Source: Desertivirga xinjiangensis
GTDB lineage: Bacteria > Bacteroidota > Bacteroidia > Sphingobacteriales > Sphingobacteriaceae
DNA length: 64,000 bases
NCBI RefSeq assembly: GCF_024436435.1
Contig: NZ_JAFMZP010000001.1
Location: 930,001 to 994,000, forward strand
Direction: 5' to 3'
Position 1 is the stretch's first letter. The number at the start of each line of letters is the position of its first letter. The notes under the pieces were generated by a model. It worked only from the letters and a program-made list of their open reading frames with translations, was not told the origin of the DNA and made no database searches. Made by a program: the position numbers and the translations under genes. Positions 1 to 64,000 of this stretch are shown here, piece after piece.

Positions 1-380
1 ATGCTGTCGAAAATCCTCGCAAACAAGCAGCCTTCCCTCAATACAAATACCCGAATGCAAGATGGAGATACGCCAGGATCGCCGATTATCTGAACCTGGG
101 AGGTACAACGGATGCGGAAAAAGTTGACTTGTTAATTAAGGCTATTGAGGACCTGAAAGTGAAGGTCGGTATTCCGCGCTCTATCAAAGCTTTCGGTGTA
201 TCGGAAGCAAAATTCTATGCAAGTTTGGATGGTATGTCTGAACAGGCTTTTGATGATCAATGTACCGGAGCCAATCCGCGTTATCCTTTGATCAGTGAAC
301 TTAAACAGCTCTATATAAAAGCCTTCGAAGGAACTGAAAGTCCGGCAGCAACAAAAGCAAAAAAGATGGAAGCATCTTAA
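1..380 (+). CDS. adhE: Bifunctional acetaldehyde-CoA/alcohol dehydrogenase, C-terminal end (partial)
   Basis: Only the last 125 or so residues are present; the frame is open from base 3 and ends with TAA at 380. The segments FPQYKYPNARWRYA, GIPRSIKAFGVSE and DDQCTGANPRYPLISE are typical of the C-terminal iron-dependent alcohol dehydrogenase half of AdhE, which reduces acetaldehyde to ethanol with NADH during fermentation. The N-terminal aldehyde dehydrogenase half lies outside the window, so bifunctionality is inferred from the close match of this end to AdhE rather than to single-domain alcohol dehydrogenases. A fermentative enzyme fits the low-oxygen theme of the neighbouring genes. A strong hairpin follows the stop codon. 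Confidence 0.85.
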   Translation, partial: AVENPRKQAAFPQYKYPNARWRYARIADYLNLGGTTDAEKVDLLIKAIEDLKVKVGIPRSIKAFGVSEAKFYASLDGMSEQAFDDQCTGANPRYPLISELKQLYIKAFEGTESPAATKAKKMEAS

Positions 381-402
381 TCTTAATACTTTATTGTTGA
401 TA

Positions 403-435
403 ACTGATATACCTTTCCTGAATAGGTATATCAGT
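403..435 (+). terminator. Hairpin after adhE
   Basis: A perfect 12-base inverted repeat (ACTGATATACCT and its complement) with a 9-base loop lies 23 bases after the adhE stop and before the next gene. No T-run follows, so it may be a terminator that works poorly or an mRNA-stabilising end. Confidence 0.5.
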
Positions 436-459
436 CTAATAACTTAAAATAACAAAGCT

Positions 460-1230
460 TTGAAGGAAAAGGATAAAATAGATATAAACGCTCTTGGAGC
501 AACTTTACTTGATGTCGGAGCCCTGTTAATGATCTCCGGCGCAAGTACCGGTAGAATACGGAATACCATTTCCCGGATTGCTGCCTCCTTTGGTTGTAAT
601 GCGGATATGCTGATCTCCCAGCGGACCCTAATGCTAAATGTTCACAATGGAAAAGATGACCGTTTTTTTAACAGCCTGAAACGAACTTCAGTTCACGGCA
701 TCAATTTTTCGGTCCTGTCAGGGATAAGCCGGATGAGCTGGTTAATTGCCGAAAAAAACTGGACAATCGCTGAGGTTAACCTGGAAGTGAAACGATTAGC
801 GGGATTACCTCATTACCCCAGGGCCTGGGTTCTGATTTTGGTAGGCATAGCTGGTGCGGCTTTTTGCAGACTTGCTGGTGGCGGTCTGTTCGACATGTTT
901 ATGGTATTTCTAGGGTCGCTTTTGGGCCTGGCTGTGAGGCAGAAAGCTGCCAAAATGAGGTTTAATCCTTATATCTGCGTGTATTTCGCTGCATTGACTT
1001 CCGCTCTTATAGCGGGCATCCCTCTGAAATTTGGTATAGGTGATGCTCAGGAACACGCTTTCGCCACATCTGTTTTATTTTTAATACCAGGAGTTCCCTT
1101 GATAAACTCTTTTTCTGATATGATTGATGGAAACCTTCAGAACGGATTAATACGTGGATTAAATGGATTCATGATCTCGTTTACTATTGCTTTGGGCTTA
1201 TTCACAGTTATGTTTATTTATCAGTTTTAA
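460..1230 (+). CDS. Threonine/serine exporter family protein, YjjP-like subunit
   Basis: A 256-residue protein with an N-terminal soluble part followed by several hydrophobic segments (from about residue 120). The start of the protein, GATLLDVGALLMISGAS followed by TGR, matches the DUF1212/ThrE N-terminal family (E. coli YjjP), in which this conserved region precedes about five membrane helices. The next gene encodes the matching YjjB/DUF3815 half, and the pair together corresponds to the single-chain exporter ThrE of Corynebacterium; E. coli YjjPB exports succinate under anaerobic conditions. The proposed start is TTG at 460, directly after the adhE hairpin; no ATG is present nearby in frame. 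Substrate cannot be told from sequence. Confidence 0.8.
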   Translation: MKEKDKIDINALGATLLDVGALLMISGASTGRIRNTISRIAASFGCNADMLISQRTLMLNVHNGKDDRFFNSLKRTSVHGINFSVLSGISRMSWLIAEKNWTIAEVNLEVKRLAGLPHYPRAWVLILVGIAGAAFCRLAGGGLFDMFMVFLGSLLGLAVRQKAAKMRFNPYICVYFAALTSALIAGIPLKFGIGDAQEHAFATSVLFLIPGVPLINSFSDMIDGNLQNGLIRGLNGFMISFTIALGLFTVMFIYQF

Positions 1231-1231
1231 C

Positions 1232-1723
1232 ATGGAATGGGTTCTTTTTTTTGAAAGAGGCTTTTGGTTCGGTATGGCTGCCGTTGGCTTTGCAGTATTA
1301 TTTAATGTGCCAGTAAGGACGCTGTTGGCAGTATTTATCATGGCCGCTGCAGGTGGTCTTACAAGGACGTTAATGCTTCAATATGAAGCCAACATTATAG
1401 TATCGACGCTGGTTGGTGCAATGTTGATCGGGGTTATGAGTATTTTGTTTGCGCATAAAAAACATGCGCCGCCTCCCGTCTTCGCAATTCCAGCCGTTAT
1501 ACCGATGGTGCCGGGTATTCTGGCTTACAAAATGACGCTAGGCTTGCTTAACCTGGCCGGTGATCTACATCAGGAAACCTACAGCCAAATTTTATCAGAG
1601 ACCGTAAATAATGGATTAAAGGTGATGCTTATTTTGATGAGTCTGGCAGGTGGAGTGAAGGTTCCGATGCTCTTAACCAGGAAAGAATCTGCGAAGGAAA
1701 TACGGTTTAAAAAGAGATTATAA
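1232..1723 (+). CDS. Threonine/serine exporter family protein, YjjB-like subunit
   Basis: A roughly 163-residue, almost entirely hydrophobic protein of the ThrE_2/DUF3815 type (YjjB). The ATG at 1232, one base after the stop of the YjjP-like gene, is preferred over an in-frame TTG at 1187 that would overlap the upstream gene by 44 bases. Features seen: conserved PAVIPMVPG in the second half and about five membrane segments. It is expected to form the transport complex with the preceding gene product in the inner membrane. Dicarboxylate (succinate) export, a fermentative function, and amino-acid export are both possible. Confidence 0.78.
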   Translation: MEWVLFFERGFWFGMAAVGFAVLFNVPVRTLLAVFIMAAAGGLTRTLMLQYEANIIVSTLVGAMLIGVMSILFAHKKHAPPPVFAIPAVIPMVPGILAYKMTLGLLNLAGDLHQETYSQILSETVNNGLKVMLILMSLAGGVKVPMLLTRKESAKEIRFKKRL

Positions 1724-1743
1724 TATATAATATCTAACGAGTT

Positions 1744-1844
1744 AAGCACACGCGACACGCGTGTGCTTGATGATTCATCGATGAAAAAGAGTTTACGACT
1801 CGCCGGGCGTTAAGAACTCGCCTGGCAGGTCGGAAGCTCTTTTT
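1744..1844. terminator. Structured convergent intergenic region
   Basis: This stretch lies between convergent genes. It holds a perfect 11-bp hairpin with a 3-base loop (1744-1768, arm AAGCACACGCG) and then a longer nested structure closed by AAAAAGAG (1784-1791) and CTCTTTTT (1837-1844). The second structure has A- and T-runs on its outer edges and so could act as a terminator from both sides. Confidence 0.5.
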
Positions 1845-1846
1845 TA

Positions 1847-3799
1847 CTACTTAATAGCAGTTTCAGGAGAAGCAATACCCGCATGCGAAGAGTCCGGAAC
1901 TGGTGTTTCGATTTTTACACTTTCCAGGGGCTGAATCAAATCAATATAATCCTGTAGCTTTCCGTCAGCGAGGCATAATTCTATGATCTTTCTTCCAAGA
2001 GGATGCAAGTCAGGTACGAGATACTTTGCCAGTTCCTGTTTAAAGAATTCTGTCAATATTGTTGCTCCTGCATCGTAGCCGTCGGTACCATTATCTTTTT
2101 GCTGATCTACCTGTAAAAAATGTTTAGGAATTACTTGTCCATCAATTTTTATGGTATCAGGTACAAATCCCAGGATCGGGCATCTTGCAGGTACCAGCGG
2201 TTCTTTCTTGAAATTAACATTCCCTCTTCTGGAAAGATACTCACGGGCAATCCACTGGCCGCTAAATCCTACTTCATACGCACCGATGTTCTGGTTCGGG
2301 ATGAGAATATATCTGGTGAGCGGAGTGCTGATTATTTGTTCAAGTAAAAGATTGGCCTGGTCAACCCTTAAGCCGGTGGCAAAGGGCCAGTAAGAGCCAA
2401 CACCTTCACTGATCATTCCTTTTCCTGTACTGATTACGCTTGGATTTGCGTGGCCTCTTGGTGCAACTAATCGCCAAAGCCAGGCCAGGGCAGGGGGAAG
2501 AATATGAAAGATGCCGATTATGCCATAAGTTGGATTCTCGCGGGTGCAGGGCGGCGTACGGATCCCAAAGCTTCGGATATCTATTTCAGCAGGTTCGTCA
2601 ACAGTGTTTTGAACGTGTTTCCTGGGCAAAATAACCCTAGGGTTTGGACATGGTCTACCCGGAGCATCCATGGTATGTTCCCAGATCAGGCAGCTTGCCT
2701 GTGGCTTTCCGTCAATACTCAAAAATACAAGCGGTTCTTTCGGATGTATAGTCGCACGTTCAATAGCCGGATCGGTTCCATATTGAGTGATGTGGTTGAT
2801 GCGGAGGAACCAGCCATATTCTGCATCTTTAATTACCAGCTTTTTGCCATTTTGAAGAAAAGGTAAGGCCAGCGCCATATCATCCGTGATTGGGTGCAGC
2901 TCTGATTCTTCCTTTATCTCAAGATAGTATTTCTCTTTACTCTTGATATTCGTTCCTAACAGAAGTCGCCCATCCAGCTCCCTGTGAAAAGCAGTAGTCA
3001 TTTCACTTTTGCCTCCTCCGCTGGCTCCCTCATGCATAATTATAAAGTCGTTCTCGTAGGGAGTGATCACTTTAACTGCAGATGCATGAAGGGTGGTCCA
3101 GCCTTCTTCTTCCCCGATATCCAGCAATACGCTGTACACTCCTTTCTTTGCACTTGGGCCCGGATATAAATTGTAAGCGAACATTTCATGAATCTTTTTT
3201 AAGCGGTTATGAACCACCACCTGTTTGCCATTAAAATGAGTATGTCTGAAGGGAGGCGCGACATAGATCACCGCCCTTGGTTTAAAAGCCTGTGGGATTT
3301 TGCTTCTTGGAATAAATCCCTGAAGATCTGCAAGACAAGTAGCGAAAAAGCCGGCATTCGATGGAGCAACCAGTAAAGATGGGTATCCGGTATCATCTCC
3401 GCCTGACATAAAAGGGACGACAATAAGTTCTTCCTGCTTTGATAGCCAGAGAAAGGTCTCGTTACGAAGCTCGTTAAAGTCTTTGCCAAAGCGATCTGCA
3501 AACTTTGGTTTGTCGGTTGGCCGGTCATCTGCGATAACCATGCAGTCGGGGTCTCTTCTTCGAAGGTATGGATCAGTATAGTTAACAGAAATTCCGTTTT
3601 TGCAGCGGACTACTGTGGCTTCAACAATTTTTCCGAAGCCTGGAGTATCATAACCAACTTCATAAATATGATCTGTAGCCCTTCCAAAGGAAAGATCGAT
3701 CAGGTCTTCGCGGCTCTCTGCTAATATTACTTCCTTTGTTTCAAGAATGAGTTCTAGCTCTTTAGGTAAAATGAATTTTCTAAAAAGGGATTTTTCCAT
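1847..3799 (-). CDS. DUF4914 family protein, PEP-carboxykinase-like P-loop
   Basis: A large soluble protein of 650 residues if it starts at the ATG at 3799; a longer form starting at 3862 is possible, but that codon lies inside a hairpin (3850-3883). I recognise the overall pattern as DUF4914. About residue 270 there is a phosphate-binding loop, EGASGGGKSE, like that of PEP carboxykinase/HPr kinase, with acidic motifs later. It therefore probably binds a nucleotide, but no reaction is known to me. It lies 98 bases downstream of, and in the same direction as, the receiver-CRP regulator, so it may share its promoter. No signal peptide or membrane helix is seen. Function is unknown. Confidence 0.65.
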   Translation of the reverse strand: MEKSLFRKFILPKELELILETKEVILAESREDLIDLSFGRATDHIYEVGYDTPGFGKIVEATVVRCKNGISVNYTDPYLRRRDPDCMVIADDRPTDKPKFADRFGKDFNELRNETFLWLSKQEELIVVPFMSGGDDTGYPSLLVAPSNAGFFATCLADLQGFIPRSKIPQAFKPRAVIYVAPPFRHTHFNGKQVVVHNRLKKIHEMFAYNLYPGPSAKKGVYSVLLDIGEEEGWTTLHASAVKVITPYENDFIIMHEGASGGGKSEMTTAFHRELDGRLLLGTNIKSKEKYYLEIKEESELHPITDDMALALPFLQNGKKLVIKDAEYGWFLRINHITQYGTDPAIERATIHPKEPLVFLSIDGKPQASCLIWEHTMDAPGRPCPNPRVILPRKHVQNTVDEPAEIDIRSFGIRTPPCTRENPTYGIIGIFHILPPALAWLWRLVAPRGHANPSVISTGKGMISEGVGSYWPFATGLRVDQANLLLEQIISTPLTRYILIPNQNIGAYEVGFSGQWIAREYLSRRGNVNFKKEPLVPARCPILGFVPDTIKIDGQVIPKHFLQVDQQKDNGTDGYDAGATILTEFFKQELAKYLVPDLHPLGRKIIELCLADGKLQDYIDLIQPLESVKIETPVPDSSHAGIASPETAIK

Positions 3800-3849
3800 G
3801 TGACTGATTTTTGTGCTGATGAGTGTATTTAATATATTCAGTGAGCTTA

Positions 3850-3883
3850 CCTGTTTCAACACAGCACAGATGATTGAAACAGG
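3850..3883 (-). terminator. Hairpin between regulator and DUF4914 gene
   Basis: Inverted repeat CCTGTTTCAA/TTGAAACAGG with a 14-base spacer just after the stop of the receiver-CRP gene, read on the minus strand. It may partly terminate the regulator transcript or stabilise the leader of the DUF4914 gene. No clear T-run. Confidence 0.4.
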
Positions 3884-3897
3884 TGGCCGGTTCTAAA

Positions 3898-4956
3898 TCA
3901 GTGAGCCATGTTTCGTAGCCTGTCAACGTCCAAAATAATGATGTCTCCATCAGACAGGGCTATAAGCCGTTCACTTTTGAATTCTTTTAAGGTTCTGCTT
4001 AACGATTCCTGAGCGGCTCCTACAACATTAGCAAGGTCTTCACGCGATATTTCGACCGCCGGCATCCCATTATTCTGGTCCCTAAACTTGTCGACAACCT
4101 CCAGGATGCCGGTTGCAACTTTTTTTCTGAGATTACTGTAAGCAAACTGCATCAGTTTCAGATCTTTTAGCAGAAGACTGTGAGATAGCACGCCAATAAA
4201 ACTACTTGCTATTTGCAGATTGTTTTGGATGATATGAAGAAAGTCTTTCTTTGGAAGTACCAATAACTTGGCCGCTTCAATAACCTGTGCGCTTTCCGTA
4301 TAAGGACTATTTTCAAGAACACTTGCATGACCAATGAAATCACCTCTTCCATACATATTAGTGATCAGCTCCTTGCCCTGATTGTTGATCATATATTCTT
4401 TTATTTTCCCGCTAACTACAAAATAGACCGCTGATGCTTTCTGTCCATCAGAGTAAAGAATGTGTCGCTTTTTATAACTTTGCACCTGGATCTCTGCATT
4501 AGGCAGAAAATTAGAACCCCTTTGTTGCACCTCTCTGATGAAGGTTACCAGCATCTGCTGTGCATCTGTCAGTTTTCCTTTCGATCCATTATTTTTATTT
4601 AATCGCATCTCAACAGAGTTCAACAGGTCTGTTTCATCGAAGGGCTTAACCAGGTAATCGTCCGCGCCCATGCTCATTCCTCTCCGTATATCCGCTATGG
4701 CGTTTCTTCCGGTCATGAAAATAAAGGGAATACCCCCTGTTTCGGGATGACGACTCAAAATATGAAAGACACTGAAACCATCCAGATTGGGCATCGAAAC
4801 ATCGCATAAAATGATGTCTGGTTTTTCGCGGAGCGCCTTTTCAACACCTGATTTCCCGTCTTCGGCGAGTAAGGTTACATAATTAGACAATAGAAGTATT
4901 TCAGAAACATCTTCCCTAAAATCCTCATCGTCATCAATGATTAGTATTTTTCTCAT
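3898..4956 (-). CDS. Response regulator with receiver domain fused to CRP/FNR-type DNA-binding protein (orphan copy)
   Basis: Three parts are visible in 352 residues: a receiver domain (about 1-122) with acidic pocket DDDED, phospho-acceptor Asp52 in LCDVSMP and KPFDE switch lysine; a cyclic-nucleotide-binding-like barrel (about 145-265); and a CRP-type winged helix (about 270-350). The recognition helix reads QESLSRTL, keeping the Glu and Ser-Arg used by FNR to read TGAT. There is no N-terminal cysteine cluster, so it should not sense oxygen by an Fe-S centre. It is a paralogue of the protein at 29954-31021 but has no kinase beside it. A TGATTACTGTCA palindrome centred 73 bases before the start suggests autoregulation or control by its paralogue. 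Confidence 0.88.
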   Translation of the reverse strand: MRKILIIDDDEDFREDVSEILLLSNYVTLLAEDGKSGVEKALREKPDIILCDVSMPNLDGFSVFHILSRHPETGGIPFIFMTGRNAIADIRRGMSMGADDYLVKPFDETDLLNSVEMRLNKNNGSKGKLTDAQQMLVTFIREVQQRGSNFLPNAEIQVQSYKKRHILYSDGQKASAVYFVVSGKIKEYMINNQGKELITNMYGRGDFIGHASVLENSPYTESAQVIEAAKLLVLPKKDFLHIIQNNLQIASSFIGVLSHSLLLKDLKLMQFAYSNLRKKVATGILEVVDKFRDQNNGMPAVEISREDLANVVGAAQESLSRTLKEFKSERLIALSDGDIIILDVDRLRNMAH

Positions 4957-5023
4957 TTTGGATTGTTACATGAAATGAATATTTAGATTGACTAAAGGTG
5001 CGTTACGCTGATGAACAGTCGAA

Positions 5024-5035
5024 TGATTACTGTCA
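5024..5035. promoter_or_regulatory. FNR/FixK-like site TGATTACTGTCA
   Basis: Palindrome matching TGAY-N4-RTCA, centred 73 bases before the start of the minus-strand receiver-CRP gene, in the divergent region with the universal stress gene. Confidence 0.6.
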
Positions 5036-5134
5036 CGTTTTTTTATAATTCTAATCAGTATTCAAACCTGAAAATTGATGGTTCCCAATAAAATGAGAAG
5101 ATCTGGCAAAGGAGAACTCTAAATTTCGGAAAGA

Positions 5135-5146
5135 TGATTCAGATCA
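5135..5146. promoter_or_regulatory. FNR/FixK-like site TGATTCAGATCA
   Basis: Perfect TGAT-N4-ATCA palindrome centred about 54 bases before the ATG of the universal stress gene at 5195, in the divergent intergenic region. Confidence 0.7.
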
Positions 5147-5194
5147 TTTTATTTCTCTCAAAATAGCCTCATCTTAAATACAAATTTATTTGTT

Positions 5195-6076
5195 ATGAGA
5201 ACGATACTCGTCCTTACAGACTTTTCTACCCGTGCGCAATATGCGGCCGAATATGCCATACGATTAGCGATCCCGCTTAAAGCGAACATTCTGCTTTGTC
5301 ATGCATTGGAAGTCTCAGATCAGTACCCGGTCGCGGATTCTCAGGTGCTTAGAAATCAGACACTAAAACGTCTTCAGGAAATAGGCAGGCATTTTCAGGC
5401 ATTTCCAGGGGAGGATCAGCCCGGCATGTTCCATCCCTCGATATCTTATATAACTGATGTTAATGGATTGACAGACCTGGCAGAAAAAGTGATCGTCAAT
5501 TATTCTGTGGATATCACTGTGATCGGTGCGCATAGATCTACCGGCTTATCCAGGTTCTTTTTTGGCAGCCATACAAATGACATACTCGACTCCATTAACT
5601 GCCCGGTGTTGCTCATACCCGAAAACACCACCTTCAAGCCAGTCAGACATATTGCTTACGCCACCGATCTGAGCTTTAACAATACTAAAGTAATCTCTTT
5701 TCTCCTTAAACTGGCTAAGCCCTTTGCATCGAAGATCTCTGTAAATCATATTTCACTTTTGGATCTGCCGCCAACAGCACATGAAAAGGAAACTGAAGAC
5801 TTAATCCTTTCTCAAATTAGAACTTCTGGTGTTGAAATGGACTATGAAAGCCTCAGGGAAGATACGGTAGAGGATGGTTTACTACATTTAAGTGGCTCTG
5901 GAAATGTCGACATTCTTAGTCTGGTACATAAACGCTATGATTTTATTGATCGGATTTTCCATTCCAGCATAAGTAAACATCTTGCTCACTCCACTATAAT
6001 ACCTCTGCTCGTAATGCCTCACTCATACAGTCAGAACAAAAATGACCTCCACGTTGGTTCCAATCTAAGTGTGTGA
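5195..6076 (+). CDS. Universal stress protein, tandem UspA domains
   Basis: A 293-residue cytoplasmic protein made of two UspA-type domains. The first begins MRTILVLTDFS and contains the nucleotide-binding-type pattern GAHRSTGLSRFFFGS (about residues 118-132); the second begins near HIAYATDLS (about 153) and ends with HSSISKHLAH...PLLVMP. Such proteins bind ATP or other ligands and are induced by stress, including oxygen limitation. The ATG at 5195 is used because the conserved first strand begins directly after it. A perfect FNR-type palindrome precedes the gene. A paralogue with the same layout is at 32864-33811. The Ric operon starts about 100 bases downstream with its own site. Confidence 0.88.
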   Translation: MRTILVLTDFSTRAQYAAEYAIRLAIPLKANILLCHALEVSDQYPVADSQVLRNQTLKRLQEIGRHFQAFPGEDQPGMFHPSISYITDVNGLTDLAEKVIVNYSVDITVIGAHRSTGLSRFFFGSHTNDILDSINCPVLLIPENTTFKPVRHIAYATDLSFNNTKVISFLLKLAKPFASKISVNHISLLDLPPTAHEKETEDLILSQIRTSGVEMDYESLREDTVEDGLLHLSGSGNVDILSLVHKRYDFIDRIFHSSISKHLAHSTIIPLLVMPHSYSQNKNDLHVGSNLSV

Positions 6077-6095
6077 TGTAAAACTGGAAATGATG

Positions 6096-6107
6096 TGATT
6101 TAGATCA
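6096..6107. promoter_or_regulatory. FNR/FixK-like site TGATTTAGATCA
   Basis: Perfect palindrome centred about 78 bases before the start of the Ric gene at 6180, the first gene of the nitric oxide operon. If it lies near -41.5, transcription would begin near 6143. Confidence 0.72.
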
Positions 6108-6179
6108 TTTTTTTTGGAAACATAAATGCACTCCTTTGTAATAGAAGATAAAAATATCTTTTATTAAATCCAACGACAA

Positions 6180-7133
6180 ATGGAAGCAATACTAACTCTT
6201 GATGTAACTAAGATTGAGCCAAGGTTCAAACATCCCAGAATTTTTGAAGAATTTGATGCACTGAAGCCAGACAAGGCCTTTATCATTCACAACGACCACG
6301 ACCCGAAACCGCTTTATTACCAATTATTGGGCGAACGGGGTAATGTATTTACCTGGGAATACCTGGAAAACGGACCCGCCACGTGGGAAGTGAAGATTGG
6401 GAAACTAGATACCTCACAGCCGCAGGAAACCATAGGTGAAATAGTAGCGAAAGATTATCGTAAGGCGCAGGTATTTAAAAACCGTGGTATCGACTTTTGC
6501 TGCGGAGGGAAAAAAACGCTGGAGCAGGTTTGCGAAAGCAAAGGAATTGATCTGGAAAGCGTAAAAACTGAACTCGCAGAAATAGCGAATATAGAACCAG
6601 GATCCGGACTTGCCTTCGATAAGTGGGAATTGGACTTTTTAAGCGATTACATCGTAAATACCCATCATAATTATGTGAGGGAAAGTATCCCGTTCCTAAG
6701 CGAATTAGCCAATAAGGTGGCAAGAGTGCATGGCGACAGGCACGGAGAACTTGTAGAAGTTGCGCGTATTTTCAACCGGGTTGCCTCTGATTTAAGTCTA
6801 CACCTGATGAAAGAAGAGAATATTCTATTTCCTTTCATCAAGCAACTGACACAGGCCGCTAAGAACGGAACTGCCATTGTCAGGGCACCATTCGGGACAG
6901 TGAATAATCCAACCCAAATGATGGAAGTGGAACATGAACATGCAGGCGAAGATCTTGCTGCTATCCGTGAACTAACAAATGATTACAGTTTACCGCCGGA
7001 TGCATGTACCTCATATACCATACTGTTTAAAAAGTTGCAGGAGTTTGAAAATGATCTTTTCAACCACGTGCATTTAGAAAATAATATACTGTTTCCGAAA
7101 GCCATCCAGCTTGAGAAAGATTTAGGCATCTGA
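6180..7133 (+). CDS. ric: DUF2249-ScdA-hemerythrin fusion, Fe-S cluster repair protein (Ric/YtfE family)
   Basis: The 317-residue protein has three parts: an N-terminal DUF2249 domain (about 1-78); an ScdA_N domain (about 80-140) with the conserved GIDFCCGGKKTL; and a hemerythrin-like HHE domain (about 150-310) with repeated His/Glu motifs such as HHNYV, HLMKEE, EHEHAGE and HVHLENN that bind a di-iron centre. Ric proteins (E. coli YtfE, S. aureus ScdA) restore Fe-S clusters damaged by nitric oxide or peroxide. The DUF2249 fusion at the N-terminus is an addition to the usual layout. It heads the operon that contains the NO reductase, and an FNR-type site lies upstream. Confidence 0.9.
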   Translation: MEAILTLDVTKIEPRFKHPRIFEEFDALKPDKAFIIHNDHDPKPLYYQLLGERGNVFTWEYLENGPATWEVKIGKLDTSQPQETIGEIVAKDYRKAQVFKNRGIDFCCGGKKTLEQVCESKGIDLESVKTELAEIANIEPGSGLAFDKWELDFLSDYIVNTHHNYVRESIPFLSELANKVARVHGDRHGELVEVARIFNRVASDLSLHLMKEENILFPFIKQLTQAAKNGTAIVRAPFGTVNNPTQMMEVEHEHAGEDLAAIRELTNDYSLPPDACTSYTILFKKLQEFENDLFNHVHLENNILFPKAIQLEKDLGI

Positions 7134-7157
7134 TGATAAAGGTAAAGAATTACTAAG

Positions 7158-8003
7158 ATGAATGTTGACGCAATTACCCCTCAAACAAAAGTTTCAAGTC
7201 TGATAAAGGCAAATCCGGAAGTTATTGAGGCACTGGCTGCGTTGAATCCTCATTTTAGTAAACTGCGTAACCCTGTACTCAGGAAACTTCTTGCAGGAAG
7301 GGTTACCATCTCAGATGCCTGCAGAATTGCAGGTTGCAATCTTGATGACTTTTTAGGTAAGATGAAAGAATTGCGTTTTAAGGTTACGACGGAAGAAGCA
7401 TCGCATTTAGAAGACACGCAGCCTGTTCTGGATTTGACATTAACCCTAGAAACTGAAGAAATCCTGGTATCCCGCACTTTAGACGTAAGACCCATGCTGG
7501 CTGCAGGACAGGATCCTCTCCAAACAATTTTGAAATCTCTGGACTCCCATGAACGCGGACAAGCTCTGAAACTTATAAATAGTTTTGAGCCGCTTCCTTT
7601 AATTGCTCTCTTATCCCGGAAAGGTTTCAGCTGCCGGACGGAGCGTCCGGAGCCGGATATAGTGATAACCTGGATTTTCCGGACTGAAAACCGGCTTACT
7701 GAATCTGAAACGATTAACACCAGTGACGATGCCAATATAGGGGTGGCAAATAGGTTTGAGCAGATCCTCGCATCCTTTACACCAGGTCAGCTGGAAGAAA
7801 TTGATGTCCGGCATCTGGAAATGCCCCAGCCAATGGTGACCATCCTTCAATGTTTGTCGGAATTACCTGCCGGTAATGGCTTATTTGTTTATCACAAAAA
7901 AGTTCCGGTATACCTCTTATCTGAGTTAAAGGAACGTGGATATGCTTTCTGCCTGCAGGAAACACCTGATGATAAAGTAAATCTATTGATATACCGGCAA
8001 TGA
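7158..8003 (+). CDS. DUF1858/DUF2249 domain protein
   Basis: A 281-residue soluble protein. The N-terminal part (about 1-65) resembles DUF1858/ScdA_N-like domains (TKVSSLIKANPEVIEALAALNP). It is followed by two DUF2249-like units, about 100-175 (LDVRPML...LINSFEPLPLIALL) and about 210-281 (IDVRHLEMPQPM...VYLLSELKERGYAF). DUF2249 is common next to NO-detoxification and denitrification genes but has no established function known to me; it resembles TusA-type small domains. It lies 24 bases after Ric and overlaps the next gene by four bases (ATGA), so it belongs to the same operon. Confidence 0.75.
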   Translation: MNVDAITPQTKVSSLIKANPEVIEALAALNPHFSKLRNPVLRKLLAGRVTISDACRIAGCNLDDFLGKMKELRFKVTTEEASHLEDTQPVLDLTLTLETEEILVSRTLDVRPMLAAGQDPLQTILKSLDSHERGQALKLINSFEPLPLIALLSRKGFSCRTERPEPDIVITWIFRTENRLTESETINTSDDANIGVANRFEQILASFTPGQLEEIDVRHLEMPQPMVTILQCLSELPAGNGLFVYHKKVPVYLLSELKERGYAFCLQETPDDKVNLLIYRQ

Positions 8004-9295
8004 AATCAGTTAACCGGCAACATCCTTTATTATTCAGGCTGGTGATCGCCCATTACCTGCTGGCTGCGGTATGTTTTGTTGCAATAGCGATAATGCTGCA
8101 ATTCGTTTCCGAAGACCTTAACGGGCATTATTTTCAACCTAAACTATTGGCAATTACGCATACTGCTGCGCTCGGCTGGGGATCATTGATGATTTTTGGT
8201 GCCTGCTATCAATTATTGCCGGTTGTTTTAGAGACAGAATTGTACAGCTATAAGATAGCCTGGCTGAGCTTCGGGCTTTTTTGTACCGGACTGGTACTGT
8301 TCGTTTGTGCATTCTGGAATTTTGACCCTGGCTTATGTATGCAGGCAGGAAGTATACTTCTACTGGCTGGGATCCTGTTGTTTGCCTGGAACACCTTCAT
8401 TACGTCAAGCAGAACAGAGAAGCACAGTATCTACCAGGATTTCATCACTACCGCCTGTATATGGTTGCTGGCAACAGCTATCCTGGGCACATTAATGGTG
8501 TTTAACTTTCGCTTCCCTTTTTTGCCAAAAGATCATTTGCTGTTCCTCAAACTGCATGCCCATATGGGGATTGGAGGTTGGTTCCTATTATTGATCATAG
8601 GAGTTAGCTCGAAACTGATACCCATGTTCCTGGTATCGACAAAGCAGAATACTGCCTGTCTCAGCTGGAGTTATTACCTGATAAATGCGGCCCTGGTTTC
8701 ATTCCTGGTAGATACCTATTTGTATGGTGTGAACATGAAAACCTACATAGTTGCGGTTGCAGCAATTGCTGGGGTGATCTGCTGGTTGATCTTCATTGCA
8801 CAATGTGTCAAGTCCAGAATGCGAAAGGCATTTGACATGCCCGTTATGCATACTTTTTTATCCTTTTTCCTGTTGACACTGAGCCTTGTTGCATTGCCAT
8901 TCATTGTTTTTTATCAGATTAAGGGCGATGGCCTGTCTGTAAAGAGTACTAATATTTATGGCACATTAGTGTTTATGGGTTGGATAAGTGCAATCATTCT
9001 TGGGCAAACGTTCAAGACCCTACCGTTTATAGTGTGGATAAAACGATATCAGCATCTGGCGGGCAAGGAAACCACCCCGCTACCAGCCGATCTGTTTAGT
9101 AAAAGGTTACTGTCTGTGCAGTTTTATATTTTCCTGGTTTTCAACGCAGGCTTCTATGCTGGATTGTTCTTCCACTCTGATATCCTTCTTAAATTGTCAT
9201 TACTATGGTTCCTGCTCACAGCTGTAATTTACCTCCTTAACGTCCTCATCGTCATCCTTCACAAGTCCAAAACGAAAGTATATGGAAATTTTTGA
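8000..9295 (+). CDS. Polytopic membrane protein resembling heme-copper oxidase subunit I / NnrS
   Basis: A 431-residue protein with about twelve membrane segments. Histidines lie in helices in patterns like those of heme-copper oxidase subunit I: ITHTAALGWG (about residue 52) and LHAHMGIGGWFLL (about 185). The usual full set of copper and heme ligands is not evident, so it is more likely a heme-carrying or NO-linked protein such as NnrS than a working oxidase. It starts by ATGA overlap with the DUF2249 gene and overlaps the following DUF59 gene by 14 bases. Its place between Ric and the NO reductase suggests a role in NO tolerance or NOR assembly. Confidence 0.65.
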   Translation: MKSVNRQHPLLFRLVIAHYLLAAVCFVAIAIMLQFVSEDLNGHYFQPKLLAITHTAALGWGSLMIFGACYQLLPVVLETELYSYKIAWLSFGLFCTGLVLFVCAFWNFDPGLCMQAGSILLLAGILLFAWNTFITSSRTEKHSIYQDFITTACIWLLATAILGTLMVFNFRFPFLPKDHLLFLKLHAHMGIGGWFLLLIIGVSSKLIPMFLVSTKQNTACLSWSYYLINAALVSFLVDTYLYGVNMKTYIVAVAAIAGVICWLIFIAQCVKSRMRKAFDMPVMHTFLSFFLLTLSLVALPFIVFYQIKGDGLSVKSTNIYGTLVFMGWISAIILGQTFKTLPFIVWIKRYQHLAGKETTPLPADLFSKRLLSVQFYIFLVFNAGFYAGLFFHSDILLKLSLLWFLLTAVIYLLNVLIVILHKSKTKVYGNF

Positions 9296-9614
9296 TATTA
9301 CCCAATCCGATAGCTTCTTCAAACTTAGGGTCGTTGAAAGCTTGCGTCTCGTTATCGATCCGGAACTTGAAATAAATATTATCGACCTTGGATTGGTTTA
9401 CAATGTTGATGTTAATGAAGAAAGTAAGGTAATCACTATTTCGATGACTCTTTCGTCTCCAGCCTGTCCGATGGGAGGAACGATAGTCGGCTCAGTCGAA
9501 AACTGTCTTACTCATCACTATCCGGAGTATAAAACAAGTGTAGACCTGGTCTGGGAGCCGGTGTGGTCGTTCGATAGGATTTCGAAAGAAGGCAAACGCT
9601 TATTGGGAATGTGA
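9282..9614 (+). CDS. DUF59 / MIP18 family protein (SufT/PaaD-like)
   Basis: A 110-residue protein with the DUF59 signature: ESLRLVIDPELEINIIDLGLVY at the N-terminus and SPACPMGGTI with the conserved cysteine at about residue 61. Members such as SufT and eukaryotic MIP18 help deliver Fe-S clusters. Within an operon that starts with an Fe-S repair protein, a role in cluster maturation or repair under nitric oxide is reasonable. It overlaps the upstream and downstream genes, showing tight translational coupling. Confidence 0.85.
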   Translation: MEIFDITQSDSFFKLRVVESLRLVIDPELEINIIDLGLVYNVDVNEESKVITISMTLSSPACPMGGTIVGSVENCLTHHYPEYKTSVDLVWEPVWSFDRISKEGKRLLGM

Positions 9615-10873
9615 TGAAAAAGCTGAATTACGAGGCCTGGGCTTTTATTAATTTTACTGTCTTAGCTTTATTTGGTGTTTTACTGCGGTATATGATGAGC
9701 TTCCCCGCCGGAGGTTTAAATTATCTCAATATACTTCATGCACACTCACATTTTGCTTTTGCAGGATGGACTTTTCTGGGTTTGGCTGTGTTAATCGTCA
9801 GGCATTTATATGAGGATGAGCCAGCAGTTTTTAAATGGATCTTTCTGGCTACACTTGCCTGTGCATTTGGTATGCTGCTAAGTTTTTCTGTACAGGGATA
9901 CAAAGCTGTTTCTATCCTCTTTTCTACCCTGTTCCTGGTTGTAAGTTGTTGGTTTGCTTGGCTTGTTTATCGAAAAAGCTCATCAAATATAAAGAACACC
10001 ATTTCCGTTAAGCTGATCAAAGCAGGTGCCATATGTATCTTCATTTCTTCGCTGGGACCGTTAGCTCTGGCGGTGCTCAAAGCCAGCGGTCATCTGGGAG
10101 TCCTATATCAGAACGCTATCTACTTTTATCTACATTTTCAACTGAATGGCTGGATGCAGCTAGCTGCCCTCGCGTTGCTCGCGATAAGATATTTGAAAGA
10201 TGATGCCGGTGGAAACAAGAGAACGGCTCTTTGGACGAATATTTTTATTTTTTCCTCTGTTCCATTATTCTTTATATTCACTTTATGGGTTAAGCCTCCT
10301 TTCTGGGTTTTATATACAGCATCCGCTGCTTCTGTCCTTAATGCATGGAGTTGGTTTATGATACTTGGAAGTGTATGGCACAAAACAAGGGGAATTCCAC
10401 CATTGGTTAAAATGGCCCTGCTGGCGATTTCTGCCAAAGTGTTCTTTCAAATACTAATTTGTTATCCGCCCATCGGAGAATGGACTTTTCTCAATCGGAA
10501 CCTGATCATTGGATATGTCCATTTGATCACTTTGGGTTGTGTAACGCCAGTGTTGATCAGCCAATTTGACGACACCCTTAACAGGGGAGGGGCTAAAACG
10601 CTTGACTGGCTTTACGCACTGAGTACGGTTTCTTACCTGGTACTACTATTTGGTCAGCCTTTGTTGAGTTTATTAGGGATCACCGTTCCGCATTTTCAAA
10701 TTTATTTGCTTGCAATTTCAGTGTTATTCAGCCTCTTCGGTTTTGCCTACTCCTTCAGATTTTTTGAAGCGGGGATTGAAAAAAGGGAACATAAATACAT
10801 ATCAAATGACGACCATCCAGACTTGGTTAGCCTCAAAAACAGTTTTAACAAAACAATCAATCAATTTAAATGA
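9611..10873 (+). CDS. Second polytopic heme-copper-oxidase-like membrane protein of the NO operon
   Basis: A 420-residue protein with about twelve membrane helices. The motif ILHAHSHFAFAGW (about residues 42-54) and YLHFQLNGWMQL (about 172) place histidines in helices as in cbb3/NOR subunit I. Later histidine pairs are fewer than in a true catalytic subunit. It overlaps the DUF59 gene (ATGA) and the NO reductase start at 10870 by four bases. Homologues of this kind are usually annotated as cytochrome c oxidase subunit I-like or hypothetical. It could be an NOR accessory protein or a heme sensor; the sequence does not decide. Confidence 0.6.
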   Translation: MMKKLNYEAWAFINFTVLALFGVLLRYMMSFPAGGLNYLNILHAHSHFAFAGWTFLGLAVLIVRHLYEDEPAVFKWIFLATLACAFGMLLSFSVQGYKAVSILFSTLFLVVSCWFAWLVYRKSSSNIKNTISVKLIKAGAICIFISSLGPLALAVLKASGHLGVLYQNAIYFYLHFQLNGWMQLAALALLAIRYLKDDAGGNKRTALWTNIFIFSSVPLFFIFTLWVKPPFWVLYTASAASVLNAWSWFMILGSVWHKTRGIPPLVKMALLAISAKVFFQILICYPPIGEWTFLNRNLIIGYVHLITLGCVTPVLISQFDDTLNRGGAKTLDWLYALSTVSYLVLLFGQPLLSLLGITVPHFQIYLLAISVLFSLFGFAYSFRFFEAGIEKREHKYISNDDHPDLVSLKNSFNKTINQFK

Positions 10874-13128
10874 AAGCAACAACTAGACTTTGGTTGGCCT
10901 TTGGCCTTGTGGTAGGTTTGTCCTTCGCTGTCCTTATATATTATGGATTTGAAATTTACCAGAAAGCTCCGCCGGTTCCCGAACAGGTAGTCACCACCGA
11001 TGGACAGGTGCTCTTCTCTAGGCAGGATATCAAAGATGGCCAGAATGTCTGGCAAAGTATGGGTGGCCAGGAAGTAGGTTCTATCTGGGGACACGGCGCC
11101 TATGTAGCTCCCGACTGGACAGCCGACTGGTTACACCGGGAAGCACTTTACATTCTTAACTTATGGTCTCAGAAAGAATATTCCCTTCCGTATGAGAAGT
11201 TAAATGATGAATTGAAAGCCGGCTTGCAGACACGGCTGCAGAAGGAGTTAAGAGTAAACACGTATAACCCCAGAACCCGGGAACTAACTATTTCCCCTCT
11301 CAGGGCAATGGCGTTTGACCATTTGCGCAAGTATTATTCAGCATTATTCACGGACGACCCGGCATTTGATGGTTTAAGAGATAATTACGCTATTCAAAAA
11401 AATGCTATTAAGGATCCGGCGCGCTTAATGCAAATGAACACATTCTTTTTCTGGGCAAGCTGGGCTTGTGTGACACATCGTCCCGGAGAAACAGTGTCAT
11501 ACACCCATAATTGGCCACCCGACAAACTCATTGGCAATATTGCGACAGGGGACTTGATTATGTGGACCGGTTTCAGTGTGATCATGCTGCTTTTGGGAAT
11601 TGGACTCCTCGCATTCTATAATGCCCGGACCAATGAAAAAGAACATGAGGAAAATGTACCAGAAACAGATCCTTTAATGAACAGCACTTCCACACCTTCT
11701 ATGCGGGCTACGCTGAAATATTTCTGGATTGTATCGGCTCTGATGCTTATTCAGGTAATACTAGGGGTAGTAACAGCGCATTTTGGAGTAGAAGGCGGAG
11801 GTTTTTACGGTATACCGCTGGATGAAATAATGCCTTATTCGCTTAGCCGGACCTGGCATGTTCAGCTCGGAATATTTTGGATAGCAACCTCCTGGCTGGC
11901 AACCGGTTTATATATTGCCCCTGCGGTATCGGACTATGAGCCTAAATATCAAAAGCTTGGTGTTAATGCACTTTTTATTGCTTTAATAGTAGTGGTTGTT
12001 GGCTCAATGGTTGGACAATGGTATGGTGTGATGCAAAGGCTTGGCCTGGCTGAGAACTTCTGGCTGGGACACCAGGGATATGAGTATGTTGATCTCGGTC
12101 GGTTATGGCAGATATTCCTGTTGGTGGGTTTGTTCTTATGGCTATTTCTTATGGTGCGCGCCCTGCTACCGGCATTAAAGAAAAAAACAGGCAGCCGGCA
12201 TTTACTTACTATGTTTGTCATAGCATCAGGAGCTATTGCACTATTTTACGCTGCAGGTTTAATGTGGGGAAGGCAAACCAACCTGGCCATAGCTGAATAT
12301 TGGCGTTGGTGGGTTGTACACCTTTGGGTGGAAGGCTTCTTTGAAGTATTTGCAACGGTTGTAGCTGCTTTTCTGTTTGTAAGGATGAAACTGCTGAACG
12401 AAAAGTCGGCAACGTTGAACGTGTTGTTTGCTACTGTTATCTTCCTGTCGGGAGGAATTCTGGGAACTTTTCATCACCTGTATTTCTCAGGGACTCCCAA
12501 AGCCATTATGGCGTTGGGGGCCAGTTTTAGTGCCCTGGAGGTTGTACCATTGGTGTTAATAGGTTATGAAGCATACCATAACTATCGTTTGAGTGGTAAA
12601 AAAGGATGGGTGAGCGGGTATAAGTGGCCTATTTACTGTTTGATCGCCGTTGCCTTCTGGAATTTCTTAGGGGCAGGTATCTTCGGTTTTATTATTAACC
12701 CACCCATCGCTCTCTACTACATGCAAGGTTTAAATACCACACCTCTGCATGGGCATACTGCTTTATTCGGAGTTTATGGAGTATTGGGAATTGGTTTGAT
12801 GCTCTTTGTACTTAAAGGCCTATACCGGCAAAACGTTTGGAAAGACGGGCTAATAGGCTTTGCGTTCTGGTCCATCAATATCGGGTTAATGCTTATGGCT
12901 TTATTAAGCCTGCTTCCAATGGGTATGCTACAGGCAATTGCCAGCGTTAATGAGGGAATGTGGTATGCACGCTCCGCAGAATTTATGCAGCAACCTGTTC
13001 TGGAAACCCTTCGGTGGTTAAGGGCAATCGGGGATACGATTTTTGCTATTGGCACAGTCGCGCTGGCCTTATTTGTCATCGGATTGAAGTTTGGATGGAG
13101 CTTTAAAAAAGGAAAATTTGACATTTAA
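10870..13128 (+). CDS. norZ: Quinol-dependent nitric oxide reductase (qNOR)
   Basis: A 752-residue single-chain NO reductase that reduces two NO to N2O in the membrane, taking electrons from quinol. The N-terminal extension (after one helix, about 35-230) with FSRQDIKDGQNVWQSMGGQ and GHGAYVAPDWTADW is diagnostic of the quinol type, where it replaces the NorC cytochrome. The catalytic part has about twelve helices, with conserved HLWVEGFFEVF and GTFHHLYFSGTP carrying heme b3 and FeB histidines and the NOR-specific glutamate. It ends the operon that begins with Ric at 6180; an FNR-type site and hairpin follow the stop. Confidence 0.95.
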   Translation: MKATTRLWLAFGLVVGLSFAVLIYYGFEIYQKAPPVPEQVVTTDGQVLFSRQDIKDGQNVWQSMGGQEVGSIWGHGAYVAPDWTADWLHREALYILNLWSQKEYSLPYEKLNDELKAGLQTRLQKELRVNTYNPRTRELTISPLRAMAFDHLRKYYSALFTDDPAFDGLRDNYAIQKNAIKDPARLMQMNTFFFWASWACVTHRPGETVSYTHNWPPDKLIGNIATGDLIMWTGFSVIMLLLGIGLLAFYNARTNEKEHEENVPETDPLMNSTSTPSMRATLKYFWIVSALMLIQVILGVVTAHFGVEGGGFYGIPLDEIMPYSLSRTWHVQLGIFWIATSWLATGLYIAPAVSDYEPKYQKLGVNALFIALIVVVVGSMVGQWYGVMQRLGLAENFWLGHQGYEYVDLGRLWQIFLLVGLFLWLFLMVRALLPALKKKTGSRHLLTMFVIASGAIALFYAAGLMWGRQTNLAIAEYWRWWVVHLWVEGFFEVFATVVAAFLFVRMKLLNEKSATLNVLFATVIFLSGGILGTFHHLYFSGTPKAIMALGASFSALEVVPLVLIGYEAYHNYRLSGKKGWVSGYKWPIYCLIAVAFWNFLGAGIFGFIINPPIALYYMQGLNTTPLHGHTALFGVYGVLGIGLMLFVLKGLYRQNVWKDGLIGFAFWSINIGLMLMALLSLLPMGMLQAIASVNEGMWYARSAEFMQQPVLETLRWLRAIGDTIFAIGTVALALFVIGLKFGWSFKKGKFDI

Positions 13129-13139
13129 TCTTGAGTAAG

Positions 13140-13151
13140 TGATCTGCATCA
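13140..13151. promoter_or_regulatory. FNR/FixK-like site TGATCTGCATCA
   Basis: Perfect palindrome in the short gap between the NO reductase stop and the cytochrome c start, centred about 48 bases before the ATG at 13194. Confidence 0.65.
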
Positions 13152-13156
13152 TTCAT

Positions 13157-13184
13157 AGCAAAAGTACTGGAAGGTACTTTTGCT
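13157..13184 (+). terminator. Hairpin after the NO reductase gene
   Basis: Perfect 11-bp stem (AGCAAAAGTAC and complement) with a six-base loop, located between the FNR-type site and the cytochrome c start. It probably ends the nor transcript; its overlap with the promoter region of the next gene is unusual. Confidence 0.5.
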
Positions 13185-13193
13185 GTGTCTTAA

Positions 13194-13694
13194 ATGATAA
13201 GGATGAAAAACTCAATAAAATGTAGTATTCCCCTGGCCGCTTGCCTGTTTTTGATATTCGCATGCGGAAGCCCTGCACCCAGGGAGAACAAACAAAGTGC
13301 TGTAAACGAAACTCCGTCAGTGCAGCAGCCAGCTGTTACCGATATTAAAGCAAAGAATGACAGTAAAGGGATTGGAAAGTTTAGTTCATTTACAGGTAAG
13401 CCAATTGATCCTGAAAATGTTCAAAAAGGCCAGGCGGTGTTCCTGTCAAAATGCGTAACATGTCATACCCTTAATACTAACGCACTTATTGGTCCGGGCT
13501 TAAAGGGCGTAACTAAAATACGTACACCTGAATGGATCTTAAATATAATTACTAACCCTGAAGAGATGAGCCGAATAGATCCCTTAGCGAAAGCTCTTTT
13601 GAAAGAATATAAAGCAGTTATGCCTTATCAGGCTATTTCGGAAGAAGAGGCTGTTCAGATTTTTGACTTCCTCCGTCAGAACGATATAGATTAA
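13194..13694 (+). CDS. Lipoprotein cytochrome c, single heme
   Basis: A 166-residue exported protein: signal peptide ending in a lipobox (LIFAC, Cys at about residue 24), a low-complexity linker, then a class I cytochrome c domain (about 75-166) with the heme site CVTCH and GPGLKGV; a methionine in the C-terminal part (AVMPYQ) can serve as sixth ligand. It is probably a lipid-anchored electron carrier at the periplasmic face of the inner membrane or in the outer membrane. Either ATG 13194 or ATG 13203 is possible. Position after the NO reductase and an FNR-type site suggests electron supply under low oxygen. Confidence 0.87.
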   Translation: MIRMKNSIKCSIPLAACLFLIFACGSPAPRENKQSAVNETPSVQQPAVTDIKAKNDSKGIGKFSSFTGKPIDPENVQKGQAVFLSKCVTCHTLNTNALIGPGLKGVTKIRTPEWILNIITNPEEMSRIDPLAKALLKEYKAVMPYQAISEEEAVQIFDFLRQNDID

Positions 13695-13728
13695 GATGAA
13701 TATTGGATAATTACATCTAAACAACTCA

Positions 13729-14085
13729 ATGATTTTATATAAGCAATTTACGTTTGACGCTGCTCATTTTTTGACTAAGGTTCCTAAAAACCATAAATGC
13801 AAACAACTTCATGGCCATACCTACCATCTGACAGTTTTTGTGGAGGGCGAAGTGAAAGAGGAAGAGGGCTGGGTGATCGATTTTTATGACCTTAAAAGCG
13901 CTGTGAATCCTGTACTTAACCAGCTAGACCATCAACTGCTCAATGATGTTGAGGGGCTTTCTAATCCAACCAGTGAGCTTCTGGCGATTTGGATCTGGCG
14001 GAAGATCAAACCAGTTATCCCTCAACTGAAAAAAATCGAACTCAAAGAGACCCCGACTTCAGGAGTTATTTATACAGGAGAGTGA
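13729..14085 (+). CDS. queD: 6-carboxytetrahydropterin synthase (QueD/PTPS family)
   Basis: A 118-residue protein with the full QueD pattern: FDAAHFL with the first zinc histidine, CKQLHGHTYHL with the CxxxHGH motif typical of QueD, and the C-terminal LKETPTSGVIY. It converts dihydroneopterin triphosphate to 6-carboxytetrahydropterin, the second step of queuosine (7-deazaguanine) synthesis. It starts 34 bases after the cytochrome c gene and may be co-transcribed, although no other queuosine gene is near. Its 3' end overlaps the convergent downstream gene by 16 bases. Confidence 0.88.
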   Translation: MILYKQFTFDAAHFLTKVPKNHKCKQLHGHTYHLTVFVEGEVKEEEGWVIDFYDLKSAVNPVLNQLDHQLLNDVEGLSNPTSELLAIWIWRKIKPVIPQLKKIELKETPTSGVIYTGE

Positions 14086-14603
14086 ACCTGCTCCGCATTA
14101 TCTGGCTTTACCCATTTCAACTTCCTGCCGAACAAATTTGTATTGTCCGTCATCTTGATCATTTGTAACTGTATACACCAAACCTGTCCCTGTTTTGCTA
14201 AAGCCAGGGGCAGTTTTTTATGGTAGTACAGATCTGGATTCAGTCCAACCGGGAAATTTTTTGTTTTGATTGTTCCCGTAAATTGAATCCCCTTAAGAGC
14301 AATGATATCTATTTTATCGGGAAGGATACAACCTGAAACGGGAACTTCATCCGACATAAATCTCGAATGATAGGTGTTCGCTGAAGACTTAAAAAAAAGT
14401 AGGTGATTGCTTTCGTCGAAAGCATAGAAGCAATGGAAGCTGTATGGTTTGAGGTCTGCATCGATACAGGAAATACTTGCGATCCGGCATTCTTTTAAAA
14501 AGTTGCTTATTTCTTTTTGCATGTGAGCTAATTTATATCCGAAATGTACGGTTACTCTCTCATATAGCAGATGTTGAGGATCACGGAAAAGAATGATATT
14601 CAT
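14070..14603 (-). CDS. Pyridoxamine 5'-phosphate oxidase-like (FMN-binding split barrel) protein
   Basis: Up to 177 residues. The core, from about residue 28 (MQKEISNFLKECRIASISCID...YSFHCFYAFDE), resembles the YhbP/PNPOx-like split barrel that binds FMN or heme. A start at 14522 would remove 27 residues that do not look like the family, whereas the start at 14603 places the FNR-type site at a distance of 48 bases. Substrate is unknown. It is convergent with queD (16-base overlap) and divergent from the ketoacyl synthase gene, sharing a regulatory region. Confidence 0.65.
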   Translation of the reverse strand: MNIILFRDPQHLLYERVTVHFGYKLAHMQKEISNFLKECRIASISCIDADLKPYSFHCFYAFDESNHLLFFKSSANTYHSRFMSDEVPVSGCILPDKIDIIALKGIQFTGTIKTKNFPVGLNPDLYYHKKLPLALAKQGQVWCIQLQMIKMTDNTNLFGRKLKWVKPDNAEQVHSPV

Positions 14604-14645
14604 ACAGGCGATTTAAACCTGACCCATCAGTAGAGAATCTCAAAG

Positions 14646-14657
14646 TGATATGAATCA
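14646..14657. promoter_or_regulatory. FNR/FixK-like site TGATATGAATCA
   Basis: Perfect palindrome in the divergent region between the PNPOx-like gene (start 14603) and the ketoacyl synthase gene (start 14754); it could act on either. Confidence 0.65.
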
Positions 14658-14753
14658 TTTTATCAGCATATATTTTTTCTCTTCTTTGTACTCTGATTCT
14701 TAGGGAGCCGTTGTATTTCAGCATTCCCGGTTAGATGGGTCAGTAATTATCAG

Positions 14754-15929
14754 GTGAGAGAAAAACGCATTAGAATAAGCGGATACGGCAGTATTTCTGC
14801 TCTTGGTCATAAAAGGGAAGCAATTTTTGAAACTTATAGGTCGGGTGAGGTTAAATACACGGAGAGTGCGGGCGTTCCGGTAATACCACTTCCACGTGAA
14901 AGTTCCGAAATACTTGAAGCTCTAAAAGCAGAGAATAAACTATTCAGGGGAATTGACCGGACGGTGCTCATGGCCATTTATGCAGCCAGATATGCTATGG
15001 CCGATGCCGGCTGGATTAATGAAAAAAATATAAGTATAAATATCGGCTCTTCGAGGGGCGCCACTACTTTGTTTGAAGAGTATATCTCCAGATTCAATTC
15101 ATCAGGTACGGTACCGCCTAATACTTCTCCGGTAACTACTCTTGGTAATATATCTTCTTTTGTTGGCCAGGACTTGAATAGTACAGGCTGTTCATTAAGC
15201 CATTCTGTTACCTGCAGTACCGGTTTGCAAGCTATTGCGAATGCTGTGGCCTGGCTCAAGGCCGGTATGGCAGAAAAATTTCTTGCCGGTGCGTCTGAGG
15301 CGCCGCTTACTCCCTTTACTATAGCACAAATGAAAGCTTTGGGCATCTATTCAAATGAAATAACAGGCCCTTATCCTTGTCAGCCTTTCAATGTGAACAG
15401 AAAAAACACATTCGTTTTAGGGGAGGGCGCAGCGATTTTTGCCCTGGAACAAGTAGAGGACAAACAAGTGGAAGGCCCTGGCTTTTATATTGAATCAGTA
15501 GGGTTGGGCTTTGAAAGTATAGGAAGTAAAACAAGTGTTTCCAAAGAAGGTAAAAACTTTCAGCGGGCAATGGAAAACGCTATTAAAAATGCAGAAATCG
15601 ACTCTCCGGTTGACATGGTAATTTTGCATGCTCCGGGAACTGTTGTAGGAGATTACGCCGAATTAAATGCTTTGAAGCAAGTTTTTGGACATTCCGGGAT
15701 GCCATTTATTTCCTCGTCTAAATGGTTAACCGGGCACACTCTTGGGGCTTCAGGTTGCATGGCTTTGGATTACGCACTTTATATATTAGAAACTCAGCAT
15801 GTTCTGGATTTTCCCTATTTAACCTCAATTCCAGCATGTGTTAATAAAAGGCCCGTTAAAAGGATTATGGTTACAGCCGCGGGTTTTGGCGGAAATGCAG
15901 CAGCCCTCATTGTTACGAGGAGTAGCTGA
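14754..15929 (+). CDS. Orphan beta-ketoacyl-ACP synthase (FabF-like)
   Basis: A 391-residue thiolase-fold condensing enzyme. The Cys-His-His triad is visible: SVTCSTG (Cys near 158), LHAPGTV and TGHTLGASG. The GEGAAIFALE and AGFGGNAAA motifs are also typical of KAS II. It has no neighbouring acyl carrier protein, acyltransferase or ketoreductase, so it is not part of a visible fatty-acid or polyketide cluster. The GTG at 14754 is the only reasonable start. An FNR-type site about 100 bases upstream suggests it is used under oxygen limitation, perhaps to alter lipid composition, but this is inference. Confidence 0.85.
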   Translation: MREKRIRISGYGSISALGHKREAIFETYRSGEVKYTESAGVPVIPLPRESSEILEALKAENKLFRGIDRTVLMAIYAARYAMADAGWINEKNISINIGSSRGATTLFEEYISRFNSSGTVPPNTSPVTTLGNISSFVGQDLNSTGCSLSHSVTCSTGLQAIANAVAWLKAGMAEKFLAGASEAPLTPFTIAQMKALGIYSNEITGPYPCQPFNVNRKNTFVLGEGAAIFALEQVEDKQVEGPGFYIESVGLGFESIGSKTSVSKEGKNFQRAMENAIKNAEIDSPVDMVILHAPGTVVGDYAELNALKQVFGHSGMPFISSSKWLTGHTLGASGCMALDYALYILETQHVLDFPYLTSIPACVNKRPVKRIMVTAAGFGGNAAALIVTRSS

Positions 15930-16011
15930 CTTTTATTTGTTGCGTTCATCTATGATAATCTCTGGTGCCGGTTTTATTCAATTAAAGAGACGATATCGAT
16001 AATCAAAGCTG

Positions 16012-16695
16012 TTAATTACATTGCGGCGCAGTTTCGGACGCAATCGCATGTGATACGTATGGAATACTCACATTGAAGCCCCGGGCAAGCAGTACACTTC
16101 CTGCTATCAGTAATAAAACGGGAACAAGCATTCTAAATGCCTTTAGTCTTTTAAAAGCTAAGGGGGCTACCGCTGTGATGAGCAACAGTGGGAGGGTTCC
16201 TAGTCCGAAAAAGAACATAGATTCTGCAGCGCTCAAGGCGGAGCTCTGATTGACGGATTGAGCTATTGCGATATATGTAATTCCGCAAGGTAAAATCCCG
16301 TTAAACATCCCGGCAACAAATGCTCCATAAGGTTTACTCATATATCTGGACAAGAATGGGCCGATGATACTGATGACTTTTGTTCCGAAGAAACTTTTGT
16401 CCCACCTACCTGGAAAATATGAACTTAGGCCAGCTATAAGGAGGATAGTGCCAGTAAGCAGCGCTAGAGCTTGTTGTAAGCCCAGCATGGCAAATCCAAT
16501 GCCTAACAAGCCAGCAAGGAATCCCAAAAAGCTATATATAAGTATCCTGCCCGACTGGTAAAGCAAGTTTTGAAATAGGGCTATGAGAGGACTTTGCTTA
16601 GCGAAAGGCAATGCAAGCAGGAGAGGACCGCACATGGCAACGCAGTGTATACTTCCAAACAGGCCGGTAAAGAAAGCTAGCGCCTGGTAAGTCAT
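16012..16695 (-). CDS. Sulfite exporter TauE/SafE-like (UreH/DsbD-type) membrane protein of the cbb3 operon
   Basis: A 227-residue protein with six membrane segments. The paired motifs GSIHCVAMCGP near the N-terminus and GILPCGITY (about residue 136) are those of the DsbD_2/UreH-like family, in which cysteines in the membrane handle copper or disulfide transfer. Genes of this family commonly close cbb3 oxidase operons in Bacteroidetes, and a role in copper or cytochrome c assembly is expected. It overlaps the fixH stop by four bases (ATGA) and is the last gene of the operon; the next gene on the plus strand converges. Confidence 0.8.
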   Translation of the reverse strand: MTYQALAFFTGLFGSIHCVAMCGPLLLALPFAKQSPLIALFQNLLYQSGRILIYSFLGFLAGLLGIGFAMLGLQQALALLTGTILLIAGLSSYFPGRWDKSFFGTKVISIIGPFLSRYMSKPYGAFVAGMFNGILPCGITYIAIAQSVNQSSALSAAESMFFFGLGTLPLLLITAVAPLAFKRLKAFRMLVPVLLLIAGSVLLARGFNVSIPYVSHAIASETAPQCN

Positions 16696-17117
16696 GGCAT
16701 TAATATTTCCTGCTCATAAAGGTAATTCTTCTCGTTGATGCTATAATTAACTGATAGCATCCATGGCCCGCTTTTAAGCTCCCCTTCGGCGATATGAACA
16801 ACATCCTCTTCATCGGTCTGACGTTCAATGGTCCGGTCCATTTTAGAATCAGACAGGCGTTTGAAATTTAGTTTGCAGGAAGCCGGAAGAATAAATCGGA
16901 TAGAAAGTCCATGGTTGTCAGTTTCAATTTTCGGAATTACAGAGTCGGTAACTGCCAGTCTTTTGGCATCATATTTCTGATTATAGTTTAATCCCTGCTC
17001 ATAATAGTCCTTTTCGATCAGTGTATCGCTGTTACTAAAGATCATTCTAAAGCCCAGGGTTAGTATGAATATCATAAATAAACCCATGGCAACAGCTAAT
17101 TTGGTTCCCCAGCTCAT
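16692..17117 (-). CDS. fixH: FixH/CcoH-type cbb3 oxidase assembly protein
   Basis: A 141-residue protein with one N-terminal membrane anchor (WGTKLAVAMGLFMIFILTLGF) and the conserved FixH stretch SDTLIEKDYYEQGLNYNQKYD. The rest is a small periplasmic beta domain. FixH/CcoH is needed for stable assembly of the cbb3 oxidase together with CcoG, CcoI and CcoS. It lies three bases after ccoG and overlaps the following exporter gene. Confidence 0.9.
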   Translation of the reverse strand: MSWGTKLAVAMGLFMIFILTLGFRMIFSNSDTLIEKDYYEQGLNYNQKYDAKRLAVTDSVIPKIETDNHGLSIRFILPASCKLNFKRLSDSKMDRTIERQTDEEDVVHIAEGELKSGPWMLSVNYSINEKNYLYEQEILMP

Positions 17118-17120
17118 ATG

Positions 17121-18434
17121 TTAAAAATTTGGTGGTGCAATAAATGTTGTACTAAGCTCTTCAACGGTTCTGCCTTTCGAGAGAACCTTCAGTCCTATTT
17201 CAGACTTATATTCTGCAATGTCTTTCTGCGGTTTTATTATAAAAAAAGTGAGTTTAACGCTTTTTCCTTTTCCGATGGTATCTTCTTTACGGATGAATTG
17301 AATAGAGGTGCCCTTTTCTACAGGCAACAACTCAAACTTCACGGGATCTGAAGTCTTGTTAATCAGTTCCACGTTATAAAGATTGCTGACTGTACCATCC
17401 GGACGCTCCTGATACAAGGTTCCGCCTGCGCGTAAGATCACGGTCTCTATATCGCTTCTTGATATCAGTAGAAACGATAACACCGAGATTAAAACGCCTA
17501 ATATTGCGGCATAGCCGTATATCCTTTTGCTGAAACGAAATGCTTGTTTACTGCTTATCTGCTCCTGTGATTTAAAGCCAATTAACCTTTGGGGACGATT
17601 AATTTTTTCCATCACCATATCACAGGCATCGATGCAAAGTGTGCAGTTGATACATTCCAATTGGGTACCGTGACGAATATCTATACCTGTGGGGCAAACC
17701 TGGACGCAAATATTGCAATCAATGCAATCACCCGTGTTTACATAACCGGAGGTGTTCTTTTTCAGCTTTCCCCTGGGTTCCCCCCGCTCATAATCATATG
17801 CAACCACCAGGCTTTTTTTATCGAGCAGAACTCCCTGAAGTCTACCGTAGGGACAAATCACCGTGCACACCACTTCTCTCAGGTATGAAAAAACTAAGTA
17901 AAAGGCTGCCGTGAAAATGATGATAGCAGAAAAACCGTAGATATGTAATGTAATTGGTTCTTCGATAATTTTGATCAGGGGCTCAAGGCCAATAACGTAT
18001 GCGAGGAAAACGTTTGAGATAAGAAAGGAGATCAGCAGGAACAGGGTATGTTTGGCCGTCTTTTTGAAAAATTTTTCGACCGTCAAAGTTGAGGCGTCCA
18101 GCTTTCTTTGTTTGTTTGCATCTCCCTCAATCCAGAACTCTATCTTGCGGAATAACATTTCCATGAAAATAGTCTGGGGACACGCCCAGCCGCACCAGAC
18201 CCGTCCAAACACCGCAGTGAAAAGAATGATGAATATGATGAAGGTCAGCATAGCCAACACAAATATGTGGAAGTCCTGAGGCCAGAAAACTACGCCAAAG
18301 AAGACGAATTTTCTTTCCAATATATTTAACAAGATAAGCTGCTCTCCATTGACTTTTATAAAAGGACCTGAGAACATAAGTGCCAGTAAGACGTAACTCA
18401 GCCAGTTGCGGTACTGATAAAGTTTCCCTTTCAC
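17121..18434 (-). CDS. ccoG: Cytochrome c oxidase accessory protein CcoG (FixG), possible 5' frameshift
   Basis: A 437-residue membrane Fe-S protein: five or six membrane helices, VWCGWACPQT near residue 83, two 4Fe-4S clusters in CIDCNICVQVCP and CINCTLCIDAC (about 240-290), and a C-terminal Ig-like FixG domain. CcoG reduces copper for cbb3 maturation. The open frame starts at GTG 18434, but homology continues upstream: in the same frame, REWIYPKLVKGK matches the family's WIYPKKPxG segment, up to a stop. A likely ATG at 18493 is in another frame (MGEDLNNNKK) and joins it by a -1 shift at the A-run (plus-strand T5 at 18465-18469). The annotated start is therefore probably not the true N-terminus. 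Confidence 0.88.
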   Translation of the reverse strand: MKGKLYQYRNWLSYVLLALMFSGPFIKVNGEQLILLNILERKFVFFGVVFWPQDFHIFVLAMLTFIIFIILFTAVFGRVWCGWACPQTIFMEMLFRKIEFWIEGDANKQRKLDASTLTVEKFFKKTAKHTLFLLISFLISNVFLAYVIGLEPLIKIIEEPITLHIYGFSAIIIFTAAFYLVFSYLREVVCTVICPYGRLQGVLLDKKSLVVAYDYERGEPRGKLKKNTSGYVNTGDCIDCNICVQVCPTGIDIRHGTQLECINCTLCIDACDMVMEKINRPQRLIGFKSQEQISSKQAFRFSKRIYGYAAILGVLISVLSFLLISRSDIETVILRAGGTLYQERPDGTVSNLYNVELINKTSDPVKFELLPVEKGTSIQFIRKEDTIGKGKSVKLTFFIIKPQKDIAEYKSEIGLKVLSKGRTVEELSTTFIAPPNF

Positions 18435-18575
18435 GAGTTTCGGATAAATCCATTCCCGGGCACCTTTTTGTTATTGTTCAAATCTTCTCCCATCTTCTCA
18501 TTGCCATCTACTGGCCTATTATTATGCCCGGCCTGCAAAGCCGTGACTTAAATTCTCAGATAACTGGCTAAGAAA

Positions 18576-19463
18576 TTAGCCTTCTTTTTCGCCTTCCTTT
18601 TCTCCCTGAGGAGCTTTGGCGTTAGCCGGGTTGCTTCCTTTCAGGGAATGGATAAAGTTTGTGACTTCAGAAATCTGCTTCGGAGTCAAAGTCTTCTCCC
18701 ATGATATCATCCCTTTCTCGGGTATACCATATTTGATTGTTTTGAAGATGGCGTTCACACTTCCGCCATGAAGCCAGTACTCATCTGTAAGATTTGGCCC
18801 CACTACCCCCTGGCCTCGGTCTCCATGGCAGGCAACGCAATTGGAGTTGTAGATTGCCTGTCCGGAAGTAATAACAGAGGCTTCAGAGCTTTCTTTTACC
18901 GTGTTTTCATCGATCAGGTTCGCTGCTTTCGACAGGTATTCTTTCCTGGCTGCTTCAGCCTCCTGGACTTCCAGGGCATACTCCTCGTCTTGAAGTGGCG
19001 CCCAGTCGAACACATGATATGTGAGCATGTATCCGAAAGCTAGCGCAATAGTTCCATAAAAAAGCCACATGAACCAGGCCGGGGTAGGATTATCCAGCTC
19101 CGCAATGCCATCAAACTGATGCTCAAGCAAAATGTCTTTTTCTTCTGATAGTGGCTTCAGGCCAAGGATCTTGGTCCAAATGCCTTGTTTGCTCTTTTTC
19201 ATAGCAAGCCATTCTTCGTACTCCAGCGGTTTCTCTACTTCCGTTACAATTGGACTTGGGTTGATGATCTCGTTTGAAAGCTGCTTGAACGTTCTTAACA
19301 AAACCACGGAGACAAGCAGTAAAAGTAGCAACAGGATGACAAAAGCAATGATCAAAAGATCCCAGTAAAGGTTACCAGTGCCTAAAACTTTCGATGTTTC
19401 TTCAGTTGACTGAGCAAACACAGACCCTGAGAATAGAAAAATACCGGTTAAAAATATTCTCAT
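18576..19463 (-). CDS. ccoP: cbb3 oxidase cytochrome c subunit CcoP, one heme
   Basis: A 295-residue protein: N-terminal signal-like helix, a second membrane helix (about 33-58), a conserved segment EFDGI-type near 115 (EHQFDGIAELDNPTPAWFMWLFYGT), a third helix, then one cytochrome c domain with CVACHGDRGQG and GPNLTDEYWLHGG. Proteobacterial CcoP has two hemes; only one CxxCH is seen here, as in other Bacteroidetes. It passes electrons from periplasmic donors to CcoO/CcoN. The start overlaps the ccoQ stop (ATGA). The C-terminus is a charged, Lys/Glu-rich tail. Confidence 0.92.
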   Translation of the reverse strand: MRIFLTGIFLFSGSVFAQSTEETSKVLGTGNLYWDLLIIAFVILLLLLLLVSVVLLRTFKQLSNEIINPSPIVTEVEKPLEYEEWLAMKKSKQGIWTKILGLKPLSEEKDILLEHQFDGIAELDNPTPAWFMWLFYGTIALAFGYMLTYHVFDWAPLQDEEYALEVQEAEAARKEYLSKAANLIDENTVKESSEASVITSGQAIYNSNCVACHGDRGQGVVGPNLTDEYWLHGGSVNAIFKTIKYGIPEKGMISWEKTLTPKQISEVTNFIHSLKGSNPANAKAPQGEKEGEKEG

Positions 19464-19636
19464 AATTCCTCCTGATTATCGTCATTTAAAGGAAGCTCGC
19501 TCATGTGACGGATATGATCCTTATTCATTTTAATGAGCATCACTGTTACCAGGATAAAAAAAATAAAGAATATCCACAGTGAGGTAATGAGATAGACATT
19601 GCTATCAGTTACAGTATTTAGAAATTGCTTAAACAT
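19460..19636 (-). CDS. ccoQ: Small cbb3 oxidase subunit CcoQ-like
   Basis: A 58-residue frame starting MFKQFLNT and ending in NDDNQEEL. It has one membrane helix (about 15-36: YLITSLWIFFIFFILVTVML) and a charged cytoplasmic tail. Small size, one helix and position between ccoNO and ccoP match CcoQ, which stabilises the oxidase. It starts 22 bases after ccoNO and its TGA overlaps the ATG of ccoP. Confidence 0.8.
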   Translation of the reverse strand: MFKQFLNTVTDSNVYLITSLWIFFIFFILVTVMLIKMNKDHIRHMSELPLNDDNQEEL

Positions 19637-19657
19637 AATGTGATTATTTTATGGACC

Positions 19658-21772
19658 TTATTTTTCTGCTTTTATATCTATGCCCAGCCTTTGCAGGTAA
19701 GCGATGATGGCAATGATCTCTCTGTCGCTCTTAATTTTAATATTATCAGCCGACAGGTTTGCTGCAATCATATCAGCCTGCTCCATAAGGTCTTTATTGG
19801 CTTCAGTTTCATAGTTCTCTTCGTACGGAACCCCCAGACTGCGCATCGCTGTTATTTTGGAGGCAGTAGTACTGATGTCAAGTTTCTGCTCGATCAGCCA
19901 TGGATAAGGCGGCATAATACTTCCGGGAGACATCGTGGTTGGATCCAGCAGGTGATTAAAATGCCATGCATTGGAGTACTTACCTCCTTCACGATGCAGA
20001 TCGGGGCCGGTTCGTTTAGAACCCCATAAAAATGGGTGATCATACACAAACTCACCTGCTTTACTGTATTCTCCGTAACGCTCTGTTTCTGAGCGGAACG
20101 GGCGTACCATCTGCGAGTGACAGTTTACACAACCCTCACGTACGTAAATATCTCTTCCCTGCAATTCAAGTGGCGAATAGGGCTTAACACTTGCAATTGT
20201 TGGTATATTAGAGCTTACCAGAAAGGTAGGCATCATTTCTACCATTCCACCAATCAGTATGGCAATAAGAGAAAGTACCAGGAATCGCATTGGTTTACGC
20301 TCCAATACTCTGTGCCACGTTTTCTCACTTGCATGCGGCACAAAAACTGGCGCCAATGGCATGGCTTCAGCCGGTTCGTTAGCCAGAAGTTTTCCCTGGT
20401 TAATTGTTTTGATCAGATTGTAGGTCATCAGCACAACTCCTGCAAGGTATAATGCGCCACCAATAGCCCTGAACACGTGCATAGGAATTATCTGGAATGT
20501 AGACTCCAGGAAACCAGGGTATTTTAGCATGCCTTCAGGAGTAAACTCTTTAAGCATGAGCCCTTGAGTAAATCCTGCCCAGTACATCGGAACCGCGTAA
20601 AATAGTATCCCAAAAGTTCCGATCCAGAAATGGTAGCCTGCTAATTTCTTAGAGAAAAGTTCGGTCTGATAGATTCTGGGAACAAGCCAGTAGAGGATAG
20701 CGAATGTAAGGAAACCATTCCAGCCTAAAGCTCCCACGTGTACGTGGGCTACAATCCAGTCAGTGAAATGTGCGATTGCGTTGATCTCTTTAAAGGAAAG
20801 CATCGGACCTTCAAATGTGGCCATACCATAGGACGTCAGTCCGACAACCATAAATTTCAGTGTGGCATCGTCGCGTACCTTATCCCATGCGCCGCGCAGC
20901 GTGAGCAATCCGTTGATCATACCACCCCAGCTTGGAGCGATAAGCATGATTGAAAATACGATTCCGAGCGATTGTGCCCAGCCCGGTAATGAACTATAAA
21001 GTAAGTGATGCGGACCAGCCCAGATGTAAATAAAAATAAGTGACCAGAAGTGAAGGATACTCAATTTATACGAGTAAACCGGCCGGTTTGCCATTTTCGG
21101 AAGGAAATAATACATCATTCCGAGGTAAGGAGTAGTAAGGAAAAATGCAACTGCATTATGACCATACCACCATTGAACCAGAGCATCCTGAACTCCGGCA
21201 TAAATATAATAACTCTTAAAAGCAGAAATAGGCAGCTGGAACGAGTTTACGATATGCAGCACGGCAACGGTAACAAAGGTTGCTATATAAAACCAGATGG
21301 CTACATACATATGCTGCTCCCGGCGTTTAATGATAGTTCCAAACATGTTGATGCCAAATACCACCCAGATCAGGGTTATAGCAATGTCTATGGGCCATTC
21401 AAGTTCGGCATACTCATGAGAAGTAGTAAGGCCGAGCGGCAAAGTAATAACTGCGGAAACGATGATTAACTGCCAGCCCCAGAAGTGAATCTTGCTCAGA
21501 ACATCGCTAAACATTCTCGCTTTGAGAAGCCTTTGTAAAGAGTAATAAACACCCATGAAAATTCCGTTTCCCACAAAGGCAAAAATCACCGCATTGGTGT
21601 GTAATGGTCTTATTCTTCCAAAAGTGGTGTATTGATTCCCCAGGTTCAAGGAGGGTTTAAATAATTGCATGGCCACCAGTAGTCCTACCGTCATCCCGAT
21701 AATACCCCATACTACAGTGGCTATACCAAAGTTCCTGACAATTTTGTTGTCGTAAGTAAATTTCTCAAGCAT
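19658..21772 (-). CDS. ccoNO: cbb3-type cytochrome c oxidase, fused subunits I and II (CcoN-CcoO)
   Basis: A fusion of catalytic subunit CcoN (about residues 1-480) and monoheme cytochrome CcoO (about 500-704). CcoN shows GRIRPLHTNAVIFAF, WYGHNAVAFFLT, AGPHHLLYSS and HVHVGALGWNG with the heme b, heme b3 and copper histidines; CcoO shows GCVNCHSQMVRPF. The enzyme is a high-affinity proton-pumping terminal oxidase used at low oxygen. The ATG at 21772 (MLEKFTYDN) is preferred; an in-frame ATG at 21910 would add 46 residues not seen in the family and would put the TGATATTCGTCA site (21850-21861) inside the coding sequence. It heads the operon ccoNO-Q-P-G-fixH-exporter. Confidence 0.95.
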   Translation of the reverse strand: MLEKFTYDNKIVRNFGIATVVWGIIGMTVGLLVAMQLFKPSLNLGNQYTTFGRIRPLHTNAVIFAFVGNGIFMGVYYSLQRLLKARMFSDVLSKIHFWGWQLIIVSAVITLPLGLTTSHEYAELEWPIDIAITLIWVVFGINMFGTIIKRREQHMYVAIWFYIATFVTVAVLHIVNSFQLPISAFKSYYIYAGVQDALVQWWYGHNAVAFFLTTPYLGMMYYFLPKMANRPVYSYKLSILHFWSLIFIYIWAGPHHLLYSSLPGWAQSLGIVFSIMLIAPSWGGMINGLLTLRGAWDKVRDDATLKFMVVGLTSYGMATFEGPMLSFKEINAIAHFTDWIVAHVHVGALGWNGFLTFAILYWLVPRIYQTELFSKKLAGYHFWIGTFGILFYAVPMYWAGFTQGLMLKEFTPEGMLKYPGFLESTFQIIPMHVFRAIGGALYLAGVVLMTYNLIKTINQGKLLANEPAEAMPLAPVFVPHASEKTWHRVLERKPMRFLVLSLIAILIGGMVEMMPTFLVSSNIPTIASVKPYSPLELQGRDIYVREGCVNCHSQMVRPFRSETERYGEYSKAGEFVYDHPFLWGSKRTGPDLHREGGKYSNAWHFNHLLDPTTMSPGSIMPPYPWLIEQKLDISTTASKITAMRSLGVPYEENYETEANKDLMEQADMIAANLSADNIKIKSDREIIAIIAYLQRLGIDIKAEK

Positions 21773-21849
21773 AAAGTTGAATGGATTTTTCAGATGTAAA
21801 GGTATTGGGCGAAACACTCCCCGGAGATGACCTGCGTTTCTGTAAAAAC

Positions 21850-21861
21850 TGATATTCGTCA
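21850..21861. promoter_or_regulatory. FNR/FixK-like site TGATATTCGTCA
   Basis: Palindrome TGAY-N4-RTCA centred about 83 bases before the preferred ccoNO start (21772), similar in position to the other sites of the window. Confidence 0.62.
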
Positions 21862-21969
21862 CTTTTTTATGAAATGAAAGAAAAGTGGGAAGAACTATGG
21901 CCTGAATCATTTGATCTTAGATAAAAAGCCCTTCCACTTTAATATTATTGCATATTAACGTACCTTTTA

Positions 21970-21977
21970 TAGCTTTG
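21970..21977 (+). promoter_or_regulatory. Possible -7 element for the gene at 22014
   Basis: TAGCTTTG matches the Bacteroidetes TAnnTTTG -7 box, 37 bases before the ATG at 22014. No clear -33 TTTG is seen at the usual distance. Confidence 0.4.
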
Positions 21978-22013
21978 CTATAAGATTTAGATCTAACTCA
22001 TCAACACAATATT

Positions 22014-23057
22014 ATGGGCGAGCCGGCTGCAAATGTTCCTTCCAGGAAAAAATACTTCTACACGGTGAACGATCTGCTGAAAGATTATCTTTTTAAATAT
22101 AACCGGCAGCTAAAACTTTCCGTGCAATACTCCGACCTCCTAAGGTTTCAGTTAAGTGTACCCTTGCTCGATAAGAACGGCAATGACACGCTATGGCAAA
22201 CCGTGTATTACGACCAGAGTGAGATGGATGAACTGTTTCCAAATCTTACCGCTATTTATGCAATGATGAATGCTTCCGGAGATTTGGAAGTAATTGAACA
22301 TCTTCAAATTGCCCAGATAGATTATTGCACTTTCGGTAATTCTAAACCCTTTAGGATTCGGGTAATAAATAAGTTTAATGATAACTACGATTACTTCTAT
22401 GTGAAGATAGCCGATGCTTCAAGGGTTTACGGACTGGAACTTGAGCATATCCTTTCGCCGAACCGGATAGGATATTTAACAGATGGCAATACCTTAATTG
22501 AGGAGCATATTTCGGGGCTTCCCGGTGATATTTTTATCAATCAGCGCTTAAATACTTCGAAATTTAATCAGATCAGGATTTGCAAAGAATTTGTGAAGTT
22601 TAATGAACGATGTTTCATCCGCCTATTAGGCGATATGAGATCCTACAATTATGTTGTTCATATTACGCCCGACATCGAAGGCAACCAGTATCGTATCCGT
22701 GCAATTGATTTTGACCAGCAATCGTACGAGGGTCGCAGGCAATTTTATTTACCTCACTATTTTAAGGAAAATAATGCATTAGTGCTGCTAGGTATAAAGC
22801 ATATGGATGAAAAAACGATGCGGCAGTACCAGGAAGAGGAGCGAAGCTTGATCAATAACAGGGTTAAACTGGTACATTACAGGCTTCAGGACCTGCTTAG
22901 TTGTATGAAAGCCGACATAATCTCACCGCAAAAGAAAGTGGAGCAACTGGCTGCCGAACTGAGTGATTTTCATCATCAGTCTTCATTTAGATGGTGCAGA
23001 AATATGGGTGAGCTGGTTGAAGAACAATTGAACCACTACCTGTTTGCAAAACTGTAA
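22014..23057 (+). CDS. Unknown protein with possible kinase-like catalytic loop
   Basis: A 347-residue cytoplasmic protein with no signal peptide or membrane helix, not recognised as a named family. Around residues 205-245 it reads RLLGDMRSYNYVV...YRIRAIDFDQQS. This resembles the GDxxxxNxxV catalytic loop and the following IDFD/G metal-binding motif of aminoglycoside-phosphotransferase and HipA-like kinases. The typical glycine-rich ATP loop is not obvious. The gene is divergent from ccoNO and convergent with the ccoS end, standing alone between two oxidase operons. A kinase function is inference from short motifs. Confidence 0.6.
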   Translation: MGEPAANVPSRKKYFYTVNDLLKDYLFKYNRQLKLSVQYSDLLRFQLSVPLLDKNGNDTLWQTVYYDQSEMDELFPNLTAIYAMMNASGDLEVIEHLQIAQIDYCTFGNSKPFRIRVINKFNDNYDYFYVKIADASRVYGLELEHILSPNRIGYLTDGNTLIEEHISGLPGDIFINQRLNTSKFNQIRICKEFVKFNERCFIRLLGDMRSYNYVVHITPDIEGNQYRIRAIDFDQQSYEGRRQFYLPHYFKENNALVLLGIKHMDEKTMRQYQEEERSLINNRVKLVHYRLQDLLSCMKADIISPQKKVEQLAAELSDFHHQSSFRWCRNMGELVEEQLNHYLFAKL

Positions 23058-23156
23058 TCATTTCTTTCCTGATCCTGATTAGGGTTTCCAGCTTTTGCTA
23101 GCGCACGCGTGCCGTGTGTACTCCCATGCTCCCGATTCTCCCCTCATGTCCTCAAC

Positions 23157-23309
23157 CTAACTTTCTGGTTTATCATCGTCAAAAAGAATTCTCATCGCAG
23201 GCGTCTGCATATCATCATTCTGACCATTTCGCATGGCCCAGAAGAAAGCAGCCAAAAAAACAAGGGCAATCACAATACTACAGCCTATGAGAAAATAAAT
23301 TATACTCAT
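23157..23309 (-). CDS. ccoS: cbb3 oxidase maturation protein CcoS
   Basis: A 50-residue frame, MSIIYFLIGCSIVIALVF followed by LAAFFWAMRNGQNDD and ending ILFDDDKPES. One N-terminal helix, the FFWAMRNGQ(Y/N)DD segment and the acidic end are diagnostic of CcoS, required for cofactor insertion in the cbb3 oxidase. Its ATG overlaps the ccoI stop (ATGA), so it is the last gene of the five-gene minus-strand operon that starts at 29867. Confidence 0.92.
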   Translation of the reverse strand: MSIIYFLIGCSIVIALVFLAAFFWAMRNGQNDDMQTPAMRILFDDDKPES

Positions 23310-25693
23310 TTTTTTAAGGTTAGTTGATTTTTACGGGCGAAATATTTCGTAGAAAGCGTAGTGAACGAAAGTATAGTAACAGTACTAAGCGGCATTAAAA
23401 CAGCAGCAGTTAATGGAGAAAGGGTTCCCTGCACCGCAAAATAAACTCCAACAAGATTATACGCACTGGCTATCGCGAAGCTTATTTTGATCGTTTTCAT
23501 TGCCTCTCTTGCGAGACTGATGAACTTGGGCAGAAGTTTGAGGGATTCTCCTTGCAATACAGCATCACATGCAGGACTGAAATTATTAATGTTATCGGTT
23601 ATAGCTATTCCAAAATCGCTTTGCTTTAGAGCTCCCGCATCATTTAATCCGTCTCCGCACATCATCACCTTATGATTCTGCAGCTGCAAATCTTTAATGT
23701 AGTTCAGCTTGGCTTGTGGAGATTGTCTGAAAAAGATATTCTTTGGAAAAAACATTGCCAGATTTCCTTTATCAGCTTCATTATCGCCCGAGAGAAGATG
23801 AAGGCCCCATCCTGAAAGGGATTTAAACAACGAGCCAAGTCCATCGCGCCATTGATGGTGCACAGTAAAATATCCTTTGTAGTCACCGTCTACTTCGAGA
23901 TGTACAGAAGACGTGTTTTTGTTGAAAGATTTCGCGGAAGGAACAAATGATGCGCTTCCCATCAGAATAAAACGATTGTTAACATAACCAGAGAGGCCTT
24001 TCCCAACTACTTCTTTGAAATTATATACATGACGTAAATTGTCAGTCATGAGCCACTTGATTATTTCCCGGCTTAAAGGATGTGCTGAGTTGCGGGCAAG
24101 GGAAGCAACCATTACCTTGTCCTCGTAACTTAAAGTACCAGTAAAAGAAATGTTCAGGGCATCCGGTGCCGTAATAGTTCCCGTTTTATCAAACACAATA
24201 GTATCCGTTTGTGCAAGCTGTTCAACTGCATCGGTATTTTTCAAATAAAAGCGGTTTTTATCAAATATGCTAAGTACGGCCGATAGCGTAAAGGGGGTGC
24301 TCAGCGAAAGAACACAAGGACAAGCAACAATCAGTACTGCCGTAAAGGAAGCCCAGGCCTTCGCTATATCAGATGAATACACCCAGAATGCTGCAGCAGA
24401 AATGGCTATGATAAAAGTTATCAGGCTGAAATATTTGGCAATGCTGTCATTGAAAGTTAAAATAGACTTTTTGTTGATAAAGGTTTCATTGTTCCATAAG
24501 CTTGTAAGATAACTTTGAGACACTGGTTTTATAATCTCCAGCTCCACGGCTTCACCTACCTGCCGGCCTCCGGCGTAAACAATTTCTCCGAGCACCTTTT
24601 TCACCGGCTCTGATTCGCCGGTAACAAAGCTGAAGTCGAAGAAACCTTCGCCCTGCATCAAAATACCATCTGCAGGAAGTATCTCGTTGTTCCGGATGAA
24701 CACCCTGTCGCCAATAGAAAGCTCAGAGATTGCTACACACTTTTCCTCCTTGTTTTTTAGAACCGTTACCGCCACCGGGAAATAGGAACGGTAATCGCGT
24801 TCAAAAGAAAGCTGGTAATAAGTGCGCTGTTTAACCCACCTGCCCATCAGTAAAAGGAAGATAAGTCCGGTTAAGGTATCAGAGAACCCGGCGCCGGTTT
24901 GGGTCGTGATCTCGAATACCGTTCTGCAAAATAATACGGCAATGATAAGGGCCAATGGGGCATCCAGGTTAACAAGTTTGTTTTTTAAGCCCGACCATGC
25001 AGAAGTAAAAAACTCCCTGCTGCAGTAGAAAGTTGCCGGAAAGGCAAAGGCCAGGTTAAGCCATCCGAACAATGATCTGTATTGTTGTTCAAACTCTGAA
25101 AGGCCAAAATACTCAGGGAAGCTGAAAAGCATCACGTTTCCCATGCATAGACCTGCAACTGCAATTTTTTGAATGAGCTGACGGTTAACCGATCCCTGCT
25201 TTTCTTTAACCACATCCTGAAGGCTGATCAGGGGCTCATACCCTATTGAAGCCAGTAACACAACCAATTGGCGAAGCGATATTTCATGATGTTTAAAAGT
25301 TACTGAAACCTGCTTTTTCAAAAAGTCTATCCTGGAATGTACCACACCGGCATTTAGCTTATGCAAATGTTCCAGAAGCCAGATACACGAACTGCAATGA
25401 ATGCCTGGAATATAAAAGGTAATTACAGTAAGCGTCTCATCCTTATAATCGATCAGATCGGCCGTAATACGCTCTTCGTCAAGGTAAGCAAATTGCTGCG
25501 GCTGGTTGGATTTTGTTTGACCTGGTGTATCATTGTACCGATAGTAATCACATAAATTATTTACTGACAATACCTGGTAAACGCTCTGGCATCCTGCACA
25601 GCAAAAAGCTTTGTCATCATAGATATATTTTTTATTTGTTATTTCTGTTCCGCAGTGATAACAGGAAGTTTCAGTTAAAGTCCCGGCAGCCAT
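23306..25693 (-). CDS. ccoI: Copper-transporting P1B-type ATPase of cbb3 assembly (CcoI/FixI)
   Basis: A 795-residue P-type ATPase. In order: N-terminal cysteine-rich region CYHCG...FCCAGC, a heavy-metal-associated domain with GIHCSSCIWLLE (about 95), membrane helices, the CPC metal site in VACPCVLSL (about 458), phosphorylation site FDKTGTIT (about 499), SAHPLSRE and the hinge GDGLNDAGALKQ (about 683). CcoI supplies copper to the cbb3 oxidase by exporting Cu(I) to the periplasmic side. It follows the unknown flavin-type gene by nine bases and overlaps ccoS. Confidence 0.93.
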   Translation of the reverse strand: MAAGTLTETSCYHCGTEITNKKYIYDDKAFCCAGCQSVYQVLSVNNLCDYYRYNDTPGQTKSNQPQQFAYLDEERITADLIDYKDETLTVITFYIPGIHCSSCIWLLEHLHKLNAGVVHSRIDFLKKQVSVTFKHHEISLRQLVVLLASIGYEPLISLQDVVKEKQGSVNRQLIQKIAVAGLCMGNVMLFSFPEYFGLSEFEQQYRSLFGWLNLAFAFPATFYCSREFFTSAWSGLKNKLVNLDAPLALIIAVLFCRTVFEITTQTGAGFSDTLTGLIFLLLMGRWVKQRTYYQLSFERDYRSYFPVAVTVLKNKEEKCVAISELSIGDRVFIRNNEILPADGILMQGEGFFDFSFVTGESEPVKKVLGEIVYAGGRQVGEAVELEIIKPVSQSYLTSLWNNETFINKKSILTFNDSIAKYFSLITFIIAISAAAFWVYSSDIAKAWASFTAVLIVACPCVLSLSTPFTLSAVLSIFDKNRFYLKNTDAVEQLAQTDTIVFDKTGTITAPDALNISFTGTLSYEDKVMVASLARNSAHPLSREIIKWLMTDNLRHVYNFKEVVGKGLSGYVNNRFILMGSASFVPSAKSFNKNTSSVHLEVDGDYKGYFTVHHQWRDGLGSLFKSLSGWGLHLLSGDNEADKGNLAMFFPKNIFFRQSPQAKLNYIKDLQLQNHKVMMCGDGLNDAGALKQSDFGIAITDNINNFSPACDAVLQGESLKLLPKFISLAREAMKTIKISFAIASAYNLVGVYFAVQGTLSPLTAAVLMPLSTVTILSFTTLSTKYFARKNQLTLKK

Positions 25694-25702
25694 ATTTAAA
25701 CA

Positions 25703-27484
25703 TTAAGCGAGTCTGACTTCCATTTGATTTATCTGAGAAGCCAGGTTCTTGAGTTCGGATTGAAAAGTCTTATTGCAGGAGTCACAAAATTTCAAAAGGT
25801 TCGGAAGCAGGTCGTTGTAATATTCAACGCCGTTCATAAGCTGTTCCCTGAACCGTTCCAGCTGTTTCATCTTTTTATCATTGAGCTGGCTTGCGCTGTT
25901 TTCGATGTCCTTTTTCAAATAGTCTATATAAAGCTTGAGCTCATTGATGAACATATGCGGACGACTTATACCTTTAAGCAGGTTGATCTTGCCGTATATA
26001 TGTTTCACCATTTCATCCAGCGTATATATCCCTGAAAAGAAAGCTGTATTCGGACCCGGGCAAATTGCTACAGCCCGATTCTCCCGAGGCTCGAGCATGC
26101 CGTTTTTCAGATATGCAGAAGCACATAAACCTTCGCAAAGGCATAACTTTTCCGTGATCTGTCTGACTTTGTCGTCATATTCTCTGTCTAGAAGGCCCGA
26201 CTCTGCAAGTTGTTTTAACTTCAGGTTCTGATACTCCCTGGAAGCTGTACATATAGGCTCTTCGGTAAATTCAGTATTAGAAACCAAGAATTTCTTTTTG
26301 CAGGGACTTCCCGGGCGTCCTTTAGCTATTCGCTCCAGACGCTGGATCTCTGCAGTGCTTTTCCTGAAATTATTGAAAGGAATTCCGAGAGGAGAGGCCC
26401 CACTGATATAAAAGTCTTCAGCGTCTGCATCCTTAAGTAAATCCAATGTAGCACTATCCACGTTGGTTGCTTCAGGAACCAATAAGAAAGGACTTCCCCA
26501 ACCCGTTCCATCCAGGTTGTAATATTCGATCAAAAAGGAGTTTTCTTCTGCTGTGCCAATTCCGCCTTGAACGGTTATGCGTGTCATAGGTCTTGTAACA
26601 TCCATTCCCGAGCCGGTAAAAAAAGCATGATAAATATCATAAAGCTCGGTTAACATCTCCGCGCGTTTATCTTTGAATTCCTGAAGGATTGGCCCCAAAA
26701 GGTAGCCCTCTGTGGCAAAGGCATGTCCTCCGCAGTTCAAGCCTGATTCAATCCTGAATTCATGCACCCATAAACCTTTTTTTGCCAGGAATTTGGCCTG
26801 GATCAGTGCCGAGCGGTAGTCGCTGACCTTCAATACAATCCTTTTTCCTGAAGAGCTCTCCGGACGGAAACACTCAAACTCTGCCAGGTAGCTGTATAAT
26901 CTCGGGTTCATGCCGGCAGAAAGGATGATAGATGATCTTAACTCACTTTCCGCAAAACCACGGAGCGAGGCGAGTGCATCAGAATACTTATCTCCCAAAG
27001 GCAAACCATCTTTTCCAAGATTCATTTTGTCAACTTTAGACATGATGTTCACTTCGATCGAACCTTTTTTCAGGTTCAGCCTAAGTGATTGCTGTAAGAG
27101 TTCCTTCTTACGAGGATCCTGTTCCGCCAGCATCTCAAGGTACATATGCTTAACCCGGGAGCTATCGGGCAATAGCTCAAAATACCTGGTAATATCAGTT
27201 CCGGAGGCAAAGTCCTGTTCGCTAAGCTCCCTTACCTGGATATCCAGCAGTTCGTTAAGTAAATTCAGGTAAGCCGTAATCCGGCGCGCCCTGTGATCTT
27301 CATCTGTTTTCTTTATAGGAAGATACGGTATGCCGTTTTTTTCTGTATGATATTTCCTCATACGCTCCACCAGCTCATCATCTACAACAGATATAACTGA
27401 TGATATGCCATAGCGGCCAACTTTTAATGGTGTATCAACGGAAAAGCCAAGGCCTAAAACGGGAATATGAAAAGTGTGACTCAT
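25703..27484 (-). CDS. Unknown large protein with nitronate-monooxygenase-like TIM-barrel motifs and C-terminal cysteines
   Basis: A 593-residue cytoplasmic protein. The central part (about 225-345) contains LNCGGHAFATEGYLLGPIL and RITVQGGIGTAEE, resembling the GGHAGG and GGI motifs that bind FMN in the nitronate monooxygenase/2-nitropropane dioxygenase family. The C-terminal third has several cysteines (CKKKF, CTASRE, CLCEGLCASAY, CPGPNT, CDSCNK) that could hold an Fe-S cluster or metal. The last 110 residues look helical and coiled. It lies between hemN and ccoI with gaps of 14 and nine bases, so it is probably linked to heme, copper or redox supply for the oxidase. I know no characterised function. 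Confidence 0.6.
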   Translation of the reverse strand: MSHTFHIPVLGLGFSVDTPLKVGRYGISSVISVVDDELVERMRKYHTEKNGIPYLPIKKTDEDHRARRITAYLNLLNELLDIQVRELSEQDFASGTDITRYFELLPDSSRVKHMYLEMLAEQDPRKKELLQQSLRLNLKKGSIEVNIMSKVDKMNLGKDGLPLGDKYSDALASLRGFAESELRSSIILSAGMNPRLYSYLAEFECFRPESSSGKRIVLKVSDYRSALIQAKFLAKKGLWVHEFRIESGLNCGGHAFATEGYLLGPILQEFKDKRAEMLTELYDIYHAFFTGSGMDVTRPMTRITVQGGIGTAEENSFLIEYYNLDGTGWGSPFLLVPEATNVDSATLDLLKDADAEDFYISGASPLGIPFNNFRKSTAEIQRLERIAKGRPGSPCKKKFLVSNTEFTEEPICTASREYQNLKLKQLAESGLLDREYDDKVRQITEKLCLCEGLCASAYLKNGMLEPRENRAVAICPGPNTAFFSGIYTLDEMVKHIYGKINLLKGISRPHMFINELKLYIDYLKKDIENSASQLNDKKMKQLERFREQLMNGVEYYNDLLPNLLKFCDSCNKTFQSELKNLASQINQMEVRLA

Positions 27485-27498
27485 GTTAATGTTATTTT

Positions 27499-28839
27499 TT
27501 AAATAGCCTTGCTGAATATTTGATCATTTACAGGGCTATTCCATAGGCGTTCATCAAAGGCCATACAAATGTTTCTGAGAAAAGACTTTCCAAGCGGAGT
27601 AACATTCAGCTTGTGATAATCGAATTCAACCAGTTTATCTTTCTGTAACGGAAGCAATCGTTTCACAAGTCTGGAGTCGGTTCTGGTCAGATCCGTAAAT
27701 CCTTTACACATAATGTTTGAGATCTCCCGGCGCCATTCCAGGTCGCTGTCTGTCAGGATATGCCCTTTTAATAATGGGAATTCCCCATTACTTATTTTAG
27801 CAAGATAGACTTCAAGCTTTTTAATATTTTGGGAGAAGGCATACCAGCTGTCACTGATTGAAGACACCCCGATGCCGATCGAAAGTTTGGTGTATTCAGG
27901 GGTATATCCCATAAAGTTTCTGTGAAGGGTACCATTCAGCGATGCCTTAAAAAGGCTGTCGCTTCGCAGGGAGAAATGATCCATGCCTATATTTTCATAC
28001 CCAGCCGCGAGCAGCATTTCACAACCTTTTTCGTAAAGAGCCCTTTTATCTTCCTCTCCTGGAAGGTCTGCTTCCGTAAATTTACGCTGTCCGGGCTTTA
28101 TCCAGGGTACATGGGCATAGCTGTAAAATGCGATCCTGTCAGGCATCAGCTTAATCACCTCATTGATCGTTTTTTCAACACCAGGCAGTTTCTGCAATGG
28201 CAGGCCATAAATGAGGTCATAATTTATGGAGTCATATCCGAGCTCACGTGCATAGCTGGTAATATGGGCAACTTGTTCTATACTTTGTTTCCGGTTAATT
28301 ATTTCCTGCACCTTGGGGTCGAAATCCTGAATGCCAAGGCTTAGTCTCCTGAATCCGAGCTTGTAAAGGGATCTTAGGTGATCATCACTGGTATTTGCCG
28401 GATGGGCCTCGAATGAGAACCCAGCATCAGGTGCTATTACAGAACGGTCAAATATCCCGGTTAATAACTTCTGCAGGTTTTCAGGAGTGAAAAATGTAGG
28501 TGTGCCCCCTCCGAGATGTATCTCTTTAAGGCGTGGCCTGCTGCCCAGAACATTGCAATACATATCCCATTCTTTTAAAACGGCTCTGATGTATGGCTCT
28601 TCAACTCCATGGTTTTTTGTGATACGCGTATTACAGCCACAATAGGTACAAAGGCTCTCGCAAAAGGGAAGGTGAATATAGAGGCTTATACCTTCAGAAG
28701 CACTTTCGGTATAGCTTATCCTCACAGAGTCCAGCCATTTCTCCTGCGTCCAGCTCTCCGTATCCCAGTATGGCACAGTCGGGTAACTAGTATACCTGGG
28801 GGCGGCTACATTATATTTTTTTATTAATTCGGAGCTCAT
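27499..28839 (-). CDS. hemN: Oxygen-independent coproporphyrinogen III oxidase (radical SAM)
   Basis: A 446-residue protein with the radical SAM cluster motif CxxxCxxC in HLPFCESLCTYCGCN (about residues 56-69), followed by LGGGTPTFF and the HemN pattern SLGIQDFDPKVQ. The C-terminal HemN domain (about 355-446) is present. It converts coproporphyrinogen III to protoporphyrinogen IX without oxygen, giving heme under low-oxygen conditions. Its start overlaps the stop of the dehydrogenase gene (ATGA), and it belongs to the same operon as ccoI and ccoS. Confidence 0.95.
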   Translation of the reverse strand: MSSELIKKYNVAAPRYTSYPTVPYWDTESWTQEKWLDSVRISYTESASEGISLYIHLPFCESLCTYCGCNTRITKNHGVEEPYIRAVLKEWDMYCNVLGSRPRLKEIHLGGGTPTFFTPENLQKLLTGIFDRSVIAPDAGFSFEAHPANTSDDHLRSLYKLGFRRLSLGIQDFDPKVQEIINRKQSIEQVAHITSYARELGYDSINYDLIYGLPLQKLPGVEKTINEVIKLMPDRIAFYSYAHVPWIKPGQRKFTEADLPGEEDKRALYEKGCEMLLAAGYENIGMDHFSLRSDSLFKASLNGTLHRNFMGYTPEYTKLSIGIGVSSISDSWYAFSQNIKKLEVYLAKISNGEFPLLKGHILTDSDLEWRREISNIMCKGFTDLTRTDSRLVKRLLPLQKDKLVEFDYHKLNVTPLGKSFLRNICMAFDERLWNSPVNDQIFSKAI

Positions 28840-29867
28840 GCGGAAATAGCTTTAGGTACAATGCCGGTTTTTATTCCAATGGTGCAAGAGTTAACAGGCG
28901 TATGGCCGGCCTCCCACAGATCAAGGTTCAGGATTGTTTGTTCTGCAATTACCTGTAAAGCTTCCTCGGTAAGGAAAGCCATGTGTGGTGTAAGCAGTAC
29001 CCTGGAGTGCTGAATCAGTGCTTTAAGCAGGGGATCCTGTATCGGATTTCTGCTGTGGTTAAAGAAAAACACATTGTGCTCAAATTCATAAACGTCCATA
29101 CCCAGTTTGCTGATCTTCTCATCTTGCAGTGCATCCAAAACATCTTTGGTATTGAATATGGCCCCACGGCTAACATTGATCAGCATAACCCTAGCCTTCA
29201 TTTTGATTATTGCTTCCCTGTCAACCATGTGCCGGGTGCTTTCACTTAAGGGGACATGAAAGCTGATGATGTCTGACTCTTTCAGAATTTCATCATAACT
29301 TACTTGTCTGGCAGAATAAGATGTGCATTCCTCACTTACATCCCGGATGTCGTTCACCAGGATCTTTGCTCCGAAACCACGCAGAATCTGAGCCAGTACC
29401 TTTCCGGATCTTCCAAGGCCAACTATTCCGACGGTTTTATTCCTCAGCGTACTTCCAACAAGGTTATTCAGGCTGAAATCATGTTCAAGCATTTGTTTGT
29501 GAGCAGGAATAATGTTTCTTAACAAAGAAAGGATCAAGGAAATGGCATGTTCTGCTACAGACTCGGGGGAGTAAGCGGGGACATTGGCTATCTTAAGCCC
29601 AAGGCTATCAGCTTTAGTCAGGTCAATATGGTCAGTACCGGAAGACCGGGTGGATACATACTTTACCCCCATTTCTTTCAATTTATAAAGAATAGGGGCT
29701 GAAAGATCATCGCAGGAAAACGCTAACACCACATCTTTGCCTTTGGCATAGGAGATGGTGTCGAGGGTTAACCTGTTCGATATTAAAGTAATATCATGCT
29801 TCTTATTATTTGCTTTGATAAGAAGCTCCTTTTCACAGATTTTACTGCTGTACGCAACCGCTTTCAT
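28836..29867 (-). CDS. D-isomer-specific 2-hydroxyacid dehydrogenase (D-lactate dehydrogenase-like)
   Basis: A 343-residue NAD-dependent dehydrogenase. Seen: RSSGTDHIDL (substrate side), VGIVGLGRSGKVLAQIL (Rossmann GxGxxG, about 148-160), VSRGAIFNT with the catalytic arginine region and LTPHMAFLTEEA with the catalytic histidine (about 293). It resembles fermentative D-lactate dehydrogenase LdhA most closely. It is the first gene of an operon with hemN, the unknown flavin-type gene, ccoI and ccoS, and an FNR-type site lies 76 bases before the start. Lactate production at low oxygen is the likely role; other 2-keto acids cannot be excluded. Confidence 0.85.
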   Translation of the reverse strand: MKAVAYSSKICEKELLIKANNKKHDITLISNRLTLDTISYAKGKDVVLAFSCDDLSAPILYKLKEMGVKYVSTRSSGTDHIDLTKADSLGLKIANVPAYSPESVAEHAISLILSLLRNIIPAHKQMLEHDFSLNNLVGSTLRNKTVGIVGLGRSGKVLAQILRGFGAKILVNDIRDVSEECTSYSARQVSYDEILKESDIISFHVPLSESTRHMVDREAIIKMKARVMLINVSRGAIFNTKDVLDALQDEKISKLGMDVYEFEHNVFFFNHSRNPIQDPLLKALIQHSRVLLTPHMAFLTEEALQVIAEQTILNLDLWEAGHTPVNSCTIGIKTGIVPKAISA

Positions 29868-29937
29868 GCTATTTTGTTTAGATTCAAAAGTAGCGGTACA
29901 GCAAATCTTAAGCTATGAGACTAATCAGGGTTAAAAG

Positions 29938-29949
29938 TGATCTTCGTCA
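29938..29949. promoter_or_regulatory. FNR/FixK-like site TGATCTTCGTCA
   Basis: Palindrome centred about 76 bases before the start of the minus-strand dehydrogenase-hemN-ccoI-ccoS operon. It lies just outside the stop codon of the receiver-CRP gene. Confidence 0.65.
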
Positions 29950-29953
29950 TATT

Positions 29954-31021
29954 TTATTGTTTGATTTTTTTAAGCCTGTCCATGGAAATGATCCTGATAA
30001 CACTGCCTTCTTTTTCAATGAGTTTCTCGTCTTTAAAGTCGGCAAGCGTACGGCTGATAGTTTCATTGGCAGTACCAACCATGGACGCAAGGTCGTCTCT
30101 GGAAATTTTTATTTCGCATTGTTCAACATCTTCATCAACAAACTTTTTACCCAGATCTACCAGGGCATCAGCCACCCGTTTTCTAACGGAATTATAGGCC
30201 AGCTTAAGCAGTTGTTCCTGTTTATCCTGAAGGTTGCCCGACAAAAGCTCGATGAATTTCTTTGCAATTCCGATATCCTTAAATAACAAAGTATTAAAGT
30301 CAGTGCGTGGAATAAGGTGCAGCTCTGTAGTATCAAGGGCTTCTGCATTTTCAGGATAAACTTTATTAAGAAGTACAGCCTCGTAACCCAAAAAATCACC
30401 TGCTGCATACATGCCTGTTACTATTTCACGGCCATCCTGGTAGATCATATAGGTTCGTACTCTTCCGCTTTTTACCAGGTACACATTTAAAGCCTGGTCG
30501 CCGTCCATATAAATATTCTGTTTTTTCTTATACGAGCGTACGCGACTGTTTCCTGAGAGCTCGTGCAGCAGCTTCGCGGACCTTGCTTCATCGAGCAGGT
30601 TTTCCAGAGATGCTGCATTTCCTGCATTTCTTTTCGCCCTTTCACGTTTCTGCAACCTGCTTTCAATAGCATTTAACAGTTCAATGTCATCGAAAGGCTT
30701 AGTCAGGTAGTCATCCGCGCCCATTTCCATTCCTTTCCGCATGTCGGTACGTTCGGCTTTTGCAGTAAGAAAGATAAAAGGAATGTCGGCGGTTGCCTCG
30801 TTTTTACTCAGGAGGTACAATACTCCATAGCCGTCGAGTTCAGGCATCATGATATCGCACAATATGATGTCGGGTAAACTGCTTTGTGCAAGCTCTACGC
30901 CCTTTTTGCCGTTCTCCGCTGTCAAAACAGTGAAATCTGCCAATTCCAGAACTTCGGCCGTACTTTCTCTTATATCGTCATTATCTTCAATTAATAATAC
31001 TGTTGTCTTTGCTATGTTCAT
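29954..31021 (-). CDS. Response regulator with receiver domain fused to CRP/FNR-type DNA-binding protein, partner of the FixL-like kinase
   Basis: A 355-residue paralogue of the protein at 3898-4956. Receiver domain (about 1-125) with EDNDD acidic residues, phospho-acceptor Asp56 in LCDIMMPELDG and KPFDD; cyclic-nucleotide-binding-like barrel (about 155-270); CRP winged helix (about 275-350). The recognition helix NETISRTL matches FNR (ETISR) exactly at the contact residues, consistent with TGAT half sites. No cysteine cluster is present. Its start lies inside the 3' end of the FixL-like kinase gene (35-base overlap), so the two are co-translated. By function it appears to merge FixJ (receiver) and FixK (CRP-type activator) in one chain. 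Confidence 0.92.
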   Translation of the reverse strand: MNIAKTTVLLIEDNDDIRESTAEVLELADFTVLTAENGKKGVELAQSSLPDIILCDIMMPELDGYGVLYLLSKNEATADIPFIFLTAKAERTDMRKGMEMGADDYLTKPFDDIELLNAIESRLQKRERAKRNAGNAASLENLLDEARSAKLLHELSGNSRVRSYKKKQNIYMDGDQALNVYLVKSGRVRTYMIYQDGREIVTGMYAAGDFLGYEAVLLNKVYPENAEALDTTELHLIPRTDFNTLLFKDIGIAKKFIELLSGNLQDKQEQLLKLAYNSVRKRVADALVDLGKKFVDEDVEQCEIKISRDDLASMVGTANETISRTLADFKDEKLIEKEGSVIRIISMDRLKKIKQ

Positions 31022-32216
31022 ACTTTTTAAAAATTAAAGATATAGTAGTTCCTTTATACTGGGCACTTTGACAGAGTACAATTCCGCCCATCATTCCTAT
31101 ATATCTTTTTACGATGTTAAGTCCTAATCCGGTTCCGGGGATATTGCCGGTATTGTGGGCCCTGAAGAATGGCTCAAAGAGATTTTTTTGTTCTTCTACA
31201 GGAATTCCTATCCCATTATCCTTTACCGTAATACAGACCTCAGTTTCGTTAACCTCAGTGTTAAACTCAATAAAAGTATTCTCGCCAGAATATTTAATGG
31301 CATTGGATACAAGATTTATTGCAGCATTTTTTAATAATGCGGGATCCAGAAATACCTGGCTGGTTGCGCCGGTGTGCTGATAAACGATATGTTGATTTTG
31401 TTTGGCGATCAACTGCATCTCCTCTATAATATCTTCCGAAAACTTAACCAGGTCGAATACCTGGAACTGCATTTCAGTTTTACCTGCCTCCAGCTTTTCA
31501 AGCGAGAGGAAATCATTTAAGATGCCGGTGAGATGTCCGACCGAGTTCTTTATCTTTCCGGTGTGCTTCAGGATATTGGTCTGATCAATTTTTTGCAAGT
31601 ATTTTTCGATCAGGGAGGCTGAGAGTTGGACCGAACTTAAAGGTGTTCTGAACTCATGAGATGCCATAGAAACAAACCTCGTTTTTAACTGGTTCAATTC
31701 TTTTTCTTTTTCAAGCGAGTGGCTAGCTTCATCCCTGGCTTTTTCGAGCTCGAGAATGAGCTGCTCCAGATTTTGCGTGCGGTCTTTTACTTTTTCTTCC
31801 AGCTCCTCAGTATATCTCTTCAGATTTTCTTCTGCCTGCTTTTCTTTCGTTAGATCATGTACGAAGCCGGTAAATATTTTCCGGTCTTGATATTCAACCT
31901 CACTGACAGCCAGCCTGAAAGGGAAGGTCGTTTTATCTTTCCGAAGTCCCAAAACTTCACGTCCGATCCCGATAATTCGTTTCTCACCAGTTTGCTGGTA
32001 GCGGTTTATATAACTATCATGTGCACTCCTGTCGGGTTCTGGCATCAACACCGAAATGTTTTTACCTTTTACCTCATGTTCCTCATAACCAAATAGTTTT
32101 AATGCTGAAGGGTTAATAGATTCAATAATACCACGGCTGTCTATGGTTATAATTCCATCGATAGCGGTTTCAATTATTGCGTTTAATAGTTTTGCCTTAT
32201 CCATTGAATTATGCAA
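30987..32216 (-). CDS. FixL-like sensor histidine kinase with heme-binding PAS domain
   Basis: A 409-residue soluble kinase. The N-terminal PAS domain (about 8-125) has the FixL heme signature: RSAHDSYINRY with proximal His66, and IIGIGREV with Arg86. The spacing of 20 residues between His and Arg is the same as His200 and Arg220 of Bradyrhizobium FixL. A coiled coil (about 126-178) leads to the H-box MASHEFRTPLSS (His187), N-box NLVSNAIKYSG, DNGIGIP, FEPFF and GTGLGLNIV. It should sense O2 by heme and phosphorylate the receiver-CRP protein encoded immediately downstream with overlap. No membrane helix is seen, so it is cytoplasmic. A perfect FNR-type site lies 73 bases before the start. Confidence 0.9.
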   Translation of the reverse strand: MHNSMDKAKLLNAIIETAIDGIITIDSRGIIESINPSALKLFGYEEHEVKGKNISVLMPEPDRSAHDSYINRYQQTGEKRIIGIGREVLGLRKDKTTFPFRLAVSEVEYQDRKIFTGFVHDLTKEKQAEENLKRYTEELEEKVKDRTQNLEQLILELEKARDEASHSLEKEKELNQLKTRFVSMASHEFRTPLSSVQLSASLIEKYLQKIDQTNILKHTGKIKNSVGHLTGILNDFLSLEKLEAGKTEMQFQVFDLVKFSEDIIEEMQLIAKQNQHIVYQHTGATSQVFLDPALLKNAAINLVSNAIKYSGENTFIEFNTEVNETEVCITVKDNGIGIPVEEQKNLFEPFFRAHNTGNIPGTGLGLNIVKRYIGMMGGIVLCQSAQYKGTTISLIFKKYEHSKDNSIIN

Positions 32217-32283
32217 ACATAAGTTTCATTATTTGTGATTCGAAAGTAAATATAAATTAAGATTGATTTTATTTAATTAAAAT

Positions 32284-32295
32284 TGATATAAATCA
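32284..32295. promoter_or_regulatory. FNR/FixK-like site TGATATAAATCA
   Basis: Nearly perfect FNR consensus (TTGAT-N4-ATCAT) in the divergent region, 73 bases before the FixL-like kinase start and about 153 bases before the small gene at 32443. Suggests autoregulation of the sensor operon. Confidence 0.72.
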
Positions 32296-32442
32296 TTTAA
32301 TCTCTTGATAGCAATCATTTTATAAGCCCTTCTTTACGCTTAATTTCGGATTAAGAATCTAAACCACAATGTAATTCATCCGTGACGATACCTGCATGAG
32401 CCGGTTAAGCAAGCTTCATCACTATTAAAATCAAATACTAAC

Positions 32443-32820
32443 ATGACAAGGCAAAAGGAAGATAAAATGTTAGCTGCTGAGCTGACGGAGCTTTGGTTAC
32501 AAAGTCGCGACTGGACAATTTTTCTGGAAGAATGCAGCAGCGACATCGCAAGAATAAGATCCTGTATCGAAGAAACTGATCCGGTATTGTCTAAGATACT
32601 TTGGGACATGGATGAGGTAAGCGAATTGGTTCATGATGTCTCAATCTTAATGGATGAAATGGCAGAAAAACATGCCGATTTTGTACGATACACAAGTGTA
32701 CTTAGCCGTCAAACACCGGTCAATTTAGACTTACTTGAAAACCATACCTATTTTGAAAGGAAGATGAAGGAATTACAATACGGTTTTAGTCAGTTAAAAC
32801 AAATGATGCGACTAGACTAA
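32443..32820 (+). CDS. Small helical protein of unknown function
   Basis: A 125-residue acidic, mostly helical cytoplasmic protein with no recognised family. It starts MTRQKEDKML and is followed after 43 bases by a universal stress protein, so both are likely in one transcript. The arrangement (WLQSRDWTIFLEE early, HTYFERKMKELQYGFSQLKQ late) is loosely shared with the protein at 37209-37658 (HWLSDLHFFAEE, LEGELFDFIKKLRQVK), suggesting a distant helical-bundle relationship. Position in the divergent region with the FixL-like kinase points to low-oxygen expression. Confidence 0.6.
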   Translation: MTRQKEDKMLAAELTELWLQSRDWTIFLEECSSDIARIRSCIEETDPVLSKILWDMDEVSELVHDVSILMDEMAEKHADFVRYTSVLSRQTPVNLDLLENHTYFERKMKELQYGFSQLKQMMRLD

Positions 32821-32863
32821 TATACATCGTTCTACACAACTGGTATAACTAACCTTTTTAACC

Positions 32864-33811
32864 ATGCTTAATATGAAAACTATTCTGGTATTAACCGACT
32901 TTTCTATCAGAGCGCAGTATGCGGCCGAATATGCTATGCAAATGGCATTTAAAAGCGGCGCAGACCTTATTTTATGTAATGCAATTGAACTGGCAGAACA
33001 TAATCCCGTTGCTCAACCTATAGCCTGGCCAGTAGCCGGTCATCTGTCACTTCAGGATGAATGCATGATGGATCTGAAGTATCTGGCCAATCACCTCAAA
33101 AGTCTCGTTCCAAAAAATCAGAAAGACGCGCTCTACGAGCCGACGGTAACCTGCATAGCCGGTTTCGGGAAATTAACAACACTTGTCTCCGGCATCATTC
33201 CGGTAAAAGGAGTAGACCTGATAGTGATGGGAGCGCATAAGTCGAACGGATTAGCACGCTTTCTTTTCGATAGCCATACGCACGATATCCTGGATAATAT
33301 TGACTGCCCGGTGCTGATGATCCCCGGCAGTCAGGGTTATAAAGGGATCAATCTTATTGCTTACGGAACAGATCTTACATTCAGCAATAAAAAGGTTATT
33401 CAATATCTTTCTGAAATAGCAGAGCCTTTTAATGCAGAAATTTTAGTTAGAAATATATTGCCTCCCAATGTGTCTTCTGATGGACAGGCAAACAAAATAT
33501 TAGCAGATCAGGGTCAAAATGCTTCAGATAGCATCCTGACCAGGATCACTTACACCAGTATCCAAGGCGAGAATATACCCAAAAGCCTGCTCGAGATCAG
33601 TGGGGCAGGCAAAGCTGATATTCTGGCACTTGTTCATAAACGCTATGGTTTCTTTGAGAATTTATTCCATTCCAGTATCAGCAAAAGAATGGTAGATATC
33701 GCAGAGGTTCCGCTTTTGGTTTTACCGGGTTCATTCAGTGAGAATGTTGGAGATCTGTCAGATGATCAGCTGGATCATTATTGCTATGAGCCCGGGCGCT
33801 CCAGAGGGTAA
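32864..33811 (+). CDS. Universal stress protein, tandem UspA domains (second copy)
   Basis: A 315-residue paralogue of the protein at 5195-6076, with the same two-domain layout: TILVLTDFSIRAQYAAEYA at the start, GAHKSNGLARFLFDSHTHDI in the first domain, LIAYGTDLTFSN at the start of the second and HSSISKRMV near the end. By comparison with the paralogue, ATG 32873 may be the true start instead of 32864. Role as for the first copy: a stress-induced cytoplasmic nucleotide-binding protein. It follows the small gene at 32443, and a strong terminator follows. Confidence 0.87.
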   Translation: MLNMKTILVLTDFSIRAQYAAEYAMQMAFKSGADLILCNAIELAEHNPVAQPIAWPVAGHLSLQDECMMDLKYLANHLKSLVPKNQKDALYEPTVTCIAGFGKLTTLVSGIIPVKGVDLIVMGAHKSNGLARFLFDSHTHDILDNIDCPVLMIPGSQGYKGINLIAYGTDLTFSNKKVIQYLSEIAEPFNAEILVRNILPPNVSSDGQANKILADQGQNASDSILTRITYTSIQGENIPKSLLEISGAGKADILALVHKRYGFFENLFHSSISKRMVDIAEVPLLVLPGSFSENVGDLSDDQLDHYCYEPGRSRG

Positions 33812-33856
33812 GATAAATCCGTCACAATTATAATAAATGCTTGGTATAGTAGAACG

Positions 33857-33893
33857 GCAGCTGAGGGTTCATAGTCCCGAAGCTGCTTTTTTT
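33857..33893 (+). terminator. Rho-independent terminator after the second universal stress gene
   Basis: GCAGCT and AGCTGC arms enclosing an inner GGG/CCC pairing, followed by a run of T (33887-33893). Confidence 0.75.
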
Positions 33894-33937
33894 ATGTGCC
33901 GCCTCTCCGCCCGGGGGGCGAAATATTTTTCCACCTG

Positions 33938-33949
33938 TGTTTAAGATCA
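33938..33949. promoter_or_regulatory. Degenerate FNR/FixK-like site TGTTTAAGATCA
   Basis: One half site is perfect (ATCA), the other has TGTT for TGAY. It lies about 87 bases before the YceI gene at 34031. A second isolated half site, TTAGATCA, follows at 33964-33971. Confidence 0.35.
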
Positions 33950-34030
33950 CTTTTTTTAATCCCTTAGATCATTCTGTAGCCTTTTTTCTCACAATACCTT
34001 TGATATATAGAAATAAAAACAACAAAGAGT

Positions 34031-34633
34031 ATGAAAAAGCTAAATGAAAATGCCAGAGTTGAAAGACAAAGGGGATATGTGATCCTCTCCCTGACAATAA
34101 TACTAACCCTGTTTGCAAATATCTTACCGGCTCAAACTTCCTTCAAAAGTGTTTCAGGATCTTTTATAAAAGTAAACGGAACTTCTAATCTTCACGACTG
34201 GTCAATGCTTGCATCTAATGTCAGCTGTGAGGGGACTTACACACTAAAAGGTGATCAGCTCGTAGACATCACAGCGCTGAATCTTTCGGTTCCTGTAACC
34301 AGCTTAAAAAGTAAAGAAGACCTGATGGATACAAGAGCTTACAAAGCTTTAAAAGCCGAGCAGTACAACAAGATCACCTTCAAGTTAACGGATGCAACCG
34401 TCGTTCCTGGTCAAAAGATCATTAAAGTAACCGGAAATTTAACCATATCAGGGGTTACTAACCAGGTGACATTGCAGAGTGCTTACACTGTTAATGGCGG
34501 CGAAATTACCTGCAAAGGCTCAAAAAGCATCAAGATGAGTGATTTTAAGATCAAAGCCCCTTCATTCATGATGGGTGCCCTAAAAACAGGCGATGAAGTT
34601 ACCATCGATTTTACACTAAAATTAAAGAATTAA
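34031..34633 (+). CDS. YceI family exported protein
   Basis: A 200-residue protein with an N-terminal signal or anchor helix (about 18-35, ending near PAQT) and a YceI-like lipocalin domain: VNGTSNLHDWSM, LMDTRAYKALKAEQYNKITFKL and GVTNQVTLQSAY. YceI proteins bind isoprenoid-type lipids in the periplasm; in Bacteroidetes they often accompany respiratory genes. It is followed by an outer-membrane barrel gene and a second YceI gene in the same direction. Confidence 0.87.
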   Translation: MKKLNENARVERQRGYVILSLTIILTLFANILPAQTSFKSVSGSFIKVNGTSNLHDWSMLASNVSCEGTYTLKGDQLVDITALNLSVPVTSLKSKEDLMDTRAYKALKAEQYNKITFKLTDATVVPGQKIIKVTGNLTISGVTNQVTLQSAYTVNGGEITCKGSKSIKMSDFKIKAPSFMMGALKTGDEVTIDFTLKLKN

Positions 34634-34723
34634 ACATGTATTCAATTCCGGTGACGAACTCGCCACTGGTACCTCAATTTAAGAAACTAAACAGTAAACA
34701 ATTAAATATTAAAAATTACGATT

Positions 34724-36040
34724 ATGAGAACTCAATTATCTAATAGTATTAAAGGAGCAATGTTCGCTCTGCTAGTAAGCCCTTTCATAGCCAATGCGCA
34801 GACAAAAGTGACCAATTTAAGGCCATATGACCAGACAGGAATTAACGTGTTTGAAACCCCAAAAGATACCAATGCCATTTTTGAAAACGTGAAAGTTAAC
34901 TTTGGTGCTGGCTTCACCCAATCTTTCCAGGGTTTGAAACACGAAAATGATGCGAATAACCTGTATAAAATCACCCCAGGTTTTAACACTGCAAACGCTA
35001 ACTTGTTCATGGACGTTCAGTTAGCCGATGGTATCCGCCTCAACCTTACCAGTTATCTGTCATCACGTCACCATAACGAAACCTGGGTAAAAGGAGGTTA
35101 CATCCAGTTTGACAAGCTTCCTTTTAAAGGTCAGATCTGGGAAGACATCATGAAAGTCACCACCATTAAAGTGGGACACATGGAGATTAACTATGGTGAT
35201 CAGCACTTCCGCAGATCTGATGGCGGGCAAACTATATACAATCCCTTCGTAGAAAACTACATTATGGATGCCTTTGCAACTGAGATCGGAGGTGAAGTGT
35301 ATGTCGCTAAAAATGGTCTTTTCGGAATGCTGGGTGTATCTAACGGCTTAATTAAAGGAAATATCGACAGTATACTTGTTGTAAGAGATGCCAATGGCGT
35401 AATTACAGACGACAGCCAGCACAAAAGCCCTTCTATATACGGAAAGGTAGGGTATGATACGAGGTTAAATGAGAATCTGCGTATAAGAGTGGCCGGTTCT
35501 TACTACCATAACAACAGCGCTGGTAAAAATGGTAACACCTTATATGGTGGCGACCGCACAGGATCAAACTACTTCATGGTTGTAGAGCCAGCCGGTAGTG
35601 CAGTAACCTATGCCTCAAATGCTTTCTCAGGACGTTTTAATCCCGGATTTACAAAACAAATTGATGCGCTGCAATTGAACGGATTTGTTAAAGCATACGG
35701 CCTTGAGTTCTTCGGAACATATGAATTTGCTAAAGGAAGATCTAATGCCGAGCTAGATAAAAGAGACGCTACTCAGATCGCTGTAGAAGGTGTATACCGT
35801 TTCGGTAAATCAGAAAATCTTTTTGTAGGTGCCCGTTACAATACCGTAAAAGCGGAACTTGCCGGATTGACAAAAGATGTTGAAGTAAACCGTTACTCCT
35901 TCGGAGCAGGTTGGTTCTTAACTAAAAATATCCTGCTAAAAGCAGAGTACACTAATCAGGAATATAAAAACTTTACAGATGCCATTCGTAAAGGCGCAAA
36001 ATTCGACGGTTATGTGATACAGGCCGTAGTTGGTTTTTAA
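34724..36040 (+). CDS. Outer-membrane beta-barrel (porin-like) protein
   Basis: A 438-residue exported protein with signal peptide (cleavage after about ANAQ, residue 26). Alternating hydrophobic and polar strands, many aromatic residues and a C-terminal FDGYVIQAVVGF ending in Phe are typical of outer-membrane barrels of the phosphate-selective porin or OprO-like type. No plug domain or TonB box is seen, so it is a porin or channel, not a TonB receptor. It is flanked by two YceI genes. Substrate is unknown. A strong terminator follows 15 bases after the stop. Confidence 0.75.
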   Translation: MRTQLSNSIKGAMFALLVSPFIANAQTKVTNLRPYDQTGINVFETPKDTNAIFENVKVNFGAGFTQSFQGLKHENDANNLYKITPGFNTANANLFMDVQLADGIRLNLTSYLSSRHHNETWVKGGYIQFDKLPFKGQIWEDIMKVTTIKVGHMEINYGDQHFRRSDGGQTIYNPFVENYIMDAFATEIGGEVYVAKNGLFGMLGVSNGLIKGNIDSILVVRDANGVITDDSQHKSPSIYGKVGYDTRLNENLRIRVAGSYYHNNSAGKNGNTLYGGDRTGSNYFMVVEPAGSAVTYASNAFSGRFNPGFTKQIDALQLNGFVKAYGLEFFGTYEFAKGRSNAELDKRDATQIAVEGVYRFGKSENLFVGARYNTVKAELAGLTKDVEVNRYSFGAGWFLTKNILLKAEYTNQEYKNFTDAIRKGAKFDGYVIQAVVGF

Positions 36041-36055
36041 AAAGCAAATGCATTT

Positions 36056-36089
36056 AAAAAAGCAGGTTGATAGATTCACCTGCTTTTTT
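36056..36089 (+). terminator. Rho-independent terminator after the barrel gene
   Basis: Perfect 12-bp stem AAAAAAGCAGGT with complement ACCTGCTTTTTT and a ten-base loop; usable as a terminator just before the next YceI gene at 36110. Confidence 0.85.
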
Positions 36090-36109
36090 AGTAAAGTAAA
36101 ATTTATTTT

Positions 36110-36715
36110 ATGCTTTCCCCAAAGTTTCTCATCATCCTTTTACTTCTTTTCATATCTTCCTTTATAAACAAAGAGGATAGCTCCCAGGTAACCCGCTGGG
36201 TCATTATGAAAGGCGGATCCCTGAGAGTTGACGGAAGTACAAATATTAATAAGTTCAACTGTGAGATTAACAGTTATGCGCGTACAGATACCTTAAGCAT
36301 CTCAAAGAACGCATCAAAGGCTCCGCTTGCCATCAATGGTTCTTTAATACTCGATGTGCAGCACTTCGATTGTCACAATCCAGTGATGACGAGTGACCTA
36401 AGAAAAACCTTAAAAGCTAAAACCTATCCAAAGCTGATCGTAAAATTTATTAATCTTAGCCGCTATCCCGAATTAAATGGTCAGCGCGAATATATAAAAG
36501 GTCTCGTCTCTATAGAACTTGCGGGAGTAACCAAACGCTTTGAGGTAGATTACAAATTTTTATATTCCGGGGCTAATATAATCCAGCTAGTTGGAACACG
36601 GCAAGTAAACTTTTCTGATTTCAATATAGTACCGCCAAGAAAGATAGGTGGGATGATTCAGACGAACAATGAATTGAGCGTAGTGTTCAACTTGCGCATG
36701 CGGGTGATAGATTAA
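36110..36715 (+). CDS. YceI family exported protein (second copy)
   Basis: A 201-residue protein with a signal helix (LIILLLLFISSFI, about 6-19) and a YceI-like domain: VDGSTNINKFNC, VMTSDLRKTLKAKTYPKLIVKF and GVTKRFEVDYKF. The similarity to the first copy is at the level of family motifs only. The gene is separated from the barrel gene by a terminator, so it is probably expressed from its own promoter or by read-through. Confidence 0.82.
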   Translation: MLSPKFLIILLLLFISSFINKEDSSQVTRWVIMKGGSLRVDGSTNINKFNCEINSYARTDTLSISKNASKAPLAINGSLILDVQHFDCHNPVMTSDLRKTLKAKTYPKLIVKFINLSRYPELNGQREYIKGLVSIELAGVTKRFEVDYKFLYSGANIIQLVGTRQVNFSDFNIVPPRKIGGMIQTNNELSVVFNLRMRVID

Positions 36716-36745
36716 AAAAAAACGGTCTCCGCCAGGAACACCGTT
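36712..36745 (-). terminator. Terminator for the minus-strand genes at 36777-37658
   Basis: On the minus strand an AACGGT/ACCGTT stem is followed by a run of nine T (plus-strand A-run 36714-36722). It sits directly after the stop of the minus-strand membrane protein gene. Confidence 0.65.
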
Positions 36746-36776
36746 ATACTTAAACCCATTAACTTAATCAATCCTT

Positions 36777-37184
36777 TTAAGGATTGATCTTAGCAAAAAT
36801 AATTCCTGCTACCACTGCTTGTATAAAGCCATAAAATAACCAGCTTAATACCATTGATATAGTGATATCCAGGGCGCTGAAGGTGATCCACATCACTGGA
36901 ACCAGCGCAACCATGGCATACACAAAGCCAAATTCGAGACCTCTCAGAATAAAAGGGCCATTAAACAAGCTTTTAAACCTTTCCCAGAACCAGGATAACG
37001 CAAGGCTTATAATAAAAGCGTGCAGATAGAACAACAGATCTCTGCTGCCATCCGAGTTGAAAAGTGGATTATTATAACTTACAAAAAGCTCAGGTACAAA
37101 TCTTATGGCCAGGAACAATCCCCCATAACTTATGCAAAACAAGCTTATACCGGCTACAAAGCCCGAATAAAAAACCTTCTTCAT
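36777..37184 (-). CDS. Small membrane protein, unknown function
   Basis: A 135-residue protein with four membrane helices and no recognised family. The first helix begins at residue 6 and the C-terminus (AGIIFAKINP) is also hydrophobic. It lies 24 bases downstream of the unknown helical-protein gene on the same strand and was probably co-transcribed with it. It resembles short integral proteins often seen near respiratory gene clusters of Bacteroidetes, but no function can be assigned. Confidence 0.65.
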   Translation of the reverse strand: MKKVFYSGFVAGISLFCISYGGLFLAIRFVPELFVSYNNPLFNSDGSRDLLFYLHAFIISLALSWFWERFKSLFNGPFILRGLEFGFVYAMVALVPVMWITFSALDITISMVLSWLFYGFIQAVVAGIIFAKINP

Positions 37185-37208
37185 TGAAATATGCTCTATG
37201 TTAATTGA

Positions 37209-37658
37209 TTAAGCGACAACCTTATCATGTGATTTATTTATATATGCCTTTTTTGTGGCTTCGAAAAAGCGTAATTTAACTTGTCTGAGTTTTTTAATGA
37301 AATCAAATAACTCACCTTCAAGTTTTGATTGCAAAATGTTAAAATTATTGAACTTACCTTTGTTCCGGCCGTTGTTATCCAGGCTGTGACTAATTGCGGT
37401 TTGATGAACAATAATGCAATCTTCCAGGCGCTCTTTTTGCTGCAGCATTTCCTTGAACTCGTTTCTTATGATCTCAATATTCAAAACAGACTGTTTGTCC
37501 AGGCTAGAGAATGCCTGATGACATCCCAGGCTCAAAAAATAATTAATCTCTTCAGCAAAAAAATGCAGATCTGATAACCAGTGCCGGGTCAGTACATACA
37601 ATTCTTCTGCGCTGCAATGATGAGCAAAACCGGAGGATGAATATATTTTTGTTTCCAT
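37209..37658 (-). CDS. Small helical protein of unknown function
   Basis: A 149-residue, mainly helical, cytoplasmic protein with no recognised family. Histidine- and glutamate-rich helices (FAHHCSAEELY, HWLSDLHFFAEEI) at the N-terminus and a coiled C-terminal half are visible. It may be a distant relative of the protein at 32443-32820. It is the first gene of a two-gene minus-strand unit with a membrane protein. A perfect FNR-type palindrome lies about 158 bases upstream, in the region shared with hscA. Confidence 0.6.
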   Translation of the reverse strand: METKIYSSSGFAHHCSAEELYVLTRHWLSDLHFFAEEINYFLSLGCHQAFSSLDKQSVLNIEIIRNEFKEMLQQKERLEDCIIVHQTAISHSLDNNGRNKGKFNNFNILQSKLEGELFDFIKKLRQVKLRFFEATKKAYINKSHDKVVA

Positions 37659-37810
37659 AACACGATATCACCTTTAATTAATTTAGCTTGCCTGGCCGGC
37701 TTTCCTGGCACACGTGTCTTTGCTGGCGCGCCTGCCTTTAACAACATAATTAAATTCTAAAAATACTCATCTTTAAAAGACTCCCAGGTGATAGCGGTTA
37801 TGATAATTAA

Positions 37811-37822
37811 TGATACTAATCA
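37811..37822. promoter_or_regulatory. FNR/FixK-like site TGATACTAATCA inside a larger inverted repeat
   Basis: Perfect TGAT-N4-ATCA palindrome in the divergent region between the helical-protein gene (start 37658) and hscA (start 37936). It lies inside a wider inverted repeat formed by GGTGATAG and CTATCACC (about 37788-37832). Confidence 0.55.
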
Positions 37823-37884
37823 TCTATCACCAAATGCTTTTAAAGCCTTGCAATTGTCACAACTGAGTTATATCCTGTATGTAA

Positions 37885-37915
37885 TTTCAGAATCGTTCTA
37901 ATCTAAGTACCTTTG
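37885..37915 (+). promoter_or_regulatory. Bacteroidetes-type promoter of hscA
   Basis: TTTC (37885-37888, one mismatch to TTTG), 19 bases, then TACCTTTG (37908-37915), a perfect TAnnTTTG -7 box. The hscA ATG follows at 37936, giving a leader of about 15 bases. Confidence 0.6.
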
Positions 37916-37935
37916 CCTGCTGGGAAAGTATAATT

Positions 37936-39789
37936 ATGGCTAAAGTTTCTATTAACATCGCAACCGGTTCTATCCAAAAAGAAGATATTATTGTAGGGAT
38001 TGATTTGGGTACCACCAACAGTCTCGTAGCATTTATAAATCCGGAAGGGAAACCGCAGGTTATAAATGATACAGGTAAAGGGGTGTTAGTACCTTCCATT
38101 GTACATTTTCATCCCGATGGAAGTGTGGTTGTGGGCAATGAAGCAAAACCATATCTGGTTTCAGACCCCTCCAATACCATATTTTCAGTAAAGCGTCTTT
38201 TAGGGCGTTCTTACCATGATATTGAAAACTACAAAGATTTCTTTTCATATAAAGTTATTGATGATAATACCGAAAGTCTTGTCAAGATTAAGGTAGGAGA
38301 GAGGTTTTTTACCCCGATCGAACTATCATCCCTTATCTTAAAAGAGTTAAAGGAACGTGCCGAACATGCCCTGAAGACACCTGTCAACCGCGCCGTGATA
38401 ACCGTTCCTGCATATTTTAACGACAGCCAGCGCCAGGCTACACGTGATGCAGGTAAGCTTGCAGGTTTGGATGTCCTCCGGATAGTGAACGAACCAACTG
38501 CTGCAAGTCTGGCCTATGGTATCGGCTTAAACCCAGAAGAAGAAAAAACCATTGCAGTATACGATCTTGGTGGTGGAACCTTTGATGTATCCATCATGCG
38601 TATCCAGAATGGCATTTTTGAAGTGCTGGCAACCAACGGGAACACTTTCCTGGGAGGCGACGATTTCGATAGAGCTATTATCGATCACTGGATAGAGCAG
38701 AATCAGCTTAACAGGGAAGAGGTATCTGCCAACAAAGAACTAGCCCAGGCATTAAGGCTTAAAGCGGAAGAAGCTAAAAAAGCATTAAGCAGCCAGAATA
38801 TATATAATGAGAAGGTGGGCGATATTCCTTGTGCACTTACCAGAAGCACCTTTGATTCGTTGATCCTGCCAAAGGTAGAAGAGACTATCGTGGCCTGCCA
38901 AAACGCGTTAAAGGACGCTGGGTTGAGCGCTGCCGACATACAGGAAGTGGTCATGGTTGGAGGATCCACCCGTACACCTCTCGTAAAACAAAAAGTAGCC
39001 GAATTTTTCGGAAAAGAAGTACACGATCAGATCAACCCCGACGAAGTAGTTGCTTTAGGTGCCGGTATTCAGGCCGATATCCTGGCGGGTAACCGTAAAG
39101 ACATCCTCCTGCTCGACGTAACTCCTTTATCACTGGGTATTGAGACTATGGGTGGTTTAATGGACGTGATCATTCCCCGGAATTCTAAAGTGCCAACCAA
39201 AGCTGGACGCCAGTATACTACCTCTGTTGACGGACAGGTGAATATGAAGATCTCCATTTATCAGGGAGAACGTGATCTCGTAAAAGAAAACCGCAAGCTT
39301 GCCGAGTTTGATCTGAAAGGAATCCCAGCCATGCCTGCTGGTTTGCCGAAGGTGAATATCAACTTCCTGCTGAATGCCGATGGCATCCTAACCGTACAGG
39401 CATTAGAACTACGCTCTGGTGTAAAACAGGAAGTAGAAGTAAAACCAGCTTACGGCTTAACAGATCAGGAAGTAGAGCAAATGCTATTCGACTCTATCAC
39501 GCATGCGAAGGATGACGTTGCACAAAGAATGATCATTGAAGCCCGTACCGAAGGCGAACAGATGGTCTACACCGCCGAACGTTTCCTGGAAAAGAATAAA
39601 GAATATGTTAGTACTCAGGAAATTTCCGATACCATAAAGCATATCGAAAGTCTGAAAGAGGTCTTAAACTCCGGAGACAAAGATCTTATCCATAAAAAGA
39701 TCGATGAGCTGAACGAGTTTACCCGGCCCTTTGCCGAAAGGTTAATGGACCAGGCAATTTCCCAGGCTATGAAAGGAAAAGCAATATAG
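37936..39789 (+). CDS. hscA: Hsp70-type chaperone HscA (Fe-S protein assembly)
   Basis: A 617-residue Hsp70, the length of HscA rather than DnaK. Seen: [76 protein letters not shown] and the substrate domain from about residue 385. The N-terminus and the [15 protein letters not shown] region are close to HscA, as in Fe-S cluster assembly with IscU and HscB. No isc gene lies beside it. In a window with Ric and DUF59, it may contribute to cluster maintenance. A good promoter precedes it; the neighbouring glycyl-tRNA synthetase has its own. Confidence 0.85.
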
Positions 39790-39832
39790 TGTTCCAATAA
39801 ATCACATACTGATCACAATTCTTGAATAATAC

Positions 39833-39840
39833 TATATTTG
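39833..39840 (+). promoter_or_regulatory. -7 element of the glycyl-tRNA synthetase promoter
   Basis: TATATTTG, a perfect TAnnTTTG box, only eight bases before the ATG at 39848. If used, the transcript would have almost no leader. Confidence 0.5.
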
Positions 39841-39847
39841 CAGCATC

Positions 39848-41308
39848 ATGAGCAAAAATAACGACGAACTGTTTAAAAACGTTATCTCCCATGCTAAAGA
39901 GTATGGATTTGTATTCCAGTCCAGCGAAATCTATGATGGTTTAAGCGCTGTTTACGACTATGGGCAAAATGGAGCTGAACTTAAAAATAATATAAAAACA
40001 TATTGGTGGAAATCCATGGTGCAGATGCACGAGAACATTGTCGGAATTGATTCCGCAATATTCATGCATCCTACTACCTGGAAAGCATCCGGTCATGTCG
40101 ATGGTTTTAACGACCCGATGATCGACAATAAAGATTCAAAAAAGCGTTACCGTGCCGATCAGTTATTGGAGGACAAAATAGCCCGTTACGAAAAAGACGG
40201 TAAGTCTGCTAAAGCTGAACAGCTTCAGGAGGCTATGGATCAGGCTTTAAAAAGCGATGATCTTACCGGTTTGCGCGACTTAATTGTGGAGCATGAAATT
40301 GCCTGCCCGGTATCAGGTACCCGCAACTGGACAGACGTACGTCAGTTCAACCTGATGTTCTCTACCCAGATCGGAGCAATCGCAGAAGAGTCAGATAAAA
40401 TCTACCTTCGTCCCGAAACGGCTCAGGGTATATTCGTTAACTATCTGAATGTACAAAAGACCGGAAGAATGAAGATCCCGTTTGGAATAGCCCAGATTGG
40501 AAAAGCATTCCGGAATGAGGTAATAGCACGTCAGTTCATTATGAGGATGCGAGAGTTTGAGCAGATGGAGATGCAGTTCTTTGTTCGCCCAGGTTCAGAA
40601 ATGGAATGGTACGATTACTGGAAGCAAACCCGTCTAAAGTGGCACAAAGCTTTAGGCACATCTCCTGAAAAATACCGTTTTCACGATCATACCAAACTGG
40701 CGCATTACGCAAACGCTGCGGTCGATATAGAATTTGAATTTCCTTTCGGATTCAAAGAAGTGGAAGGTATCCACAGCCGTACTGATTTTGACCTGAGCCA
40801 ACATCAAAAATTCTCAGGGAAAAAGATCCAGTATTTCGATCCCGAGATCAACCAGAATTATACCCCTTATGTAATTGAGACATCGATCGGGTTAGACCGG
40901 ATGTTCCTATTAACAATGATCAATGCATTCGAAGAGCAGGATCTAAGCGAAGGCGATAAAAAAGACAGCCGTACCCTGTTAAGGTTGCATCCTTGCCTGG
41001 CTCCTGTAAAAGCTGCTATTTTTCCCCTTACTAAAAAAGACGGTCTGCCGGAAAAAGCACGTGAAATAATGAACAGCATCAAGCTTGATCATAATGTGAT
41101 TTATGAAGAGAAGGACGCTATAGGTAAACGCTATCGTCGTCAGGATGCTATTGGTACTCCGTTTTGTATCACAGTAGATCATCAGAGCCTGGAAGACAAC
41201 ACCGTTACCATCCGCGAGCGTGATTCTATGCAGCAGGAAAGAGTGGCTATCGATAAACTAAATCAAATAATTGCGGAAAAAGTAAGTTGGAAGAACTTGC
41301 TTAACTAG
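39848..41308 (+). CDS. glyS: Glycyl-tRNA synthetase, single-chain class II type
   Basis: A 486-residue synthetase of the alpha2 type. Class II motifs are seen: GFVFQSSEIYDGL at the N-terminus, RPETAQGIFVNY, IGKAFRNEVIARQFIMRMREFEQ (motif 2, with interruptions in writing only) and GLDRMFLL (motif 3). The C-terminal anticodon-binding domain (about 385-486) begins near LRLHPCLAPVKAAI. It charges tRNA-Gly in the cytoplasm. Its promoter box is unusually close to the start. Confidence 0.95.
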   Translation: MSKNNDELFKNVISHAKEYGFVFQSSEIYDGLSAVYDYGQNGAELKNNIKTYWWKSMVQMHENIVGIDSAIFMHPTTWKASGHVDGFNDPMIDNKDSKKRYRADQLLEDKIARYEKDGKSAKAEQLQEAMDQALKSDDLTGLRDLIVEHEIACPVSGTRNWTDVRQFNLMFSTQIGAIAEESDKIYLRPETAQGIFVNYLNVQKTGRMKIPFGIAQIGKAFRNEVIARQFIMRMREFEQMEMQFFVRPGSEMEWYDYWKQTRLKWHKALGTSPEKYRFHDHTKLAHYANAAVDIEFEFPFGFKEVEGIHSRTDFDLSQHQKFSGKKIQYFDPEINQNYTPYVIETSIGLDRMFLLTMINAFEEQDLSEGDKKDSRTLLRLHPCLAPVKAAIFPLTKKDGLPEKAREIMNSIKLDHNVIYEEKDAIGKRYRRQDAIGTPFCITVDHQSLEDNTVTIRERDSMQQERVAIDKLNQIIAEKVSWKNLLN

Positions 41309-41438
41309 TAGTTTACAAGCAAAGGTGTTTGCGAAAATTGCAATAAAAGGCTTTTTATTTAAGGTTGTGTTAATGTTTTGGTAATATACCCTGGTTGTAT
41401 TGTAAATAATTTAAAAAATAGATTTTTCCATTAGAATA

Positions 41439-41470
41439 TTTGCAAAATAACCACGATGATTTTACCTTTG
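41439..41470 (+). promoter_or_regulatory. Promoter of the tRNA-like gene
   Basis: TTTG (41439-41442), 20 bases, then TACCTTTG (41463-41470): a good match to the Bacteroidetes consensus. Expected start of transcription is about 41475, some 25 bases before the tRNA-like sequence. Confidence 0.65.
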
Positions 41471-41500
41471 TATCAACAGTTCTTTTAAAGATCGCAATAC

Positions 41501-41610
41501 TGTAGGGTGGTGAAACTGGCAGACACACCTCCTTGTCTCGGTGGCGGAGATCATGGGAAATCCAGCAATGGCCTAACCACTCCTTGAAGGTTCGACTCCT
41601 TCCCCTACAG
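41501..41610 (+). tRNA. tRNA-like gene, leucine-type body, anticodon uncertain (GUC by alignment), 110 bases
   Basis: A 7-bp acceptor stem (TGTAGGG with CCCTACA), U8, a class II D-arm (GTG, loop with GG, CAC) like tRNA-Leu, and a perfect T-arm (GAAGG, TTCGACT, CCTTC) are clear. By standard geometry the anticodon arm is CCTCC-TTGTCTC-GGTGG with one T-T mismatch, which gives anticodon GUC and a pyrimidine at position 37, both unlike Leu. The variable region is 41 bases (41545-41585), closed by GGAG/CTCC with two small TGG/CCA hairpins inside. Normal class II tRNAs are 85-95 bases. No CCA is encoded, as is usual here. Flanking promoter and terminator argue for expression. Confidence 0.7.
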
Positions 41611-41649
41611 CCCTTTCATATAATTTTAGGTTTATAATTGGTTAGTTTG

Positions 41650-41682
41650 AGCAAGGTGCCCATCATCTTGCTTTGTTTTTTT
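41650..41682 (+). terminator. Terminator after the tRNA-like gene
   Basis: AGCAAG/CTTGCT stem (41650-41655 and 41667-41672) followed by a run of seven T. Confidence 0.7.
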
Positions 41683-41717
41683 ATAATGGTCCCAAAGTTT
41701 TAGCACAGCAAAAATAA

Positions 41718-42044
41718 ATGAACTGGATTATTTTAGTTATCGCAGGCCTATTTGAAGTAGCCTTTGCGTATTGTTTAGGAAAAGCAAAAGAAACCACTGG
41801 AAACGAAATGTATTTGTGGTATGCTGGCTTTCTTATTTCTCTTTGTATCAGTATGGGGCTTTTAATTAAGGCTACTCAAGTCTTACCGATTGGAACAGCC
41901 TATGCGGTATGGACAGGCATTGGAGCAGTCGGAACCGTCTTAGTAGGTATCCTGGTGTTTAAGGAACCTGCGACCTTTCTTCGCCTGCTTTTCCTTACCA
42001 CTTTAATAGGTTCAATCATCGGACTGAAAGCCGTATCCCATTAA
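41718..42044 (+). CDS. sugE: Small multidrug resistance family exporter, SugE/Gdx-like
   Basis: A 108-residue protein with four membrane helices. The conserved Glu in helix 1 (GLFEVAFAYCLGKAKET) and LPIGTAYAVWTGIGAVGTVLVG in helix 3 identify the SMR family. The pattern is closer to SugE/Gdx, which exports guanidinium, than to EmrE-type multidrug pumps. It lies after the tRNA terminator and just before an acetyltransferase gene (34-base gap). No guanidine riboswitch was recognised upstream. Confidence 0.88.
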   Translation: MNWIILVIAGLFEVAFAYCLGKAKETTGNEMYLWYAGFLISLCISMGLLIKATQVLPIGTAYAVWTGIGAVGTVLVGILVFKEPATFLRLLFLTTLIGSIIGLKAVSH

Positions 42045-42078
42045 CCTGAAATTATCTTAATAAGCCCTGAGGGGTCAA

Positions 42079-42609
42079 ATGTATATTATGGAAACCATCC
42101 GTATAAGAAAAGTAATTGCTGACGATATTGATACACTGCAAAGCATTGGCCGGCAAACCTTCTCTGAGACATTTTCAGCCGGAAATGCAGAAGCAAATAT
42201 GAAAGAATATTTGGAAGAAAGCTTTTCCTTAGAAAGATTGATTGCTGAACTTAGTAATCAAAATTCCGAATTCTATTTTGCAGAGCTTAATAATAATGTG
42301 ATCGGTTACTTAAAATTGAACTCCGGACAGGCTCAAACCGAATTAAAAGAACACAACGCGCTTGAGATTGAACGGATTTACGTATTAAATGAATTCCACG
42401 GCAAAAATGTAGGTCAGTTGCTGTTTGAAAAGGCACTGCAAGCTGCAAGGCTGATTAGTGCAGACTATGTCTGGCTAGGCGTTTGGGAAAAGAATGTAAG
42501 GGCTGTAAGTTTCTATAAAAAAAATGGTTTCATAGAATTCGATAAGCACATTTTTAAGTTAGGTGAAGATGAGCAGACCGATATTATGATGAAATTACCA
42601 CTGCAATAG
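42079..42609 (+). CDS. GNAT family N-acetyltransferase
   Basis: A 176-residue protein with the GNAT fold: IRIRKVIADDIDTLQ at the start, LEIERIYVLNEFHGKNVGQLLFEKAL (motif A, acetyl-CoA loop of the Q/RxxGxG/A type at about residues 112-117) and VWLGVWEKNVRAVSFYKKNGFIEF (motif B). It transfers an acetyl group from acetyl-CoA to an unknown amine. ATG 42079 or ATG 42088 (METIRIRK) are both possible. It follows the SMR gene in the same direction. Confidence 0.88.
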   Translation: MYIMETIRIRKVIADDIDTLQSIGRQTFSETFSAGNAEANMKEYLEESFSLERLIAELSNQNSEFYFAELNNNVIGYLKLNSGQAQTELKEHNALEIERIYVLNEFHGKNVGQLLFEKALQAARLISADYVWLGVWEKNVRAVSFYKKNGFIEFDKHIFKLGEDEQTDIMMKLPLQ

Positions 42610-43239
42610 CGCGAATACCCTCCTCATGAGTTAGTGGGAATTTTGTTAAAAGATATCGCAATCGCGGGCAAACGTATAAATCAACAGCCTAACTTGGAAT
42701 TTCTCAATTCAAGCCTGAAAACCAAATATCTGCAGAGAAGCTGATGAAGTTATTTAATAGCGGATCAGTGACAGTAAAAGTTCAAGGCGTTAAGAATGTT
42801 TCTTACGAATAAGGCTGTTGACCGAAATGTTTCAAGTGTTCCGGTCTTTCTTTGAGAGGCATAAATAAATTTTGATTTAAAGATGAAGTTTCTTTACATT
42901 TATTCATTGTTACAACAATCTCGTCCCTAAGCCAATCGTCCCAAATTCAAAGCAGGGAAGAGCCCTTCCCAGTAAAAATTCAACATAGAGCTATCTTCGT
43001 TAATGCTTCTTCCCAAGTCCTTAACAGGTTTTATATATTGCTGCCTACAATCTTCGTAAGTACCGCAGTGAGTCCGCCTTTACTTGCAATAGGCGGACTT
43101 TTAGAGCTATTTAGCTAGCATATACGCAGCAATATATTGAAGATGGGGATAACCCGTCCTTAAGTTGGTCAGGAGCCTGGCCGTTTACTAAACCTTGAAA
43201 TATACTGTAATTGTTGTGGTAGGATTTTTTTACAATAAG
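42610..43239. other. Gene-poor stretch with possible coding remnant
   Basis: No complete gene is seen. Just after the acetyltransferase a short open frame (about 42611-42742, reading EYPPHELVGILLKDIAIAG and on) ends at a stop. A second frame next to it (about 42742-42810) reads KLMKLFNSGSVTVKVQGV and ends at TAA. Together they look like a decayed or frameshifted gene end, not recognised. A strong hairpin at 43071-43101 closes the stretch. Confidence 0.35.
43071..43101. terminator. Strong hairpin with short T-run
   Basis: Perfect 9-bp stem AGTCCGCCT/AGGCGGACT with an 11-base loop, followed by TTT. It has the form of a terminator though no intact gene stands directly upstream. Confidence 0.6.
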
Positions 43240-43251
43240 TGACCTAAGTCA
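43240..43251. promoter_or_regulatory. FNR/FixK-like site TGACCTAAGTCA
   Basis: Perfect 12-base palindrome TGAC-CTAA-GTCA, a variant of the half site seen elsewhere, centred about 81 bases before the ATG at 43327. Confidence 0.5.
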
Positions 43252-43326
43252 TTGATTGACACATGGTCCTTACTTAGCTTTATGTTCAAATATATAAAAT
43301 TTATATACGTAACAAAAAATAAAACG

Positions 43327-44286
43327 ATGGCAATAATAGATAAAAAGGGAGTTCTTCACGGTTCTGTATACAACATTGTTTACAGGGGCTACTTTGATAA
43401 GCAAGTAGCACAAATGAAGCCCAAAAAGTTCAAACAAACCCTGGCAAGCAAGGAAAGCAGCCTGGAGTTCGGTTTATGCAGCACTACGGCCAGAGTGATC
43501 AGGCATGCATTTGGCTATACTTACGGCGGTTATGATGGGCGAATGATCAATCGCATGAATTCGGCTGTCCGGAACGGCGTCACGGCCAGTCAAAAGGCAC
43601 GGGGCGAAAGAGATATGCATGATGCCGATCTGGGTTTCCTGAATGGATTCCAGTTTAATAACAATTCACCTTTACCTAAGGTGCTGCGGGCAAGGCCTCA
43701 AACCTGCCTTGATGCTGAAAACAAGATCTGTATTGAGCTTCCGGCGATCACCCGAAAAGACATTCAAGCCCCCAGCGTTAATGTTCATAATTATGTTCTT
43801 CGCTTTGTAGCCATTGCCTTCGACTTTAAAAAGGAGGTTTTTTGCTATAACAGCGTCAAGGAAATAAAGATCGGATACAAGGAAAGCTTTGAAGGCGGAG
43901 TGATCCGTTTGGATGATGAAGTGATTAAAGGCAGGTTAGTGATGCTGAGCATGTCCATTCATGCCTATGCAAGTGACGGTTTTGGAGGAGCACAAACATT
44001 CAACTCAAAAGCCTGGAGTCCTTCCGAGTTGATAGGGGCATGGCACATTGAGGCCGAAACAGAAACAGAAACAGAAAACAGTGATAATGGTAAAACGTAT
44101 CGGATAATTCCTCTGTATTATCCTGGAAATAACATATTGAAAGAAATTGCCCGCCTGCGCGAAAAAGCTGAGGCGACGGCTAAAAAACGACCGGACAAAG
44201 CATTATGGTTAAAACCTAAGAGTAAAGTCAAGACAGATACAGGTGGCGGGCCGCCTAATGGAGATGTTAAATTTTCTGAAATTTGA
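43327..44286 (+). CDS. Unknown protein
   Basis: A 319-residue cytoplasmic protein if it starts at ATG 43327 (MAIIDKKGVLHG); a longer frame from an ATT-type start at 43252 is less likely. No named family is recognised. The N-terminal half is basic and contains a GYTYGGYDGRMINRMNSAV region; the C-terminal part ends with a lysine- and proline-rich tail. There is a short ETETETE repeat near residue 268, made from a DNA repeat of GAAACA units. No signal peptide or membrane helix is seen. A palindromic TGAC-N4-GTCA site lies about 81 bases upstream, as in the low-oxygen genes. Confidence 0.6.
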   Translation: MAIIDKKGVLHGSVYNIVYRGYFDKQVAQMKPKKFKQTLASKESSLEFGLCSTTARVIRHAFGYTYGGYDGRMINRMNSAVRNGVTASQKARGERDMHDADLGFLNGFQFNNNSPLPKVLRARPQTCLDAENKICIELPAITRKDIQAPSVNVHNYVLRFVAIAFDFKKEVFCYNSVKEIKIGYKESFEGGVIRLDDEVIKGRLVMLSMSIHAYASDGFGGAQTFNSKAWSPSELIGAWHIEAETETETENSDNGKTYRIIPLYYPGNNILKEIARLREKAEATAKKRPDKALWLKPKSKVKTDTGGGPPNGDVKFSEI

Positions 44287-44348
44287 TAAAAGAGCCTTTT
44301 AAGTCCTCGGGGACGACTCTCACGGAAACCGTTCTCCCTGTGCATAAT

Positions 44349-44380
44349 AAAGGAGTCTTTCAAATCTAAAAGACTCCTTT
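44349..44380. terminator. Bidirectional terminator between convergent genes
   Basis: Perfect inverted repeat AAAGGAGTCTTT/AAAGACTCCTTT with an eight-base loop, between the unknown gene (+) and the DUF4374 gene (-). Confidence 0.75.
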
Positions 44381-44388
44381 ACTCTGTA

Positions 44389-45639
44389 CTATTCTGTTAT
44401 TATATTAAATCCATTTAGTCTTCCGCTTTCTTTTAAACGGAAAGTTTCTTTAACAACTTTTGTTGAAGGATTATATTGGTTTACACCAAAGAAACTTTCA
44501 GTAGTATTGTTAGAAACGAAATAGATTTCCCCATTATGGAAGAAAGGATTTTGTGTGCCGTAAAAACTATCTGCGGGTATATTTAAACGGGTAGCACGCT
44601 TAGTATTGACATCGATCTCGTTCCAGTACCAAACATCATCCCTGTATTTAACACCGTGCTGACCACCACCATAGTAAGACACTGCACGAGAAGGGATTGT
44701 TGTATAGATCTTGTTATTGTAAGCAAACAGTCTGTTAAATTCTGCAGGAAACTGATAAGCTTTAATGTCGATCGAGAAAGTTTGGTCAAATTGAGTTTCT
44801 CCGTTCTTTATACGAAGGATCTTTGAAGAAAACTCAGAAGATTGTCTCTTCATATCTCCCACTGCAACGAAGTAAAGGTCTTTCGTTACTTCATCTATAC
44901 TCCAAAGAACATTATCGATAAATACTCCAAGGTTGGTGGTTCCGGCAAACTTTGTTACTCCAAGAATTGTTTTCTGAGTGAGATCATACACTGCAATAGC
45001 AACTTCCTTGTTTGGCGGAGTTACCTGCCAGTCACCGGCTAGCTTGGTACCCAAAAGCAAGTCAACATATAATTTATCATCTCTTTTAGCAATGATCAGC
45101 TGTCCGGCAGATTCATTAGGAAGTCCTTCTGACAATGAGCTGAAATCAATCTCGCCGGTACGCTCCATAGTAGTCGGGTTGAAGGTCTGAACTTTCAAAC
45201 CGCCTCTCACATCATCCCAATAATAGCCTTCAGTGGCGCTCACTACCAGGTAATTAGTGATGTATTGCGTACTTTGTGAAGCTAAAAACTTACCTTCTAC
45301 CACATTTCCTGAAGCGTTGATGTCCATCTTCAAAAGTCCCTGAGCTCCGGCTGCGCTATTTACCCGGTAAAGAGTCTTTCCAAAAGCTCTTCCTCCCATG
45401 TTGCTGCTAACCTGGAAGAACGGGAGTCCGCTCAGATTAATTTCGCGCGATTTATTGTCTTTCAGTGCGTATACACCACCCGACCAACCTGCCGAAGCGT
45501 TGTAGATCACCCAGGTTTCATTTGCGGGAAGATCGGTGTCAGGTTCTTTCGGATCATCATTATCCTTTTTACAGGAAGCCATAAAGGCCAGGGCCACCAG
45601 GCCGAGCATCAGGTTGCGTAACTGTTTACTTGTTTTCAT
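44389..45639 (-). CDS. DUF4374 family lipoprotein
   Basis: A 416-residue exported lipoprotein with signal peptide and lipobox (FMASC, Cys at about residue 23). The rest looks like a beta-propeller-type DUF4374 protein: repeated strands with GGVYALKD, AFGKTLYRV, YITNYLVVSATEGYYW. Genes of this family are typically next to TonB receptors for iron chelates in Bacteroidetes. It lies 25 bases downstream of the TonB receptor and should be in one operon with it. It may bind the ligand at the cell surface; the ligand is unknown. Confidence 0.82.
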   Translation of the reverse strand: MKTSKQLRNLMLGLVALAFMASCKKDNDDPKEPDTDLPANETWVIYNASAGWSGGVYALKDNKSREINLSGLPFFQVSSNMGGRAFGKTLYRVNSAAGAQGLLKMDINASGNVVEGKFLASQSTQYITNYLVVSATEGYYWDDVRGGLKVQTFNPTTMERTGEIDFSSLSEGLPNESAGQLIIAKRDDKLYVDLLLGTKLAGDWQVTPPNKEVAIAVYDLTQKTILGVTKFAGTTNLGVFIDNVLWSIDEVTKDLYFVAVGDMKRQSSEFSSKILRIKNGETQFDQTFSIDIKAYQFPAEFNRLFAYNNKIYTTIPSRAVSYYGGGQHGVKYRDDVWYWNEIDVNTKRATRLNIPADSFYGTQNPFFHNGEIYFVSNNTTESFFGVNQYNPSTKVVKETFRLKESGRLNGFNIITE

Positions 45640-45664
45640 TGTATCTTCTTATTGAAATATGTAA

Positions 45665-48052
45665 TTAAAAAATATGATAGACTAACTTGACATGGAATGA
45701 TCTGCCAGGCTTTTGTACAGAAAAGTTGTCGTAGAGCTTTACGTTTCCAATATTTCTGCATTCTCCAGACAGCGAGATCTTTTGATTTGGAAAATGATAG
45801 TATACGCCTGCGTTATTTGAAAACAGCCCTAACCGGCCGTCGGCTGGAATAATAAGTGAGCTTTGGAAGTCTTCAACTTTCCCAAACAGCGCTGGCTCAT
45901 TTCCTTTAGGAATCGTGTGCAGAAAGAACCGGTGAGTGTAGTTCGCATTCCAGTTTATTTCCATTCGGTCGGCACGATTAAAGACACCTTTAAACCCTTG
46001 ATTCAGCCAAAAATTACCGAAAAGAAAAGGGATATTAGGCACCCTGGAACCTTCCTCAATTTTAAATAGAGCATCCTCTATATTTATTCTGCGGATATCC
46101 TGGTAAGTAAAGTTAGCTCCAAGATCAAAACGCTTACCAGTAGCATAAGAGGCTTCAAACTCAAAGCCCTTAATTTCTGAATGTTCGAAATTAATGTATC
46201 TGTTATACGGAATATCCTTTTGCAGAAAAATGCCGTCTTTCACTTTTCGGAAGAATAAATCCGCAGATAAGGTAAGCCGGTTGTCTCCATTTATAATTGA
46301 ATAGCGGGCATTCAGGTTAACATTATGGCTCTTTTCAGGTTGCAGGTCCATGTTCTCTTTTGAAAGTACTCCATCTCCAAAAATTTCTATCTCATCAGGA
46401 AGACGAGTTGCATATTCATAGGAAACTTTTGTGAGGAAACGGCCCTTGGTCCATCGCAGGCCAGCCAGATATCCTATGCGGCTGGTATCATTGGCAGAAC
46501 GCCATCCTGTTCCTGAATTGTCTGTAGTGAAACCTTTCGTGTTGAAATGATAATACTTCAATGCAACAATACTTTCTACCCTGTCATCGAACCATGTTGA
46601 CCGCAACCCTAAGGCCATCACATCCTTCCGGTAAAAAGCAGGCACTGTCAGTACATCAATATTCTCTACCGGTGAAATCGAACCCAGGGGATCACTTCCT
46701 TTCCTGTTTTGGTGATGAAATAGTTCGCTGAAATCGACCGTATGTTTGTGGGATAAGGCATAAGAAACATTGAGACGGGCTGAGAAAAACCGATAATCCA
46801 ATCGCTGATCATTGCCACCATTAATTTCACCAGGCGTTAAACCTGTTCCGATAATACTTCCATCCCATCCGTAACGAACAGTCGCCGTATCAATAAATCT
46901 GGTTTTGAAAAAGCTGTAAGTACTCAGTAAGCTAACCTTTAATCGTTCATCAAAGAAATTCTTTTTGTAATTAAGCAGCCCTGTATAATTTTTCTCTTTA
47001 GAAAGAGCCTGCCCATTAACCTTGTTCATCAATATGTCATGCTGTAATTCCTTGTAAAAGCCCGAACCAAGAACGGTAAGACGCAGATCGTCTGCCCAGG
47101 CCCTGTTTTGCAGCCCTGCAAAGCCTTCGACGTAAAGCGTCCTGGTTGCGTCGTGAAAACGCCTGACATTTCTATAGCTGGTAACACTTGTCTCCGTATC
47201 AATAAAAGGAGCCTCAACCTTATAATTGTTGTCCGAATAGTTAAAGGAGCTGTTTGTGCCGACATACCATTTTTTCGCCGGATCGTTCCAGATTCCGTAT
47301 AGTGTAGCCCGATGAGTGTTAAAAGAACCCCTCTCATAAGAAATCTCCGCCTGGTTTTTATATTCATGCCTAGATACCAGGTTGACACCTCCGCCAAGGG
47401 CATCTGAGGCAAGATAGAGAGGCATCACACCTTTATAGATCTCTATACGGTCCAACATATTAGCAGGTATAGTTCCCAGGCTAAATCCATGCCCAAAGAG
47501 CTCAACAGGAATACCGTCTCTGAACAGTCTGACAGCCTTACCCTGTAATCCACCCAGGTTGATCTGAACAGGAGCCCCTATACTTCCATCAGTTCTTATT
47601 TTAACCCCTGATGCCCTGTTTAACACTTCACTGATGTCACCGCCTTTGTTATAATCTTTTTTCAAATCAATGGCCTGAACCGCAAATGGAGAAGCCTCGA
47701 TTGCCTGCTTTACCGTTTTCGAACGAACAATCGTTTCCTTCAACTCGATTGAGCGCCGGGCAGTATTATTCAGGATAAAGTTGAAGGTCTTCTGGCTATT
47801 GCAATCAACAAAAACAAATGATTCAAGTAATATGCCCGAGTTGTCAAGAAGCTGAATAAAATGCCTGCCTTGTTTCAGTTCCAGTACCAGATCCCCTGAG
47901 ACATCAGTTTTCCCAGATAAGGGTTTAATTTTAACAGCGATATTAGACAAGGGATTTCCCAAAGAATCGCTGACATGAATTCGTACCGGACAGCCAAGTA
48001 CAATAGAGCCTATTAATATCAGTATGCACGTTAAGTAAATTCTGCCCGTCAC
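45665..48052 (-). CDS. TonB-dependent outer-membrane receptor
   Basis: A 795-residue receptor. A signal peptide (about 1-20) is followed by a carboxypeptidase-regulatory-like domain (about 22-100), the plug domain (about 105-225: SEVLNRASGVKIRTDGSIGAP, GIPVELFGHGF, RIEIYKGVMPLYLASDALGGGVN) and a 22-strand barrel ending with a typical C-terminal strand (FHVKLVYHIF). It is not of the SusC type, having no SusD partner. Together with the DUF4374 lipoprotein and the AraC regulator it probably imports a siderophore or heme. A promoter and an inverted repeat lie upstream. Confidence 0.9.
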   Translation of the reverse strand: MTGRIYLTCILILIGSIVLGCPVRIHVSDSLGNPLSNIAVKIKPLSGKTDVSGDLVLELKQGRHFIQLLDNSGILLESFVFVDCNSQKTFNFILNNTARRSIELKETIVRSKTVKQAIEASPFAVQAIDLKKDYNKGGDISEVLNRASGVKIRTDGSIGAPVQINLGGLQGKAVRLFRDGIPVELFGHGFSLGTIPANMLDRIEIYKGVMPLYLASDALGGGVNLVSRHEYKNQAEISYERGSFNTHRATLYGIWNDPAKKWYVGTNSSFNYSDNNYKVEAPFIDTETSVTSYRNVRRFHDATRTLYVEGFAGLQNRAWADDLRLTVLGSGFYKELQHDILMNKVNGQALSKEKNYTGLLNYKKNFFDERLKVSLLSTYSFFKTRFIDTATVRYGWDGSIIGTGLTPGEINGGNDQRLDYRFFSARLNVSYALSHKHTVDFSELFHHQNRKGSDPLGSISPVENIDVLTVPAFYRKDVMALGLRSTWFDDRVESIVALKYYHFNTKGFTTDNSGTGWRSANDTSRIGYLAGLRWTKGRFLTKVSYEYATRLPDEIEIFGDGVLSKENMDLQPEKSHNVNLNARYSIINGDNRLTLSADLFFRKVKDGIFLQKDIPYNRYINFEHSEIKGFEFEASYATGKRFDLGANFTYQDIRRINIEDALFKIEEGSRVPNIPFLFGNFWLNQGFKGVFNRADRMEINWNANYTHRFFLHTIPKGNEPALFGKVEDFQSSLIIPADGRLGLFSNNAGVYYHFPNQKISLSGECRNIGNVKLYDNFSVQKPGRSFHVKLVYHIF

Positions 48053-48092
48053 TTCTTTTATTTATACTAATTATAAATTACTTTTACATCGG

Positions 48093-48116
48093 CAAAAGTA
48101 TCTGTTTTGAAAACAG
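48093..48116 (-). promoter_or_regulatory. Promoter and possible operator of the TonB receptor gene
   Basis: On the minus strand TACTTTTG (48093-48100) fits the TAnnTTTG -7 box. Next to it, upstream, lies the inverted repeat CTGTTTTGAAAACAG (48102-48116), placed where a repressor or activator could act. Confidence 0.5.
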
Positions 48117-48138
48117 GTAATTTATGAATTAGGAAGTT

Positions 48139-48168
48139 TTTGTTATGATTTTAGAAGTATTACCTTTG
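48139..48168 (+). promoter_or_regulatory. Promoter of the AraC regulator gene
   Basis: TTTG (48139-48142), 18 bases, TACCTTTG (48161-48168). The ATG at 48179 follows after only ten bases. Confidence 0.55.
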
Positions 48169-48178
48169 GGAAATTGCT

Positions 48179-49174
48179 ATGGCCTTTAGAATTGCCAGTT
48201 CGGATTTTGATGATATCACAAGTATTTTGGGTAAATCTAAAGATGTTAGCTCATCTGGCGATTTACATCGTATAGTCCTGCCTGATTTAAAGGGGGACAT
48301 TGTGTATAACGAACAGATCTTGGGACATCATTTATCCATTCTTCAAAGTAATTATGTAATGACAGATGATGTCATAATCTCCGGGAAAGGAGAATCTTCC
48401 TTACTGGAAATTCAATTCAACTTGTCGGATAGGGATATATTCTACAAAAGCAAGGACGGCAAAGAGCACATCGCGCCTGGAAGGTCTGGCAATATAAGTT
48501 ACTTGTCTGCGGAAGAAAATCAGGCAGAAATTCTCTTCAGGAAAGGGCTAAGCTACGATACCTTTGACGTACATCTTCCGGTATCTTTGCTAAACCAATA
48601 CGAAGGCGAATCAAAAACTCTGGACACGTTTCTCAACCTGATCCAGAAGGATATTAGCTGTCAGCTACTCAGTAAAAGTATCAGAGTAAGCCCCGGCATT
48701 TACAACACCATAAATCATATTAAAAACTGCACTTTTGAAGGTCTGACGAGAAGGGTATATCTTGAATCTAAGATATTTGAGTTGATCGCGATGCTTTATG
48801 CTGAGTTTGAAAACGAGCAGCACGACTTTAATTTAAGTGCTGCAGACCGTGAGCGCATACTCTGGGCGGCTTCCCTTATCCAGGAAAATTTGAACCATTC
48901 CTTTACAATTTTAGAACTTTCGAGAACGGTAGGCATCAACCAAACAAAACTTAAAACAGGTTTTAAGAGTATTTTCGGTCATACAGTTTTTGGATATTTG
49001 CAGGAGATTAGAATGGAGCAGGCAAAGACGTATTTATTAGACACCAGCTTGTCTGTTCACGAAATAGGCTTATTGCTGGGATATCAGAACACCTCCAATT
49101 TTAGCGTTGCCTTCAAAAAGGTACATGGCTTTTCTCCCATAAGGCTTCGGGATAACAATACACGTAAGGAATAG
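48179..49174 (+). CDS. AraC family transcriptional regulator
   Basis: A 331-residue cytoplasmic regulator. The C-terminal 100 residues hold two helix-turn-helix units (FTILELSRTVGINQTKLKTGF and VHEIGLLLGYQNTSNFSVAFKKVHGFSP). The N-terminal part is a ligand-binding-type domain with no clear family. It is divergent from the TonB receptor and resembles the PchR/YbtA arrangement in which the regulator senses an iron chelate and controls the uptake genes. The inverted repeat in front of the receptor gene is a candidate target. Confidence 0.88.
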   Translation: MAFRIASSDFDDITSILGKSKDVSSSGDLHRIVLPDLKGDIVYNEQILGHHLSILQSNYVMTDDVIISGKGESSLLEIQFNLSDRDIFYKSKDGKEHIAPGRSGNISYLSAEENQAEILFRKGLSYDTFDVHLPVSLLNQYEGESKTLDTFLNLIQKDISCQLLSKSIRVSPGIYNTINHIKNCTFEGLTRRVYLESKIFELIAMLYAEFENEQHDFNLSAADRERILWAASLIQENLNHSFTILELSRTVGINQTKLKTGFKSIFGHTVFGYLQEIRMEQAKTYLLDTSLSVHEIGLLLGYQNTSNFSVAFKKVHGFSPIRLRDNNTRKE

Positions 49175-49265
49175 CACTTCGAGCGCAAAATTACTTCCTC
49201 AGATTTTCAATATCTTTTTTTTACGCGATATCATTACTGATTAAAAATCGCCTTAAAGCCCTTCT

Positions 49266-49303
49266 CTGTACAAAAATGAACCATTTCTGTACAGAAACGA
49301 ACC
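49266..49303 (+). promoter_or_regulatory. Direct-repeat activator site before the polysaccharide cluster
   Basis: Two copies of CTGTACA-type units (CTGTACAAAAATGAACC and CTGTACAGAAACGAACC) start exactly 21 bases apart. A TAGTTTTG box follows at 49324-49331, 58 bases from the first repeat. No -33 TTTG is present, as expected for an activator-dependent promoter. The same element is at 63673-63710. Confidence 0.7.
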
Positions 49304-49489
49304 CATCAAACGCTGCTTATCTTTAGTTTTGAAGCACCAATTATTGAAACAATTATAAACGATTTAAAGCTGAGAGCAGAACCAGCCATTAGAATCGAAT
49401 ACAAAGTTTTCTTATATAGAATTGGGAGTTTTTCAAAAATTGGAATTATGTTGAATTTCGGGTGTAAACAAAACGCCGGGATAGCTGAT

Positions 49490-51562
49490 ATGAAAAAATT
49501 GTTACAACTGCTTACTATTATAATATTTATTTCTTCTTCTGCCTTTTCCCAGGACAGCTATTACAGCCGTTTGGAGAAAGATACCCTATTAATAGGCAAT
49601 GATCTCATAGAAAGAAAGTTTATTTGGAATAAAGGAAACCTGATAACTTTCAGCCTGACTGATAAATTCTCAGGGGAAAGCTGGCTGAACAGGGGAAAGT
49701 CCTCCGATTTTGTGGTATCAAAAGAGGCAGCGACTATTTCAAATTCATCTTTTACTTCAAAGGAAGTGAAGGAAACTGGTATCCATACGGCTTACCTGGA
49801 GACAACTGTATCTTTTTCCATGGGGCCGCTTGATGTTAAACGCGTTTTTCGTATTTATAAAAACAGCGCTGCGATAGCTTGCGATACCTATCTTAAAGGT
49901 GGGATAGAGCCTGCTCCGGGACAGGACGATGTGGATCTGGCCGATAAAAAAAATATTGAATCGGCAGTAGAGAATGAATCGAAGCAAGTTACGGCTGTAC
50001 TTGACCAGATCAAATTGGATGGATTCCATTGGAAGACAAAGATGGTTGAGTTTTATGACGTTTCTGACTGGAACAACAACCTGGTATTCGAAAGCAATAT
50101 TATCCCTTACCGTAAAAATTCATATAAAGGGAATCTGCTCTTTGCACATAACGTTGAAAGCGATAAAGGTATATTCTTCTTGAAAGAAGCGCCTTCTTCC
50201 AGCACGCAATTAGCCTATAAGGGCTTTGATTTCACTACTGAGTTCGGACATTTTATGGTGACAGGGCTAGGGCTGGCGAAAAACGATATCAAAGAAAATG
50301 AGTGGCGGAAAACCTACGGTTGTGTGATTGGTGTGTACAGCGGTTCGGAGGTAAACAGGCTGATAGCTTTGCGTAGTTATCAAAAGAATCTCCGCAAACT
50401 GCTACCTCTAAGAGATGAGATGATCATGATGAATACCTGGGGCGACAGGAGCCAGGATTCGAAGGTAAATGAAAAATTCAGCCTGATAGAGATTGAAAAG
50501 GCTGCTAAGCTTGGCATTACTCATTTTCAGATAGACGACGGATGGCAAGTAGGGAAAAGCCCTAACTCGGCTGTTGCCAAAGGGTCATTCAAAAATATTT
50601 GGGATAACCCTGATTACTGGAAGCCTGATCCTCAGAAATATCCAAATGGTTTACATCCGGTAGTGAAAAGAGGCAAGGAACTGGGCGTGGAAGTTTGTCT
50701 CTGGTTTAATCCTAGTGTACAGAACAGTTATGCGGATTGGGAAAAGGATGTACAGGCTATAGTTGAGCTGTATAAGATTTATGGCATCCGCACATTTAAG
50801 ATCGACGGATTGTCGATCCCAAGCAAAGAGGCGGAAATTAACCTTCGGAAACTATTCGATACGGTGCTGGAAAAAACAAATGATGCAGTGGTATTTAACC
50901 TGGATGCAACTGCCGGACGCCGCACGGGGTATCATATGTTTAATGAGTATGGCAATATCTTCCTCGAAAACCGCTATACAGACTGGCAGAATTATTATCC
51001 TTACTGGACACTGCGTAATTTATGGCAACTGTCTAAATATGTGCCTGCTGAAAAATTGCAGATCGAGTTCCTGAACAAGTGGCGTAATACGGATAAATAT
51101 GGAAAGGATCCGTTTGCTCCGGCTAATTATTCCTTTGACTACCTCTTTGCCACCACTATGGCCGGACAACCTTTGGCATGGTTTGAAGGCAGCGGCTTGC
51201 CACAGGAAGCATTCAGCGTTGGCAAGTTAATAAAAGCTTACAAAAAGATACAGCACGACTTTCATATGGGAACTATACTGCCTATAGGAGAAGAGCCCTC
51301 AGGCAGATCATGGACTGGCTTTCAATCCATAAGATCGAGTAAAGGCGATGAGGGGTATTTTATTTTCTTCAGGGAAAATACACCGCATAATACCAGTACT
51401 ATAAAAACCTGGTTACCTGGAAAAATAAAAATACGATTAACACCTGTACTTGGTGATGGAAGATCTATGACGCTCAGAACTGGTACTGAAGGGGCTGTAG
51501 AGATCAAACTTGATAGCATAAACAGCTTTGTCCTATATAAATATAAAATTCTGAACAATTAA
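49490..51562 (+). CDS. GH36-like alpha-galactosidase-type glycoside hydrolase
   Basis: About 690 residues with a signal peptide if it begins at ATG 49490 (MKKLLQLLTIIIF...FSQ); an earlier ATG at 49448 adds 14 residues before the signal. Motifs fit the GH36/GH-D clan: HFQIDDGWQVGKSP, GVEVCLWFNPSVQNSYADW and FKIDGLSIPSK, the last with the expected nucleophile Asp. It would release alpha-galactose or a related alpha-linked sugar in the periplasm. It is the first gene of the exported hydrolase operon and lies four bases before the GH97 gene. Confidence 0.75.
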   Translation: MKKLLQLLTIIIFISSSAFSQDSYYSRLEKDTLLIGNDLIERKFIWNKGNLITFSLTDKFSGESWLNRGKSSDFVVSKEAATISNSSFTSKEVKETGIHTAYLETTVSFSMGPLDVKRVFRIYKNSAAIACDTYLKGGIEPAPGQDDVDLADKKNIESAVENESKQVTAVLDQIKLDGFHWKTKMVEFYDVSDWNNNLVFESNIIPYRKNSYKGNLLFAHNVESDKGIFFLKEAPSSSTQLAYKGFDFTTEFGHFMVTGLGLAKNDIKENEWRKTYGCVIGVYSGSEVNRLIALRSYQKNLRKLLPLRDEMIMMNTWGDRSQDSKVNEKFSLIEIEKAAKLGITHFQIDDGWQVGKSPNSAVAKGSFKNIWDNPDYWKPDPQKYPNGLHPVVKRGKELGVEVCLWFNPSVQNSYADWEKDVQAIVELYKIYGIRTFKIDGLSIPSKEAEINLRKLFDTVLEKTNDAVVFNLDATAGRRTGYHMFNEYGNIFLENRYTDWQNYYPYWTLRNLWQLSKYVPAEKLQIEFLNKWRNTDKYGKDPFAPANYSFDYLFATTMAGQPLAWFEGSGLPQEAFSVGKLIKAYKKIQHDFHMGTILPIGEEPSGRSWTGFQSIRSSKGDEGYFIFFRENTPHNTSTIKTWLPGKIKIRLTPVLGDGRSMTLRTGTEGAVEIKLDSINSFVLYKYKILNN

Positions 51563-51566
51563 TTAC

Positions 51567-53558
51567 ATGAGATATAAATTCCTGATACTTTTTTTCTCCC
51601 TCACTTCTTTTTGTTCTTATGCCAAGAAGAACTACAGCATCAGTTCGCCCGATGGACGATTAACAGTAGCCGTAGTTGTTGATAAGCAGATCACTTACAG
51701 TCTGTCGCATCAAAAAGATATCGTTTTGAAACCTTCTCCTCTTTATGTGGACCTGGTGGAAGGTGATGATTTCGGCATTAATTCAAGCGTTAAAAGAACA
51801 AGAACCAGCCAGGTCAATCAGAACATTACATCTCCCTTCTATAAAAGAAATACTATAAATGACAATTATAAAGAACTCATTTTGGAGTTCAACCAAGGCT
51901 TTAACCTCGTTTTTCGTGTATACAATGAGGGAATGGCCTACCGTTTCGTATCGACAGGAAGTAGTGATTTCCTGGTAAAAAACGAAGAAGCTTCATTTAA
52001 TTTCGCAAAGGATCACAAGGCTTATGTACCCTATGTAAAGAGTAAAGCCACAACTATTGAAGGGCAATATTTTAATTCTTTTGAGAATACGTATACGTAT
52101 TCGCCACTGAGCTTGCTTAGTAAAGATAAACTGTCTTTCAGTCCCGTTGTAGTGGAGCTTGATGGCGGGAAGAAAGTCTGCATAGCTGAATCCGACCTGG
52201 AAAATTACCCGGGTATGTACCTCATCAACAAAGATGGTTCAACTTCCCTCAGATCGCAGTTTGCTCCTTATCCGGCTTCCACCGAACAGGGGGGACATAA
52301 CCAGCTTCAGCAGCTAGTTACCGCCCGTGAAGCGTATATCGCAAAAGGTAAAGCTGGAATGAGCTTTCCATGGCGCATAGTTATTGTAACTACAGATGAC
52401 AAGCAATTGGCTGATAACGATATGGTTTATAAACTGGCTGCTCCTGCGCGCTTTAAAGATATATCCTGGATAAAACCAGGTAAAGTTGCCTGGGAGTGGT
52501 GGAATCACTGGGGCCTGTCGGGTGTCGACTTTATTGCCGGGGTTAACAACGAAACCTATATGGCTTACATCGATTTTGCTTCAAAAAACGGGATCGAGTA
52601 TGTGATCCTGGATGAGGGATGGGCAGTGAACTTAAAGGCCAGCCTCTTTGAGGTAGTGCCCGAAATTGATCTTAAAAAGCTGATTGATTATGGGAGAACG
52701 AAAAATGTAGGCATCATCCTTTGGGCAGGTTACTATGCGTTTGATCGTGACATGGAGAAAGTGTGCAGGCACTATTCTGAAATGGGAGTCAAAGGTTTCA
52801 AGATCGATTTTATGGACCGGGATGATCAGCAGATGGTTGATTTTCACTATCGTGCCGCTGAAACCGCAGCGAAGTACAAATTAATGGTCGACTTTCATGG
52901 AACCTACAAGCCTACGGGCATGAACCGCACCTATCCTAACGTAATCAATTACGAAGCGGTAAATGGTATGGAGCAAATGAAATGGACGGGACCGGAAATG
53001 GATCTTGTGACTTACGATGTTACTATGCCATTTATCCGGATGGTTGCTGGTCCGGTTGACTATACCCAGGGCGCGATGAGGAACGCGACAAAAAGAACTC
53101 ATCGAGGTATAAACGACGAACCGATGAGCCAGGGTACCCGCTGCCGCCAGCTGGCTGAATATATCGTGTTTGAGTCGCCTCTGAATATGCTCTGCGACAA
53201 TCCAGTGAATTACACGAAGGAACAGGAGTGTACAGATTTTATCGCCCAGGTGCCAACAGTTTGGGATAATACTATGGCGCTCGACGGTCAAATAGGCAAA
53301 TACGTGGTTACTGCCAGACGAAAGGGGGATGTCTGGTATGTGGGAGGTCTCACTAACTGGGATGAACGTACCCTGGAGCTGAATTTGTCTTTCCTCGGAG
53401 ATGGCAATTATGAGGTTGAGATGTTCAAAGATGGCGTTAATGCAAACCGCATAGCTTCAGATTATAAGAAAGTAAAGACGGTTATTCCAGCTAATAAAAA
53501 GCTGAGTTTATCTATGGCAAAAGGTGGTGGTTTTGCCATGAAGATCTATAAGAAATAA
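51567..53558 (+). CDS. GH97 family glycoside hydrolase
   Basis: A 663-residue exported enzyme (signal peptide to about residue 19). The N-terminal GH97 beta domain (ISSPDGRLTVAVVVD, GMAYRFV) is followed by the barrel with WEWWNHWGLSG, YVILDEGW and GFKIDFMDRDDQQMVDFH. The Asp in KIDFMDRDDQ corresponds to the nucleophile of the retaining alpha-galactosidase branch, so alpha-galactosidase activity is more likely than the inverting alpha-glucosidase (SusB) type. The C-terminal beta domain is present. It lies between GH36-like and GH2 genes with gaps of four and three bases. Confidence 0.87.
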   Translation: MRYKFLILFFSLTSFCSYAKKNYSISSPDGRLTVAVVVDKQITYSLSHQKDIVLKPSPLYVDLVEGDDFGINSSVKRTRTSQVNQNITSPFYKRNTINDNYKELILEFNQGFNLVFRVYNEGMAYRFVSTGSSDFLVKNEEASFNFAKDHKAYVPYVKSKATTIEGQYFNSFENTYTYSPLSLLSKDKLSFSPVVVELDGGKKVCIAESDLENYPGMYLINKDGSTSLRSQFAPYPASTEQGGHNQLQQLVTAREAYIAKGKAGMSFPWRIVIVTTDDKQLADNDMVYKLAAPARFKDISWIKPGKVAWEWWNHWGLSGVDFIAGVNNETYMAYIDFASKNGIEYVILDEGWAVNLKASLFEVVPEIDLKKLIDYGRTKNVGIILWAGYYAFDRDMEKVCRHYSEMGVKGFKIDFMDRDDQQMVDFHYRAAETAAKYKLMVDFHGTYKPTGMNRTYPNVINYEAVNGMEQMKWTGPEMDLVTYDVTMPFIRMVAGPVDYTQGAMRNATKRTHRGINDEPMSQGTRCRQLAEYIVFESPLNMLCDNPVNYTKEQECTDFIAQVPTVWDNTMALDGQIGKYVVTARRKGDVWYVGGLTNWDERTLELNLSFLGDGNYEVEMFKDGVNANRIASDYKKVKTVIPANKKLSLSMAKGGGFAMKIYKK

Positions 53559-53561
53559 TAT

Positions 53562-55349
53562 ATGAGATACAATAATATAAGATATAGTGTAGTAATTCTC
53601 TTTTGCCTGCTGTTTTCAGACGGTTTTGCTCAAGAGCTGATTGCTAATGTTTATGGACGTAACGTTCAGTCTTTGAATGGTAAATGGGACGCTATCATAG
53701 ATCAGTATGATCAGGGACGTAAAAACAAGATCTATCTTAACAAGAAACCCGAAGGCAAAACTGACTTTTACGAGTATTCTTTTGATCATGGACTTCGTTT
53801 GAATGTGCCTTCGGATTGGAACAGCCAGTCGCCGGAACTCCATCGTTATGAAGGAACGGTATGGTATGCACGTCGTTTCGACGCAAAAAAGGAAGCTGGG
53901 AAGCGTTTGTTCCTGTATTTTGGAGCAGTAAGCTACCGTAGTCGTGTTTATCTGAACGGAAAGGAGATCGGCAAGCATGAAGGTGGTTTTACTCCTTTCC
54001 AGATAGAGATCACGGACCAGGTTCAGAATACTAACAATTTCCTGGCTGTTGAAGTGAACAATACCCGTACCGTAGATGCGATCCCGGCAATGGCGTTCGA
54101 TTGGTGGAATTACGGAGGTATTACCCGCGATGTTTTTTTGGTAAGTACTCCGAAAGTTTTCATCGAGGATTATTTTGTTCAACTGGATAAACGGAAGGCA
54201 GATAAGATCGATGCACGCATAAAACTTTCCGAAAATGCTGCCAACGTTAACATCCGTATTCAGATCCCGGAATTGAATGTAGATCAAGATTTAACTACTG
54301 ACAATAAGGGTTTTGCTAAAGTATCCTTTAACGTTAAGAAACTGCAGCGCTGGTCGCCTGATTCTCCAAAGTTGTATAAGGTTATCATTTCTTCTAAAGA
54401 TGATAAAGTAGAGGAAATGATCGGCTTTCGTAACCTGTATACAAAAGGAGAGGATATTTACCTTAACGATAAGCCTGTGTTTTTAAAGGCAATTAGTTTC
54501 CATGAAGAAATCCCACAACGCAAAGGTCGCGCATTTTCAGAGGCGGACGCCGTGATGCTTCTTTCGGAAGCTAAAGCGTTGGGATGTAATATGATCCGCC
54601 TTGCGCATTATCCGCAGAACGAATATACGGTACGCTTAGCCGAAAAAATGGGATTCATGCTTTGGGAAGAGATCCCCATCTGGCAGGGCATCGACTTTGA
54701 GAACGAAGCGACTAAACAAAAGGCAGGTAATATGATCAGAGAGATGGTGATGCGTGATAAGAATCGTTGTGCACTTTCCTTCTGGGGGGTAGCTAATGAA
54801 ACCCAGCCTTCCGAACCGAGAAATAATTTTCTTAAGTATCTGATTGAGACTTGCAAGGCTGTTGACACCACCCGCTTGATGACAGCTGCTTTTGATCTGG
54901 TACGATTTAACAAGGAAAAGCAATTGTTTGTGATGGACGATCCTTTTATCCAGGAGCTGGATGTGGTGGCCATCAATAAATATATGGGCTGGTACCACCA
55001 GTGGCCGCTGGCTCCGGAGAAGGCAAAGTGGGAGGTTGCTAAGGGGAAACCTTTGATCATCTCTGAATTTGGCGGAGAGGCCCTGTATGGTCAATTGGGG
55101 AATGAGGATGTAGTTAGTTCCTGGAGCGAAGATTACCAGGCTACGCTTTACCGCGATAACTTAAAGATGTTTAGGAACATTCCTAACCTGCGTGGTACAG
55201 CTCCATGGATCTTATTTGATTTCAGATCGCCGTTCAGGTTTCACCCGACTAACCAGGATGGCTGGAACAGGAAAGGATTGATATCCGACCAGGGCTTTAA
55301 AAAGAAAGCCTGGTATCTGATGAGGGATTATTATAAGAACATAAAATAG
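53562..55349 (+). CDS. GH2 family beta-glycosidase
   Basis: A 595-residue exported protein (signal to FAQ, residue 24). GH2 layout: sugar-binding jelly roll (about 35-200, VWYARRFDAKKEAG and MAFDWWNYGGITRDV), immunoglobulin-like middle domain, TIM barrel from about 305. The acid/base Glu is in SFWGVANETQ and the nucleophile Glu in IISEFGGEAL. Short for a GH2 enzyme, so closest to beta-glucuronidase or beta-galactosidase types. It acts in the periplasm on oligosaccharides of unknown source. Confidence 0.88.
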   Translation: MRYNNIRYSVVILFCLLFSDGFAQELIANVYGRNVQSLNGKWDAIIDQYDQGRKNKIYLNKKPEGKTDFYEYSFDHGLRLNVPSDWNSQSPELHRYEGTVWYARRFDAKKEAGKRLFLYFGAVSYRSRVYLNGKEIGKHEGGFTPFQIEITDQVQNTNNFLAVEVNNTRTVDAIPAMAFDWWNYGGITRDVFLVSTPKVFIEDYFVQLDKRKADKIDARIKLSENAANVNIRIQIPELNVDQDLTTDNKGFAKVSFNVKKLQRWSPDSPKLYKVIISSKDDKVEEMIGFRNLYTKGEDIYLNDKPVFLKAISFHEEIPQRKGRAFSEADAVMLLSEAKALGCNMIRLAHYPQNEYTVRLAEKMGFMLWEEIPIWQGIDFENEATKQKAGNMIREMVMRDKNRCALSFWGVANETQPSEPRNNFLKYLIETCKAVDTTRLMTAAFDLVRFNKEKQLFVMDDPFIQELDVVAINKYMGWYHQWPLAPEKAKWEVAKGKPLIISEFGGEALYGQLGNEDVVSSWSEDYQATLYRDNLKMFRNIPNLRGTAPWILFDFRSPFRFHPTNQDGWNRKGLISDQGFKKKAWYLMRDYYKNIK

Positions 55350-55361
55350 TAGAGCTTGAGT

Positions 55362-56540
55362 ATGAATAAGTTATTTCTGTTGGTTTTTGCTGTTGTAGTT
55401 ACCTGTAAAACATCTTCAGGGCAACCCTTGAAGAACATTGTTGAGGATGCGCTGAAGTTTTCTGAACAGCAGTCTTTGCTGATGGCAAAAAAGTATGCCT
55501 CACAGGAAGGTCGCTTGCCGCGTACCTTCGATAAAGGCAAGGACGTTTCATCCGATTCACGCTGGTGGTGCAGTGGCTTTTTCCCTGGATCATTATGGTA
55601 TATCTATGAAAATACAAAAAATCCGGAGGTTTTAAGTTATGCCAAACTGTATACCGACCGCGTAGAACGCGAAAAATATACGGTGGATAATCATGATGTA
55701 GGTTTTATGCTGTATTGCAGTTTCGGTAACGGGCTGCGCCTTACCGGCGAAAAGCGCTACGAAGAAGTGTTGCTAACGGGAGCCCGGTCTCTGGCGACCC
55801 GCTATCGTCCGAAAGTTGGGCTGATCCGCTCCTGGGATCACAATACGGAAGAATGGCAGTATCCTGTCATAATCGACAACCTCATGAATCTGGAACTGTT
55901 GCTTTGGGCTGCAGAATATTCCGGAGATGCTAAGTTGAAGGAAATTGCGGTATCACACGCTGATAAAACTATTCAAAATCATTTTCGGCCTGATTATTCC
56001 TCTTATCATGTGGTATCCTATGATACCCTTTCAGGAAAACCGCATTTAAAACAAACCCACCAGGGTTATTCTGATGAATCCGCCTGGGCCCGGGGACAGG
56101 GCTGGGGGCTGTATGGTTATACTTACCTGTACAGGGAAACAAAGGATAAACGCTATCTGGAGCAAGCCAAAAATATTGCCAACTTCATTATAAATCACTC
56201 TGAAATGCCGAAGGATTTTATCCCTTACTGGGATTTTAATGTGCCGAAAACAGCGGAGACGCCAAGGGATGCATCTGCTGCCAGCTTAATTGCTTCGGCT
56301 TTAATTGAGCTAAGCGATTATGTGGATAAGGGCTTGTCTAAAAAATATATGAAAGTGGCCGAAACGCAGGTTCGTACGCTGGCATCGGCTGCCTATACGG
56401 CTTCCCTGGGGGAGAATGGTGCTTTTATATTAAAGCACAGTACCGGAGCTTTTCCAATGAAATCAGAGGTAGATGTACCGCTTAGTTATGCAGATTATTA
56501 TTATTTGGAAGCGCTAACACGGTTAAAGAGGAAGTTGTAG
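55362..56540 (+). CDS. GH88 family unsaturated glucuronyl hydrolase
   Basis: About 392 residues from ATG 55362 (MNKLFLLVFAVVV signal); a TTG six bases earlier is less likely. The alpha/alpha-barrel family is recognised by WWCSGFFPGSLWYIYE, the catalytic NHDVGFMLYCSFGNG and VIIDNLMNLELLLWA with the two key Asp, and SAWARGQGWGLYGY. GH88 removes the unsaturated uronic acid left by polysaccharide lyases, so the target polymer probably contains uronic acid. A lyase has not been recognised for certain in the window; the beta-helix protein at 62398 is a candidate. Confidence 0.9.
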   Translation: MNKLFLLVFAVVVTCKTSSGQPLKNIVEDALKFSEQQSLLMAKKYASQEGRLPRTFDKGKDVSSDSRWWCSGFFPGSLWYIYENTKNPEVLSYAKLYTDRVEREKYTVDNHDVGFMLYCSFGNGLRLTGEKRYEEVLLTGARSLATRYRPKVGLIRSWDHNTEEWQYPVIIDNLMNLELLLWAAEYSGDAKLKEIAVSHADKTIQNHFRPDYSSYHVVSYDTLSGKPHLKQTHQGYSDESAWARGQGWGLYGYTYLYRETKDKRYLEQAKNIANFIINHSEMPKDFIPYWDFNVPKTAETPRDASAASLIASALIELSDYVDKGLSKKYMKVAETQVRTLASAAYTASLGENGAFILKHSTGAFPMKSEVDVPLSYADYYYLEALTRLKRKL

Positions 56541-56654
56541 AGTATTTAATATTTGATCATTAAATAAAAATGGAACAATCTAAAAACGCCATTTACTGAT
56601 AATACTATGCCCACACACAAAGAAAAATTATTAAAAAACTTGCCAGGAAAGAAG

Positions 56655-59384
56655 ATGAAATTCACGAGACGATGCCTGAAATTCGCATTGACCATTTTGT
56701 TATTGCTGCCGCTGCTAAAAGCGACGTCGCAGACACAGGAGATAGATCTGTCGGGAAAATGGGGTTTCCAGACTGACGTTATGGATTTTAGACGGGGATC
56801 ATTGTCGCCGCGTTATAACCATAAACTGCAAGACTCGATAATACTTCCTGGCATTACAGACGACTTTAAGATCGGTTACAAAAACCCCTATAAGTACATC
56901 GACCGGCTAACACGTAAATACGAGTACATGGCACCGGCCTGGTATCAGCGTGATATCGAGATCCCGAAAGAATGGAAAGGTAAACGTATTTTCATGTATT
57001 TTGAACGTACACACTGGTTAAGCTCCATTTTTGTCGACACAAAAGAAGTGAGCAAGGTAGATTATATAAGTGTTCCGCATAACCACGACTTAACGGCATT
57101 CGTTACCCCAGGAACAAAGCATCGCATTACCGTTGGCATAGATAACCGCTATCAGTATAATACGCATAAGTGGAATCATGCGCATACAGAGTTCACCCAG
57201 ATAAACTGGAATGGTATCCTGGGAGAGATCAAATTAGTCGCCATTGATCCTGTATATGTGGATGACCTCCAGGTCTATCCAAATATAGCTGACAAGTCCA
57301 TAAAAGTGAAGATGCAGGTCCGCAATTACACGAAAAAGAACATTACTGGTAATGCCAGCTTCACCGTGAACGGGAAAAAATATAACATGGTTAAAAAGAT
57401 TCCGGTTAGCGTGAACGACTCTCTTGTTACCATTGAAGAGGTGATTCAGTTGGGCAGAGACATTAAGCTATGGGACGAATTCAATCCAAATGTTTACAAT
57501 ATCACTTGTCAGCTGAAGACGAGTTCTGAAAAGGGCTCATACACGCATGAGAAATCTGCTACCTTCGGCATGCGAGAAGTTAAGCAGGGTAAAAACCATG
57601 TGCTCATAAATAATCGTCCGGTACATCTTCGTGGAACTGTAGAAAACGCTGTGTTCCCTAAAACCGGCTATGCTCCGGTTGACGATGCTGAATGGGAGAG
57701 AATTATGCTTATCCTGAAAAAATATGGAATGAATCATTTACGGTTCCATTCCTGGTGTCCGCCAAAGGCAGCATTCCGGATGGCCGACAAACACGGGATT
57801 TATTTCGAGGTGGAAATGCCTATGTGGGGCAAGGATGCTGAAGTTGATGAGGATCGCTACAACTTCTTCCGCCGTGAAATGCGGGGCATACTAAAAGAAT
57901 ACGGAAATCACCCTTCTTTCGTATTGTATTGCAATGGTAATGAAATAACAGGAAACTTCGATTTTATCGAAGAGCTGACTTCGAATGCCAGAGACCTGGA
58001 TAACAGGCATCTTTTTAGTGGTTCTACAGCACGGACACGTGTAAAATCTGATCAATATTACGTTTCTCAGCAAACGAACAAAGGACCGGTAAAGGTGTAT
58101 GAAGGTTTGCCTCATACCAAATGGGACAGGAGTACGGAATCGGATGTAGATGTACCTGTCATTTCACACGAATCTGGTCAACGTTGCATTTACCCTAACT
58201 TTGAAGAAATAAAGAAATATGCCAACAGCCCGGTAGAGGCACGTAACTTCGAAGTGTTTCGTGATATGCTAAAAGAGAACGGGATGCTGGATCAGGCTCC
58301 CGACTTTTTCAAAGCATCCGGTGCACTTACCGTTCTGGAGTACAAAGCCGTAATCGAAGCCTTGCTTCGCTCATCCAAATCGGCCGGATTTCAGTTGCTT
58401 TCTTTAAACGATTTCCCCGGACAGGGATATGCTCCGGTAGGTCTGCTGGATCCCTTCTGGGATTCAAAAGGTTTAGTAACACCAGAGAAATTCAGGGAAT
58501 CCTGCGCTCCTACCGTCGCCCTGCTTCGTTATGCTAAAAGCTCTTATTTTAATGATGAAACTTTTGCCGGTGATGCGGAGGTTTACAATTTCGGACCCAA
58601 GGCCATTGAAAATGCTAAAATAAAATGGTGGGTAACTAACGAGGCGGGCAAAACATTACAGAACGGTAATTTAAGGAAACGGAGTATCGGAAGAGATGAT
58701 GTATTCCCGGTAGGTAACTTTTCCTTTAACCTGAAGGGAGTTACTTCGGCCCAAAAACTGACCGTTCATCTTTCTGTAAATGAAGCTATAAAAAATAGCT
58801 GGGACATCTGGGTTTACCCCAGAAATGAAAACCTGATGAAATCAACTGCGGAGGTTCTCTATACTTCCATGTACGACGACAAGGCAAAGCAGCAGCTTGC
58901 ACAAGGTAAAACGGTTGTTCTTTGTCCGCAGCCGGAAAACGTGAAAGGTCGCACTTCAACCTTTCATAATCACTTCTGGAACCCGATCATGTTTGCGTGG
59001 AAGCCAATGACGATTGGGGCACTGATCAAGAATGATCATCCTGTTTTCGATCAGTTTATTACATCCTATCATACCGACTGGCAATGGTGGGATATTCTGA
59101 ACAATGCCAGGGTTATCGAAATGCAGAACGCGCCGAAGGATCTGAGACCATTCATTCAGATCATCGACAGCTATGATAATAATGAAAAGTTGGGAATTGG
59201 CTTTGAGGCAAAAGTTGGACAGGGGAAATTACTGGTATTGGCTGTAGACACTCAAAAGGACATGGCGAATCGTCCGGCAACCCGGCAATTACTGGTGAGT
59301 GTAGATAACTATGTCAAAAGCGGCAAGTTCAATCCAAAGGTAGCTGTTGAGGAGCCATTTATCCAGTCTTTCCTGATGAAGTAA
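56655..59384 (+). CDS. Large GH2-type glycoside hydrolase
   Basis: About 909 residues from ATG 56655 (MKFTRRCLKFALTILLLLP signal), or 925 from ATG 56607. N-terminal sugar-binding domain (AWYQRDIEIPKEWKGKRIFMYF), Ig-like domain, TIM barrel with LYCNGNEITG (acid/base Glu) and VISHESGQ (nucleophile Glu), and a long C-terminal beta region. It is longer and more divergent than the GH2 at 53562. Such proteins occur in loci for pectin, ulvan or rhamnogalacturonan; the exact sugar cannot be told. Confidence 0.8.
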   Translation: MKFTRRCLKFALTILLLLPLLKATSQTQEIDLSGKWGFQTDVMDFRRGSLSPRYNHKLQDSIILPGITDDFKIGYKNPYKYIDRLTRKYEYMAPAWYQRDIEIPKEWKGKRIFMYFERTHWLSSIFVDTKEVSKVDYISVPHNHDLTAFVTPGTKHRITVGIDNRYQYNTHKWNHAHTEFTQINWNGILGEIKLVAIDPVYVDDLQVYPNIADKSIKVKMQVRNYTKKNITGNASFTVNGKKYNMVKKIPVSVNDSLVTIEEVIQLGRDIKLWDEFNPNVYNITCQLKTSSEKGSYTHEKSATFGMREVKQGKNHVLINNRPVHLRGTVENAVFPKTGYAPVDDAEWERIMLILKKYGMNHLRFHSWCPPKAAFRMADKHGIYFEVEMPMWGKDAEVDEDRYNFFRREMRGILKEYGNHPSFVLYCNGNEITGNFDFIEELTSNARDLDNRHLFSGSTARTRVKSDQYYVSQQTNKGPVKVYEGLPHTKWDRSTESDVDVPVISHESGQRCIYPNFEEIKKYANSPVEARNFEVFRDMLKENGMLDQAPDFFKASGALTVLEYKAVIEALLRSSKSAGFQLLSLNDFPGQGYAPVGLLDPFWDSKGLVTPEKFRESCAPTVALLRYAKSSYFNDETFAGDAEVYNFGPKAIENAKIKWWVTNEAGKTLQNGNLRKRSIGRDDVFPVGNFSFNLKGVTSAQKLTVHLSVNEAIKNSWDIWVYPRNENLMKSTAEVLYTSMYDDKAKQQLAQGKTVVLCPQPENVKGRTSTFHNHFWNPIMFAWKPMTIGALIKNDHPVFDQFITSYHTDWQWWDILNNARVIEMQNAPKDLRPFIQIIDSYDNNEKLGIGFEAKVGQGKLLVLAVDTQKDMANRPATRQLLVSVDNYVKSGKFNPKVAVEEPFIQSFLMK

Positions 59385-59388
59385 TGTT

Positions 59389-60159
59389 ATGAGAAGAAGA
59401 ATTTTTCTAATGACCGGCTTGGTTTTTAGTTGCATTTTTATTTATGCACAACAGATAAAAATGTCTGCGACGGCTGGCTTAGACCAGATTTATGGAAGTA
59501 CGGTTATATCCGAGAATCTACTGCCGTTTAATGAGATAGATGTAGAGTTTGGGTATGTTTTATATGAGGCCCAAATAAGCGTCGAATCTGAAGACGCCGT
59601 ATTAGAACTTGAAAATGTGCGGGATTTCGCTGCAGTATATGTTGATACTATTGTGCAGGGATCAATAACCAACGATGAACGGAAGATCACTCTGAATACA
59701 GCTCAGGGCAAACACTTGTTGCGGATATACGTCGAAAATATTGGCCGCATAACCTACGGACCTGAAATTTTAGATAACTCAAAAGGTTTGTTTGGCCGGG
59801 TCACCGTTGATGGGGAAGAGGTTGTTGGCTGGAAGATCACTCCGCTAAAGGTCAGAGATCTGCAAATTGAGGATCTGAAGTTTCACTCTAAAAAGTCGAA
59901 TGCGCTTCCCGGCTTTCACAAAGGTTTCTTCAACGTGAGTGATGTTAAAGATACCTATCTTAATATGGCAGGCTGGGGAATGGGAGAAGTATGGATTAAC
60001 GGACAATATATTGGCTCATACTGGGAAAAAGAAAAGCTGCAATCTATTCAGGTGGTAGCAGATATCCTTAGAAAAGATAAAAACGAGATCGTCATTTTTG
60101 AATTGAAAAACAACTCTCAGAATACGGTTGGGTTTGCAGATGAACCGGTATTTAATTAA
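59389..60159 (+). CDS. GH35-like C-terminal domains without the catalytic barrel
   Basis: A 256-residue exported protein (signal MRRRIFLMTGLVFSCIFIYAQ). The second half has the GH35 beta-galactosidase jelly-roll pattern: YLNMAGWGMGEVWINGQYIGSYW and LRKDKNEIVIFEL. The first half is a related beta domain. The N-terminal TIM barrel with the two catalytic Glu is missing. The gene stands in its own operon position with gaps of four and 23 bases and its own signal peptide, so it looks like a stand-alone sugar-binding protein and not a recent truncation. Confidence 0.72.
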   Translation: MRRRIFLMTGLVFSCIFIYAQQIKMSATAGLDQIYGSTVISENLLPFNEIDVEFGYVLYEAQISVESEDAVLELENVRDFAAVYVDTIVQGSITNDERKITLNTAQGKHLLRIYVENIGRITYGPEILDNSKGLFGRVTVDGEEVVGWKITPLKVRDLQIEDLKFHSKKSNALPGFHKGFFNVSDVKDTYLNMAGWGMGEVWINGQYIGSYWEKEKLQSIQVVADILRKDKNEIVIFELKNNSQNTVGFADEPVFN

Positions 60160-60182
60160 ATAAATAGCTTTAATAAAAGACA

Positions 60183-62393
60183 ATGAATAGATATACTAAG
60201 ATATCCTGTTTGTTCTTATCCCTATTTTTGAGCGCAGCAGCATATGGTCAAAGGAAAAAAGACGTCCCGCTATACAAGGATGCTAAGCAAGCAGTAGAAG
60301 ACCGGGTCCAGGATCTGTTGTCGCGTATGACATTGGAAGAAAAGGTAATGCAACTAAACCAGTATACCCTGGGCAGAAACGATAATGCCAATAATATGGC
60401 AGATCCGGTAAATGATATTCCGGCAGAAATCGGCTCATTGATCTATTTCAGCAGCGACCCCGGTCTGCGTAACAAGGTTCAGAAAAAAGCGATGGAGCAA
60501 TCTCGACTGGGTATTCCCATCATATTTGGTTATGATGTTATCCACGGATTCCGCACCGTCTATCCCATTTCTTTAGCACAAGCCTGCTCATGGAACCCGG
60601 TTTTGGTAGAACAAGCCTGTGCGGTTGCTGCGCAGGAAGCAAGGATGTCGGGGGTTGACTGGACATTTTCACCTATGATCGATGTGGCCCGTGATGGCAG
60701 ATGGGGCCGGGTAGCCGAAGGTTATGGAGAGGATCCTTATACGAATGCGGTATTTGGTGTAGCTTCTGTGAAAGGTTATCAGGGAAATGATCTGTCAGAT
60801 CCGGCGCGGGTTGCCGCCTGCCTTAAACACTATATTGGTTATGGTGCTTCAGAAGCGGGGCGTGATTATGTTTATACCGAAATATCGGATCAGACGCTTT
60901 GGAATACTTATATGCCTCCTTACCTGGAGGGCGTAAAAGCCGGGGCGGCGACTTTGATGAGTTCGTTCAACGATATTAGTGGTACACCAGGAACAGCCAA
61001 CCGCTATATCTTGAGAGATGTACTGAAAGAACGCTGGGGGCATGATGGATTCGTGGTGTCTGACTGGGGGGCTATCGAACAGCTCAGGCCGCAAGGTGTG
61101 GCTAAAGACAAGAAAGAAGCTGCATTGAAAGCATTCACAGCCGGAGTAGAAATGGATATGATGAACAAGAGCTATGATACCCATCTGGGAGCTTTAGTGA
61201 AAGAAGGAAAGGTGTCTGAGGATATGCTAAATGATGCGGTAAAGCGTGTATTAAGAGTAAAATTTCGTTTAGGTCTTTTCGACAGGCCTTATACCCAGGT
61301 AAGTAAAGAAAAAGAGCGGTTTCTTTTGCCGAAGAGTTTAGCGATAGCAGAGCGCCTGGCTGAGGAATCTATCGTGTTGTTGAAGAATAAAAACAAAACG
61401 CTACCCTTGTCGGGTGTTGCAAAGCTTGCTGTGATTGGTCCGATGGCTAACAGCAAGTGGCATTTACTTGGTTCCTGGAGAGCCCAGGGGAATGCGGAGG
61501 ACGCAACTACCGTATACGAAGCTTTGAAAAAAGATTTCCAAGGCAAAGCCCAGGTAATGCAGGCTGCGGGTTGTGACTTTGACGGGAATGACAGATCAGG
61601 TTTTGAAGAGGCAAAAAAAGTTGGAGCATCTTCCGATGCTATTATTATCTGTTTAGGTGAGAAAGCCCAATGGAGCGGTGAGAATGCGTCGCGCTCTACC
61701 ATTGCATTGCCGCAAATACAGGAAGAGCTGTTAATGGAACTTAAAAAATTGGGTAAGCCCCTGATCCTTGTTCTTTCCAGCGGACGTCCTTTAGAGTTGA
61801 ATAGACTTGAACCTGTCTGCGATGCTATTTTAACCATGTGGCAGCCAGGAATTCCTGGAGGTAAACCTGTGTCGGGCGTTATTTCCGGAAGGGTGAATCC
61901 ATCAGGTAAATTATCCATGACATTTCCTTACTCAACCGGCCAGATCCCCATTTATTATAATCATCGTCAAAGCGCGAGGCCGCACCAGGGAAAATACCAG
62001 GATATTCCGAGCACACCTTTGTATGACTTTGGTCATGGTTTGAGCTATACCACGTTTGAATACGGAGAGCTAAAAGCATCGGTGCTGAAAGCCAGGCCGG
62101 ACGGAAAGATCGCAGTTGAGGTACCGGTAAAAAATACGGGAGATACTGATGGAATGGAGACTGTGCATTGGTTTATATCTGATCCGGTAAGCACTATTTC
62201 CCGCCCGGTTAAGGAGCTTAAATATTTTGAGAAGCAGTTGATCAAAAAAGGTGAGACAAAGGTATTCCGTTTTGAAATCGATGTGAAAAGAGATTTCGGG
62301 TTCGTTAGTAATCAAGGCAAAAAGTATGTTGAGGACGGCGACTATTATGTTATTGTGAAGGATAAGAAGGTAAAAATAGAAGTAGGTCGATAA
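60183..62393 (+). CDS. GH3 family beta-glycosidase
   Basis: A 736-residue exported enzyme (signal to AAAYGQ). GH3 order: TIM-barrel domain (MTLEEKVMQLNQ, GIPIIFGYDVIHGF, RDGRWGRVAEGYGEDPY, FVVSDWGAIEQL with the nucleophile Asp), alpha/beta sandwich (ESIVLLKNKNKTLPLS, GEKAQWSGENASRST with the acid/base region) and a C-terminal fibronectin-like domain (FGHGLSYTTFEYGEL). Likely a beta-glucosidase or beta-xylosidase acting on oligosaccharides in the periplasm. It is the seventh gene of the hydrolase operon. Confidence 0.92.
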   Translation: MNRYTKISCLFLSLFLSAAAYGQRKKDVPLYKDAKQAVEDRVQDLLSRMTLEEKVMQLNQYTLGRNDNANNMADPVNDIPAEIGSLIYFSSDPGLRNKVQKKAMEQSRLGIPIIFGYDVIHGFRTVYPISLAQACSWNPVLVEQACAVAAQEARMSGVDWTFSPMIDVARDGRWGRVAEGYGEDPYTNAVFGVASVKGYQGNDLSDPARVAACLKHYIGYGASEAGRDYVYTEISDQTLWNTYMPPYLEGVKAGAATLMSSFNDISGTPGTANRYILRDVLKERWGHDGFVVSDWGAIEQLRPQGVAKDKKEAALKAFTAGVEMDMMNKSYDTHLGALVKEGKVSEDMLNDAVKRVLRVKFRLGLFDRPYTQVSKEKERFLLPKSLAIAERLAEESIVLLKNKNKTLPLSGVAKLAVIGPMANSKWHLLGSWRAQGNAEDATTVYEALKKDFQGKAQVMQAAGCDFDGNDRSGFEEAKKVGASSDAIIICLGEKAQWSGENASRSTIALPQIQEELLMELKKLGKPLILVLSSGRPLELNRLEPVCDAILTMWQPGIPGGKPVSGVISGRVNPSGKLSMTFPYSTGQIPIYYNHRQSARPHQGKYQDIPSTPLYDFGHGLSYTTFEYGELKASVLKARPDGKIAVEVPVKNTGDTDGMETVHWFISDPVSTISRPVKELKYFEKQLIKKGETKVFRFEIDVKRDFGFVSNQGKKYVEDGDYYVIVKDKKVKIEVGR

Positions 62394-62397
62394 AAGA

Positions 62398-63612
62398 ATG
62401 GCGAGTCAAGGGAGAATTTATTTGATGCTTTGCATCCTATTAATACACAGTTTTACGCTAGTAGCTAGAGGTGCAAAAAATGATCTGGATTATACCAGTC
62501 CGAATATGTACAAACGCGGTACCCAGAGCGAACGGATCCAAAGGGCAGTAGATGAGGCAAAGCGTACGACCGGAAAAGTGATTATTCCGAGGTATGACGT
62601 TGTAGAAAAAACAACAGTCTGGCTGCTAGACCAAGCAATCCTGTTGCCGGGTGATATAGAGCTTGAACTGAATAATTGCAAGATCAAATTATCGGATAAG
62701 TGCAGGGATAATTTTATCCGTTCTGCAAACGCGGGTCTGGGCATCAGTACTGTCCAGCCTTTAAGCAACATTAAAATAACGGGCAGGGGCAACGTCTTAT
62801 TGGAAGGTGCCAGCAATCCGCGCTCTACGGGAGATCATAATAAGACCTTGTCCAAAGATCCTAAAGGATTCGGACAATCTTATGGAAGCGACGCCGGTAA
62901 AAGTGGAGAGAACCAGAAAGGCGGGTGGCGTAATCACGCTATTATACTTGCTCATGTCGATGCTTTTGAGATAAGCGGTATTAAGCTGAAGGACTACCAT
63001 GCTCATGGTTTAGTGTTAGAACGTTGTACAAATGGCAAGGTAAAGGACATCACTTTAGATGTCAGGCAAGCCGTTAACGTTGCTGGAGCCGACAGGCAGC
63101 TCCTGAACCAGGATGGATTGGGAGTGCGGTTCGGATGCAGAAACATAATCATAGATAATTGCAGAGGCAAAAGCGGAGATGATTTTATTAATATCGGACT
63201 GACTGACACGGGGGTGGGAGCAGGTGAGGAAAATGTCAATGTGGTAAGTGGCTCTATATATGGCGGCGAAAAAGATAACATCTCAAACGTATATCTTCAG
63301 AACTGGCAGGATTTCTATTCTATTTCACACCGTGCAATCCGCATTATGCCGGTTGGAAAACTTAGAATAAGAAATGTTTTTATAGAGAATATGGTAATCA
63401 GCCCTTTATCAAACCAGGGCCTGGTTGTTGAACATGCCGGAAATATAAAGGGACTTTTTGTAAGAAATATAATTACCGGTTTGCCTGTCAAGGCCAGGGG
63501 GATATCAGACGCTAGTTTCAGGGATATTCTATATACAGGCGATGGAGAAGCGATCGATATACAGGCTAATAGTACTGTAGCAATGGACAATGTAATAAGT
63601 ACAAAACCTTAG
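62398..63612 (+). CDS. Exported right-handed beta-helix protein, GH28-like or lyase-like
   Basis: A 404-residue protein with a signal peptide (about 1-24). Repeated short strands typical of parallel beta-helices run from about 40 to 395. GH28-type residues are partly kept: NQDGLGVRFG and SGDDFIN recall NTDG and GDD, and HRAIRIM recalls RIK; a clear GHG motif is missing. It is therefore either a divergent GH28 galacturonase-type enzyme or a polysaccharide lyase giving substrates for the GH88 enzyme. It is the last gene of the cluster, four bases after GH3. Confidence 0.65.
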   Translation: MASQGRIYLMLCILLIHSFTLVARGAKNDLDYTSPNMYKRGTQSERIQRAVDEAKRTTGKVIIPRYDVVEKTTVWLLDQAILLPGDIELELNNCKIKLSDKCRDNFIRSANAGLGISTVQPLSNIKITGRGNVLLEGASNPRSTGDHNKTLSKDPKGFGQSYGSDAGKSGENQKGGWRNHAIILAHVDAFEISGIKLKDYHAHGLVLERCTNGKVKDITLDVRQAVNVAGADRQLLNQDGLGVRFGCRNIIIDNCRGKSGDDFINIGLTDTGVGAGEENVNVVSGSIYGGEKDNISNVYLQNWQDFYSISHRAIRIMPVGKLRIRNVFIENMVISPLSNQGLVVEHAGNIKGLFVRNIITGLPVKARGISDASFRDILYTGDGEAIDIQANSTVAMDNVISTKP

Positions 63613-63672
63613 TTATAGAAACTGGCCGGCTTTAGATGTCTAAAAAGGTAAAAATTCCATAAAAAGCCTTCT

Positions 63673-63710
63673 TTGTACAAAAATGAACCATTTCCGTACG
63701 AAAACGAACC
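63673..63710 (+). promoter_or_regulatory. Second copy of the direct-repeat activator site
   Basis: Units TTGTACAAAAATGAACC and CCGTACGAAAACGAACC start 21 bases apart. TAGTTTTG follows at 63732-63739, 59 bases from the first unit, the same layout as at 49266. The leader also shares AAGCACCAATTA with the first copy. Confidence 0.7.
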
Positions 63711-63859
63711 CTCTAAACATGCCTTTGTATATAGTTTTGTTACAGCAAAAAGGGCAGAAGCCTGGCAAGCACCAATTAACGTAAACAAATTTTAAACCAG
63801 CGAGTGGGCGTTGAATCCGGATTCCGGCTACAGCGAACCGCCAATTTAAACCGAATATT

Positions 63860-64000
63860 ATGAAGTGTTTTCAAGTAGTAATTGCAGATATCGCCAAGAA
63901 GCTGCACAACTCAAAGTCGAAAAATTATTATCGCTTTGACATGCCAATCATAAAGCCGAAAATAATCGCAACCCCTTCCAACTTAACAGAAAGAAATTTA
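63860..64000 (+). CDS. Start of an unknown gene, cut by the window end
   Basis: Open frame from ATG 63860 to the last base (47 codons), beginning MKCFQVVIADIAKKLHNSK. It stands downstream of the second activator element, so it is the first gene of another operon in the same regulon. A basic N-terminus before a possible signal segment is seen in some SusC-type TonB receptors of Sphingobacteriaceae, but nothing in the 47 residues is diagnostic. Confidence 0.45.
   Translation, partial: MKCFQVVIADIAKKLHNSKSKNYYRFDMPIIKPKIIATPSNLTERNL

Follow-up and report, generated by a model that had tools for sequence, protein, structure and literature searches.

The window analyzed here, a stretch of 64,000 nucleotides from the 5.5 Mb genome of Desertivirga xinjiangensis, carries a sensor kinase gene and the gene of a response regulator in which a receiver domain is joined to a CRP-type part (hereafter REC-CRP), both on the minus strand and overlapping by 35 bases, in keeping with the first-pass annotation (table 1). 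What that annotation had not recorded is the setting of the pair, which stands amid low-oxygen genes, namely those for a cbb3 oxidase, hemN, fixG/H, and a nitric oxide reductase, with a pyruvate formate-lyase and an AdhE-like protein encoded just beyond the window; genes of these kinds are governed elsewhere by FixK and FNR. Two gene starts call for a remark. The longest ccoNO ORF runs from 21910 and its family match begins at residue 47, and we chose the ATG at 21772 as the start; for the kinase, numbering from the ATG gives heme-type His62 and Arg82 and the phospho-acceptor His183, the alternative TTG at 32216 adding four residues and giving His66/Arg86/His187.

Table 1. Genes and putative regulatory sites of the window (positions are those of the window; "." marks features without strand)
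Feature	Position	Strand	Basis and remarks
Second REC-cNMP-HTH_Crp regulator	3898..4956	-	41% identical; no kinase found beside
Universal stress protein	5195..6076	+	PF00582; boxes at 5023 and 5134
Ric/YtfE-type di-iron Fe-S repair protein	6180..7133	+	TIGR03652 above cut-off; box at 6095
Nitric oxide reductase, NorB with cytochrome c-like domain	10870..13128	+	PF22085, COX1; no NCBIfam match
fixH	16692..17117	-	Family search
ccoG/fixG	17121..18434	-	FixG_C, Fer4_18
cbb3 subunit III (ccoP/FixP_N)	18576..19463	-	Family search
ccoNO, fused cbb3 subunits I/II	19658..21910 (longest ORF)	-	NCBIfam NF011053 above cut-off
CTGATATTCGTCAC	21849..21862	.	Fits RTGAN6TCAY with one mismatch; precedes ccoNO when the ATG at 21772 is taken as the gene start; similar place in relatives
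Heavy-metal P-type ATPase, "fixI-like" by position	23306..25693	-	Above the general ATPase_P-type cut-off, below the heavy-metal subfamily cut-offs
593-aa protein between hemN and P-type ATPase		same strand	No Pfam or NCBIfam match
hemN, oxygen-independent coproporphyrinogen III oxidase	27499..28839	-	TIGR00538 above cut-off
D-isomer specific 2-hydroxyacid dehydrogenase	28836..29867	-	Family search; directly downstream of the regulator
GTGATCTTCGTCAT	29937..29950	.	Putative site, 70 bp upstream of the 2-hydroxyacid dehydrogenase gene
REC-cNMP_binding-HTH_Crp response regulator	29954..31021	-	355 aa; Pfam
Sensor kinase PAS(FixL-type heme)-HisKA-HATPase_c	30987..32204	-	405 aa; Pfam
Two TTGATN4ATCAT boxes	32283..32318	.	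Putative Crp/Fnr-type sites, 79-114 bp upstream of the kinase ATG, before divergent gene 32443(+)
Universal stress protein	32864..33811	+	PF00582

With regard to possible regulatory sites, neither the FNR box TTGATN4ATCAA (66 matches with up to two mismatches, 59 expected) nor TTGAN6TCAA (49 matches with one mismatch, 49 expected) is enriched in the window. The pattern RTGATN4ATCAY, picked post hoc from the FNR-box matches, occurs there eight times against 0.36 expected, and 70 times genome-wide against 13 for its reversed control, and RTGAN6TCAY occurs 12 times in the window against 4.4 expected, a count as high being reached in 1 of 100 shuffles. Ten of the 70 genomic RTGATN4ATCAY sites fall within 43.4 kb, whereas no more than eight did so in any of 2000 random placements of as many sites. 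Inside the window, these clustered sites precede usp, ric, and the cytochrome c gene adjoining norB, or lie at three coding places, at 14645, and at 37810, the last being upstream of an ORF that we read as DnaK-like; outside it, they precede pflB and adhE. Intergenic positions, 10% of the bases under a gene set of our own choosing, account for 7 of the 11 TGATN4ATCA sites of the window (p = 2e-5) and, with the same gene set, for 8 of the 12 RTGAN6TCAY sites (p = 4e-6).

Family affiliations of the kinase and the regulator

The FixL heme signature announced for the PAS domain is borne out by an ungapped alignment with Bradyrhizobium FixL (BjFixL), in which 59 of 118 residues (50%) are identical and the proximal His and distal Arg stand 20 residues apart, that is, at the spacing of FixL-type heme PAS domains. 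Among the positions considered in and around the heme pocket of FixL, the equivalents of H200, Y203, R206, I215, I218, R220, L236, and G251 are kept, the differences being a Val for I238 and an Arg for H214; the distal Arg is the residue that contacts O2 in FixL. The seven best distinct PDB sequences retrieved with this domain are all FixL (best E = 2e-34), whereas heme PAS domains of the DosP type, whose enzyme output differs, come after them with much weaker matches (about 1e-13). Both belong to the same PAS cluster, FixL and DosP being grouped by their helix-F histidine in PMC10468136. Two FixL-type PAS domains of Sinorhizobium meliloti are 48% and 54% identical to ours, the S. meliloti counterparts used throughout being unannotated pSymA ORFs that we take to be FixL, FixJ, and FixK, and the 54% coming from a second FixL-like ORF.

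The structure prediction that had been proposed as a check points the same way: the model of the kinase (mean pLDDT 83.9, pTM 0.53) superposes on the dimeric FixL PAS 8js5 with an rmsd of 1.5 Å over 134 columns at 46% identity, 8js5 ranking 48th by E-value in a fold search with the whole kinase model, behind structures that are mostly kinases. Judged from these sequence and model comparisons, the PAS domain likely binds heme and O2. S. meliloti FixL has an N-terminal membrane part, for which there is no room in the present kinase, its PAS (Pfam) starting within the first ten residues.

The resemblance to FixL ends with the PAS domain. The sequence of the kinase core places it nearest to HK853-type kinases, and none of its 35 matches at 1e-10 bears the name FixL; it is 24% identical to the S. 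meliloti FixL core, and its motif HEFRTPL corresponds to HELNQPL in the FixL-like ORF of S. meliloti. Most HK853 rows of the fold search have an rmsd of 3.1-3.7 Å for some 230 aligned columns, and the LOV-FixL-kinase chimera 4gcz comes third by E-value but with an rmsd of 31.6 Å over its full length. The NCBIfam FixL equivalog is the second-ranked model for the kinase, with its best stretch in the PAS domain, and scores 180.9 bits against a cut-off of 850, so that the kinase as a whole, for want of a FixL-like core, does not qualify as a FixL.

As for the regulator, Pfam finds Response_reg (residues 8-120), cNMP_binding (162-248), and HTH_Crp_2 (281-353), all above their gathering cut-offs, which agrees with the earlier description of a receiver domain joined to a CRP/FNR-type DNA-binding part and makes it, through the last two domains, a member of the CRP/FNR superfamily. 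Asp56 and Lys108 are present in the receiver and invariant across 40 aligned regulators. The structures nearest to the CRP part by sequence are A. fischeri FNR and then FixK2, and the fold search with the regulator model likewise places CRP-type structures nearest. The recognition helix, which begins at residue 319, had been said to read NETISR as in FNR; this holds for ETISR, which is shared with A. fischeri FNR (VETISR), and not for the preceding residue, which is Asn here and Val there. Like FNR, FixK2, and Crp, the protein thus has a cNMP fold and a Crp HTH, with ETISR; unlike them, it has an N-terminal receiver domain. It has no Fe-S cysteines, its only cysteines being Cys55 and Cys302. 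The N-terminal cluster of Fe-S cysteines that marks FNR is therefore missing. FixK is the top NCBIfam model for the regulator yet stays below cut-off (100 against 300 bits), and with this low score and a receiver attached, the protein is not a FixK. Nor is it a FixJ: FixJ is a receiver with a LuxR-type HTH output, and the output here is cNMP-HTH_Crp.

E. coli CRP binds the phosphate of cAMP through an Arg-Ser pair, and, judged by eye, this pair is seemingly absent from GDFLGYEAVLLNKVYPENAEAL. Since an FNR-type Fe-S site is lacking and the Arg-Ser pair seems to be missing as well, it is plausible that phosphorylation is the main control of the regulator.

The first-pass annotation had read the regulator as FixJ and FixK fused. 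Such a literal fusion is contradicted by identities of 24-27% between the kinase core, the receiver (27% to S. meliloti FixJ), and the CRP part (27% to FixK) and their S. meliloti counterparts, by the missed NCBIfam FixL and FixK cut-offs, and by the HK853-like core. On the same evidence, it is highly improbable that the locus represents the rhizobial FixL-FixJ-FixK pathway itself, gained by transfer with FixJ and FixK joined, even if the PAS identities of 48% and 54% and the rank of the FixK model are what one would expect of it. Recent shared ancestry with the rhizobial pathway could concern the PAS domain only; by the tests run, the remainder of the pair lies outside the FixL, FixJ, and FixK families. 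The likeness is one of layout: a FixL-type heme PAS at one end, a CRP/FNR-type regulator at the other, and a neighborhood of cbb3, fixG, fixH, and hemN genes. Rhizobia use three proteins for these steps; here there are two, the receiver being joined to a CRP part rather than to a LuxR-type HTH.

Conservation of the pair and its link to cbb3 oxidase genes

Relatives of the regulator were collected by a contig scan, and the best 80 of 440 by similarity to it, hereafter the named loci, were examined with flanks of up to 10 kb per side (shorter in 14 of the 80). In every one of these best 80 of 440 loci, REC-CRP is preceded by a same-strand kinase ORF, with a gap of -80 to 470 bases that exceeds 100 in three cases; the kinase has the heme His in all 80 and the Arg in 78 (the exceptions are L070 and L083), while the positions of R206 and H214 vary and 15 loci have Lys or Thr for I218. 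The receiver-cNMP-HTH_Crp architecture beside FixL-like kinases, a search for which had been suggested, is therefore recurrent, and the two proteins, adjacent, provided with His and Asp, and conserved together, have the layout of an orthodox two-component pair. The same flanks, again for the best 80 of 440, contain homologs of hemN (65), the 593-aa protein (64), fixI-like (58), ccoP (56), ccoNO (55), and ccoG (53), and none of norB or ric.

These counts bear on the nature of the signal. The heme PAS might mainly report NO, or the redox state of its heme, the pair then governing NO defense and denitrification genes: NorB, Ric, and related genes are in the window, boxes precede ric and the cytochrome c gene adjoining norB, and a second REC-CRP lies in the same window. 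We nonetheless hold this to be unlikely, in that the best 80 of 440 loci keep the FixL-type distal Arg with two exceptions, and that their fetched flanks hold 55 ccoNO against no norB and no ric.

Beyond close relatives, an even sample of 296 genomes of the phylum, searched for full-length REC-CRP at E <= 1e-45, yielded 43 genomes with the regulator, all labeled as own, same family, or same class, and loci were obtained for 29 of the 42 other than our own. A kinase stands beside REC-CRP in 26 of these 29 sample loci. Loci with other kinases have the same type of regulator, and their adjacent kinases likewise carry HEF(R/K)TPL. The sensors differ: 11 partners have a FixL-type PAS, 12 a PAS without the IIG...Arg distal motif (which we call the H-x3-R type), three have no PAS that could be aligned, and three loci have no kinase within a 1.5 kb flank. 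Of the 38 genomes having both genes, our own included, 17 have REC-CRP no more than 25 kb from ccoNO and 21 do not. By sensor, it is within that distance in 5 of the 11 FixL-type loci (one of the 11 being from a genome without ccoNO) and 6 of the 12 of the H-x3-R type, so that REC-CRP is often near cbb3 whatever its sensor. At the threshold used, 163 of the 201 sampled genomes with ccoNO have no REC-CRP. The co-occurrence of the two (38/43 versus 163/253, p = 0.001) was set aside as evidence because the sampled REC-CRP genomes all belong to one class and the counts may follow phylogeny.

Sites upstream of the same genes were then compared across the named loci, whose rows are related and not independent. 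A de novo count of palindromes upstream of ccoNO, free of post hoc pattern choice, places GTGA-N6-TCAC first (32 of 55); it is not first in the counts upstream of the kinase, hemN, fixI, and ccoG. RTGAN6TCAY is found upstream of ccoNO in 38 of 55 loci, where two control patterns both give 0, and 33 of 39 ccoNO-upstream sites lie 89-104 bases before the ORF start; for the 593-aa gene, the figure is 56 of 63 (controls 2 and 0). It precedes the dehydrogenase in 8/41 (controls 0 and 1), the kinase in 8/80 (0 and 1), and hemN in 1/65 (1 and 0). When genomes with and without the regulator are compared, the box stands before ccoNO at 14 of 19 loci lacking REC-CRP (20 genomes, 17 with a ccoNO match, all 19 matches used) and at 12 of 30 having it (40 genomes searched, 36 with a ccoNO match, 30 of 37 matches used), a difference in the opposite direction (Fisher p = 0.04); among these 30, the loci of our own family have it in four of five (L125-L128, L130). 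The box was accordingly rejected as proof of control by REC-CRP: judged by its distribution, RTGAN6TCAY is a general Crp/Fnr-type site that is not assignable to REC-CRP, because it also occurs before ccoNO in genomes without this regulator.

It follows that one may ask whether the pair, though cognate, controls something else, the cbb3 and anaerobic genes being under another Crp/Fnr protein. The boxes before ccoNO in genomes lacking REC-CRP speak for such a division, and the genome does offer a candidate: among its five HTH_Crp_2 matches above cut-off, four span the model completely or almost so, and one of these four is a stand-alone protein of the Crp type that has four Cys close to its N-terminus. 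Yet the other three are REC-CRPs, and a distance of at most 25 kb from ccoNO would be expected by chance in about 1% of genomes, according to a rough estimate, when it is seen in 17 of 38, which makes this arrangement quite improbable in our opinion.

We therefore consider the pair as real and conserved, and most likely as a two-component switch through which the cbb3/anaerobic gene set responds to oxygen; to the precise reading that it reports low oxygen to these genes in a single phosphotransfer step, we assign a probability of about 0.62. In this mechanism, the FixL-type PAS of the kinase would hold heme, with bound O2 keeping the kinase off; at low O2, the kinase would autophosphorylate on His183 and the phosphate would pass to Asp56 of the neighboring REC-CRP. 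It would then be phosphorylation, and not a small ligand or an Fe-S cluster, that lets the CRP part dimerize, and the phosphorylated regulator would bind Crp/Fnr-like boxes before the cbb3 oxidase and other low-oxygen genes. The first-pass view of a FixL-J-K pathway in two proteins is thereby kept in part: the heme PAS, the conserved pair, and the low-oxygen setting stand, but the kinase core, receiver, and CRP part are of other lineages. In function, the system would resemble a FixL-J-K pathway cut short, built from different kinase, receiver, and CRP lineages.

A conserved pair of heme kinase and REC-CRP, often beside oxidase genes, provides many species with a specific candidate sensor and regulator. 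If this reading is true, the rhizobial logic, from heme PAS to CRP-type activator to cbb3, would have been built at least twice, the present version having one step fewer and a CRP-family protein as the direct target of phosphorylation. Our searches of open-licence full texts turned up no description of such a pair, nor of oxygen sensing through it in cbb3-bearing Bacteroidota. In PMC8510549, CRP/FNR homologs of Flavobacteriales and Saprospiraceae are treated as MalR-like, and the word "receiver" is absent from the main text of that article.

Sensor types across the REC-CRP tree

The diversity of partners raises the matter of how sensors and regulators came together. In the H-x3-R type PAS, the His at the heme position is present in 12 of 12, and the positions of Ile215 and Arg220 are not conserved as in FixL. 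A broader proposal, which we put forward tentatively and with somewhat less than even confidence, is that REC-CRP may be a widespread Bacteroidota counterpart of FixL-J-K, independently assembled, in which a phosphorylation-gated CRP activator tied to the cbb3/anaerobic switch would take exchangeable sensors, the H-x3-R PAS being perhaps a second heme sensor with another ligand.

The phylogeny that we inferred comprises 52 REC-CRP proteins, namely 20 chosen from the 80 named loci, those of the 29 sample loci, and three of our own genome. Here, the nearest relatives of the regulator are proteins of Hymenobacteraceae (Adhaeribacter) and Sphingobacteriaceae (Desertivirga, Daejeonella). Regulators with FixL-type partners form one strongly supported group of 29 rows (100/99), which also holds a paralog from our own genome, on contig C25, whose neighboring 603-aa kinase has no FixL-type PAS. 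Because this paralog, with its kinase of another type, sits inside the FixL-type group, at least one replacement of the sensor is indicated by the tree. One more FixL-type row, L114, lies outside that group, and the FixL-type pairing may have arisen more than once.

REC-CRP regulators and their sensors

Two further regulators of the genome (table) share the REC-cNMP_binding-HTH_Crp architecture of P0001, the REC-CRP protein paired with the FixL-type heme PAS kinase. The second is adjoined by no kinase gene and is divergent from a universal stress protein gene, with two putative Crp/Fnr-type boxes lying in between. The third, on contig C25, is 64% identical to P0001 and is placed by the tree within the FixL-type group, and it adjoins a 603-aa kinase whose N-terminal part looks membrane-anchored on reading of its sequence. 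Since this kinase lacks the FixL-type PAS domain while its regulator falls inside the FixL-type group, the third REC-CRP apparently had its sensor swapped for another.

Variation is also found in the distal heme pocket, where, among the 80 named loci (the best 80 of 440 P0001 relatives), the position equivalent to FixL Ile218 is occupied by Lys in 10 and by Thr in 5 (L044, L060, and L073 being among these loci), substitutions that might shift ligand affinity.

Of the 12 plasmid records with a match at 1e-25, 6 (H41-H46, from Hymenobacter, Runella, and Spirosoma) carry a REC-CRP relative that spans 80% or more of P0001; on the Runella plasmid, a PAS kinase gene overlaps the relative.

Candidate low-oxygen genes and neighboring loci

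Features within and outside the window
Feature	Coordinates	Strand	Remark
Second REC-CRP	3898-4956	-	41% identical to P0001
593-aa protein	25703-27484	-	no family match (Pfam and NCBIfam searches)
Third REC-CRP and 603-aa kinase	L093:4021-7123		contig C25
Stand-alone Crp-type protein	L094:2953-3696		
Run of ORFs	L095:1-10381		immediately left of window; identities by reading

The 593-aa protein likely belongs to the low-oxygen gene set: its homologs occur in the flanks of 64 of the same best 80 loci, and RTGAN6TCAY lies upstream of its gene in 56 of 63. The run left of the window reads as pta, ackA, an MFS transporter, pflB, its activase, and adhE (pflB and adhE backed by Pfam), with boxes upstream of the transporter, pflB, and adhE.

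The stand-alone Crp-type protein, possibly an Fe-S regulator, carries four Cys close to its N-terminus and adjoins genes resembling, by reading, molybdopterin and transport genes. In the right part of the window (48179-63612), ORFs read as an AraC-like regulator and, after it, a series of glycoside-hydrolase-like genes.
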